Shown: one piece after another, positions 1 through 39,213 of the stretch
How the letters are laid out: every line of letters begins with the position of its first letter
Numbering within the stretch: the first letter of the stretch is position 1
Origin: Candidatus Kapaibacterium sp.
Lineage (GTDB): Bacteria; Bacteroidota; Ignavibacteria; Kapaibacteriales; UBA4661
Reading direction: 5' to 3'
DNA: 39,213 bases
Assembly: GCA_004292595.1 (NCBI GenBank)
Contig: RDXM01000109.1
Span: forward strand, 1-39,213
The notes under the pieces: generated by a model
What the model was told of the DNA's origin: nothing
Database searches by the model: none
What the model saw: only the letters and a program-made list of their open reading frames with translations
Program-made: the position numbers and the translations under genes

Positions 1-32
1 GGCATGGTTTCGTGATATACTCATGGAGGTGT

Positions 33-70
33 GCGTCGGACTTGCTAATTTCAAAAATTATCGCCGACGC
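33..70. repeat. Nested inverted repeat beyond the integrase stop
   Basis: GCGTCGG (33-39) pairs perfectly with CCGACGC (64-70). Inside it, AATTT (47-51) pairs with AAATT (55-59) around a 3-nt loop. It lies just past the integrase stop (95-97) on the outward side. No T-run follows on the minus strand, so it is not a classical terminator. It could be a recombination site or chance; no matching copy was found at the other side of the element. Confidence 0.4.
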
Positions 71-94
71 GCTCCCTGCTAACTTAGATAAAGT

Positions 95-568
95 CTAATA
101 ATGCTCCTCGATGCAATACTCGAAAAATTGCTGCATACACGCGATGTGTTGGCGTTTCGTGTTTGCGTGAAGATGAGATTTCGCCAACCGCTCAATCATG
201 TAACTGCGAATTTCTTCTGTTGCTGTTATGAGAACATTTGACGACAGCAAGACCTCAACGGCTTGTTTCCAGTTGTAGAGATAGCTCTTCGAGCGCGTAG
301 GAAATTGCTGCTTGGCAAAGAGTTCAAACGCGCTGTTTGTGGTGTGAAGTTTTGGAGTGTCATTTTGCGGCGGAGCGGGATTCAAATACGCCAGAATGCG
401 CTGCTCCAAAATTTGCAATGCAAGTTTTTTGTTTTTGTCGTGCCACACTAACCCCGTCGCAAGCCGTTGTCCCTTGATTTCCGTATGAACCATGCCGTCG
501 CGCTCACGGCAAAAGCCGATGTTGTACAACGGATGCGTCCATCTATCTTCACGGCGTGGGCGGGGCAT
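95..568 (-). CDS. Tyrosine recombinase (integrase) fragment, catalytic domain missing
   Basis: This 157-residue protein has the N-terminal architecture of a phage tyrosine recombinase. Residues about 15-60 look like an arm-type DNA-binding region. Residues about 78-157 look like the SAM-like core-binding domain, with a helix containing KRQHIACMQQFFEYC, and the protein stops there. Integrases usually run to about 350-400 residues and carry a catalytic domain with R-H-R-Y residues; none of these is present. The frame after the TAG (95-97) stays open to the window edge, but the translation shows no integrase motif, so this does not look like a single nonsense mutation. It is the last gene of a minus-strand group behind the repressor, the usual position for an integrase at the end of an integrated element. 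It may be a decayed integrase or a small regulatory derivative. The domain assignment is inferred from motif resemblance. Confidence 0.6.
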   Translation of the reverse strand: MPRPRREDRWTHPLYNIGFCRERDGMVHTEIKGQRLATGLVWHDKNKKLALQILEQRILAYLNPAPPQNDTPKLHTTNSAFELFAKQQFPTRSKSYLYNWKQAVEVLLSSNVLITATEEIRSYMIERLAKSHLHANTKRQHIACMQQFFEYCIEEHY

Positions 569-583
569 AAATCCTTGTCTCCA

Positions 584-859
584 TTACTTGTATTGTGAAA
601 TGCGTTTGCCGCTTGTGTCGGCAAAAAATAAGACTGGCTCGTTTTGCTCCATCATCAAACCTGCACGAATTGTACCGCGTTCATCACGAACCACAAACCG
701 CGCTGCCTCTACTACTTCTGGCACATCGTCATCGGTGAGTAGTGTGAGTGTGAACGATGTGAGGAGGCAGAGCCACAAGACCAATACCGCCAATCCTCGC
801 TTGCGTTCCGTCTCTGGAGTAAAGCGGACATCCGCAATGACAATCGAAACCGCAACCAC
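584..859 (-). CDS. Small single-pass membrane protein with an EARxFVxRD beta module
   Basis: A hydrophobic segment (around LAVLVLWLCLLTSFTLTLL) is followed by a soluble tail with the pattern EAARFVVRDERG-RAGL-LFFADTSGKR. Two short beta-hairpin-like units of the form V-RD-xxG-x-RA and LFF-D-xxGK can be seen. A GTG at 857-859, just after the repressor stop, is the preferred start because the ATG at 925 would overlap the repressor by 65 bases. The tail closely resembles that of the protein at 9832-10086, so this is a paralogous pair at opposite ends of the mobile region. The function is unknown. By topology it should be anchored in the inner membrane with the module outside or inside; the sequence does not settle which. 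Confidence 0.6.
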   Translation of the reverse strand: MVAVSIVIADVRFTPETERKRGLAVLVLWLCLLTSFTLTLLTDDDVPEVVEAARFVVRDERGTIRAGLMMEQNEPVLFFADTSGKRISQYK

Positions 860-860
860 A

Positions 861-1226
861 TTAGCGTCGGGGCTTTCGACGTTTGTAGGAAGCCAGCTTG
901 GTAGCAATCGCCGCAATATCTTCAACCACGCTTTCGACTTTAAGAAAATCCTTCAGTTTTTCGGGCGTATCAATTCCAGCATCCTTCAGAATCTTCATCA
1001 TTTCCACGTCCGGCGTGGCGTGTTCGCCAGTTTTGAGCCACTGAATATCACAGCCCGCGTCTTGCAAAGCCATGTACAGGTTCTCAATGTTCAATTCACC
1101 CGACAGATACTTATTCACGTTCTGCGGAGCAATACCTGTGCGCCGTGCAAACTCGGCTTTCGTCCAGCCTTGTTCCTCAAACACCCAGTGTTGAAGCCGC
1201 GCAAGTATTTCTTCACGATTATCCAT
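861..1226 (-). CDS. Phage-type XRE family repressor
   Basis: This 121-residue protein has an N-terminal helix-turn-helix (about residues 20-45: WTKAEFARRTGIAPQNVNKY), followed by the phrase DIQWLKTGE, which is typical of phage CI-like and XRE regulators. The C-terminal part is helical and may mediate dimerisation; no LexA-type peptidase residues are seen. It is transcribed away from the Cro-like gene at 1323, with 96 bases between them holding paired inverted repeats and a promoter. This is the classic layout of a lysogeny switch. The inferred role is repression of the plus-strand early operon, and probably of its own promoter. Confidence 0.8.
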   Translation of the reverse strand: MDNREEILARLQHWVFEEQGWTKAEFARRTGIAPQNVNKYLSGELNIENLYMALQDAGCDIQWLKTGEHATPDVEMMKILKDAGIDTPEKLKDFLKVESVVEDIAAIATKLASYKRRKPRR

Positions 1227-1238
1227 AAATATTTTATG

Positions 1239-1314
1239 CTAATTTTATTGCTTTATATTCTAATTTTATTATATTTGTGTCATACTATTACTGTAACATA
1301 ATAAAAGTATGACA
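1239..1314 (+). promoter_or_regulatory. Divergent repressor/Cro operator-promoter region
   Basis: A Bacteroidota-type -7 element TATATTTG (1270-1277) is preceded 19 bases upstream by ATTG (1247-1250). Over the expected start site lies a perfect 9-bp inverted repeat, TGTCATACT (1278-1286) and AGTATGACA (1306-1314). Between its arms is the small palindrome TTACTGTAA (1288-1296). CTAATTTTATT is repeated directly at 1239-1249 and 1260-1270, exactly 21 bases (two helical turns) apart. These fit operators for the repressor at 861-1226 and the Cro-like protein at 1323. The protein-site pairing is inferred. Confidence 0.65.
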
Positions 1315-1322
1315 AAAGAACA

Positions 1323-1538
1323 ATGCAAAATCCACATTTATCTCATATTCAACTCAGACACGGCACGATAAAAAAGGTTGCCGAGCGGCTTGGCATCAAG
1401 TACCAGACTGCCCAGCAGCGTATTTCGCGGCGGGAATTGGAAGCAATGAAAATTGCTGCCGATATTGAGCGTGAGATACAAGAGCAGGAAGCGGAGATTG
1501 CAAAAGTGTTTGGTATCAATAGTACGCCACGTGCGTAA
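1323..1538 (+). CDS. Cro-like small helix-turn-helix protein
   Basis: This 71-residue basic protein contains a helix-turn-helix-like stretch (GTIKKVAERLGIKYQTAQQR) followed by a long charged helix. It is the first gene of the plus-strand operon, opposite the repressor, which is the Cro position. It starts at an ATG preceded by AAAAGAAC and about 45 bases after the inferred start site. The inferred role is an early regulator competing with the repressor for the divergent operators. Confidence 0.6.
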   Translation: MQNPHLSHIQLRHGTIKKVAERLGIKYQTAQQRISRRELEAMKIAADIEREIQEQEAEIAKVFGINSTPRA

Positions 1539-1550
1539 AAGTGTGCAACC

Positions 1551-1820
1551 ATGAGCAAACTCTACACCATACCGCAACTCGCCCGCTCGCTCGGTGTTGG
1601 CTACAAAGTGGTGTATTCGCTGCGCTCACGCGGACTGCTCACGCCGTTTCAGTACAACGGTTCGCGGGAATATTTCCGCATGGAAGACTATGAACGTGCT
1701 GCGTTGTCCTCACGCGAACAAGCTGCCAAGTCGCACAATCCCGCACAACGGCAAGTCCGACCCATTCACGCAAGCAAAGACTTTCACAGTATTTTTCGGC
1801 AATTTTTTGAGCAAGTATGA
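1551..1820 (+). CDS. Excisionase-like / MerR-type DNA-binding protein
   Basis: This 89-residue protein begins with a winged-helix HTH_17/MerR-like motif: YTIPQLARSLGVGYKVVYSL, then SRGLLTPFQYNGSREYFRMEDYE. This pattern is common in Xis/excisionases and in small phage regulators. The C-terminal 35 residues are basic and probably disordered. The stop overlaps the next start (ATG at 1817), suggesting translational coupling with the replication gene. Either excision control or a role as replication accessory factor is possible. Confidence 0.6.
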   Translation: MSKLYTIPQLARSLGVGYKVVYSLRSRGLLTPFQYNGSREYFRMEDYERAALSSREQAAKSHNPAQRQVRPIHASKDFHSIFRQFFEQV

Positions 1821-2791
1821 ACGGAGCAGAATGGTTCAAACACGATGCGGATATGTCCGCCGATGAAAAGGTGATTTACCTCGAATCCCAGTTTGGACTT
1901 GTGGGCTACGCGCTTTTCAACAAAATGCTGGAAGTATTGTCTCGTGCAAGCGACAATCGCATCCAATGGAATGAGTTTCAATGTGGCGTGTACGCACGAA
2001 AGTTCGGTTGTGAACGTGCGATGTTTCAATCCTTCATCGAAGAGGCAACGCGCCCCGAAGTGGCGGCGTTTCTGCTTCAAGACGGTTGGCTTTTCAGCAA
2101 TGGCTTAATCAAACGACTCGCGCCGATGTACGAAAAGCGGGCGCGGAACGCGGAAAAGGTTCGCAAGTATCGTCAAAGCAAAAAGGGCAAAGCACAAAGT
2201 AACGAAATGCAAAGTAACGAGGTACAAACCGACGATGTAACGGTTACATACGACCTTGTACCCGTTACGCACCCAGCACACGCACCAAACGACACCACTA
2301 CAAACGAGCAGAGTAGAGAAGAGTACAGTAGAGAAGAGCAGAGTAGAAAAACCCACCCACCCACCCCCGCAAACGTAGTCGAAATGCCAGAGGCTTTGAA
2401 GGCATTGAAGGGTTTTGCTCAGGAATGGGAAAAGTGGGAAAAGGCGCGGAAGTCAAGTGTTGGCGCGGCGCGGGCGCAGTTGGAAACACTTCTGGAGCAT
2501 TTTGCAAACGGCTACGACCCGCGTAAAATCGTGAAGTTCAGTGTAGAAGCGGATTTCCGCGCTCTTGCACGTCCGACTGACGATATGAAATTTCCAGCAC
2601 GAGCTTTCAGCCAGAGCAATCAGCAACAACGCCATTATGTTGCGGTGGAAATGCCTCAAGGTGGCGTGAATCCTACCATCAGACTGGACTCACTGGACTT
2701 CAGCCGTGCAGAACACTTGCGCGACAAAGCACTTTTGACGTATGACGAATATCAACTGTTGAAGAAAACCAATGCCCCAAACACCGCATAG
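1817..2791 (+). CDS. DUF4373 (Lin1244/Lin1753-like) replication-type protein
   Basis: The N-terminal part, about residues 1-120 (EWFKHDADMSADEKVIYL, GLVGYALFNKMLEVL, and the basic stretch KRARNAEKVRKYRQSKKG), matches the DUF4373 family found in phage and plasmid replication modules. The middle (about 125-185) is low-complexity and rich in N, T, E and S. A helical C-terminal domain (about 190-290) has EWEKWEKARKSSVGAARAQL. The start overlaps the previous stop by 4 bases, and the end overlaps the following gene by 20 bases. By family and position it probably acts in initiation or helicase loading during element replication; no enzymatic motif is visible. Confidence 0.7.
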   Translation: MNGAEWFKHDADMSADEKVIYLESQFGLVGYALFNKMLEVLSRASDNRIQWNEFQCGVYARKFGCERAMFQSFIEEATRPEVAAFLLQDGWLFSNGLIKRLAPMYEKRARNAEKVRKYRQSKKGKAQSNEMQSNEVQTDDVTVTYDLVPVTHPAHAPNDTTTNEQSREEYSREEQSRKTHPPTPANVVEMPEALKALKGFAQEWEKWEKARKSSVGAARAQLETLLEHFANGYDPRKIVKFSVEADFRALARPTDDMKFPARAFSQSNQQQRHYVAVEMPQGGVNPTIRLDSLDFSRAEHLRDKALLTYDEYQLLKKTNAPNTA

Positions 2792-3068
2792 AATCAAAAC
2801 ACTCACAACACGAGTGAAAGAATTTGCCAACATCGCTACGTCCGTCGCTCTCGATGCAAACTTGACCAACGCTGAAAAAGCGATGTACCTCATTCTCGCC
2901 AGTTATGCAACGGCGGAAGGGCAGTGCCGCTTGCAACAGCGCACCATTGCTGACCATTACGGCTGTTCGCTCCGTTTTACGCGGTCGTTGCTGATGAGCT
3001 TGCGTGAAAAAGGCTGCATCCGATGGGAACGGCGTAAACACTACAATTTTTACCAAATCTTGCGCTAA
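2772..3068 (+). CDS. Winged-helix replication/regulatory protein (HTH_36-like)
   Basis: This 98-residue protein has a core (NAEKAMYLILASYATAEG, then QRTIADHYGCSLRFTRSLL, then LREKGCIRWERR) resembling the HTH_36 winged helix of phage replication and RepA-like proteins. In that family the pattern of an active-transcribed helix, recognition helix and wing is conserved. It overlaps the DUF4373 gene by 20 bases and is co-directional with it. The likely role is origin or promoter binding in the replication module. No catalytic motif is seen. Confidence 0.6.
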   Translation: MPQTPHRIKTLTTRVKEFANIATSVALDANLTNAEKAMYLILASYATAEGQCRLQQRTIADHYGCSLRFTRSLLMSLREKGCIRWERRKHYNFYQILR

Positions 3069-3251
3069 AAACTGTTCTAAAAATGACCAAAATACTACCC
3101 AACGACCAAAAAAGTACCGATTTAGCCCTTTGGAGCGGCTTGGAGCGACAAAACCGAGCCGAGAGCGGAAGCCAACGTTCCGCTCATACAAATAATCACA
3201 TTTGCAAACCCCTCAATTTCGCATTTGCAGCCTTTCTGAGCGATTGTATCC

Positions 3252-3545
3252 ATGAAACCGACACCAGACTACCCCAAAATAGCGCAAACGCTGAATATCC
3301 CTGATTTGGAGCGGCGTTTGAAGGAAAAATCCCGCGCTCGCAAGCTCGTGGATATTCGCCGTGCGCTCTCGGCAATTCTTGTCGAACAGGGGTATTCTGT
3401 GCGCGAGATTGCCCGTGAACTCTGCCGACCGCACAGCACCGTTGTTCACTTTGTGCAGACGCACGAAAGTTTGTTTACCACTGATACCGCATACCAAGAC
3501 CTTTTTCACCAACTTCATCACACTTTGAAGGAGACCACACCATGA
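3252..3545 (+). CDS. DnaA domain IV-like DNA-binding protein
   Basis: This 97-residue protein's second half (RRALSAILVEQGYSVREIAR, then LCRPHSTVVHFVQTH) closely follows DnaA domain IV, where the signature is helix, S-x-x-x-I-G/A, then R-x-H-S/T-T-V. There is no AAA+ domain, so this is a stand-alone DnaA-box-binding-like module. It lies between replication-type genes and the unknown gene at 3542, whose ATG overlaps its stop. It may bind DnaA-like boxes in the element origin, or recruit or block the host initiator. The role is inferred; the motif is seen directly. Confidence 0.7.
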   Translation: MKPTPDYPKIAQTLNIPDLERRLKEKSRARKLVDIRRALSAILVEQGYSVREIARELCRPHSTVVHFVQTHESLFTTDTAYQDLFHQLHHTLKETTP

Positions 3546-4255
3546 GAGTTCGTATTTCCGACATGGGCGGCAGCGACACGCGCCTTTGCCGCCTCGACAT
3601 TGAGGACGCAAGCACAGCGTCGTACAGCATCCGCGTTTTTGCGATTCATGCTCGCGGCGTGTTCGACCAGACATATTCGTTCACGGGTGCGAATTTTTCC
3701 ACACCGCCGTTTTCGTTACCGACCAAAGACCTGAACGGGCGCATCAACACGTCTATCAGCGTCGAAGCCTTCATTGCTCGCATTGCTGGCGGGCTGGCGG
3801 TGGAGAATAATCGTTTTGAAATGTCGTACTTCTTGCAACCAGTCGAAATTCGCGTGGAAGTTCCTGCACCGCTTCCGCCCGGAGCAATCGTGCCTGTGCG
3901 TCGCAATGCGGATTATCTCATCCGCGACTTCACGAAGCTGAACGGTATTCAGAAGTCCGCAGGGGGAACGTATCGCACGTGGGATATTGATTTCATCAGC
4001 ATTCAAGCACTTTCGATGGCGCAAGCTGCGAACAAGTGCCGTGAGCTTGTTGCGGCGGCAAGTGCCGACCCAAATTTCAGTTTGCAATACCGCCGCCGCG
4101 CCTTACCCAACGAGGAATGGACGGCGCAGCGCGACGCAACGTTTAACCAAGCAATGGGCGAAATAGCGCGGGTGATAGATTTCGCGGTGGAAGAAGTGCA
4201 GAATCAGCAGAAATTTAATCTGGTGAATCCGCAGTTACTGAGGGTGAATCCGTGA
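3542..4255 (+). CDS. Unknown protein of the mobile element
   Basis: This 237-residue protein matches no family that I recognise. The first 120 residues are rich in alternating beta-like strands (YSIRVFAIHARGVF, NRFEMSYFLQPVEIRVEV). There is a Pro-rich turn (PAPLPPGA), and the last 100 residues are helical. No signal peptide or membrane segment is visible. The ATG overlaps the previous stop and the stop overlaps the next GTG, so it is tightly coupled in the operon between replication genes and the nuclease. A virion or morphogenesis role is possible but unsupported. Confidence 0.55.
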   Translation: MRVRISDMGGSDTRLCRLDIEDASTASYSIRVFAIHARGVFDQTYSFTGANFSTPPFSLPTKDLNGRINTSISVEAFIARIAGGLAVENNRFEMSYFLQPVEIRVEVPAPLPPGAIVPVRRNADYLIRDFTKLNGIQKSAGGTYRTWDIDFISIQALSMAQAANKCRELVAAASADPNFSLQYRRRALPNEEWTAQRDATFNQAMGEIARVIDFAVEEVQNQQKFNLVNPQLLRVNP

Positions 4256-4623
4256 GTCTTTCCGAGCAGCCAACGAGTGCGAAGGTTCTGCGCGTGATTG
4301 ATGGCGATACGATTGTTTGCGAAGTGGATGGAAAGCCTTATACGGTGAGGCTTTCGGGCGTGGATTGTTTCGAGGCGCAGCGCACTCCAAAACTTCGCAA
4401 ACAAGCCGCTCGTGCGGGAATCACACTGGACGAAGCATTTGAACGCGGCACACAAGCAAAACTTTTTGCAACGCTTTTACTCACAGGTAAAAGCGTTGAA
4501 CTGCGCTTCAATCCTGCTGATGAAGACCGCGACCGTTTTGGGCGGTATGTGCGTGAGGTGTGGTTGGAGGGGAAAAATTGTGCTACAAAATTGCAGGCGG
4601 GACACTACAACGCATCACTGTGA
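4252..4623 (+). CDS. Staphylococcal nuclease-type (thermonuclease) protein
   Basis: This 123-residue SNase-fold enzyme carries the family landmarks: VLRVIDGDT (D19), VRLSGVD (R33, D38), E41, and DRFGR (D94, R98). These correspond to the Ca2+-binding and catalytic residues of staphylococcal nuclease, so it should hydrolyse DNA and/or RNA. There is no signal peptide, so it should act in the cytoplasm, or be released on lysis. It starts with GTG at 4252, overlapping the previous stop. The C-terminus is short compared with secreted nucleases, which lose no catalytic residue this way. In a mobile element it could degrade host or competitor nucleic acid or process replication intermediates. Confidence 0.85.
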   Translation: MSLSEQPTSAKVLRVIDGDTIVCEVDGKPYTVRLSGVDCFEAQRTPKLRKQAARAGITLDEAFERGTQAKLFATLLLTGKSVELRFNPADEDRDRFGRYVREVWLEGKNCATKLQAGHYNASL

Positions 4624-4680
4624 TTCTGCGCCATAACGGTCTATTTCAATCCCTTCCGTGCCGCTTCCCGCCTTGTTATT

Positions 4681-4729
4681 TTGCATCCGTTCAATTCATC
4701 ATTCACCACCACTTATTGAAAGGATGCAA
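4681..4729 (+). promoter_or_regulatory. Leader hairpin sequestering the ribosome-binding site of the 4732 gene
   Basis: TTGCATCC (4681-4688) pairs with GGATGCAA (4722-4729). TTCAAT (4690-4695) pairs with ATTGAA (4715-4720), with one mismatch between the two stems. The AAAGGA ribosome-binding sequence lies inside the right arm, and the ATG begins two bases after the stem. If folded in the mRNA, the hairpin would block initiation. The fold is read from the sequence; regulation is inferred. Confidence 0.55.
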
Positions 4730-4731
4730 TC

Positions 4732-5058
4732 ATGGATATTGCATTGTCGCAAGTAACCAAATTGGAAGGTATTGCCACGCAAGACAACGGCAATTACCGC
4801 CAGTTCAACGAATTCCAAGATTTCGTAAGCGCGGTGCGCTCTATCGGAACGCTGGAGAAAAATTGCACTGATGCTTTGGCATCGTTTGACGTGCTTCAAG
4901 CTGACACCGATGGCAAAGTTATCGTTGTCGCAAAAGGCATTGAAGGGGAAGTGCAGTTCACGCCCAATGCTGCGTTCCGCACGGCATTGGAGAACGTCAA
5001 AACCGCACTCACCGCCGCAAAAACTGCCGTTGGTGCTGTGCAACTGCCGTTGCCGTAA
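4732..5058 (+). CDS. Unknown small protein, separate transcription-unit-like gene
   Basis: This 108-residue acidic, Ala-rich protein has a helical N-terminal half (FNEFQDFVSAVRSIGTLEKN), a short beta-like middle (GKVIVVAKG, EGEVQFTP) and a helical Ala/Lys-rich C-terminus. No known family was recognised. It has no Cys-rich, membrane or signal segments. It is isolated by 108 bases upstream and followed at once by a strong terminator at 5090, unlike the overlapped genes before and after. This suggests independent, possibly high, expression. A structural or DNA-mimic role is imaginable but not supported. Confidence 0.55.
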   Translation: MDIALSQVTKLEGIATQDNGNYRQFNEFQDFVSAVRSIGTLEKNCTDALASFDVLQADTDGKVIVVAKGIEGEVQFTPNAAFRTALENVKTALTAAKTAVGAVQLPLP

Positions 5059-5089
5059 GCATTGATGCTGCGGCATGACGCATAAAGAC

Positions 5090-5141
5090 AAAGCCGAAGC
5101 CGTGAGCATAATGCTCAATCACCACAGGCTTCGGCTTTTTT
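5090..5141 (+). terminator. Rho-independent terminator with inner palindrome
   Basis: AAGCCGAAGCC (5091-5101) pairs with GGCTTCGGCTT (5127-5137), followed by a run of T (5136-5141). Within the loop is the palindrome TGAGCATAATGCTCA (5103-5117). It directly follows the gene ending at 5058. A very similar inner palindrome occurs in the terminator at 6447. Confidence 0.85.
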
Positions 5142-5164
5142 ATTCACCACAAATCACTATCACC

Positions 5165-5497
5165 ATGAACGGACAAATCATCTCTGCGCCAAGCGTGGTG
5201 CGGGTTCCCTACGGTGGTTCTCGTACAATCCAAGTCGTTACCACCTGCGACGATGGAAACGTCCCGCCCGATTCCTTTGCTTACATTTACGAAAGCTGGT
5301 TCCAAAATATCGGCGCGTACCAAAGCACGGGCAATGGCTACGCAGTTGCTAACATCACGCTCACCAACGAGAACGAGACGGGCAGCGCAATAACGCTGCA
5401 CGAGCTTGTCTATTCGTTTTGGAACGGCGACATTGCTGATGATAACCGTGAAATCACGATTATCTACGAGCCGCATCGCAAAGGGCAGCCGTTATGA
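5165..5497 (+). CDS. Unknown beta-rich protein of the mobile element
   Basis: This 110-residue protein is predicted to be mostly beta strand (APSVVRVPYGGSRTIQVVTT, YAVANITLTNENETGSAITL, ITIIYEP), suggesting an Ig-like or jelly-roll-like sandwich. No family was recognised. The ATG at 5165 is preferred because the open frame upstream runs through the terminator at 5090-5141. The last 4 bases overlap the start of the endolysin gene, so it belongs to the late operon. A virion, tail-tip or cell-surface role is possible. Confidence 0.55.
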   Translation: MNGQIISAPSVVRVPYGGSRTIQVVTTCDDGNVPPDSFAYIYESWFQNIGAYQSTGNGYAVANITLTNENETGSAITLHELVYSFWNGDIADDNREITIIYEPHRKGQPL

Positions 5498-5916
5498 GCC
5501 GCCAAGCCTTCGATATTGCCGTTCACGAGCTTGGCACGTCGGAAATATTCGGCGATGCCGACAATGCCCGCATCATTGAATATCATCAAGCCACGAGCCT
5601 GAAAGCGAGTAGTGATGAGGTTGCGTGGTGCGCGAGCTTCATAAACTGGTGCTTGAAAAAAGCTGGTTTTACTGGCACAAACTCCGCCCGTGCGGGAAGT
5701 TTTCTCGCGTGGGGCAAAGAGATTTCGCTTCATGAAGCACGGCGCGGCGATATTGTTGTGCTATCGCGTGGCACAAATCCATCTTTCGGACACGTTGGCT
5801 TTTTTGCCGGACGCGAGCAAGATTCCGTCTTGCTTTTAGGCGGCAATCAAGGCAACAAGGTTTCAATTTCACCCTATCCCACACACCGCATCATTTCTAT
5901 CAGGAGAGCAATATGA
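5494..5916 (+). CDS. Endolysin-like Cys/His amidase or peptidase (CHAP/NlpC-P60 type, TIGR02594-like)
   Basis: This 140-residue protein has a Cys-containing motif VAWCASFINWCLKKAGF (Cys46) and a downstream GHVGFFAG (His100). GDIVVL precedes the His strand. This is the order of the CHAP/NlpC-P60 papain-like fold and resembles the TIGR02594 family found in phages. Such enzymes cut peptidoglycan stem peptides or amide bonds. It has no signal peptide, consistent with export through a holin. It overlaps the previous stop by 4 bases, and the next gene, holin-like, overlaps its end. Substrate specificity cannot be told from the sequence. Confidence 0.8.
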   Translation: MSRQAFDIAVHELGTSEIFGDADNARIIEYHQATSLKASSDEVAWCASFINWCLKKAGFTGTNSARAGSFLAWGKEISLHEARRGDIVVLSRGTNPSFGHVGFFAGREQDSVLLLGGNQGNKVSISPYPTHRIISIRRAI

Positions 5917-6263
5917 GTTCTGTAAACGTATCAAATCTCAAAATTCCATCGGTCTTTCAATGGATCATGGGCGCACCAACACTTATCGGCAAAATCCAGC
6001 GCGTGATTGCGTCGGCGCAAGCAAAAAACTGGACAACGACCGCCATCGCGCTGGTCGCGCTTTTGGCGTATGTGGGCAATCTTTTCGGCTTGCCGATAGA
6101 CGATAACACCGTACAAATGCTGGAAGCGGCGGCAATCGCTGTGATTGGCTTCTTTACTGGCAAGCAGGTCGTGAATCCGCAAAAAGTGGATGCAGAATGG
6201 CAAGCCCTCGAAACGAGCGTACTCGAAGCGAGCATGGAGGCAAAAACCAATGGAAAAACTTGA
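5913..6263 (+). CDS. Holin-like membrane protein
   Basis: This 116-residue protein has two hydrophobic segments (ALVALLAYVGNLFGL at about 47-61, and the stretch AAAIAVIGFFTGKQV at about 72-86) separated by a short polar turn. The tail is charged and helical. Size, topology and position right after the endolysin suit a holin that permeabilises the inner membrane. The start overlaps the endolysin stop. The segment GFFTGKQVV is of a type seen in phage holins, but no named holin family is certain. Confidence 0.65.
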   Translation: MSSVNVSNLKIPSVFQWIMGAPTLIGKIQRVIASAQAKNWTTTAIALVALLAYVGNLFGLPIDDNTVQMLEAAAIAVIGFFTGKQVVNPQKVDAEWQALETSVLEASMEAKTNGKT

Positions 6264-6447
6264 ACTGTACATCATCACAGGCTTAGTGTCGGTGATAGCG
6301 TATTTCCTGAAGGCGTTGCATGGCGACGTGTTGGGGATTCGGAAAAATCTTCAGCATATCGAAAAGGAAATCGCTGTGAAGCACCAAGCCGATGAAGACC
6401 GCGACCGAAGATTGGAGAATGTCGAGAAGACCGTGTATAAAGAATGA
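6250..6447 (+). CDS. Small membrane-anchored lysis-module protein
   Basis: This 65-residue protein has one N-terminal transmembrane segment (YIITGLVSVIAYFLKAL) followed by a charged coiled-coil-like tail (NLQHIEKEIAVKHQADEDRD). An open frame extends upstream, but the ATG at 6250, overlapping the preceding gene by 14 bases, gives a compact membrane protein. The location at the end of the lysis operon suggests a second holin, antiholin or spanin-like component. The exact role is unknown. Confidence 0.55.
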   Translation: MEKLELYIITGLVSVIAYFLKALHGDVLGIRKNLQHIEKEIAVKHQADEDRDRRLENVEKTVYKE

Positions 6448-6483
6448 AGCCCGCTTGAGCGTAATGCTCAGGCAGGCTTTTCT
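6447..6483 (+). terminator. Rho-independent terminator ending the late operon
   Basis: AAGCC (6447-6451) pairs with GGCTT (6475-6479). The stem continues through GC/GC to TGAGC (6456-6460) and GCTCA (6466-6470) around GTAAT. TTTTCTGTTTT follows. Its upper stem, TGAGCGTAATGCTCA, is nearly the same as the palindrome inside the terminator at 5090. Confidence 0.8.
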
Positions 6484-6496
6484 GTTTTGTGTAAAC

Positions 6497-8284
6497 TCAA
6501 AATATCTGCTTAAAGAGAGTTCCACTCTCATCTGCATCATGGAGAGTAAGCACTATCTCTGCCTCACTGACTCCCTCAAAATCATCAACTTCGCTGCGTG
6601 GCAGGTCATCTTCTATTGCCGTGATAATGTATTGCAAATTGTATTGTTGGCAGTATTTCCGTATCAAGTTGATAAAGTTGATTTTTTTGCGATTGTCAAC
6701 CCCCTCAAAAATGCCGTCATGGTATGCAAAACGATAAAAAGAAGAAGATGAATAGGCTACTAAAATAGATATGTCAAATGCAGCGCAAAGAAATTTCTTG
6801 TAGCTATTACCACGACCTGCTGCCGTGATTTCCGTTTCTTTGTCGTCTTGAATATCTGCATGAAAGGTAACATTATCTTTTGTATTCGGTTCAATGTACA
6901 ATAGTGCATGAGCGTTCAAAATTTCTTTAATAATGCTCCCGAACGATTTGCGAATGGCTTGGTACGTTGCAGATTGCGTATCTATCTCTTTGAGAATTTT
7001 ACTTCCCAAGTCCTTGATTTCATGCTCAACTTCAAGCATTTTATCTTGCATTACCGATAGCGTATCAACATTTTGTAGTTTTTCCTGCAAGCGCACAATT
7101 TCATTAGAAACTTCCGTCAATTCCCGTTGATACCGTTTATATTTTTGGAAAGAATCCTTGTCTTGGAGAGCAGATAAATAATCACTCCTCTTCTGGTCTA
7201 ACTCTTCAAGTTCCTTTTCAATACTTTGCAGTTGCTCCTGTAATTGCTTCTTCCGTTCGCGGAGATGTTTGTTGCGTTCATTGGTGATGCTGATGTTAAA
7301 TTCCTCAAGCTCCTCATAGCTTTTAACTAAATTTTCGGGCAGAAAAATTTGTACTTCATCAAAGATCTTTTTCATCTTCTTTACATCAAAACTTCGATGC
7401 TGCCGGATGCTGGTCGTAACTTTGTCAAGTTCATACGAGAGATTATAGCGATTGGTATTTAATGAAGAAATACGCGCTTCGAGATTCTCAATGAGGTTTC
7501 GATTCAGTTCTTTTTCTTCTTCATAAAACTTAAAGTTGCTAACAAATCTATCCAAGGCTTCATACTGCTGCTCCTTGAGTTCAATAGCACCCCGTATTTT
7601 ATCAACGTCATTGGCATTCACCGAGAAATTACGTTCAATACCTTCAATTGTTTTTTGTTGCTCTTCTTGAATTACTGCTAATTCATACTTTTTTTTCAGC
7701 AAATCACTATGAAATCCCAACAATTCAAATATAAAAGGCTTCCAGTCTTTATCCTTGCCTCGCTTAAACTTTTCAAGCTGAAAGACATCCTGATAATCAC
7801 TCTGCCCACGCAAAAAGTAGGTGAGTGATTTACGGTAATCTATGTTCGGCAAAATGGTAAATTCAAGCTGTTGATTGAGAAAGTTTTTTGCCTCTTTCAA
7901 TGATATTTCTTCATGATCCCACCCTGAGCCTTCAGCAGAAAAATCTTGATATTGTTCTTGGTGTTTGCGAAAAGCGATTTTCGTATTTGTAGCTTTGTCA
8001 GCACTACGGCGAATCGTTAAGAACCAGCCTGAATTTAGCTCAATCTCCAAGTAAAAAATATAATCCCTCAACTTGTCTTGTTGGAGAGCGAAAATATGAT
8101 TATCCTTTGTAAGTTGCTTCAAAAGCATATAATCAATGACTGATAGTAGCGTGGATTTACCCAAGTTATGCGAATCCTTGCCCATGTCGCCTTTATTGGT
8201 AACACGAGCAGCAACAACGTTCAGACCGTCGCGGAACTGCACACGGTCAAACGGAAGATTTGCATATATTTGGCTCAGTTTCAT
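6497..8284 (-). CDS. ABC-3C system coiled-coil ATPase (DUF2326)
   Basis: This 595-residue protein is SMC/Rad50-like. A P-loop lies near residues 37-45 (DSHNLGKST, the atypical Walker A usual for DUF2326 proteins). A long coiled coil spans about residues 200-440 (EEQQKTIEGIERN, LQEQLQSIEKELEELDQK). The C-terminal DUF2326 ATPase half has GRGNSYKKFLCAAFDIS and the Walker-B-like segment FAYHDGIFEGVD. DUF2326 ATPases are the sensor/motor of predicted ABC-three-component conflict systems. It is the last gene of a three-gene overlapping operon (ATG overlap with 8281). The region is visibly more AT-rich than the adjacent element and host genes, a sign of separate acquisition. Confidence 0.8.
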   Translation of the reverse strand: MKLSQIYANLPFDRVQFRDGLNVVAARVTNKGDMGKDSHNLGKSTLLSVIDYMLLKQLTKDNHIFALQQDKLRDYIFYLEIELNSGWFLTIRRSADKATNTKIAFRKHQEQYQDFSAEGSGWDHEEISLKEAKNFLNQQLEFTILPNIDYRKSLTYFLRGQSDYQDVFQLEKFKRGKDKDWKPFIFELLGFHSDLLKKKYELAVIQEEQQKTIEGIERNFSVNANDVDKIRGAIELKEQQYEALDRFVSNFKFYEEEKELNRNLIENLEARISSLNTNRYNLSYELDKVTTSIRQHRSFDVKKMKKIFDEVQIFLPENLVKSYEELEEFNISITNERNKHLRERKKQLQEQLQSIEKELEELDQKRSDYLSALQDKDSFQKYKRYQRELTEVSNEIVRLQEKLQNVDTLSVMQDKMLEVEHEIKDLGSKILKEIDTQSATYQAIRKSFGSIIKEILNAHALLYIEPNTKDNVTFHADIQDDKETEITAAGRGNSYKKFLCAAFDISILVAYSSSSFYRFAYHDGIFEGVDNRKKINFINLIRKYCQQYNLQYIITAIEDDLPRSEVDDFEGVSEAEIVLTLHDADESGTLFKQIF

Positions 8285-8517
8285 CGGAGTAGTTCTATCG
8301 AATCAATATCACGGTGATAGGTAATTTGACCTACTAAAAACAAAAAATTGAGAGCAGGAATAATCATTTCTTGAACTTTTTTGTCATGCCGTTGAACAAG
8401 GTGAGACACAAGGTCGGAATACTCTATACTCTGTGTGGCTTGCAGCAAAAGAATCACATCCTTCGCAATATTCAAAACACAAAGTTCTACATTCAAGAAT
8501 TTATGGGGTTGTAACAT
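8281..8517 (-). CDS. ABC-3C middle component (short winged-helix-like protein)
   Basis: This 78-residue protein is placed exactly between the DUF2326 ATPase and the nuclease gene, overlapping both (4 and 17 bases). It reads as a compact helical domain ending in a beta-hairpin wing (FLFLVGQITYHRDIDSIEL). Short middle components of this shape are a defining part of ABC-3C systems and are thought to link ATPase and effector. Assignment rests on context and fold impression, not on a strong motif. Confidence 0.7.
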   Translation of the reverse strand: MLQPHKFLNVELCVLNIAKDVILLLQATQSIEYSDLVSHLVQRHDKKVQEMIIPALNFLFLVGQITYHRDIDSIELLR

Positions 8518-9529
8518 TATCTTTAACTCCTATATCGCAATGGTAGTACATGAAATGCAAGAGTGTGCGAATTGTTCTTTTCACACCAGACAAACCGCGT
8601 TGATTCGTAAGGTCGCTCTTAACACTTGAAAATACAGCCTCGACTACGTGTTCTATAACCTCTTCAAAAGGACCAAAATCGCTACGTCCCAACGTAATAG
8701 CTGCCCTCAAATCAGCAGTAGAATCTTCATAAAAACCTCGTAATGGCTCATTTTTCGGGTCTCCTAAAAACTCTTCAATTTGCTTGAAGTAAGCAAGGGA
8801 AGTGCTTTGTATGTAGTCAAAATATTCCTTGCCCAGACTATTCAAAGCATTTTTACGTTCCTTGTCAATATTGGTCAGAGATGGCAGAATATGTTGTACT
8901 TCTTTACCAAGTGTTTTTCTATATTCGTGAAAGGTGGTAATAACCTCTTTAATATCATCAGGGAAGAATCTCAATGCTGGAGTACGCTGGTCAAGACGAA
9001 ATCTCCGCACCAAATCTGGCAGTTTATCCAAATACCCGTTTAATTGCTCAATGCCAATAATATCAACATTGGAGATACTCAATTCCTTTTTCAGTTTATT
9101 TACCAATATATCACGTTGAGGAGTAGTAAGTTTGCGGTTTGTGAAGATAATATAATTCTCGAAAGGAGCGTCTGGTTGCAATTGTGCAAGTGTTTCTATT
9201 TCTGAATCAATTTCTTTGGTAAAATCTTTATCTGAGCAAGAAGCAATTGGTTTGGTGGTGTGTTTTGCTTGGATAATAAAAACACCGCTCCAAGGATTTG
9301 AGGTGGAAGGGAATTTTTCTGCTGTTCCCTCAAAACGGCTGTCTCTACCGCCATCCTTCCCGTCAGAAAACGTTTTTGCCGCAATGCCCAATAAATCGTG
9401 GCATAGTTCAATGACCAAACGCTCAAACTCTTGCCAATCTAAATTTTCGTATGGGTATTGCGCTCGCATGAATTTTCGGAAAGATGTATGTGAAATTTTT
9501 ACGAATGGAGCAAGCACAAAGTTACTCAT
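8501..9529 (-). CDS. ABC-3C effector: Mrr-like PD-(D/E)xK nuclease
   Basis: The 342-residue protein has a restriction-endonuclease-like domain over about residues 30-150. DWQEFERLVIEL (E36) is followed by DGKDGGRDSRFEG (D57, D59, D63) and VFIIQAKHT (Q88, K90), the pattern of Mrr-type PD-(D/E)xK enzymes. The C-terminal 190 residues are helical and probably serve as the ABC-3C interaction domain. The ATG at 9529 is preferred over a GTG two codons upstream. It is the first gene of the operon. A terminator just upstream (9568-9597) separates it from the gene at 9606, so it should have its own promoter. The predicted role is nucleic-acid cleavage triggered through the ATPase. Confidence 0.75.
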   Translation of the reverse strand: MSNFVLAPFVKISHTSFRKFMRAQYPYENLDWQEFERLVIELCHDLLGIAAKTFSDGKDGGRDSRFEGTAEKFPSTSNPWSGVFIIQAKHTTKPIASCSDKDFTKEIDSEIETLAQLQPDAPFENYIIFTNRKLTTPQRDILVNKLKKELSISNVDIIGIEQLNGYLDKLPDLVRRFRLDQRTPALRFFPDDIKEVITTFHEYRKTLGKEVQHILPSLTNIDKERKNALNSLGKEYFDYIQSTSLAYFKQIEEFLGDPKNEPLRGFYEDSTADLRAAITLGRSDFGPFEEVIEHVVEAVFSSVKSDLTNQRGLSGVKRTIRTLLHFMYYHCDIGVKDNVTTP

Positions 9530-9567
9530 ATTCACATACCATAATCAAGAACAGAATAATAAAAGCT

Positions 9568-9597
9568 AAAAAAAGCGAAAACCCACCATTTGGCGGG
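9568..9597 (-). terminator. Rho-independent terminator on the minus strand
   Basis: Read on the minus strand, CCCGCC and GGTGGG form a 6-bp stem (9582-9597, one G-T pair) with a 4-base loop. TTTTCGCTTTTTTT follows. It terminates transcription from the small gene at 9606-9791 before the ABC-3C operon. Confidence 0.65.
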
Positions 9598-9605
9598 CTT
9601 GACTG

Positions 9606-9791
9606 TTATCGTGCGGATGATGGTTGCTGTGTGCTGGAAGATGGGCTTTGCGCCGTCGTCGGCTCAGGTTTCGGCGGCTTCACGGGCGGCATCGGCGCAG
9701 TAACGCGAATAGTCGGAAGATTTTTATATTCGCTAAAATCCGCCGTGCTGCCTGTGCGCGGGTCGGTGTATTTGATGTTCTTGTATGCCAT
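9606..9791 (-). CDS. Small Pro/Ser-rich protein, unknown
   Basis: The 61-residue protein has a short ordered start (MAYKNIKYTDPRTGSTADFS) and a tail of Pro, Ser, Thr and Gln (PPVKPPKPEPTTAQSP). It is preceded by a plausible GGAGCAAC ribosome-binding sequence and followed by a terminator. No family was recognised. It may form a two-gene unit with the membrane protein upstream at 9832. Confidence 0.5.
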   Translation of the reverse strand: MAYKNIKYTDPRTGSTADFSEYKNLPTIRVTAPMPPVKPPKPEPTTAQSPSSSTQQPSSAR

Positions 9792-9831
9792 AGTGGTTGC
9801 TCCTTTGGAATAAAAGTACGAATTTTCTGCC

Positions 9832-10086
9832 TCACTTCAACACCGCTTTCTTCCGCCCCAAACTATCCAGAAAAAAGAGGGAAGCATTGCCCGCCGCATC
9901 CACGCTCATTTCCGCCCGCACACGACCGACCGAATCCCGCAGCACAAATTTTCGTGCTTCGACGGTGCGATGGAATGTTGGGCGTAGGGCGGTTATGATG
10001 AGCGACACAGCAATCACCGCCGTTATGGAGCAGAGAAGCCACATCAGGCGAATCAATATTTGTAAACGTTGTCGGATTTGTACCAT
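9832..10086 (-). CDS. Small membrane protein, paralog of the protein at 584-859
   Basis: The 84-residue protein has one transmembrane segment (LMWLLCSITAVIAVSLIITA) and a tail with VEARKFVLRDSVGRVRAEM and SLFFLDSLGRKKAVLK. The tail shares the EARxFVxRDxxGxxRA and LFFxDxxGxxK pattern with the protein at 584-859. The ATG at 10086 avoids overlap with the ferrochelatase gene, which ends at 10100. An ATG at 10125 would overlap it. The function is unknown. The conserved module is a pair of short beta hairpins with Arg/Lys and Asp, possibly for binding a partner or polymer. Confidence 0.6.
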   Translation of the reverse strand: MVQIRQRLQILIRLMWLLCSITAVIAVSLIITALRPTFHRTVEARKFVLRDSVGRVRAEMSVDAAGNASLFFLDSLGRKKAVLK

Positions 10087-10099
10087 TACGATGCTGAAG

Positions 10100-11692
10100 T
10101 TATTGTACAAACCTCTTGACTTCAAGCCTGCTTATTTCCCCCAACGCGCTGACAAACTCAGGGTCATCATTTAAGCATGGCACAAGCGCAAATTCCACGC
10201 CACCATGCTCCACAAATATCTCTTTTCCTTCGATGGCAATTTCCTCCAGCGTTTCCAAACAATCTGCTACAAACGCTGGACACATAACCACACAACGCTT
10301 CACACCTTGTTCGGCGAGTTCTTTGAGGACATAATCCGTGTACGGACGCATCCATTTGTCGCCTGCTAAACGGGATTGATACGAGATGCTATATTTTTCC
10401 TGCGGGATATTGAGTTCTTCGGCGAAAAGCCGCGTTGTTACTTGCGTTTGATGGCGATAGCAGACGCTGTGCGCTTTGTCGGCAATTTCTCCGCTCGCGG
10501 TGCAGCAATCCTTCACTTTCAAGCAATGTTCGCCCGTGCAGTCTGTTTTGGTCAAATGCCGAAGCGGAATACCGTGATAACTCATCAAAACGTGGTCATA
10601 GCCTTGCTCCAAGTACGGTTGTGCGCTTTGGGCAAGTGCGGAAATGTACGCAGGATGCTTGTAAAATGGCGGCACAACCGAAAGCGTGATGCCATATTTC
10701 GCAGCAACCCGCTCTGCTTCTTCACTTACGGTCGTGATGGTGGACATGGCGTAATGCGGGTACATCGGCACAAGCACCACATCGCGCACACCGTTGGCGT
10801 GGAAGGCGCGTAATTCCTGCTCAATCGAAGGATTGCCATAGCGCATCGCAAGCCGCACCGATGAGGCTTTTACGCCAAGTTCATTGCCCAAATTTTCTGC
10901 GATATGTTGCCTAAAAAGCTCGTGAAATCTTTTGCTGATAACAATAAGCGGTGAGCCGTCCTGCCACCAAATAGTACGATATTTTGCTGCCGATGCTCGC
11001 GGGCGAAACGGCAAAATGAAGCATTCCACAATGATTTTCCGCACAAGATACGGCGCGTCAATCACGTATTTGTCCGTGAGAAATTGCCGTAAATACCGCC
11101 GCACATCGCGCACGGACGTTGAATCTGGCGAACCTAAATTTACCAGCAACATACCGCGTTCAGTCGAAGGTAAAGCCTCTTCATTCCTTACCTTAGAAAC
11201 ATTTTGCTCGGAAGAGTTATCAGGAATATTTTCCAATGTCCGCAAACTCAGAATAATTGCCGACACGCCAAATGCCACGCACACCAGCATAATTTCTACC
11301 CAAAGCGTTTGTACGCGCCAGATGGAGAGCGCAATCGTACACCAAAGAAGAATAAGCGAGGAAATTTTCGCACGGCGCGGCATGGCACGTTTATCCTTGA
11401 TATTCCGAAGATATTCACCCAAGTATTTGTTCGTCATTAGCCAGACATAGAGCCGCTCCGAGCTGCGAACATAACACGCAGAGGCTAACAGCAAAAAGGG
11501 CGTGGTGGGCAAAATTGGTAGAAAAATACCCAGCACACCAAGCGCGACGAAAATGCTTCCTAAAAGAATAAAAAGCCAGCGAATCGGGGATGTAAGCGGC
11601 TTCAAAGCCTGTTGTTGGATTGGCGAAGAAATAGTATTCGTGGTCATAATGAAGCGAAAAAAGTTGGGGTGGTAGTTATCTAAATCATTCAA
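10100..11692 (-). CDS. hemH: Fused DUF454 (YbaN-like) membrane domain and ferrochelatase
   Basis: This 530-residue protein has two parts. Residues about 36-152 form a YbaN/DUF454 membrane domain (GVLGIFLPILPTTPFLLLA, then CYVRSSERLYVWL). Residues about 178-530 form a full ferrochelatase: RGMLLVNLGSPDS, YPHYAMSTI, MSYHGIPLRH with catalytic His373, and MCPAFVADCLETLEEI with the conserved Glu pair. Ferrochelatase inserts Fe2+ into protoporphyrin IX to form heme. Cysteines at 385, 390, 396, 397 and 411 resemble the Cys-rich insert of bacterial ferrochelatases, some of which hold a 2Fe-2S cluster; a cluster is possible but unproven. A second ATG 15 codons downstream (11647) is also a possible start. 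DUF454 proteins occur beside heme genes elsewhere, so the fusion suggests membrane-coupled heme or iron handling. Confidence 0.9.
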   Translation of the reverse strand: MNDLDNYHPNFFRFIMTTNTISSPIQQQALKPLTSPIRWLFILLGSIFVALGVLGIFLPILPTTPFLLLASACYVRSSERLYVWLMTNKYLGEYLRNIKDKRAMPRRAKISSLILLWCTIALSIWRVQTLWVEIMLVCVAFGVSAIILSLRTLENIPDNSSEQNVSKVRNEEALPSTERGMLLVNLGSPDSTSVRDVRRYLRQFLTDKYVIDAPYLVRKIIVECFILPFRPRASAAKYRTIWWQDGSPLIVISKRFHELFRQHIAENLGNELGVKASSVRLAMRYGNPSIEQELRAFHANGVRDVVLVPMYPHYAMSTITTVSEEAERVAAKYGITLSVVPPFYKHPAYISALAQSAQPYLEQGYDHVLMSYHGIPLRHLTKTDCTGEHCLKVKDCCTASGEIADKAHSVCYRHQTQVTTRLFAEELNIPQEKYSISYQSRLAGDKWMRPYTDYVLKELAEQGVKRCVVMCPAFVADCLETLEEIAIEGKEIFVEHGGVEFALVPCLNDDPEFVSALGEISRLEVKRFVQ

Positions 11693-11729
11693 AAAGCATT
11701 TGCTAAACGACAGTTTTAGAACGGCAATT

Positions 11730-14564
11730 TTAGAACGGCAATGCCCACGCTATGGAAAATCCGAAGGGCTTATCATTCACGTTTTCAAGCGGTGTTACGC
11801 GCCAGAGCATATCAAAACGAAGATACATCACAGAAGAAATAAACGTCGGAATCCGCGAAATACCGATACCAAGCTCTGCAACCATGCCGTTTGCACCATG
11901 CAACACGTTGGCGGATTCATTCGCGCTGGTCTGTCGCACGTGCAACGCCTGAGCAAGCAAAAGCAATTCCACACCGCGCCCGTCGTAGAGCGGCAACCCC
12001 AATGCCCGCCAGACCACATCAGAAAAACTATGCTCCACGTGCAGCGAAGCGTATTCCGTGCCGCCCGTGCTGCTGCCCGAAAGCGTGAGAAAATCTGTGA
12101 AACGTCCCATAAATCGGACGCGCTGCATCATCACAAACTGGCGTTGGAGCGGTGTTTCGGCGCTCGCTCGCCCAGCCGAAAACGCACAGTTCAGGTACAT
12201 GGGCAAGTAGCCCGTTTGGAATGTTGGCTGAAGCCATTTTGCACTGACTTCACCTCTGAAAAATGGTTTGTCAGGCGTTTGAAGATTGTACCCCGCAAGC
12301 CCGCGTATTTTCAAGCCGAAGCGTCCTGATTGCGAGGAGCGCAACAGCGGCAACGAAGCAAATAAATCACTCTCGGTGTAGTTCCACGCGGCTTCAGCAC
12401 TCGCTTGGCGAAATATACCCGATTCAATCGGCATATTTGGTCGAACGCTTCCTGCAAGCGCAGTCAAAGACTGATGAGCAAACTCCGCAACATTGACGGA
12501 AAACGCGGCTTGTCCTTGCGGGGTTTCATGACGCAAACCCGCTCCAATACTCACGCCTTCTTCACGATAAAAATCGAAACGGTCTTCAAACAATAAATCT
12601 CGCACGACAAACGCATTCAAAAAACGCAGATACGACGGTCGGTCTTGAAGCGTCTGCAAGCGAGAATAGACGCTGCCATTGGCGAATACGGTTGTTGTGC
12701 CATTGTCGAAAAAATTCCATCGAAGTTCCGTCTCACCAAAAAGCTGCGGCGAAGCAAGCCCCACTGCGCCTCGCAAGCCAACGCTCAAACTACGCCACTG
12801 CGCCAAAACGTCTGCACCCAGCATCAATCCTGTTGTGCGTGAGCGGTCAATCACGGGCGTGAGACCAAGGTGCAGTGTGTCGGTGGTGAGCGAAAGGGGA
12901 AGCGTGATCATTCCTGCCGAAGTCCACGAAGCGCGGAAAAACGAGCGTTCTGGCGGTGGCGTGTGCAAGGCTTTTGCTTCGGATGTATTCGTTGCTTGTG
13001 CAAGGCTTGAGAATGTTTCGGCTGTTTCGTGCAGAGCGTGAAGTTTAGCGTGAAGTTTAGCGGAAAGTTGAGTGCGGAGAGCGTGATGTGATGGGGTTTC
13101 CAGCAAAGAATCAGACAAAGAATCAGACAAAGAACCAGAAGTATCGTTTACCCGAAATGTTGCGACATTGTAGGGCGTTGCGGAGCTTGGCATTGGCAGA
13201 AAATCGCCGCCCGTCGTCGCAGAAGCAAGCAGTGTTTTCGCTAATTGCTGATGTTGTGATTGTCCAAACGCCAGTATTTCTGCGCTTTTTGGATGATGAA
13301 TACTCATCAACACCGATTCGGCGCGGTACGAAACACGGCATTCGCTTATCCATCGCGCAAGGTCGAACGCAAATTCTGCCGTAAAATCGCTGTACGCAGG
13401 AACTGTTGCCGTGTGCGGAGAATTGCTCTCGTTGCTGTTTGAATTGACATGAGAATTGATAGGAGAGAAACTCGAATCATGCGCTAGACGAACCGTTTCA
13501 AATTGCTGATACAAATGTACGGCGGGGAGAGTGGCAATGCAGGTTTGGGGCGGAAGAGCGGCATCAATTTCACGAAGAAAAAAATCGTTGTGCGCTGTGC
13601 GCTCAAGTGTGATTGTTCCAGCCAGCGTTGGCGCAATGGTGCTGCGGCGCGGCGCAAAGGCAAGCACGTAGAGCGTCCGATTCTGGTCTTCACGCCGTTC
13701 TTGAAGCATGAAGTCGTAGAGTTCGAGCGCGTTCAGAGCGCAGGGCGTGGTGAGCGTCGTATTGCCAAGTTTGATAGAAGCATCCGCCGCATTGACCCAC
13801 GCGCCCAGACCAGCAAAATTCAGTTCAATCGGCGCATGACCCGTGCTACGCTGCTGCACAACAACACGCTGCGACGGTGCTTGCGGCTGTCGCTGTTCTT
13901 CGGCAATCGTTTCTTGTTGAAGTGTGTCGGTAGTGCATTGTACGAGAAAGGGCAGAATGGAGCGCGTTGCAGACGTGGCATACAATTTTTCAAAAACTGT
14001 TGCCACAAACGGCGTGAATCCTTGCCTTTGTGCGTGTTGGCGGGTGAAGCGTTGGATAATCTGCTCGGCAGACAACTCGGCGGCAACGCTGACCGCTTGG
14101 TAGCGCAGGACAGATTCCGAAAGTGGTATTTCGCCCAAAGACACCCTCGCGCTATCATTTGCGCTCTCATCCATATTGGCAATGAGTGAGCGCATTGCAT
14201 CTGGCGTGTAGGCAAGGCTGTCGTATCCTAATCGGCGAACCGTGAGGACGGGCAGGCTTTGCAGCAGAGAGGCAGCCGAGCGAGTAAACACACAACGAAA
14301 CTCACCCGTTACTGATGAATAGACCGTTATCGGTTTTTTTGTCGGCAAAACACCCCAAAGCTGCACTTTTGCTCCGCGCAATGGCAAGCGAGTGTTTGCG
14401 GCGATTACTTTTCCCGTGAAGGTACGCGAGGAAGAATTGTTATGAGCAATGTCTTTTACAATATCTTGAGCAAAGCAGAATGGCACGGCATTCAAAAAAA
14501 AGCTCAGGAAACAGCACAGAGCTTTATAAAAGCTCTGTTGCCGTAGAAACATTATTTTGAGCAT
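11730..14564 (-). CDS. DUF5686 family outer-membrane protein with carboxypeptidase-like domain
   Basis: This 944-residue protein starts with a signal peptide (FYKALCCFLSFFLNAVPFCFAQ). A carboxypeptidase-like regulatory domain follows (about 47-130: FTGKVIAANTRLPLRGAKV), then the DUF5686 core beginning AEQIIQRFTRQHAQRQGF, and a C-terminal beta-barrel that ends in WALPF. The terminal Phe is typical of outer-membrane barrels. DUF5686 proteins are common in Bacteroidota and their function is not established. Two in-frame 12-bp tandem duplications at 13036-13059 and 13105-13138 lie in a Ser/Leu/Lys-rich linker. It follows a candidate promoter at 14587-14645 and is next to ferrochelatase, so it may be an independent unit of the iron locus. 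Confidence 0.7.
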   Translation of the reverse strand: MLKIMFLRQQSFYKALCCFLSFFLNAVPFCFAQDIVKDIAHNNSSSRTFTGKVIAANTRLPLRGAKVQLWGVLPTKKPITVYSSVTGEFRCVFTRSAASLLQSLPVLTVRRLGYDSLAYTPDAMRSLIANMDESANDSARVSLGEIPLSESVLRYQAVSVAAELSAEQIIQRFTRQHAQRQGFTPFVATVFEKLYATSATRSILPFLVQCTTDTLQQETIAEEQRQPQAPSQRVVVQQRSTGHAPIELNFAGLGAWVNAADASIKLGNTTLTTPCALNALELYDFMLQERREDQNRTLYVLAFAPRRSTIAPTLAGTITLERTAHNDFFLREIDAALPPQTCIATLPAVHLYQQFETVRLAHDSSFSPINSHVNSNSNESNSPHTATVPAYSDFTAEFAFDLARWISECRVSYRAESVLMSIHHPKSAEILAFGQSQHQQLAKTLLASATTGGDFLPMPSSATPYNVATFRVNDTSGSLSDSLSDSLLETPSHHALRTQLSAKLHAKLHALHETAETFSSLAQATNTSEAKALHTPPPERSFFRASWTSAGMITLPLSLTTDTLHLGLTPVIDRSRTTGLMLGADVLAQWRSLSVGLRGAVGLASPQLFGETELRWNFFDNGTTTVFANGSVYSRLQTLQDRPSYLRFLNAFVVRDLLFEDRFDFYREEGVSIGAGLRHETPQGQAAFSVNVAEFAHQSLTALAGSVRPNMPIESGIFRQASAEAAWNYTESDLFASLPLLRSSQSGRFGLKIRGLAGYNLQTPDKPFFRGEVSAKWLQPTFQTGYLPMYLNCAFSAGRASAETPLQRQFVMMQRVRFMGRFTDFLTLSGSSTGGTEYASLHVEHSFSDVVWRALGLPLYDGRGVELLLLAQALHVRQTSANESANVLHGANGMVAELGIGISRIPTFISSVMYLRFDMLWRVTPLENVNDKPFGFSIAWALPF
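13036..13059 (-). repeat. In-frame 12-bp tandem duplication in the DUF5686 gene
   Basis: GCGTGAAGTTTA occurs twice, back to back (13036-13047 and 13048-13059). It encodes the repeated residues KLHA in the linker of the outer-membrane protein. The unit is a multiple of three, so length changes preserve the frame. Confidence 0.8.
13105..13138 (-). repeat. In-frame 12-bp tandem repeat (2.8 copies) in the DUF5686 gene
   Basis: AAAGAATCAGAC is repeated at 13105-13116 and 13117-13128, with a third, slightly changed partial unit up to 13138. It encodes SDSL repeats in a low-complexity linker. Confidence 0.8.
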
Positions 14565-14586
14565 AGAATATCTGTGTTCACATAAT

Positions 14587-14645
14587 TTGTAATTACAATG
14601 AATGTATTAACACAAATATACGCGAAAACGTTTCTATCTCGCAAA
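14587..14645 (-). promoter_or_regulatory. Candidate promoter of the DUF5686 gene with a nearby palindrome
   Basis: On the minus strand TATATTTG (14613-14620) matches TAnnTTTG. TTTG (14642-14645) lies 21 bases upstream; the ideal distance is about 19. The perfect palindrome TTGTAATTACAA (14587-14598) is downstream, between the -7 element and the ATG at 14564. It could be an operator. Confidence 0.5.
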
Positions 14646-14689
14646 AAAATGGAGTAAATTTTTCACCTACCGAATTATTACCGTGCTAT

Positions 14690-16834
14690 CTACAATTCCA
14701 ACATCACCCCAACAAACCACACCCTTCCAGCCAAGACGGGAATAAATTGCGGTTGCGTGAAATCACCAAGATTTTCGACACCTGCCGTAAGCGTAATGCG
14801 CTCAAACACGCGCTGCGAAGCCGTAATGTTCCACACCATGTAGGCAGGAACGTACTCGCTGTCATCATCCAAAATACGATTCCCATTCGCGTCGCCCCAG
14901 CCGTATCGGTCGCGCCAAATCCCACGCACATTGGCGGAAAAGCCGATTTCGCGCTGCTCGTAGAAGAGTTTCACATTGCCCGAATGTCGGGAGCGATTGA
15001 ACAAACCGCCATATTCCACCGTTTGGACAGCCCTATCGAAGCCGCTCGCGCCGCGTTTGAAGATTTTGTTTGCGTTGATGTTTGCTATCACGTCGTTGTC
15101 GCCCGATTCGAGATACTGATAGCCCGCGCTGAAGGTGAGTCGCTGTGCGGCATCGTCAAAAATTTGCACCGTAATATCGCTCTCCAAACCTTGCGTAAAA
15201 ACACTGGCAAGGTTGAAATACGTGAACACATTTTGCCCGTTCGATTTTGCCGCAATCGGTGAGGCTTCAATCAGGTTCGTCAAATTATTCCGAAACGCTG
15301 AAAGGCTCACCGTTACTTGCTCCAACGGGCGTACCGTTGCGCCGAAATTAAACGCCCACGAACTTTCGGGTTTAATCAAGCCCAGCGACGAAGGCTCCTG
15401 AAAGACGCGCACAATCTCGCCTCGTGCTTGCAACCGCTCCATTGCTTGCTTCACGCCTACCGCACCAAAAACACTGTATCCGGCAACGGGATTGGTGAAA
15501 TCAAGATACAACTGCTGGAACGTCGGAGCCTTGAAGCCGCTTCCCACCGAAGCGCGAAGCGTGAGAAAATCAAACGGACGGAAATTCACCGCAAGTTTTG
15601 GGCTGAGTTGCGAGCCAAAAGCGGAGTTGGCATCGTACCGCGCCGATGCGTTCACGGTCAGGTTTTCAAGCGGCAGCCACTCATCTTGCACAAACGCATA
15701 GAACACATTTTGCGAACGCGCCACGCCCGCCTGTTCCGATGCAATGCGGTCTGCAAGCACCGTTTCGTACATTCCGCCCACGCCCAGCGTGAGAAGATTA
15801 TTGGGCGCAAGCGTCGCATCGGCTTGGATTTCCGCTTTGCTCAGGCTTTGGTCGAAAGAAGATTTATCGTAAGGCGCACCGTTGTCGGCGTAGGTGAAAT
15901 CGCTCGTGGTGCGGTAGCGCGTGGTGTAAAGCCGCGCAGTGATCTTGGTTTGCACGGTGCCGATGGTGAGGCGATTGTCGTATTGCGCTGCCACATTCCA
16001 ATCGGTGAGCGTCGAGCGGTCATTGACAAAACGTTTATTCGTGCCTGTTCCGACGATAAATTTTCCATCTTGTGTCTGCGTATTGATGCGCCCTGTGAGG
16101 CGAAGCGAGGACGTTTCTGAAATATCCCAAAAGAGCTTCGGTGCAAGCGTGTAGTCCACATACGGCGGAATTGTCGGCAGTCCGCTTGCGGGGTTCAGGG
16201 CGTAACCGTCCGTGCTGTTGCGGTTCGCAAAGAGCGAAAGCCCGACATTACCGATTTTTCCTTCCACATCGGCATTCACATCCAGGGCATTAAAGCGGGA
16301 GTACCGTGCGCGAAACGTCGCGCCAAATGGTCGTTGCGGAGTTTTTGAAATAAGATTCACCACACCCCCAAGTGCCTCCGAACCGTACAGCGACGAAGCC
16401 TGACCTTTGACAACTTCGACTCTCGCAAGATTTCCAATCGCAAACCGCGAAAGCTCCATCGTTCCCGCCACCCGCCCGATAAGCGGCTCGCCATCCACGA
16501 GAATCAGTGTATAAGCGGGGTCTAGCCCTTGCACCTGAATACCTTGCCCATGGTCAAGCACAATTCCCAAGCCCGTCTGCTCGGCAAGAACATCCGAAAG
16601 CCGCACCGATGCTTGCGCCCGCATCTGCTCTGCGCTGATGAGCATGGTCGGAATGGGCGAGGATTCAGCATCACGCTCGGTGCGGGTGGCGGTGATGACC
16701 ACGTTTTTCGTGCGGGTGATTTTGGTGCTAGCTGTTGTTGTTGTTTGTGTTGTTGGTTGAGTTATTGTTTGAGCAGTAATACTATTGGCGTTCAGGTGTA
16801 ATGCCGCGCAGAGAAAGAGACAGAGTGTTTTCAT
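14690..16834 (-). CDS. TonB-dependent outer-membrane receptor (BtuB/HmuR-like group)
   Basis: The 714-residue protein begins with a signal peptide (MKTLCLFLCAALHLNANS). The plug domain (VVITATRTERDAES is the TonB-box-like start, then MRAQASVRLSDVLAEQTGLG, RVEVVKGQASSLYGSEALGG) is followed by a 22-strand-type barrel ending in VGVMLEL. The start at 16834 is chosen because the frame upstream lacks a signal peptide and would overlap the PepSY gene by 103 bases. It carries FKAPTFQQLYLDFTN, the region corresponding to the FRAP/YRAP-containing loop of heme receptors, but ligand cannot be assigned. It is in one run with the PepSY protein and the siderophore-type receptor upstream, so it should import iron chelates, heme or cobalamin across the outer membrane using TonB. 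Confidence 0.85.
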   Translation of the reverse strand: MKTLCLFLCAALHLNANSITAQTITQPTTQTTTTASTKITRTKNVVITATRTERDAESSPIPTMLISAEQMRAQASVRLSDVLAEQTGLGIVLDHGQGIQVQGLDPAYTLILVDGEPLIGRVAGTMELSRFAIGNLARVEVVKGQASSLYGSEALGGVVNLISKTPQRPFGATFRARYSRFNALDVNADVEGKIGNVGLSLFANRNSTDGYALNPASGLPTIPPYVDYTLAPKLFWDISETSSLRLTGRINTQTQDGKFIVGTGTNKRFVNDRSTLTDWNVAAQYDNRLTIGTVQTKITARLYTTRYRTTSDFTYADNGAPYDKSSFDQSLSKAEIQADATLAPNNLLTLGVGGMYETVLADRIASEQAGVARSQNVFYAFVQDEWLPLENLTVNASARYDANSAFGSQLSPKLAVNFRPFDFLTLRASVGSGFKAPTFQQLYLDFTNPVAGYSVFGAVGVKQAMERLQARGEIVRVFQEPSSLGLIKPESSWAFNFGATVRPLEQVTVSLSAFRNNLTNLIEASPIAAKSNGQNVFTYFNLASVFTQGLESDITVQIFDDAAQRLTFSAGYQYLESGDNDVIANINANKIFKRGASGFDRAVQTVEYGGLFNRSRHSGNVKLFYEQREIGFSANVRGIWRDRYGWGDANGNRILDDDSEYVPAYMVWNITASQRVFERITLTAGVENLGDFTQPQFIPVLAGRVWFVGVMLEL

Positions 16835-16941
16835 ATTGGGGGTGAAATTTGAAATCAAAAAATTGTGTTCGTAAACATTGCGGAAAATGGTCGCGGAGAG
16901 CTGTGATACGAAGCTCGATACCGACTTCGGGAGGAATACAT

Positions 16942-18132
16942 TCATCGCAGCGCAGTTCGTTTTTTCCACCACAGTAAAAAGCCAGTAACGGGCAAACTTG
17001 CCGTAAACAGTGCCGCCAGAAGCCACAAGGTTTTTCCAGCCCAACCAAACATTTTTCCCGTGTGGAGGTCGTAGTTGCTAACGCGCACGTTGTCGGGTGT
17101 GGTGTAGTTCTCGTGCAAGTCAGATTTCATAAGCCTTGCAGAGTATTGGTCGAAATAAAAAACACTTTGTTTTCGCAGAAAACGGTACGGATAGCGCACC
17201 ACAAGCCGCAAGGCATCGGTCTTTTTTTTCGGGAGTTGTAGGCTCACAAAATATGGCTCGCCGAAGCGCGTTATTTCTTGCATTGCGCGGTCGGGCACAC
17301 TCAAAACAGCCACAGAATCTTGGTTTTCTTTGGGTTTGAACGATTTGGGCTTTTCGAGATAGGTTTGCTTTTTCCCAAAGAACGCATAAATACCTTCTTC
17401 TACGGCATCGAACATCCAAAAAATTGCCGTCCACGCAACAATCAGCATCACGCCAAACGCATAAAAACCTGCCACGCGGTGCAAATCGTAATTGCGCTTT
17501 ATTCCTGCATTGGAGGCACTTGCGTTCCATCGTACCCGAAAAGAATTTCTCATGGCGTTTTTCAGAAGCCTCATGTTCATCGGCATCCAGAGGATAATGC
17601 CAGAAATGAGCATGACAAAAAATATGAGCGTATTCCATTTAATAATTTCTTCGCCCACGTCGTACCATGCGTCGCCGAAACGCCCCAAAAGCAAGCTGGT
17701 GTGCAGTTCCAACGCAATAGAAAGCGCGTCGGTCGTCATATTGCGAACGCCAAGTATTTGTCCCGTTTGTGGGTGAACCGAATAGATATTGTCGCTTTCG
17801 GTCATCACCAAAAACGTTGGGATTTCCGCGTTTGTGGAATCTGGCTGAACGGGCGATGCCGCATAGCGAAAGCGAATTTGCTCAATCACTTCGTGTGAGG
17901 CATCGCGCTGCATTGTGGCACAAACCACCGAAGGTTTCACCAATGCTGCGGTATGTGTTGCGGTATGTGTTGCGGTGCTGGGATTTCGTGCCACAAACAA
18001 ATGCTTGTGTTGGAGCCAGTTGCGGAGGTCTTCCTCGAAGGCTTGCACCGCGCCCGTTGTGGCAACAATGAAAACGAGAAGCCCGCTTGCAAGACCTATC
18101 CAGAGATGAAGGGTGTAAATAATTTTTCTCAC
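16942..18132 (-). CDS. PepSY-associated transmembrane protein (PiuB-like)
   Basis: The 396-residue protein has four transmembrane helices. It begins with the usual LHLWIGLASGLLVFIVATTG motif, then LIFFVMLISGIILWMP, the helix containing DLHRVAGFYAFGVMLI, and DLHTGKMFGWAGKTLWLL at the end. PepSY-TM proteins of this sort sit in the inner membrane and are commonly encoded beside siderophore receptors, where some act in iron release or reduction. The start chosen is GTG at 18132. It has the sequence AGGAAAG five bases upstream and lies 10 bases past the stop of the upstream receptor. A longer ATG frame would run far into that receptor gene. A 12-bp duplication at 17948-17971 encodes ATHT repeats in the periplasmic loop. 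Confidence 0.85.
   Translation of the reverse strand: MRKIIYTLHLWIGLASGLLVFIVATTGAVQAFEEDLRNWLQHKHLFVARNPSTATHTATHTAALVKPSVVCATMQRDASHEVIEQIRFRYAASPVQPDSTNAEIPTFLVMTESDNIYSVHPQTGQILGVRNMTTDALSIALELHTSLLLGRFGDAWYDVGEEIIKWNTLIFFVMLISGIILWMPMNMRLLKNAMRNSFRVRWNASASNAGIKRNYDLHRVAGFYAFGVMLIVAWTAIFWMFDAVEEGIYAFFGKKQTYLEKPKSFKPKENQDSVAVLSVPDRAMQEITRFGEPYFVSLQLPKKKTDALRLVVRYPYRFLRKQSVFYFDQYSARLMKSDLHENYTTPDNVRVSNYDLHTGKMFGWAGKTLWLLAALFTASLPVTGFLLWWKKRTALR
17948..17971 (-). repeat. In-frame 12-bp tandem duplication in the PepSY gene
   Basis: GCGGTATGTGTT is present twice (17948-17959, 17960-17971), followed by a partial third unit GCGGTG. It encodes repeated Ala-Thr-His-Thr in the periplasmic loop. 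Confidence 0.85.
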
Positions 18133-18142
18133 AACCGCTTTC

Positions 18143-20698
18143 CTAAAATGTATAAGCCACCGTAGCCAAGAAATGGCGCGGGTTGCCAGGGAAAATTGCG
18201 ACAAGAGAATATCCACCCAGCCAGTGTTTTGTGTCCAAAATGTTATAGAAATTCGCCGAAACCTGAAATTTCCCGACCGTGTAGTAAAGTGCAGCATCCA
18301 CCAACGTGTACGCGGGAATTTTGAATGTGAAATCGCTCACAAATCGCTCTCCGACGTGGTTTGCTCCTACGCCTACGCCGACACCTTGCAGCGCACCGCC
18401 AACAAAAAGATCGTCAAACGTGTATTTAGCCCAAAAACCGCCCTGATGCAACGGTGCATTTTCTTTTGTGCGCCCGATAATTGCTTGATTGGTGCTTTGT
18501 GTGATAATTGCATCGTTGAAGGCATAATTTGCGGTGATGCTCAGGTTTGGCAGAATTTTTCCCATTGCGTCAATCTCAAACCCCCGCGCACGCTCTTCGC
18601 CTCGCTGCACAAGGCGTTGCGGGTTTGCGGGGTCGAGTGCATTCACCAGCACGTTTTGCAAAATGATTTGGTACGCAGCAAAATTCACAGCAAGCCGTTT
18701 TTCAAAAAATTCACCTTTCACACCTGCTTCAATCATCCAGCTTCGTTGCGGGTCGAAGGGGCCTCCTGCGAGCGGATTTCTGAGTACGCCGGGCGTTTGC
18801 GGCTGAAAACCCTGCGAGTAGGACGCATAAACATTGATGTCTTCTGAAAGGCTATACACCGCACCAAATCTGGGCAAAAGCGACGTTTGCTGAATCGTGC
18901 TGTCGGTTGGCGTGAGGTAGTTCGAGCGGTCGAAATACCAATCTTGACGCACAGCAACGAGCAGTTTGAGTTTATCCAATGTGATTTGGTCTTGGAAGTA
19001 GATACCATGCGCCGTGTAGAGCGTCGGCGAAACAGCATTGGTGCCAGCAGCAAAGAAATAGCGATTTACGTCGCCAAACGTGTAAGGGTTGGTTGCCGTA
19101 AGGTCAAAACTGGGTACATTTGGCACAGGACGACCTTGTGCATCAAGCAAATATCGGCTTCGCTGGGCGGGATTGAACGTTGGGATCGTGCCATTATTCG
19201 CTGCATTCCGAAAGCCCGCCGCCTCGAACAGTGCGCCGCCCAAAGGAAGTTCTTGCTGCAAATAATCGTAGCCAACGACAATCTTGTGTTCAAGCGGTCC
19301 CGTCGTGGCATTGACGGTAAAAAATGTGCTGAGGTTGTCATTGACAAACGTGCGTTTGCGCTGGAAAACCCGCATCAGGACAAGGTTTGGAATTGGTCTG
19401 CCTAAACTGTCTGGTGCAAAAGCGTTTGCGTTGCGGTGTTCGAGTAGATCTTCGTTGTAGAGCGATTTGATATACGACACATTCACCGCAACATCCGATG
19501 AAAACTTGTGTGTGAGCGATGCCGTAATAAAAAGGTTATCTTCGTTCAAATAATCATTCGGACGCGAAAGCGAGAGTTGTTGCGAGGTTGCGTCCAAATT
19601 CACATTCTGCGGTGTGCCAAACGTGGGTTGCCCTCTGTCCAAGCGTGATTCAGAGCGGTTATAGAACAAGTCAAAATTGACGCTGGTGTTTTCGTTGGGA
19701 ACGAATGAGACCGAAGGTGCAACAGAGTAATTTCGCTGAAATTGCAGATTGCGGAAGTTTCCAGCATTTTCATAGCCAAGATTTAAGCGGTACAGCAGCA
19801 TTTTGTCTTCGGTAACAGGTCCCGTGAAATCAGCCGCAGCGCGATAGGTGTTGAAACTTCCCGTAGAAAAGCTAATGGATTGGCGCGTTTCGTCGAGTGG
19901 TTTTTTGGTAACGCGGTTGATAGTGCCGCCTGGACCAAGATTGCCAAACAGCGCGGAAGCAGGACCTTTCAGCACTTCGACACGCTCCAAATTGATAAGC
20001 AGTGGCTGTTTCCAAAAGCCCATACCGCCATCGGTATCGGCAAAACGCAAGCCATTGACGAGTTCAATGCGAGAGCGGAAGCCACGCATGGTCAGGTCGT
20101 TATACACGGAAAACTGATTGATGCCGCTCATGTTTCGCACCACATCGCCCAAGCGATATGCTTGACGGTCAGCGATGAGTTCTTTGGTAACGTAGGAAAC
20201 AGACTGCGGCACGTCTTTAAGCAAGGTGGCGGTTTTTGTGCCGACAAAGGAGGTGCTGTTGCGATACGAGGTTTCACGCCGTCCTGTGATTTCCACGTTT
20301 TGCAATTCAAAACTTGCTTGGGTGAACGTAAAATCAACATTCACCGTAGAACCCGCATCCAGAATCACCTCGCGGGATTGCGACTTGTAGCCAAGCCCCG
20401 ATGCTGTCATGGTGTACGTCCCTGCTGGCACGTCTGCAAACCTGAATTTTCCTTGCTTGTCGGCAATCGCACCAAAGCCAGTCTTTTTAAGTGTGAGTTT
20501 AATTCCGCCAAGAGGACTGTTTTCATCACGCACCGAGCCTGTAATAAAGCCACCTTGCGCGAAAAGCGTCATGGGAATACAGATAATGCAGATAAGAGCG
20601 AACAATCCTACGAATTGAATGAGAGTGTTCGTATATCGGGAAAACAAAGCGAAAAATGTATTTGAATGGAGCATAGTTTGTGGTGTGATTTGAGGCAT
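18143..20698 (-). CDS. TonB-dependent siderophore receptor with carboxypeptidase-like domain
   Basis: This 851-residue protein has an N-terminal signal (LIQFVGLFALICIICIPMTL). A carboxypeptidase-like regulatory domain follows (about 50-130: GFITGSVRDENSPLGGIKLT), then a siderophore-receptor plug (KTATLLKDVPQSVSYVTKEL, then NLERVEVLKGPASALFGNLG, PGGTINRVTKKP) and a barrel ending in ATVAYTF. The PQSVSVVT and GPASALFG motifs are the marks of the TIGR01783 siderophore receptors (FhuA, FhuE, FpvA group). The following PepSY gene starts 10 bases downstream and is probably cotranscribed. The exact siderophore is not readable from the sequence; a ferric hydroxamate or similar is likely. Confidence 0.9.
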   Translation of the reverse strand: MPQITPQTMLHSNTFFALFSRYTNTLIQFVGLFALICIICIPMTLFAQGGFITGSVRDENSPLGGIKLTLKKTGFGAIADKQGKFRFADVPAGTYTMTASGLGYKSQSREVILDAGSTVNVDFTFTQASFELQNVEITGRRETSYRNSTSFVGTKTATLLKDVPQSVSYVTKELIADRQAYRLGDVVRNMSGINQFSVYNDLTMRGFRSRIELVNGLRFADTDGGMGFWKQPLLINLERVEVLKGPASALFGNLGPGGTINRVTKKPLDETRQSISFSTGSFNTYRAAADFTGPVTEDKMLLYRLNLGYENAGNFRNLQFQRNYSVAPSVSFVPNENTSVNFDLFYNRSESRLDRGQPTFGTPQNVNLDATSQQLSLSRPNDYLNEDNLFITASLTHKFSSDVAVNVSYIKSLYNEDLLEHRNANAFAPDSLGRPIPNLVLMRVFQRKRTFVNDNLSTFFTVNATTGPLEHKIVVGYDYLQQELPLGGALFEAAGFRNAANNGTIPTFNPAQRSRYLLDAQGRPVPNVPSFDLTATNPYTFGDVNRYFFAAGTNAVSPTLYTAHGIYFQDQITLDKLKLLVAVRQDWYFDRSNYLTPTDSTIQQTSLLPRFGAVYSLSEDINVYASYSQGFQPQTPGVLRNPLAGGPFDPQRSWMIEAGVKGEFFEKRLAVNFAAYQIILQNVLVNALDPANPQRLVQRGEERARGFEIDAMGKILPNLSITANYAFNDAIITQSTNQAIIGRTKENAPLHQGGFWAKYTFDDLFVGGALQGVGVGVGANHVGERFVSDFTFKIPAYTLVDAALYYTVGKFQVSANFYNILDTKHWLGGYSLVAIFPGNPRHFLATVAYTF

Positions 20699-20722
20699 TA
20701 GTGGAAGGTGAAATAAAGATTT

Positions 20723-21997
20723 TCAAAGCGTAACGCTTAGGTTTATCGGCTTATCATCGCGCAGAACCCGAACCGGGACTGTCTCGCCAGCCTTGAGCTT
20801 GCCCAAAACCTGCATATACGCTTGAATATCCGTGATTTCTGTTGTGCCGATGGTGATGATAATATCGCCGTCTTGTATCCCTGCTTTTGCCGCCGGACGA
20901 CCCGCCGTAACAGCATCAATTTTCAACCCTTTACCCGCATAGCTGTACGCGGGCATAACGCCGAGCGAAACCTTGTAGCTGTGTCCGGTTTGTTGTTTTA
21001 CGCGGGTTTGCTGAAAAGCAAGTTTGGGTGAGGCTTGCAGGGAATCCAGTATCTGCGCGATGTAGCGTAAGACTTTTGCTTCGCCCTGAATGTTGATGCG
21101 CTCAATATCGTCCGAAGGCTTGTGATAATCGGTGTGAACGCCCGTAAAGAAAAACAACACGGGAATTTTTTTGAGGTAGAATGACGTGTGGTCGGACGGT
21201 CCAACACCCGATGAATCCAGTGCCAGTGCGAACTCGTTGGCAAAAGAACGTGCGGCAATATTTTTTACGAGTGGCTCAAACATGGGATTTGTTCCCGTTC
21301 CGCCAACGACAAGTTCTTTTTTTGTTTCGTTGAAACGCCCAATCATATCCAAATTCACCATGCAATGGATGGTTTCAAGCGGGAGCGTGGGGTTTTCGCC
21401 AAAGTGTTTCGAGCCGAGCAGCCCCAGTTCTTCGCCTGAAAAGCCCATGAACACGACGTTGTACGGCTCTTTCACGCCGTTTGTCGCATACAACCGAGCA
21501 AGTTCGAGCATTCCCGCCACTCCCGAAGCATTATCGTCTGCGCCATTGTGAATTTTTCCCTTCGGCTCGGTATCCAGCGAAGAGCCGTCATAGCCAAGCC
21601 CCAAATGGTCAAAATGCGCTCCGATGACGATTGTATGCGGCTTTCCGTTGTCCAAAAAACCAAGCACATTCATCGCCATGCGGTTGCTGTCGGGCAGAAC
21701 ATCATTTTTTTTGATGAGCGGAAACATTTGGAAATATGAGCCTTTGTCGCCTTTTGCCTGCAAACCGAGACGACGAAAATAGTCCGCCAAATACTCTGCC
21801 GCTCGTTTTTCATCGGGCGTGCTGGTTCCGCGTCCGCGCAGAGAATCGCTTGCCAGAAATGCGATGTGCTTCCGAAGCAAGGTGGTATCTATTGTTTGAG
21901 CCTTCGCAGTAGTGATTTCTCCAAGCAAAACACTCAGGAAAAGCAGAAAAAATCTAGTGAAAGGCTGTTGTAGGAAATTGTACAAAATTTTGTGCAT
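20723..21997 (-). CDS. M28 family zinc aminopeptidase with C-terminal PDZ domain
   Basis: The protein is about 424 residues from the ATG at 21997, which gives a clean signal peptide (FFLLFLSVLLGEITTAKAQ). An ATG at 22042 would add 15 residues that contain HNIT repeats. The M28 catalytic landmarks are all present: GAHFDHLG, NGADDNASG, FSGEELGLLGS, VNLDMIGR and DYHKPSDD. They supply the two-zinc ligands and the general-base Glu. A PDZ domain of about 90 residues (SLGVMPAYSYAGKGLKI, GRPAAKAGIQDGDIIITI) follows. The enzyme should be periplasmic and remove N-terminal residues from peptides. It lies in the same direction as the iron genes but has no evident direct link. Confidence 0.9.
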   Translation of the reverse strand: MHKILYNFLQQPFTRFFLLFLSVLLGEITTAKAQTIDTTLLRKHIAFLASDSLRGRGTSTPDEKRAAEYLADYFRRLGLQAKGDKGSYFQMFPLIKKNDVLPDSNRMAMNVLGFLDNGKPHTIVIGAHFDHLGLGYDGSSLDTEPKGKIHNGADDNASGVAGMLELARLYATNGVKEPYNVVFMGFSGEELGLLGSKHFGENPTLPLETIHCMVNLDMIGRFNETKKELVVGGTGTNPMFEPLVKNIAARSFANEFALALDSSGVGPSDHTSFYLKKIPVLFFFTGVHTDYHKPSDDIERINIQGEAKVLRYIAQILDSLQASPKLAFQQTRVKQQTGHSYKVSLGVMPAYSYAGKGLKIDAVTAGRPAAKAGIQDGDIIITIGTTEITDIQAYMQVLGKLKAGETVPVRVLRDDKPINLSVTL

Positions 21998-21998
21998 G

Positions 21999-22034
21999 GT
22001 GTTGTGTGTGATGTTGTGCGTAATGTTGTGAAGA
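21999..22034 (-). repeat. 12-bp tandem repeat at the M28 peptidase start
   Basis: Three imperfect units of the form RTGTTGTGYGTR follow each other (21999-22010, 22011-22022, 22023-22034). If translation begins at 22042 they encode HNIT/HNTM repeats. If it begins at 21997 they lie in the leader. Confidence 0.65.
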
Positions 22035-22067
22035 GTGAGCATTGATGCGGTTATTCACGATGATTGC

Positions 22068-23165
22068 TTATTCAACCCAATCCGCTAAAAACAAGTTGGT
22101 GTCTCGTGTTCCGCCGTTATTTCGGTTTGAGGAGAAAATAACGTGTTTGCCATCGGGAGAAAACATCGGAAAGGCATTAAAAATACTTTCGTTGGTGATG
22201 CGCTCTAAGCCCGTGCCGTCCGTGTTTATCATATACAGTTGAAAATCGTAGCCGCGCTCGGAATGATGATTGGAGGCGAAAATGACTTTTTTGCCCGACG
22301 GATGGAAAAACGGTGCCCAGTTTGCTTTGCCCAAACTTGTGATTTGGCGCAGGTTTGAGCCGTCCGCGTTGCAAACGTACAATTCCATATTCGTCGGCGC
22401 AACTAAGCCCATACCAAGCAGTTCCTTGTATTCGGTAATTTCTTCGGGCGTTTTGGGACGTGAAGCGCGAAAGACAAGTTGCGAGCCGTCGGGCGAGAAA
22501 AATGCGCCGCCATCGTAGCCCAAGCCGCTTGTAATCTGGCGTTGGTTGCTGCCGTCCATGTTCATCGTCCAGAGTTCCAAATCACCAGAGCGGTCGGAGG
22601 TAAAGACGATTTTATCACCTTTTGGCGAAATTGTTGCCTCTGCGTCGTAGCCCGATTGCGCGGCAAGCGGCTTCAAACCTTTGCCGTTGGTTGTTGCGGT
22701 GTAGATGTCGTACGCGCGATGCACACCCCAGAGATATTTTTTGAGATATTTTGGATTGCTGATTATCGGCATCGGCGTACACACACTGTCGGCGGCGTGT
22801 GTGGAGGCAAAAAGAATGTTTTTGCCGTCGGGCATCACAAAGGCACACGTCGTGCGCCCACGCCCAGTGCTGATGCGGTCGGGACGATAGTTCGTATCGC
22901 GCATTTTGAGCGAGTCGGCGAGATTTAAGTAAAAAATCTGGTCGCACTGCAATCCCCATTTCGCATTGTTCGACTGAAAGGAAATTGCTTTGCCGTCGGC
23001 ACTGAAGTACGCCTCTGCATTGTCGCCGCCGAAGGTGAGTTGGCGAAGATTGCGAAGATGGCGCGATTCAGCTATTGGTGCGCTCTTGGCAGGCTGACTT
23101 TGAGCAGAAACGCCGTACTGAGCCGTTATCAGGAAACACCAGAAAAGAAGGTAAAGAGTTTTCAT
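22068..23165 (-). CDS. TolB-like beta-propeller (PD40 repeat) exported protein
   Basis: The protein is 365 residues from the ATG at 23165, which starts a signal peptide (MKTLYLLFWCFLITAQYGV). Upstream codons lack one and overlap hmuV. At least five PD40 beta-propeller units are visible: FSADGKAISFQSN, MPDGKNILFAST, SPKGDKIVFTSDRSGDLELW, FSPDGSQLVFRASR and FSPDGKHVIFSSNR. This is the TolB C-terminal propeller pattern, but there is no TolB N-terminal domain. It should be periplasmic or surface exposed and mediate protein contacts. It is located directly after the heme ATPase gene; the functional link is not established. Confidence 0.8.
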   Translation of the reverse strand: MKTLYLLFWCFLITAQYGVSAQSQPAKSAPIAESRHLRNLRQLTFGGDNAEAYFSADGKAISFQSNNAKWGLQCDQIFYLNLADSLKMRDTNYRPDRISTGRGRTTCAFVMPDGKNILFASTHAADSVCTPMPIISNPKYLKKYLWGVHRAYDIYTATTNGKGLKPLAAQSGYDAEATISPKGDKIVFTSDRSGDLELWTMNMDGSNQRQITSGLGYDGGAFFSPDGSQLVFRASRPKTPEEITEYKELLGMGLVAPTNMELYVCNADGSNLRQITSLGKANWAPFFHPSGKKVIFASNHHSERGYDFQLYMINTDGTGLERITNESIFNAFPMFSPDGKHVIFSSNRNNGGTRDTNLFLADWVE

Positions 23166-23224
23166 AGAAGGAATGCTGTTGAAAATATTGGTAAAAATAT
23201 GTTGATGGTTGATGAAGCGTATTG

Positions 23225-24061
23225 TTACGAAAGAGTATTGCACACGACGAAGGGACGCGCCAATCCTTGCGCCGTAACAAGCGAAGCCGACACATGAAAC
23301 ACATCGGCGATGGCTGGCTCGGTCAGCACATCCCACGTCGCGCCGTACTCTGCGACTGCGCCACCAGAAAGCATGAGCAATGTGTCGGCATACTGCGCGG
23401 CAAGATTGATGTCGTGCAGCACCGCCACAACGCCGATGCCAAGCGCAGCTACACGTTTTGCGAGTTGCAACAGCAAGTGCTGATGGGCAATATCAAGGCT
23501 GGATGTGGGTTCATCCAAAAGCAAGAATCGCGGTTGCATGGCAGAAGGCTTGTCTTGAAGCGGGTTTGCGGCAAATGTTTCTTCAATTTCGCGCTCATGC
23601 AGAATTTGCGCCAGCACCCGCGCCAAATGAATACGCTGACGCTCACCGCCCGAAAGCGTAGGATAGATACGGTCTTGAAGGTGTTCAGCATCAACAAGCT
23701 GAAGAGCGTACTCGGCGATTGCCTCGTCTGCCGCTTTACTGCTGCGTTTGTGGGGCAAACGTCCGAGCAGTACCACTTCAAACACTGTATAGGCAGCCGC
23801 AAGCCCTGATTCTTGAGGCATGAGGGCGCGAACGCGGGCGCGTTCTTCTGCCGACCAGAGTTTGAGCGGTGTTCCGTTCATGCGAACCTCACCGTGTGTT
23901 GGCTTTAGTTCGCCGATGAGCAGTTTCATCAGCGTAGATTTTCCCGCGCCGTTCGGACCAATCACCGCCAGAACCTCACCGCTTTTGACCGCAAGAGAAA
24001 CCGAGCGTATGAGCCGTGTGCCATTTGGTGCGGTGTAGGAGATGTTTTGGGCTTCGAGCAT
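23225..24061 (-). CDS. hmuV: Heme ABC importer ATP-binding protein HmuV
   Basis: This 278-residue ABC ATPase has Walker A GPNGAGKS (35-42), a Q-loop near MPQES, signature LSGGERQR, Walker B RFLLLDEPTSSLD and a switch His in VLHDINLAA. Features favour HmuV over FecE: the short insertion between signature and Walker B (AQILHEREIEETF) and the neighbouring heme genes. It would power the HmuU permease. The partner genes hmuU-hmuT-hmuS are 8.4 kb upstream, separated by an exporter and toxin-antitoxin block. It has 23 bases to the next upstream gene (24085), including part of a heptamer array. Confidence 0.9.
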   Translation of the reverse strand: MLEAQNISYTAPNGTRLIRSVSLAVKSGEVLAVIGPNGAGKSTLMKLLIGELKPTHGEVRMNGTPLKLWSAEERARVRALMPQESGLAAAYTVFEVVLLGRLPHKRSSKAADEAIAEYALQLVDAEHLQDRIYPTLSGGERQRIHLARVLAQILHEREIEETFAANPLQDKPSAMQPRFLLLDEPTSSLDIAHQHLLLQLAKRVAALGIGVVAVLHDINLAAQYADTLLMLSGGAVAEYGATWDVLTEPAIADVFHVSASLVTAQGLARPFVVCNTLS

Positions 24062-24072
24062 GACTAATTATT

Positions 24073-24093
24073 GATTTCTGGTTTTTAGTTGGC
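24073..24093 (+). repeat. Heptamer array 1 (3 units), outer left end of the module
   Basis: Read on plus: GATTTCT, GGTTTTT, AGTTGGC. It runs from the intergenic gap after hmuV into the last codons of the exporter gene (stop at 24085-24087). It shares unit type and phase with the other arrays. Confidence 0.65.
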
Positions 24094-27000
24094 AATCGGG
24101 CGTACAGGCTTGGTGTTGTCTGTCCGCGAGGTTTCTGTGAGCGTATTGAAGGGGTCGAGCGTAACGTTTGCGGGGACAGCATTCAAGCGGGGGAGTTGAA
24201 GTGTTAGCGTTTGCTCTTCTTGTGTAAGGCGAGCAACACCGCTCCACAGCTTGTTTCCAGCCGCATCTGATACCGCAATTTGCACATGGTCGTTCACAGG
24301 CAATACCTTCGTTCCTGATTCACTTTCTGCACGTTTGCGAAAAGTAACCGTGAGCGAAAGCGTTGCATTTTCCATAGAACCTTGCACCGAAGCGGCTTCC
24401 AAGCGAATGCTGTGCTGAACGCGCTCGGTGAGAAGTTCTCGCACAAGAGTCTGTTCAGCAGAATGTGCCGCATGGTGCAGCAACGCAGCAAAATCTTGCG
24501 CCGTTGCAAAAGCAGACGCAAAAGCAGACGCAAAAGCAGACGCAAAAGCAGACGCATTTTTGTGCAGTTGAAACCACAATGCCAGCGTGGAATCAAACCG
24601 CGCTGCGCCTTGTGTTTCAGCTATTCTGAAGAGTGTCGCGCCGCCTTTGTCTAAGGAAACATAGCCGTTCAAATCACTTTCATCATCGGGAATATCATCG
24701 TCATCGGCAAGGATGAGAGCGGGTTCGGTGTTGGGTTCTTTGCCGCGTCCCTTGAGATACCGTGCCATGCGGCGGCTCAAATGTTCACTAATAAATGCCA
24801 CGCCATTGTGTTCGCACAGAAAACGCAATGCTGCATATTGTGGCAGCGTCCGCGTGAGGAGTGGTGCGCCCTGCACGTCGGCAGGAATCATTGCGCCGTC
24901 GAACAATACCGCCGCTACTTGCCGCGCCACCAAATACCGCGCATAATCAGCATCGGCGGGCTTTCGTGCGTCTGCTGTCCAGCCATGTTTTTCGGGAATG
25001 GCGACGGTGTTGGCAAAGGCAAAGGATTCTTCGGTGTAATGCGGAATTTCCACGATACGAAGCGTTGCGGGCGGCGTTACGCCAAAGCGTTGCACAAAAA
25101 ACTGCACTGCTTCTTCGGCTGTACGCTGCATGATTGCTGCATTGTAAGGATGTTTGTCGTGGCAGTGCAATTCAATGTTTGTCGTTATTCCATTCGCAAG
25201 CGAGATTTTCTGCGTTGTTTGGGCGAATCGTGCAGAAATGATTGCAGCGTTCCACGCGCCAAAGCCTTCAAATACGGCGTAGGTGCGTCCTTTTTCTTGC
25301 CAAAATTTCACGCGCTCTCCGGCGGTAAGCGGCGTTTGGTCGGCTGCCGTACCAAGCGTGATGCAGTATCGGGCGCGGTCGGCATCGTCGGTGAAGACAG
25401 TGTTGGCAAGCGCAGTGGAATCACCAGCAAGCGGCAAACGGCTTGCAAGCGTTGGTAATCCTTGCTCGCGGCGGTGTTTGTTTGTGCGGATTTCACGCGT
25501 GCGATTGTAGCCCAGCGTCGGGAAACATTCATCCCAGCGTAAATACGTACCATTGAAGGTGAGATTCCCTTGCTGTTCGCCTTGCGTAAAGCCCGTGTAC
25601 TCAAGCGTGGAAGAAATTGTCAAAAGAACCGAATCGCCCGTGTGAAGCGGCTTTGGGAGGCGTAGCATGATGTGGCGAAATACCTTGTCGTCCTGCAACA
25701 CCTGTACGGGTGCGCCTTCCAGCCGAATACCTTGCGCGTTTATGCGGCAAAAATCCTCGTATTCCAAATGCAGCGTGTCTATGGTTGCCCTTGAACGATT
25801 ATGCAACGTGAATGCCGCAAGAACAGTGGCTCGGCGGTCTTCGGGGTAGAGTTCCACTTTTGCCGTTACCGCCGTGAATTTTGGTTGCGGAGTCTGTGCA
25901 AACCGCTTGTATGCTCGCTCGTAGGCGGCGGCTTCGGCGCGTTCTTCGGTATGCGTTTGAAAACCATTTTGCTCGTTGATAACATCGTTCAGCACGTATT
26001 CACCGCCCACAAACGCCATTCCACACGCCGCCATCACCGCACCGCGCACGGGAGAAATGCCACGAAGCACAGCAGGAAGCCGCTTGCGAAACGAAACCAT
26101 CACGCCACGCTGCCACGCCGCCAAACCCAAAACCACGAACAGCAAAGCAAGGCTCGTCCACGTGAGCGCGAACCAGAGATTGGCGTGGTTGAACATATTG
26201 TAGGCGTTCAGGTCGGAATAATTCGCTTCCGAAACATTGAAAATGTAGAGAAATCGAAGCTGTTCCACCGCGCCCAATTCATGCGAAATCACACAAAACA
26301 AAAAGTATCCGATGCCCACCGCATGAGCCGCGAAGCGGTTTGGAATGAGCGCGTGCAGCATAAACGCAAGCGCAATGATTTGACAATAGCCCAAAAAACT
26401 ATCGGCGAAAATATCAATCGCATACACATCCCAGTCCAACGCCGTGAAACCTTGTACCAGTTGAACAACAACGCCAGAAAATACCATCATTGCCGCCAGC
26501 ACAAACGCCGCTCCGAACATTGCCAGAAGCCGCGCCAGAAGCGGCGACCACGTTTGCATTGGCAGCGCGTCAGTGATTTGCCAAAAGTTTGTCATGCGGT
26601 CTTTGTGCAGCACTTCGCCCGTGTAGATCATGAGCAGCAGCACCACAAAAATTCCGACCGGAAGGCGAATTCCCGTCATAATCCACGTGAGCGGCAACTG
26701 CGGTGCAGTGGAGTAGTAGTGCGGTGTCCAGACGGCTTGATACATCGCAAACATGACGAACAATCCACCCGCAATCAATCGGAATGGTCGCCCGCGTGTG
26801 AGTTCGCTACATTCCAGCCATGCAAGGCGGAGAGCTTGACGCAAGGCGGCAGCGAAGCCTTCCTCTGATTTTTCGTAAGAGTGCGGCGCAATGTTCGGTG
26901 AAGTGATTGGCTGAACAAAAGCCGTAGAAACCTTTTCATTCCTTGCTTTCTTCGATATTTTTTTACCACGCGCTTCCTTGACAAAAAATTTATAGGAAAA

Positions 27001-27780
27001 CCGCCAATACGCCGCACCAAAGGCTGCAAGCGTGATGCAGAGCCAGAGTGCGCGATTTGCCCACAAAAGCGGACTCATCGGTAGAAAGGCGGTGTTTTTC
27101 TCGCTGGCGGGAAGCGCATTGACCGTATCCAAGCAAATACCAAAGCCAAAAGGGTCGAGCATCATCATCACCGTGTATATCGTGCCGCTTGAGGTACTGC
27201 GGTTGGATTCGGCAAAAATGAAAAACATCATAAACGCAAACACCGCGAAGTAGGAAGCAATCATGCGGCGCGTGAACACTGCCGTTGTGAAGCCCACTGC
27301 CGAAAGCAAGAGCGCGTTGGGCAGCATAAAAACGAGCAGCGCGTGAAGAAGCTGTGCAAGCGGCATTACGCCTATGCGCTCTGGTGGTGCGCCCACAAGG
27401 TACGGTGCGGCAATCAAGCCCGGAATGTACATCGAAAGCAATACAATGTTCGACACCAACGCCGCTGCAAGCCGACCCCAAAACATGGCGTGTTCGCTCG
27501 CGGGCGTGGTATAGAGGATTGATGCGGTTTTGAAGTCAAGGTCTTTTTGCAGTGCTGATGCGGCGTTGGCGGCAATGACAACAATCCCTATCATGCCCAA
27601 TGTGGCGCACGTCAGATACCAAATCGCCGCAGAGTTCATATTCACCACGTCGCTGGCGTAATAATCTATCGTGCCGTAGTTGTACCACACCGCTTGAATG
27701 AACATCAGTGCCATAAACACGTAGGTAAATGGGCGTTTGAAGCGGACGAGCAGTTCAAAAAGAAAAATTTTTGTAAACAT
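24085..27780 (-). CDS. ABC exporter permease fused to an inactive M1-peptidase-like domain
   Basis: The 1231-residue protein starts with an ABC-2-type permease of two halves (about 1-270 and 310-600; helices such as MIGIVVIAANAASALQKDLD and LPVGIFVVLLLMIYTGEVLH). The periplasmic C-terminal part, about 620-1100, follows the M1 aminopeptidase fold: VTAKVELYPEDR, HYTEESFAFANTVAIPE, PADVQGAPLLTRTLPQYAAL. The zinc-binding HExxH is replaced by RQVAA (R953, Q954, A957), and the downstream Glu ligand is Arg977. The GxMEN site is also absent. Related proteins in Bacteroidota keep HExxH, so this one should not be a peptidase. A 12-bp repeat (24506-24553) encodes ASAF repeats in it. It is in an operon-like run with a small membrane protein and the ATPase at 28389, forming an exporter. 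Confidence 0.85.
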   Translation of the reverse strand: MFTKIFLFELLVRFKRPFTYVFMALMFIQAVWYNYGTIDYYASDVVNMNSAAIWYLTCATLGMIGIVVIAANAASALQKDLDFKTASILYTTPASEHAMFWGRLAAALVSNIVLLSMYIPGLIAAPYLVGAPPERIGVMPLAQLLHALLVFMLPNALLLSAVGFTTAVFTRRMIASYFAVFAFMMFFIFAESNRSTSSGTIYTVMMMLDPFGFGICLDTVNALPASEKNTAFLPMSPLLWANRALWLCITLAAFGAAYWRFSYKFFVKEARGKKISKKARNEKVSTAFVQPITSPNIAPHSYEKSEEGFAAALRQALRLAWLECSELTRGRPFRLIAGGLFVMFAMYQAVWTPHYYSTAPQLPLTWIMTGIRLPVGIFVVLLLMIYTGEVLHKDRMTNFWQITDALPMQTWSPLLARLLAMFGAAFVLAAMMVFSGVVVQLVQGFTALDWDVYAIDIFADSFLGYCQIIALAFMLHALIPNRFAAHAVGIGYFLFCVISHELGAVEQLRFLYIFNVSEANYSDLNAYNMFNHANLWFALTWTSLALLFVVLGLAAWQRGVMVSFRKRLPAVLRGISPVRGAVMAACGMAFVGGEYVLNDVINEQNGFQTHTEERAEAAAYERAYKRFAQTPQPKFTAVTAKVELYPEDRRATVLAAFTLHNRSRATIDTLHLEYEDFCRINAQGIRLEGAPVQVLQDDKVFRHIMLRLPKPLHTGDSVLLTISSTLEYTGFTQGEQQGNLTFNGTYLRWDECFPTLGYNRTREIRTNKHRREQGLPTLASRLPLAGDSTALANTVFTDDADRARYCITLGTAADQTPLTAGERVKFWQEKGRTYAVFEGFGAWNAAIISARFAQTTQKISLANGITTNIELHCHDKHPYNAAIMQRTAEEAVQFFVQRFGVTPPATLRIVEIPHYTEESFAFANTVAIPEKHGWTADARKPADADYARYLVARQVAAVLFDGAMIPADVQGAPLLTRTLPQYAALRFLCEHNGVAFISEHLSRRMARYLKGRGKEPNTEPALILADDDDIPDDESDLNGYVSLDKGGATLFRIAETQGAARFDSTLALWFQLHKNASAFASAFASAFASAFATAQDFAALLHHAAHSAEQTLVRELLTERVQHSIRLEAASVQGSMENATLSLTVTFRKRAESESGTKVLPVNDHVQIAVSDAAGNKLWSGVARLTQEEQTLTLQLPRLNAVPANVTLDPFNTLTETSRTDNTKPVRPIAN
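24506..24553 (-). repeat. Four perfect 12-bp tandem copies in the exporter gene
   Basis: GCAAAAGCAGAC is repeated exactly four times (24506, 24518, 24530, 24542). It encodes Ala-Ser-Ala-Phe repeats in the degenerate peptidase domain. Perfect identity of the copies suggests recent expansion. Confidence 0.95.
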
Positions 27781-27783
27781 ATT

Positions 27784-27818
27784 GGTTTTTGGTTTCTGGT
27801 TGGTAGTTTTTGGTTGAA
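27784..27818 (+). repeat. Heptamer array 2 (5 units)
   Basis: Read on plus: GGTTTTT, GGTTTCT, GGTTGGT, AGTTTTT, GGTTGAA. It fills the start-side gap between the exporter gene and the small membrane gene at 27859. Confidence 0.8.
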
Positions 27819-27858
27819 ACCTCTTTTACCAAAACTGGAAAGTGAACAATGGGCAATT

Positions 27859-28332
27859 TTACATTTCCGTCATCCAGCCCAGTACGGACGAAAGTGTCAT
27901 GCACACCGCCGCAAGTCCTGAAAGCGAGTATCGAAGCGGCATCTGGACGTTCATGCGCTGGAGTGCGTGCCACGCGCCGAGTGTGATATGCGGAATGAAC
28001 ACCGCACACGAAACCACATAGTTGATGCGGGCAAGCGGTGTCCCGTAGGCAGCCGCTCCGACAACCAACGTGGGCAGCATGGCATAACCGCACCAGATGA
28101 ACAGGGATTTGGTGCGCCATTCAAAACGTGGAAAACGGAATAACCATACCGCAAGCCCGATATGAAGCAGTGTGTAGAGAAATACTACGCCAGAAATGCC
28201 ATCGAGCAAAAATTTATTGTGTGCAGAAAAAGTAGGTGCGAAACCACGTACACAACTCATCACGAGCGATAACGCCGCCATAACCCACGAAATACGCCTG
28301 TTCCACGTGATGAATTGTCTTTTGCGTTCCAT
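27859..28332 (-). CDS. Polytopic small membrane protein of the exporter operon
   Basis: The 157-residue protein has about four transmembrane helices (WVMAALSLVMSCVRGF, LLDGISGVVFLYTLLHIGLA, LFIWCGYAMLPTLVVGAAAY, INYVVSCAVFIPHITLGAW). The ATG at 28332 is chosen because the frame upstream passes through the heptamer array and has no plausible N-terminus. It lies between the permease and ATPase genes of the exporter, so it may be an accessory subunit. No family was recognised. Confidence 0.65.
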   Translation of the reverse strand: MERKRQFITWNRRISWVMAALSLVMSCVRGFAPTFSAHNKFLLDGISGVVFLYTLLHIGLAVWLFRFPRFEWRTKSLFIWCGYAMLPTLVVGAAAYGTPLARINYVVSCAVFIPHITLGAWHALQRMNVQMPLRYSLSGLAAVCMTLSSVLGWMTEM

Positions 28333-28334
28333 TT

Positions 28335-28369
28335 GGTTTGTAGTTTTTGATTTCTGGTTTGTAATTTCA
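28335..28369 (+). repeat. Heptamer array 3 (5 units)
   Basis: Read on plus: GGTTTGT, AGTTTTT, GATTTCT, GGTTTGT, AATTTCA. It lies in the 56-base gap between the small membrane gene and the ATPase gene. Confidence 0.8.
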
Positions 28370-28388
28370 CGTTGTTGGGGAAGAGGTT

Positions 28389-29291
28389 TTATGCGGCTTG
28401 TACGGCTTTTTCGTGGATGGTAGCAAAGTACGCATCTTCGAGGCTGGGCGATTTTCGGTAAAATCCTTCGTCGTCCAAACGCTCGTCCGACAGCACCGTT
28501 ATCAGCATTTGCCCTGCGTAGAAGCGTTGGGAAATCACGTCGTAGCGAGCGGTGTAGCTTGCAAGCTCGCTTTTGCCGATACGTTTTTCCCACAGTGCGC
28601 CGTCCATGCTTTCTTCGATGTCGAGCGGTTTGCCCGTGCGAAGCACACGCCCACCACCGATAATCGCCATAGCATTGCAGAGCGTGGAAACGTCTTCCAC
28701 GATGTGCGTGGAGAGAATCACAACGGTATTTTCGCCGATTTCTGCCAATAAATTGTAAAAGCGGTTACGCTCCATCGGGTCGAGACCTGCGGTGGGTTCG
28801 TCCACAATAATCAGTTCTGGTGCGCCAATGAGAGCTTGTGCAATGCCAAAACGTTGCTTCATACCGCCAGAGTAGGTCGAAAGCGGTTTTTTGCGAACAT
28901 CGTACAAATTCACGCGCTGCAAGAGGCGTTCTACCTCGCTTTTGCAGTCTTGCTTGTTGGCAATGCCTTTCAAGTCCGCCACGTGCGAAAGTAGTTCTTC
29001 CGCATTCACATTTGGATACACACCAAACTCCTGCGGCAAGTATCCAAGCCGCTTGCGGAGTTCGTGCGGTTTGCTTAAAACGTCAATCGTTTCGCCCGAA
29101 GCAGCTTCAAAGCTGATGCTGCCTGCATCGGCATCTTGCAGCGTGGCTATCGTCCGCATGAGCGTTGATTTGCCCGCGCCATTTTGCCCCAGAAGCCCGA
29201 ACATTCCAGCTTCTATCGTGAGCGTTACGTCATCCAGCGCGTGAACGCCGTTGTCGTAGGTTTTGGAAAGGTTGTTGATAATGAGTTTCAT
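28389..29291 (-). CDS. ABC exporter ATP-binding protein
   Basis: This 300-residue ABC ATPase has Walker A GQNGAGKS, signature YSGGMKQR, Walker B LIIVDEPTAGLDP and switch His in STHIVEDV. It is of the DRA/NatA-like drug or lantibiotic export type. The start at 29291 (MKLIINNLSKTYDNGVHAL) is chosen because the upstream frame crosses a heptamer array. Its partner is the permease/M1-like fusion at 24085, giving one complete ABC exporter. The substrate is unknown. Confidence 0.9.
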   Translation of the reverse strand: MKLIINNLSKTYDNGVHALDDVTLTIEAGMFGLLGQNGAGKSTLMRTIATLQDADAGSISFEAASGETIDVLSKPHELRKRLGYLPQEFGVYPNVNAEELLSHVADLKGIANKQDCKSEVERLLQRVNLYDVRKKPLSTYSGGMKQRFGIAQALIGAPELIIVDEPTAGLDPMERNRFYNLLAEIGENTVVILSTHIVEDVSTLCNAMAIIGGGRVLRTGKPLDIEESMDGALWEKRIGKSELASYTARYDVISQRFYAGQMLITVLSDERLDDEGFYRKSPSLEDAYFATIHEKAVQAA

Positions 29292-29340
29292 GGTTTTCAG
29301 TTTTCCGTTTTTAGTTTCTGGTTTTTGGTGGTTGGTTTTG
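29292..29340 (+). repeat. Heptamer array 4 (7 units)
   Basis: Read on plus: GGTTTTC, AGTTTTC, CGTTTTT, AGTTTCT, GGTTTTT, GGTGGTT, GGTTTTG. It directly abuts the ATPase start codon. It is the longest array seen. Confidence 0.85.
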
Positions 29341-29348
29341 TAGATTTG
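29341..29348 (+). promoter_or_regulatory. Candidate -7 element for the toxin-antitoxin operon
   Basis: TAGATTTG fits TAnnTTTG and lies about 54 bases ahead of the antitoxin ATG at 29402. The -33 position falls inside heptamer array 4 and has no clear TTTG, so support is partial. Confidence 0.4.
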
Positions 29349-29371
29349 TGTTCGTCCATAATATTCTGGCA

Positions 29372-29399
29372 AAAAACCTACAACTAGAAACCAAAAACT
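29372..29399 (-). repeat. Heptamer array 5 (4 units, opposite orientation)
   Basis: Read on minus: AGTTTTT, GGTTTCT, AGTTGTA, GGTTTTT. It ends two bases before the antitoxin ATG and faces array 4 across a 31-base spacer. Confidence 0.8.
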
Positions 29400-29401
29400 C
29401 T

Positions 29402-29695
29402 ATGGAAACGCTTGTTTATCATTTACGCCGTGAAGAATTAAACGCGACATTTTTAGATGGAATCCGCTCTGGCATTGACGCAGAGCGGATTACGGTAGTT
29501 ATTTCACCCGAAAAGCGAGAATCATCAGCTATTGCCGAACAGTCATTGCGAGAGCGGATTGAAGCAAATCGCCGTGCTGACCATGATTACAGCGTTCCGG
29601 GCGAAGAGTTCTCCGCCATGGTTGCTGCATTTGAGCAAGATGACACTTTTGATATAGTCGGTGCACTCGCGGCGCACAAACGGAGCAAGCCTTGA
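29402..29695 (+). CDS. Antitoxin of a YoeB-type toxin-antitoxin pair
   Basis: This 97-residue acidic protein precedes the toxin and overlaps its ATG by one base (TGATG). The N-terminal part (LVYHLRREELNATFLDGIRS) resembles a small dimerisation/DNA-binding module, and the C-terminal part is acidic and likely disordered. It is not a clear Phd/YefM match. The ATG at 29402 is favoured over an upstream ATG that would run through heptamer array 5. Assignment is by position with the toxin. Confidence 0.7.
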   Translation: METLVYHLRREELNATFLDGIRSGIDAERITVVISPEKRESSAIAEQSLRERIEANRRADHDYSVPGEEFSAMVAAFEQDDTFDIVGALAAHKRSKP

Positions 29696-29955
29696 TGCGG
29701 AGAATCACCTTAGAACCACAAGCCTTGCAAGATATGCAGGAACTTGCGTTGCTTGACCGCAAAACCCTTCAACGCTGTTTACGCATTTTCACCGAGTGTA
29801 CGCGCACTCCATTTGAAGGTATCGGCAAGCCCGAACCGCTCAAAGGCTCACTTTCGGGATTTTGGTCGCGGCGAGTAAACGACGCAGACCGCATTGTGTA
29901 TGAAGTAACGCCAAGCGAAATTATTGTGCATTCGCTCAAAGGGCATTACGAGTGA
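29695..29955 (+). CDS. yoeB: YoeB-family mRNA interferase toxin
   Basis: This 86-residue RelE-fold protein has the YoeB signatures FEGIGKPEPLKGSLSGFWSR, then DADRIVYEV and a terminal SLKGHYE. In YoeB the Glu, Arg, His and Tyr at these places act in ribosome-dependent mRNA cleavage; E46-like Glu in KPE, the RR pair, and His-Tyr at the end are all present. The N-terminal LEPQALQDMQEL varies from the usual W-containing helix. It starts with ATG at 29695 overlapping the antitoxin stop. Heptamer arrays lie on both sides of the pair. Confidence 0.85.
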   Translation: MRRITLEPQALQDMQELALLDRKTLQRCLRIFTECTRTPFEGIGKPEPLKGSLSGFWSRRVNDADRIVYEVTPSEIIVHSLKGHYE

Positions 29956-29962
29956 GTTTCAT

Positions 29963-29997
29963 GATTTTTCGTTTCTGGTTGATAGTTTTTCATTTTC
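29963..29997 (+). repeat. Heptamer array 6 (5 units), outer right end of the module
   Basis: Read on plus: GATTTTT, CGTTTCT, GGTTGAT, AGTTTTT, CATTTTC. It fills the gap between the toxin stop (29955) and the end of the receptor gene (30008). Confidence 0.75.
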
Positions 29998-30007
29998 CTG
30001 CTTCCCC

Positions 30008-32383
30008 TCAAAACCTCGCCAATACTTGCACACCGAGCGAAATCGGTTCACCCAAAAATCCTGCTCTGAGGAAAAACGGATACGCATACTGCAAATACCG
30101 TGCATCGGTCAAATTCCGTCCCCACACAAACACATCCAACACAGGCGTACTCACACCAACACGAGTATTCACGAGGCTATACGCTGCTTGTGGAATCGTG
30201 TTGATGACATCGAAATATTGCCGCCCTGTGTATCGCCATTCTCCACGAGCCACGAGCGTAAGCGGCTGTCCAGCAATATTCACTCCAAGCGGCACATTGT
30301 ATTGCAACGCCAGCATGGACGTAATGTCTGGTGTATAGACGGTCAAATTTCCTGCAAATTCGCGCGGACGGAAACTTGCATCCAAGTAGGGAAGTCGTGT
30401 GTAGGCGGAATTGATGTAGCCCGCGTTCCAATCAAGCTGCAAGCCTGGCAGCAGAATTGCCGAAAGCTCAAGTTCCACGCCGCTTGCACGAGTTTCGCCA
30501 ATGTTTTGAATCGCAAAACTGAATTGCGGCGTTACGCTGTTGATTTGCACATCGGTGCGATTGATAAGAAATGCCGTGATATTTGCCCGCAAACGATTGT
30601 CGAAAAACTGAGATTTGAAGCCAATTTCGTAGTTGTCCGAGTATTCGGGTTTGTAGGTGAGAAACTGTGCCTCGTTTGCATTGCCGTTCACGCCGCCCGG
30701 ACGGAAGCCGCGTGTGTAGCTTGCATACATGCTTTTGCTGTCGTCAAACTGATACGCAACGGAAATTTTGGGTGAAAACGCCGTCGAAAGCCCGTTCACG
30801 TCGCGCTGCGTGAGGGTCGGTACGGGTGGAAAAGGCTGTTTGATAAGCTCGGAGCGTGTTGTGAGCAGGTTCGATTCGTAATCATAGCGCAAGCCAGCCG
30901 TGAAGGTAAGCGCGTCCCAAAGCGTGTAGCTCGCCTGCCCGAAGAGCGCGAAACCCCACGAGCGCGTTGTGGAATACGTTGCGGTGTTGTACGGCGCGAG
31001 TGTGTCTCCTGCCAGGCGTAAATCCTTGCCAAAAACGTAAGTGTAATCTTCGCGTTTGCTGGTCAGAAAGCCATACGCGCCTGCAATCCAGCGCAAGGGC
31101 GACGCAACGTTGTCGGGCGAGGAAAAGCGCAGTTCCTGCATGAGCGTTTGCACAGGCACAATGCTTCCGGCTGCCGTGAATCCCTGAAAGTCGAGGGGCG
31201 AGTAATCAATATCGGATGTGTCGATGTAGCGGCGTTGTTGTCCCTGATAGCTTGTGATGGACGTAAAATTCAGCCCTTCACCGTAATGCTGCACCGTGAG
31301 CGAACCCGTTACTACGTCGCGGGGCGCACTGCCGTTACGATTCATATTCAGCCGAAAAGGATTTGCCCGCGCAATGCTGTCGTTTGTAGCATAGAGCTGT
31401 CCTTCGTTGTAGTTTGTTTCGCCTTTTGCGTTCAGCGTTATCACCCATTCATCGCTGGGCAGCCATTTCAAAAAGATGTTTCCGCCAACAGTTTCAAAGC
31501 GTCCGGTTGGTTGCTTCGTAAACTCGTTGAAATAATAGCCGTCGCCGCGTTCATACACACCCGAAGCCCCGAAAAACAGGCGGTCTTGAACAAGCGGTGT
31601 TTTGAACGCAACGGCAGCCCGCGCTTGATTCCGTGAGCCGTAGCTGAGTTCAGCAGAACCACTTGTGAGATTTGTCGGGCGTTTGGTGGTGATATTTACC
31701 ACGCCGCCCAGCGCATTGCGCCCGAAGAGCGTTCCCTGCGGACCCCGCAAAACCTCAATGCGTTCAATATCCATGAGCGTCATTGCGGCTGCATCGGCAT
31801 CAAATTGGGCTACGTCGTCAATATACATCGCTACGGCGGGGTTGTACGAATACGCATTCACGCCGCGCACGGTCAGCAACGCTGGACCACCGCTTGTTTT
31901 GGTAACGGTCAGGTTTGGTGCAAGCGCGGTCAAATCGTTGGACGACCACAGGCGGAAGTTTTCAATTTGTTTTGCCGAAATGGACGTAACGGCAACAGGC
32001 GACTTTTGGCTGTTCTCCTCGCGCCGCTCGGCGGTAACGGTGATTTGTTCCAGCGAAAGCGATTCTTCGGGCAGCGTGATTTCAAGGGTTGCCGCGTCGC
32101 CCGATTTCACTTCCACACGGCGTTCTTGCTTTGCAAAGCCGAAGCGCGACACCGTGAACGTGTATTTGCCCGCACTCGGCACAGCAAGCGCGAACGAGCC
32201 GTCTTGCGCCGAAAGAGTACCACGTGGGGAATTCAACAACGTGATTTTTGCCGACGGGAGTGCTTCGCCGCTTGCACTTTTCACCACGCCTTTGATAACA
32301 AGGCTTGAGGAGTTTTGAGCGAACATCAATGAGTGCGAACTCGCAAGAACGAGAACAAACAACAAGAGGAGAAAACGATTCAT
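30008..32383 (-). CDS. TonB-dependent receptor with carboxypeptidase-like domain (FyuA-like)
   Basis: This 791-residue protein has a signal peptide (FLLLLFVLVLASSHSLMFAQ), then a carboxypeptidase-like domain (VIKGVVKSASGEALPSAKIT), plug (QITVTAERREENSQKSPVAV, IERIEVLRGPQGTLFGRNAL, GGVVNITTKRP) and barrel ending VQVLARF. The SYTRGFRPGGVNG and KPEYSDNYEIGFKSQ motifs are typical of the pesticin/yersiniabactin-like receptor group. No heme-specific FRAP/NPDL pair is evident. It is encoded next to hmuU with a 110-base gap carrying paired inverted repeats (32418-32466). Its likely role is uptake of heme or a siderophore in the outer membrane. Confidence 0.85.
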   Translation of the reverse strand: MNRFLLLLFVLVLASSHSLMFAQNSSSLVIKGVVKSASGEALPSAKITLLNSPRGTLSAQDGSFALAVPSAGKYTFTVSRFGFAKQERRVEVKSGDAATLEITLPEESLSLEQITVTAERREENSQKSPVAVTSISAKQIENFRLWSSNDLTALAPNLTVTKTSGGPALLTVRGVNAYSYNPAVAMYIDDVAQFDADAAAMTLMDIERIEVLRGPQGTLFGRNALGGVVNITTKRPTNLTSGSAELSYGSRNQARAAVAFKTPLVQDRLFFGASGVYERGDGYYFNEFTKQPTGRFETVGGNIFLKWLPSDEWVITLNAKGETNYNEGQLYATNDSIARANPFRLNMNRNGSAPRDVVTGSLTVQHYGEGLNFTSITSYQGQQRRYIDTSDIDYSPLDFQGFTAAGSIVPVQTLMQELRFSSPDNVASPLRWIAGAYGFLTSKREDYTYVFGKDLRLAGDTLAPYNTATYSTTRSWGFALFGQASYTLWDALTFTAGLRYDYESNLLTTRSELIKQPFPPVPTLTQRDVNGLSTAFSPKISVAYQFDDSKSMYASYTRGFRPGGVNGNANEAQFLTYKPEYSDNYEIGFKSQFFDNRLRANITAFLINRTDVQINSVTPQFSFAIQNIGETRASGVELELSAILLPGLQLDWNAGYINSAYTRLPYLDASFRPREFAGNLTVYTPDITSMLALQYNVPLGVNIAGQPLTLVARGEWRYTGRQYFDVINTIPQAAYSLVNTRVGVSTPVLDVFVWGRNLTDARYLQYAYPFFLRAGFLGEPISLGVQVLARF

Positions 32384-32417
32384 AAAAAAGAAAAAAACGG
32401 TAAAAGACAGATTGCTT

Positions 32418-32466
32418 ATTGCAATTCATTTGCAATTTATAGTTTTTACTGCAAATTACTTGCGAT
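32418..32466 (-). promoter_or_regulatory. Paired 7-5-7 inverted repeats upstream of the receptor gene
   Basis: ATTGCAA-N5-TTGCAAT (32418-32436, perfect) and ACTGCAA-N5-TTGCGAT (32448-32466, one mismatch between the arms) share the form AYTGCAA-N5-TTGCRAT. Start-to-start distance is exactly 30 bases, about three helical turns, putting both on one face. They lie 35-83 bases before the receptor ATG at 32383, suiting an operator. The regulator is unknown. Confidence 0.65.
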
Positions 32467-32493
32467 AAAATTTTTGATATACCAGTAAACCAT

Positions 32494-33684
32494 TCACATC
32501 ATCAATCCATGTTTACGCTGCTCACGCACGAGCAGCCAGACAAATACTGGTGCGCCCAAAGCCGCCGTTACAATGCCAATCGGAAGTTCCGCCGGAGCAG
32601 CAATCGTGCGGGCGATAAGGTCTGCCACGACCAGTAACGATGCGCCCGCCAGAGCAGACGATGGCAGCAAAAACCGATGATTCGGTCCAATCACCAAGCG
32701 AAGCAAATGCGGCGTGATAAGCCCCACAAACCAAATAATTCCACACAACGATACCGATGCGCCGACGATTAACGCCGTCAGCACGAGCAGCACGCGCTTG
32801 AGCAGTTGCACGTTTACGCCAACATTTTCTGCGTCGCGCTCACCCAAAAGCAAGGCGTTGAGCGGCGTTGCAAAGCGCATTACCGCAAGCGTTGAGGGAA
32901 TAACCAACGCGGAAAGTACCGCCAGCGATTGCCACGAAGCCGCACCCAAACTGCCTAATCGCCAAAAGTTGATGTTGCGAAGCTGCGCGTCGTTGGCGGT
33001 AAAAATGATGTAGCCCGTATATGCTTCGGCGATTGCCGTAACCGCCACGCCCGCCAGAAGCATTGCCGCAATCGAAGTCGTGCCGTAGCGCGTTGCAATG
33101 CGATACACCAGCCACACCGCGACAAAACCACTGGCAAACGCCATGATTTGCAACCCAAAAACATTCCACAACGGATGCTCGCGTAGCCACACGCCCGCAA
33201 ACGGCAATGCACCGCCAAAGCCGATAAACGTTACCGCGCCAACCGTCGCGCCGCTTGAAATACCAACAAGAGCGGGGTCGGCAAGCGGATTGCGGAACAA
33301 TCCCTGCACAGCAGCACCCGCCACGCCTAAGCCACCGCCCACTATCACCGCCAACAACACACGCGGCAAACGAATCAGCAGCAAGATATTCGCTTGCTGT
33401 TCGCTCACTTCCGCAAAGGCAGGGAAGCCACATTGTGCAGCAAGAATGCTCAGAACGTGCAGCGCGGGAATCTTAACCGCACCAATACCGCAGGCAAGAA
33501 TAGCAACAACAACGAGGACGACTGCAAGTGCAGTGCAGGCGAGAACTGCTTTTGCATGGCGATTCTGCCGCAAGGATTTGCCCTCCAGTTTTTCTGGGCG
33601 AGGCGGTGCCGCAGGAAACGATACAGTAATTGATTCAGCGTATGATTTCACATATCGTTCCGTCAGCGATTCAGAAGAGTTCAT
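32494..33684 (-). CDS. hmuU: Heme ABC importer permease HmuU (FecCD family)
   Basis: The 396-residue FecCD-type permease has about 9-10 transmembrane helices. Family motifs include RLPRVLLAVIVGGGLGVAGA, QGLFRNPLADPALVGISSGA, LAGVAVTAIAEAYTGYIIF, and WFVGLITPHLLRLVIGPNHR. The first 45 residues are a polar extension before the first helix. The ATG overlaps the hmuT stop by 4 bases (translational coupling). It works with HmuV, HmuT and possibly the receptor at 30008 to carry heme into the cytosol. Confidence 0.9.
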   Translation of the reverse strand: MNSSESLTERYVKSYAESITVSFPAAPPRPEKLEGKSLRQNRHAKAVLACTALAVVLVVVAILACGIGAVKIPALHVLSILAAQCGFPAFAEVSEQQANILLLIRLPRVLLAVIVGGGLGVAGAAVQGLFRNPLADPALVGISSGATVGAVTFIGFGGALPFAGVWLREHPLWNVFGLQIMAFASGFVAVWLVYRIATRYGTTSIAAMLLAGVAVTAIAEAYTGYIIFTANDAQLRNINFWRLGSLGAASWQSLAVLSALVIPSTLAVMRFATPLNALLLGERDAENVGVNVQLLKRVLLVLTALIVGASVSLCGIIWFVGLITPHLLRLVIGPNHRFLLPSSALAGASLLVVADLIARTIAAPAELPIGIVTAALGAPVFVWLLVREQRKHGLMM

Positions 33685-34787
33685 CGGGCTGCTTTGACAG
33701 GAAGAGTAGGGGAGCTTACTTGCTTTTTTGCCACCAGTTCGGGATGAAGTTCTTGCGTGAGTTCGATGAGAGCTTTGCCCATGCGCGGACCAAAACCCAA
33801 GAGTGCCAAATCATCCACCGTTACAACGCGCTTGTTTTTGCCTGCGGGCGTGAGTTCCATGCCCGGAATGGCGGTGATTGCTTGCGCTGTACCACCCAAA
33901 CTTTCCGCGCCGTGTGTGGTCATCAGCAGCACTTCGGGCGCAATGCCGACGACTGCTTCTGCGGTAACAGGTTTTGTGCCGTCGAACTCGGTTACAGCAT
34001 TCACGCCGCCTGCAAGCTGCACCATTTCAAACGACAACGTTTTTTTGCCAGAAATGAGCATTGTTTTTGCACCTCTGGCATAGATGGACAGAACACGCGG
34101 GCGAGATGTTGTGCGGCTTACAAGCTGTTTTGCCGTTGCAATGTCTGTTTCTAATTGTTGAATAACGGCGGCAGCTTCTTTTTCTTTGCCAAGTGCCTGC
34201 GCGATACGGCGAATTTTCTCTTTCGCGCCGTCGGCACTATATTCCGACGGAACAACAAGAACGGGAACACCGCTTGCTTTCAACTGTTCGATGACGTTGG
34301 GCGGTCCGGCTTCGGTGGGAAGTATGATAAGCGTGGGCTTCATCGAAAGAAGCCCTTCCGCCGCGAGAGTGCGCCAGTAGCCGATTTGCGGCAGTTTGCG
34401 AACCTGTTCGGGAAATGTGCTGGAAAGGTCAGTCGCCACGACGTTTCCGCCCATGCCGAGCGCGAACACGATTTCGGTTACCGCGCCGCCTGCGGTAACA
34501 ATGCGGCTGGTGTTGGTGATAACCACAGATTTGCCGTCTGCGCCTTGCACTGTGCGCGAAACAGCTTGATTATTTTGCGGCAACGCATTTTGCGGCGGCG
34601 CATTTTGCGCGTTCACTTGCGGCATTCGCCCCGTGAGCAGTACCAGAAACAAGAGCATCCACGCCATAAGTACCGATTCGCCCACGATACGCATCACGGC
34701 AAGCACTGGTGCAAGGAGAAAAAAATCCCGCTCACGTTTGACGACGATAATGCTTCCGTTTGGAGCGATAGACAAGTTGGATTTCAT
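33681..34787 (-). CDS. hmuT: Heme-binding periplasmic protein HmuT
   Basis: This 368-residue FecB/TroA-fold binding protein has an N-terminal hydrophobic export segment (ESVLMAWMLLFLVLLTGRMP). Then come TSRIVTAGGAVTEIVFALGM, the hinge region GYWRTLAAEGLLSMKPTLII, and the C-lobe ending LGFGPRMGKALIELTQEL. An in-frame 15-bp duplication around 34575-34610 gives PQNA repeats in the linker after the signal. The start at 34787 overlaps the hmuS stop (ATGA). It delivers heme to HmuUV. The heme-ligand Tyr/His residues of HmuT are not certain from the sequence alone. Confidence 0.85.
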   Translation of the reverse strand: MKSNLSIAPNGSIIVVKRERDFFLLAPVLAVMRIVGESVLMAWMLLFLVLLTGRMPQVNAQNAPPQNALPQNNQAVSRTVQGADGKSVVITNTSRIVTAGGAVTEIVFALGMGGNVVATDLSSTFPEQVRKLPQIGYWRTLAAEGLLSMKPTLIILPTEAGPPNVIEQLKASGVPVLVVPSEYSADGAKEKIRRIAQALGKEKEAAAVIQQLETDIATAKQLVSRTTSRPRVLSIYARGAKTMLISGKKTLSFEMVQLAGGVNAVTEFDGTKPVTAEAVVGIAPEVLLMTTHGAESLGGTAQAITAIPGMELTPAGKNKRVVTVDDLALLGFGPRMGKALIELTQELHPELVAKKQVSSPTLPVKAAR

Positions 34788-35980
34788 GCCGCCTCCATTT
34801 GATGCTCGGAAATTGTTTCGGTTAATGCCAACAAACCCGTTTCGAGGCGGTGCATGATTTCACGCCATTGCTCCAATTCAGGAATGCCGGGCTTGCGTTT
34901 GCCGAAAAGTTGAACAATCATGCTTCCTTTGGCATCAAAACATTCCAACGATGTAACAATGCCTTCCGCCGTCGGTTTGCGAACAACCCATGCAGAAACA
35001 ATGCGGTCTTCGCGGACGTGCAGGTTGAAATCAGGGTCGAGGACGTTTATCCATGGTCCCATCGGCTTAATGGTGTGAACCTTTCCCGTGTGAATCTGAA
35101 TTGCCGCGCCATTGCCCACAAAGACCATAATCGGCGTTTCAAGTTGCGCCGCCGCCCGCAACACCAGTTGCAATGCGAAATGCCGAGCCGAGCCATTTTC
35201 GCCCTGCATTGCTATCGGAGTGGCAAAGTTGTTTGGGAAAATGCCTTCATTGTTCAGGTCGTGAGCGATGCGAAGTGCTTGGGTGCGCGAAACGCCGTAC
35301 TTCTGGGTAATGCCAAAAAACTCGTGCGTGTCGGTCATTGCCGACCAACGTTGTGCAAAGCCGCGCACGTCAATTTCCGCATCAGGACGCTCTGGTGAAT
35401 CGGCTTCGGGCGCACTGACCGTTTCCTTCGGCGATTGGCTGTCATGGCGAAATTTTGCGGCAATCCGCACAAACGCTTCGACATTGCTGTCATCTTGCAA
35501 AAAAACTTTGTGAATGGCATGACCTTCGGCATTGAAAAACTGGATGCTGCGGCGGACGGTGTGAACGGATTGCTGTACGCCGTCGCCGTTTTTGATTGGT
35601 ACACTCACCGCATCTTCAACGGCAAATGCTTTTTTCCAATGCCGCATAAACAGGCGCATATCAATATCCTCGCTCACAAAAAGTGTGTGCATTGCTCCTG
35701 TTTCGGGTGTGGGATAAATTCCTTTGCGCTCATGCACGGCATTGTCGTTGCGCGTGAGAGCCATAACGCGCCCAAGATGCGGAATTTCTGCCAAGATGTC
35801 GTTCCAATGATGCGTGGAATGAAGGCGGACAACCCGTGTGGTGGAAGCATCGTTATCGCAGCACGACGCAAGAAGTTCGGCTTCGCTCACGTGGAGTTTA
35901 TCGGCTGCATCACGTAGGCGAAGCTGCGGATGCTCCTTGCGAAGAGCATCCCAGCGTTCAAAAAGCGTTTGTGGATTCAT
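34784..35980 (-). CDS. hmuS: Hemin-degrading factor HmuS/HemS
   Basis: The 398-residue protein is a tandem duplication of the HemS/ChuX fold (about 40-170 and 210-370). The family block VFVGNGAAIQIHTGKVHTI, PWINVLDPDFNLHVREDRI, WVVRKPTAEGIVTSLECFD, and FGKRKPGIPELEQW is fully present. Such proteins bind imported heme in the cytoplasm and many degrade it or pass it to other enzymes. His in the QIHTG motif is seen, but the axial heme ligand of HemS is His196-like and cannot be mapped with certainty. It is first in the hmuS-T-U run. Confidence 0.9.
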   Translation of the reverse strand: MNPQTLFERWDALRKEHPQLRLRDAADKLHVSEAELLASCCDNDASTTRVVRLHSTHHWNDILAEIPHLGRVMALTRNDNAVHERKGIYPTPETGAMHTLFVSEDIDMRLFMRHWKKAFAVEDAVSVPIKNGDGVQQSVHTVRRSIQFFNAEGHAIHKVFLQDDSNVEAFVRIAAKFRHDSQSPKETVSAPEADSPERPDAEIDVRGFAQRWSAMTDTHEFFGITQKYGVSRTQALRIAHDLNNEGIFPNNFATPIAMQGENGSARHFALQLVLRAAAQLETPIMVFVGNGAAIQIHTGKVHTIKPMGPWINVLDPDFNLHVREDRIVSAWVVRKPTAEGIVTSLECFDAKGSMIVQLFGKRKPGIPELEQWREIMHRLETGLLALTETISEHQMEAA

Positions 35981-36025
35981 TTGGTTCTTGAGAGAAGATT
36001 CTTGAAAGAAGTTGGTGAAAGAGCG

Positions 36026-36646
36026 TTATTTCAAATTGCGTGAACCGTCCGCTTGGTAAAAGTAGCGGAACGTGTAGTAGCGCGACGCGCTGTTCATGTC
36101 CGGCATAGCAGGCGCACCGCGATAATAGCTTTGGATTTGCAACTTGGCATACTTCCCGTCGGCGGAGCGGAGCGCAATGACCACACCCGGAATGGGAGAA
36201 ATGATATTGGTCGCACTACTGTAATTGTACCAACCGCGCCCTGAGCCTGTTGGAATGGCAAGAGCAGTTGCGGACGAATCCACACGCCAGCCTGTTTCGG
36301 GCGCAAGAACGAGCGCGTCGTAATCTTGTGCGGTCAGCACTTGCGCCTGCGCTTGCCCAAAGCGTCCTGTGCCGCCATTTATCCAAATCGTCGTGCCGCG
36401 AAAGGCAATGTCCCATTTTGCTGTTGCCGTGTCTGCGCCCGTTACAATGGTGCTGTCTTTCAAATTGAAGTAGGTAAAACGCCCAGCACTCATCGGGTCG
36501 GCAGCAATATCACGGGTGATGATGGCTTTTCCTTGTGCAACAGGAACAACTGGCTCAACGACTTTTTGCTGACAGGAACTAGCAAACAAGCCGCAAAAAC
36601 AAAAAACAAGAGCGAAAAAATGTGTCGTAAAATGTGATGTACGCAT
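36026..36646 (-). CDS. hmuY: HmuY-family heme-binding lipoprotein
   Basis: The 206-residue protein has a lipoprotein signal with a lipobox-like ASSC (FCGLFASSCQQK). The mature part follows the HmuY family: GRFTYFNLKDSTIV, WDIAFRGTTIWINGGTG, KYAKLQIQSYYRG, and RYYTFRYFYQADG. HmuY proteins capture heme from host or environment on the cell surface and hand it to the outer-membrane receptor. It is the upstream-most gene of the hmu run, 45 bases before hmuS. The His pair of Porphyromonas HmuY is not clear here. Confidence 0.85.
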   Translation of the reverse strand: MRTSHFTTHFFALVFCFCGLFASSCQQKVVEPVVPVAQGKAIITRDIAADPMSAGRFTYFNLKDSTIVTGADTATAKWDIAFRGTTIWINGGTGRFGQAQAQVLTAQDYDALVLAPETGWRVDSSATALAIPTGSGRGWYNYSSATNIISPIPGVVIALRSADGKYAKLQIQSYYRGAPAMPDMNSASRYYTFRYFYQADGSRNLK

Positions 36647-36709
36647 AACAGTAAAAAAGATAAAAAATGAAAGAATTGGTGAACGCTGTTTTATTCAAAC
36701 GTTGCTTCA

Positions 36710-36724
36710 TTGAACATTGTTTAA
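36710..36724. promoter_or_regulatory. 7-1-7 imperfect palindrome upstream of hmuY
   Basis: TTGAACA-T-TGTTTAA has one mismatch between arms. The 7-1-7 geometry recalls Fur boxes, but the bases are not the Fur consensus. It lies 63 bases before the hmuY ATG and overlaps the stop of the next upstream gene, so it may be chance. Confidence 0.3.
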
Positions 36725-37086
36725 TTCATTGCAAAACCAAGTGGCAGAGCCAGCGATGCAACGGCATCGGCAAGCAACGCACGAATATCTTCAGCTTCCT
36801 CGCGGGTGAAGGCGAGCTTGAGTTTGATGGGGCGCATATCAATCAGAATTTTACGCACATGTGCGCTGGGAACACTGCACTTCGCCCAATGGTCAATGTC
36901 CAGCGTTCCCCAAAAATTTTCCGTGCTGCGAAGCTCGTTCTCTGTCATATCCAGAACAAAATTTCCAAATTCTACGTGATAGCATTGGCAGTGCGGACAG
37001 TGAAACACTACGCCAAAGCGGGAGCGGCAAAGAAAAATCGGCTCGCCATGATGCTTACCGTGAGAACGATGAGAAGAAGTATTCAT
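36721..37086 (-). CDS. Small CxxC protein linked to the heme locus (DUF6686-like)
   Basis: This 121-residue protein contains FHCPHCQCYHVEFGNFVL (a CPHCxC metal- or redox-type motif). There is also a further Cys near the N-terminus (LCRSRFG), an acidic middle and a C-terminal helical stretch. It resembles a Bacteroidota family of small heme-locus proteins (DUF6686) from memory, but without a confident match. No signal peptide is present. It is upstream of hmuY and divergent from the AraC regulator. A metal-binding or metal-sensing role is plausible. Confidence 0.55.
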   Translation of the reverse strand: MNTSSHRSHGKHHGEPIFLCRSRFGVVFHCPHCQCYHVEFGNFVLDMTENELRSTENFWGTLDIDHWAKCSVPSAHVRKILIDMRPIKLKLAFTREEAEDIRALLADAVASLALPLGFAMN

Positions 37087-37163
37087 AATATTGAAAAAAG
37101 TTTATTTAGACTGAATCCAAATAATTATATTGCAAAGTTATGTGTTTTTCCACGTAGCAAGTA

Positions 37164-37196
37164 ACGCAAAACGGAATAACAATGACGCAAAACGGA
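37164..37196 (+). promoter_or_regulatory. 21-bp-spaced direct repeats ahead of the AraC gene
   Basis: ACGCAAAACGGA is repeated exactly at 37164-37175 and 37185-37196, 21 bases apart start to start. It ends 23 bases before the ATG at 37220. AraC family proteins bind such repeats two helical turns apart, so autoregulation is likely. A CAAAA core is also found in PchR/YbtA-type sites, which fits the encoded protein. Confidence 0.6.
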
Positions 37197-37219
37197 TTTT
37201 GTATTATCACCACGCAACT

Positions 37220-38236
37220 ATGAACGTCTGGCAGCAAGAAGGTAGCGCAGCACTTATCGAAGAGCAGCACAACAACGTCTGCGGAGTAGGCGAGGGGCTG
37301 TTTGAGCGGCGGGTAGAATTTTTACTACCGCATGGAAAAGCGCACGTTCAAGAGTGGTCGTTTGGCGGAATAGAAATTCGCAGCATGGCAGCAGAACTCA
37401 CCGACCGCGCCATTCTTCAAACCGAAGACCTCGCGCCGCGCATTACGCTTCACTTCGCAACACGGGAGCATTCATCGAGCAGATACGAAGGAGTGAGCGA
37501 ACACATTCATTACGCATCGTTTGAGCATAATGTGATGTTTTCGCCGTTTGTCTGTGGCGAAATAGAGTACGAGGCATTGGAAAAAGTCAGAGTGTGCGAA
37601 GTGCGCTTCACGCCAGAGTATTTTGCCCATCTTGTGCCAGAGGAATCCCCATTGATAGCACCGCTCCATAAAGAAATTGCGCGAGGGAAAGCTGGAATGG
37701 TAGGAAAAGCAAACTTTGCCCTGACATCACGCATGGAGACTCTTTTGCGTGAGATACACACGCCTGCACGTCGTGGTTGTTTGCAAAAAATATTTTTAGA
37801 ATCAAAAGTGCTGGAATTGTTTGTACTGCAAAGTGAGCAAATACAGCAGGCAGGTCATGGATGCAGGGAGTGTGGCTTGTGTTCGCCAACACCAGCATCG
37901 CAAAAGCGTTCAGAGCGAGAGCGTTTGCAGGAAGCCTTCGAGATAGTCTGCAACTCCTTTGCCGCACCACCGACATTAGCAGAATTAGCACGCCAAGTCG
38001 GCTTGAATGAATTTACGCTGAAACGAGGTTTTAAGGAAACCTTTGGAACAACGGTCTATGCGCTTGTGGTTGCAGGGCGAATGAAAAAAGCCCGCGAACT
38101 CTTGCTCACAGGCGATACGCAGCAATCGCTCACCATTGCAGACATCGCCGAAGCCGTTGGCTACGAACACGCAACGCATTTTACGGCTGCTTTCAAAAAG
38201 TATTTTGGGGAATTACCGCGCAGTCTGCGTCAATAA
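37220..38236 (+). CDS. PchR-like AraC family iron-responsive regulator
   Basis: The 338-residue protein ends with the two AraC helix-turn-helices: TLAELARQVGLNEFTLKRGF, KETFGTTVYALVV, then SLTIADIAEAVGYEHATHFT and AAFKKYFGELPRSL. The NEFTLKRGFKE-FGTTV phrase is distinctive of PchR, the siderophore-responsive activator. The N-terminal sensor (about residues 1-230) has no clear motif; four Cys lie at 212-222 and 226 (GHGCRECGLCS). The ATG at 37220 is chosen over an upstream one. It is divergent from the heme locus and likely controls it or the siderophore receptors. Confidence 0.8.
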   Translation: MNVWQQEGSAALIEEQHNNVCGVGEGLFERRVEFLLPHGKAHVQEWSFGGIEIRSMAAELTDRAILQTEDLAPRITLHFATREHSSSRYEGVSEHIHYASFEHNVMFSPFVCGEIEYEALEKVRVCEVRFTPEYFAHLVPEESPLIAPLHKEIARGKAGMVGKANFALTSRMETLLREIHTPARRGCLQKIFLESKVLELFVLQSEQIQQAGHGCRECGLCSPTPASQKRSERERLQEAFEIVCNSFAAPPTLAELARQVGLNEFTLKRGFKETFGTTVYALVVAGRMKKARELLLTGDTQQSLTIADIAEAVGYEHATHFTAAFKKYFGELPRSLRQ

Positions 38237-38290
38237 GGCTGAAGAGTGCTTGAAATTTCATGAAATTTGCCTCGTCGGTGCGTGGACTAC

Positions 38291-38311
38291 GGGCGCGGCT
38301 GCTCCGCGCCC
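38291..38311. repeat. GC-rich hairpin between convergent genes
   Basis: GGGCGCGG (38291-38298) pairs perfectly with CCGCGCCC (38304-38311), loop CTGCT. A second small hairpin CTCGG/CCGAG follows (38326-38342). No T-run is present. It may work as a weak bidirectional terminator between the AraC gene and the ribbon-helix-helix gene. Confidence 0.55.
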
Positions 38312-38364
38312 TTCGCCGCGCTCTCCTCGGCAGTGAACCGAGAAATGGGGAAGTACAAAAATCA

Positions 38365-38589
38365 CTAAAACTTTGCCAACACCATCGCAACCGCCTCTTT
38401 CAATTCCTGATATTTTTGAGCAATTGTCTCTGGCGTGTCGAGCGAGCGCGACCGCATAAGCTGAGAAACACCCACACCTGCCTCATCCGATTCTTTAAGC
38501 AATCGTGCATATTCTTCTTCCGTCAGACGAACCGTTACCACACGAACCGACCCATCTTCTGAACGAGGTTTCCGACCTAATTTTGCCAT
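38365..38589 (-). CDS. Ribbon-helix-helix DNA-binding protein (MobC/CopG-like)
   Basis: The 74-residue protein has a basic start (MAKLGRKPRSEDGS), then VRVVTVRLTEEEYARLLKES (beta strand and helix 1) and VGVSQLMRSRSLDT (helix 2). This is the layout of MobC and other RHH regulators. The ATG at 38589 is favoured over an ATG 13 codons upstream because of the promoter and leader. It may act as a repressor, relaxosome accessory or plasmid-derived regulator. Two long hairpins lie directly upstream (38697-38825). Confidence 0.7.
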   Translation of the reverse strand: MAKLGRKPRSEDGSVRVVTVRLTEEEYARLLKESDEAGVGVSQLMRSRSLDTPETIAQKYQELKEAVAMVLAKF

Positions 38590-38646
38590 ACAAAACACCT
38601 TGATTTGTTGTTGGTAAAAAGGAATCATTGTTGATTACATAATCGG

Positions 38647-38677
38647 CAAATATACACTACAAATCACAACAAACAAA
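38647..38677 (-). promoter_or_regulatory. Canonical Bacteroidota-type promoter of the ribbon-helix-helix gene
   Basis: On the minus strand TTTG (38674-38677) is followed by exactly 19 bases and TATATTTG (38647-38654). Both elements match TTTG-N19-TAnnTTTG. The inferred start lies about 50 bases before the ATG at 38589. Confidence 0.8.
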
Positions 38678-38696
38678 ATCATCGGCATTGTTGCTC

Positions 38697-38825
38697 ATTT
38701 TGCCCTATCCGGGCGGGAACGCTCGCCCTCCGCTGGAACAAAATAGCACGTCGTCGAAAAAAGAAGCAAGGGTGATACGGAGCGTCGCAAAGCCTCCGCC
38801 CTTGCTTCTTTTTCGGTCGTCGTGC
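38697..38825. other. Two adjacent long imperfect hairpins
   Basis: Hairpin A spans 38697-38744: ATTTTG pairs with CAAAAT at its ends, and GGGCG (38711-38715) pairs with CGCCC (38724-38728) inside. Hairpin B spans 38746-38825: 27-base arms (38746-38772 and 38799-38825) match except at four positions, with 15 perfect bp ending AAGAAGCAAGGG. CGGAG/CTCCG (38778-38782, 38794-38798) closes the inner loop. The region 38590-39134 has no convincing gene. The hairpins could be a structured RNA, an oriT/origin-like site or an insertion scar. Confidence 0.6.
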
Positions 38826-38959
38826 CTTGCTCTTGTTGTGCGTCGGTCGGCTCGGCACAATGTGTCGGCGGCTGCGCTGCGATTTGCTGTTGACAAAAGA
38901 TTGTTGTTGCGCTGCTTGCTATCGCCTTCGCCTGCGGCAGCATGGCTCATTGTTCTTGG

Positions 38960-39081
38960 TGTGTGGTGCAGAGTGTGCGAGTGCGTGTGTTTGTTTTTTC
39001 TGGAGTTGTGTGCAAGTTTTTTTCGTAGTTTTTATTTTTCTTTTTTGTATTTTTTTTCTTGCTTTTCTTTGCGTTTTCTCG
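38960..39081. other. Pyrimidine-rich tract without coding potential
   Basis: The plus strand is strongly T-rich with G and C but very few A. Runs of six to eight T recur (39017-39057), and no plausible protein is seen. It leads into the promoter at 39058-39089. Confidence 0.5.
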
Positions 39082-39089
39082 TATCTTTG
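39058..39089 (+). promoter_or_regulatory. Promoter for the gene entering at 39135
   Basis: TATCTTTG (39082-39089) matches TAnnTTTG. CTTG (39058-39061) is 20 bases upstream. It is about 45 bases before the ATG at 39135. Confidence 0.6.
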
Positions 39090-39134
39090 TAGTGTTCAGT
39101 TTGTTCTTCTTTCACTTCTTTTTGAAGGTGCTTT

Positions 39135-39213
39135 ATGCTTTCCTCTGCTTTTCCTTTTGGTTCGCGTGTTCTTCGCGCTCCGTCGGTTTTTTCGCTTTCG
39201 GGCTGGTTGGTTG
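39135..39213 (+). CDS. Start of an unidentified gene, cut by the window end
   Basis: An ATG at 39135 has AAGGTG four bases upstream and a TAnnTTTG promoter. Twenty-six codons are open to the end (MLSSAFPFGSRVLRAPSVFS...). The N-terminus is rich in Ser, Phe, Leu and Pro, with no recognisable motif. Function cannot be called. It could also be an unusual leader. Confidence 0.4.
   Translation, partial: MLSSAFPFGSRVLRAPSVFSLSGWLV

Follow-up and report, generated by a model that had tools for sequence, protein, structure and literature searches.

What does it mean that a predicted membrane domain of the DUF454 (YbaN-like) family is encoded in one chain with a ferrochelatase? No function is known for DUF454/YbaN, although the E. 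coli protein is a conserved part of the Fur regulon. The fusion offers a concrete hypothesis, in which DUF454 has a role in moving heme or porphyrin at the inner membrane, and it points to a possible way for a heme auxotroph to convert scavenged porphyrin to heme at the entry point. The window analysed here, 39,213 nucleotides, is the entire contig C74 of a draft genome of 4.6 Mb (96.5% complete, 199 contigs).

The fusion gene and its two domains

The fusion gene (Table 1) has an alternative start, an ATG at codon 16 (position 11647). The sequence-only reading had described a DUF454 domain joined in frame to a complete, Cys-containing ferrochelatase, and this is borne out: one open frame carries both Pfam domains and the four cysteines. 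The same frame is favoured by the codon-usage score across DUF454, the linker and the ferrochelatase. Scanned in frame, residues 153–178 are free of stops and of ATG or GTG starts. The earliest ATG of the ferrochelatase (HemH) half is residue 181, within its first strand, and the sole in-frame alternative start before it is the TTG at residue 153. The fusion is genuine in sequence, read in one coding frame through both domains, and is known from one draft contig. Two known families are combined here in a new way, in one draft genome.

Two adjacent genes could have been merged by a missed stop or an indel in the draft genome, but such an assembly or sequencing artefact is very improbable. The fusion is read from a single contig of a 199-contig assembly, and a frame shift at the linker would expose TGATAA right after the DUF454 domain. 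This is countered by the common coding frame on either side of the join, by the lack of any ATG or GTG ahead of residue 181 from which a separate HemH could start, and by the composition of the contig, which agrees with the genome. Its tetranucleotide correlation is 0.72–0.88 with contigs of its own genome and 0.18–0.58 with the loci of relatives. Because the contig shares the tetranucleotide signature of the genome, a binning error is unlikely, and binning contamination was rejected as an explanation.

The DUF454 half matches PF04304 with 133 bits (cut-off 35) over profile positions 1–115 of 115. All 13 positions that are invariant in a 12-sequence alignment of the family are kept. In this respect the domain is the same as that of the DUF454/YbaN inner-membrane family, whose members are usually stand-alone proteins of roughly 125–150 aa, whereas here the domain is joined to an enzyme. 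The closest DUF454 proteins are those of two members of the same order (G016 and G024), at about 50% identity. The model places helices at residues 36–57, 64–99 and 106–154, with moderate confidence (pLDDT about 55–77). Hydrophobic segments lie at about 37–60, 109–125 and 127–148, and the loop at about 85–110 between them is basic. By the positive-inside rule, this arrangement suggests that both termini, and hence the chelatase, are cytoplasmic.

The linker is polar in composition, and its residues 157–174 are disordered in the AlphaFold model (pLDDT below 50). The earlier proposal that a polar linker would allow both domains to fold agrees with this and with the core residues, which are intact in both halves.

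The ferrochelatase half matches PF00762 with 320 bits (cut-off 27) over profile positions 2–312 of 317, and the NCBIfam hemH equivalog TIGR00109 with 237.7 bits against a cut-off of 124.6. The SxHG motif (S371-H373-G374), the glutamates E480 and E484 of ETxxE, and Cys411 are invariant in an alignment of 28 ferrochelatases, and Cys390, Cys396 and Cys397 are conserved at 90% or more. The fusion holds all of them, including the four clustered cysteines. E480 aligns with E343 of human ferrochelatase. The active-site His373 was assigned by motif, because the alignment with PDB sequences slips there. The pLDDT of this half is mostly above 90 in the AlphaFold model, and its fold agrees with the human and Bacillus ferrochelatases in structure comparison. 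By profile and by active-site positions the fused half belongs to the HemH family, and it is predicted to insert Fe2+. Four internal cysteines characterize the class of ferrochelatases that hold a Cys-ligated [2Fe-2S] cluster internally, and the cluster here is putative.

Cys-containing HemH proteins of Bacteroidota, Verrucomicrobiota and some Pseudomonadota share the full domain, the active-site positions and the four clustered cysteines. The fusion differs from them in its additional N-terminal membrane domain, and in its setting, a heme-uptake locus in a genome that lacks heme synthesis.

Table 1. Positions of the fusion gene, its parts and the genes of the heme-uptake locus in the window
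Feature	Position	Strand	Remark
HmuY-like hemophore	36026–36646	-	
HemS/ChuX heme-handling protein	34784–35980	-	
HmuT-like substrate-binding protein	33681–34787	-	
HmuU-like permease	32494–33684	-	
TonB-dependent receptor	30008–32383	-	siderophore/hemin-receptor-like
ABC transporter ATPase	28389–29372	-	
Large ABC-2-type permease-like protein	24085–27780	-	no family match
HmuV heme ABC transporter ATPase	23225–24061	-	NF010068, 291 bits vs cut-off 261
PD40/TolB-like beta-propeller	22068–23336	-	
M28 peptidase with PDZ domain	20723–22042	-	
TonB-dependent receptor	18143–20698	-	carboxypeptidase-regulatory-like N-terminus
PepSY_TM membrane protein	16942–18297	-	weak cytochrome-b561-like stretch
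TonB-dependent receptor	14690–17044	-	
DUF5686-like protein gene	11730–14564	-	DUF5686 match below Pfam cut-off
DUF454-ferrochelatase fusion gene	10100–11692	-	530 codons, TTG start, open reading frame
DUF454 (YbaN-like) membrane domain	11237–11581	-	residues 38–152, Pfam
Polar linker	11159–11236	-	residues 153–178, mostly disordered in model
Ferrochelatase domain	10133–11158	-	residues 179–520, Pfam

Distribution and origin of the two halves

The fusion gene is the only DUF454 and the only ferrochelatase of its genome. Two tests had been proposed from the sequence, conservation of the fusion in related genomes and adjacency of DUF454 and hemH elsewhere, and a lack of the fusion in every other genome was to count against it. 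Neither pattern is seen in the genomes searched. Among 123 genomes of the order, a class sample of 391 and a phylum sample of 395, only the host genome matches, and none of 132 plasmid records contains both halves. Within the collections searched, no other genome has the fusion. Nine further members of the genus or family contain neither DUF454 nor HemH. Stand-alone DUF454 is present in dozens of order members and stand-alone HemH in a handful, and the five order members with both genes carry them on separate contigs. In relatives of the order or class, DUF454 and hemH do not lie side by side; the nearest pair among the matches listed for class and phylum is 31 kb apart. DUF454 is likewise not seen within the flanks of the 80 named HemH loci that are nearest in sequence.

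Several candidates for a similar arrangement were rejected. In E. coli, DUF454 lies about 7 kb from hemH with six genes between them, which is a chromosomal neighbourhood only. Long-frame candidates for DUF454 fusions (G342, G471, G508, G596, G584 and others) consist of N-runs or plain open stretches with no recognised second domain. In one long HemH frame (G214), the upstream stretch is antisense to another gene, and where other HemH loci (L031, L074, L079 and others) have N-terminal extensions, these contain no DUF454.

The HemH half is 47–56% identical to named relatives, with 50–56% to Kistimonas, Chitinophagaceae and others. Within its own order, the identity is 45–47% to HemH of two f2 members and only about 35–38% to that of f3 members. 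In the HemH tree the fusion groups with Pseudomonadota (90% SH-aLRT) on a long branch, a placement that is not strongly supported, and a firm donor was not assigned for this reason. These sequence relationships indicate that HemH was likely gained horizontally. The placement of the host in Bacteroidota is deduced from this tree, in which named HemH relatives intermix with members of its phylum, and from the HmuY, TonB and DUF5686-like genes.

It can be speculated that the fusion is a neutral accident, in which a horizontally acquired hemH was joined to a DUF454 gene that had lost its stop, and that DUF454 is a passive anchor whose own function is unrelated. The restriction to one genome, the grouping of HemH outside its own class (weakly placed as it is), the distance between the two genes in relatives and the often unrelated neighbours of DUF454 are all compatible with such an origin. 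We consider it unlikely, however: conserved residues are kept in both domains, HemH has no independent ATG start nearby, and DUF454 has independent links to iron or heme elsewhere, as described below.

The heme-uptake locus and its host

All recognised genes from 36646 down to 10100 are on the minus strand, and the fusion is the last gene of this locus. HmuY, HemS, HmuTUV and a TonB receptor in one orientation characterize it as a heme-uptake operon. The DUF5686-like gene is directly upstream of the fusion in the same orientation, with a gap of 37 bp. This operon-like context suggests that the fusion is co-transcribed with the heme-uptake genes, possibly in one of two transcripts, since a gap of 635 bp separates 29372 and 30008. 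The core HmuY-HemS-HmuT-HmuU-HmuV is also found in G016 and G024, both of which are without the fusion. The locus appears to be accessory, because the host is the only genome with HemS within its genus.

Some other features of the window can be described here. The ABC-2 permease-like protein of 1231 aa has a long soluble C-terminal part with no Pfam or NCBIfam match. It was considered as a CobN-like HmuS, and was rejected for want of a family match in either collection. A 97-codon ORF (9832–10125, minus strand) overlaps the end of the fusion gene by 26 bp; it encodes one hydrophobic segment and has no family match. The region 6497–9535 (minus strand), where GC falls to 40%, has two genes that resemble an anti-phage pair. 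One product is an Mrr-like endonuclease carrying ABC-3C C-terminal domain 12; the other, a DUF2326 protein, matches PADLOC PDC-M68B and, weakly, Lamassu LmuB. Small ORFs at 492–6263 (plus strand) show phage-like matches (excisionase-like, replication initiation, endonuclease, tail-lysozyme-like domain), and this region, at the end of the contig, is probably a satellite or what remains of a prophage.

The genome of the host, 96.5% complete, yielded neither ALAD (HemB) nor URO-D (HemE), and HemC and HemA were not found in it with the E. coli query. As a control, HemB and HemC were recovered with the E. coli query from three genus-mates and from one member of the family, and another genome (G020) gave the full heme-synthesis set. 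The HemL-like and HemN-like matches of the host are weak and partial (30–38% identity), and we take them to be other aminotransferases and HemW-like proteins. Two heme-copper oxidase (COX1) genes are nevertheless present in the host, as in all its family. From the two oxidases and the missing HemA, HemB, HemC and HemE, the host is almost certainly a heme auxotroph living on scavenged heme or porphyrin. The direct link between DUF454 and heme synthesis that had been read from the fusion therefore needs to be restated. The part concerning heme stands, on the context and the literature, and the part concerning synthesis does not. Because the host lacks heme synthesis and has the oxidases, the link is rather to heme or porphyrin uptake and salvage.

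The genus-mates share the oxidases with the host and likewise have no URO-D, but HemH, DUF454 and HemS are missing from them. HemH is thus dispensable for life by scavenging, which counts against the salvage explanation given below. Three genus-mates (G002, G001 and G006) keep HemB and HemC and have no URO-D or HemH. Their tetrapyrrole synthesis possibly serves only B12 or siroheme, with heme still scavenged.

The best explanation of the fusion, to which we give an even chance, is that a ferrochelatase tethered to the inner membrane and encoded by the last gene of a heme-uptake locus salvages imported protoporphyrin into heme. HmuY and the TonB receptors would capture heme or porphyrin, and HmuTUV would carry it inward. 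The helical DUF454 domain would hold the ferrochelatase at the cytoplasmic face of the inner membrane, where it would put Fe2+ into metal-free protoporphyrin. Scavenged protoporphyrin could in this way supply the two heme-copper oxidases with usable heme. DUF454 may do more than anchor the enzyme; for example, it might hand over porphyrin, heme or iron. The direction of the reaction is inferred here, as is the membrane topology.

Terminal chelatases in bacteria that do not synthesize protoporphyrin have been reported. In Haemophilus, hemH allows iron insertion into PPIX although PPIX is not made (PMC12119688). The heme auxotroph Porphyromonas gingivalis grows on PPIX and iron, which was credited to a functional HemH (PMC13227078). 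The HemH of the host resembles those of H. influenzae and P. gingivalis in being kept without protoporphyrin synthesis (PMC12119688, PMC13227078). It differs in that no membrane-domain fusion is described for them, and in that the fusion ends an uptake locus. The salvage of protoporphyrin presumes a hypothetical environmental source of free protoporphyrin for the chelatase, and this counts against it.

The main rival to salvage is the reverse reaction, because dechelation supplies heme iron in Bacteroides. The fused chelatase might work mainly in reverse, taking iron non-oxidatively from imported heme at the membrane and releasing Fe2+ and protoporphyrin. Its position in a heme-uptake locus, apart from biosynthesis genes, would suit this function. 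Dechelation is the known heme-iron route in heme-auxotrophic Bacteroidota such as Bacteroides (PMC6460266), and the reverse reaction has been proposed for HemH of P. gingivalis (PMC13227078). However, the dechelatase implicated in those bacteria is the CobN-like HmuS/BtuS and not HemH (PMC6460266). Besides, heme breakdown may already be the task of HemS, which is encoded in this locus too, protoporphyrin would pile up without a clear use, and intact heme is needed for the oxidases of the host. The reverse direction is thus possible, at a clearly lower probability than salvage. The Hmu uptake systems with CobN-like HmuS in Bacteroides and Porphyromonas, of the same phylum, share HmuY, a TonB receptor, inner-membrane transport and the inclusion of a chelatase with the present locus. 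The host differs from them in its HemS-HmuTUV-type transporter and its HemH-type chelatase, and no CobN-like HmuS was found within the window.

DUF454 with iron and heme in other bacteria

The unique fusion, taken alone, is weak evidence on the function of DUF454, and other contexts of the family can be compared. In E. coli, ybaN belongs to the Fur regulon and its function is unknown (PMC7157518, PMC10164565). A DUF454 gene of Avibacterium is induced under iron restriction (PMC7970244). Around cluster-1 T11SS genes, both DUF454 and haem oxygenase rank with the commonest significant neighbours (PMC12282271). Together with the plasmid loci described below, these observations moderately support a role of at least one DUF454 branch in the use of heme iron at the inner membrane. 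In many genomes, DUF454 sits among unrelated genes, and among the loci inspected in the order and class, none shows DUF454 beside heme genes.

A broader proposal is that DUF454 (YbaN) proteins generally act as partners of heme-iron handling in the inner membrane, where they would deliver porphyrin, heme or Fe2+ to a cytoplasmic enzyme or receive it from one. The enzyme would be heme oxygenase in Acinetobacter-type loci and ferrochelatase here, and the fusion would capture the partnership in one chain. This generalization is doubtful at present. If it is true, it gives a function to a Fur-regulated protein of E. coli.

Directly before a receptor gene and a heme oxygenase gene, DUF454 is encoded on a small Acinetobacter plasmid (L238, 1472–5292) and on a Psychrobacter plasmid (L254, 5001–8839). 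The receptor is of the TonB-dependent hemoglobin/transferrin/lactoferrin type. No description of a YbaN-heme oxygenase module was found in the literature searched. Fourteen near-identical DUF454 copies are found on plasmids. The arrangement of DUF454, a hemoglobin-type TonB receptor and heme oxygenase in Acinetobacter and Psychrobacter forms a compact mobile heme-iron cassette.
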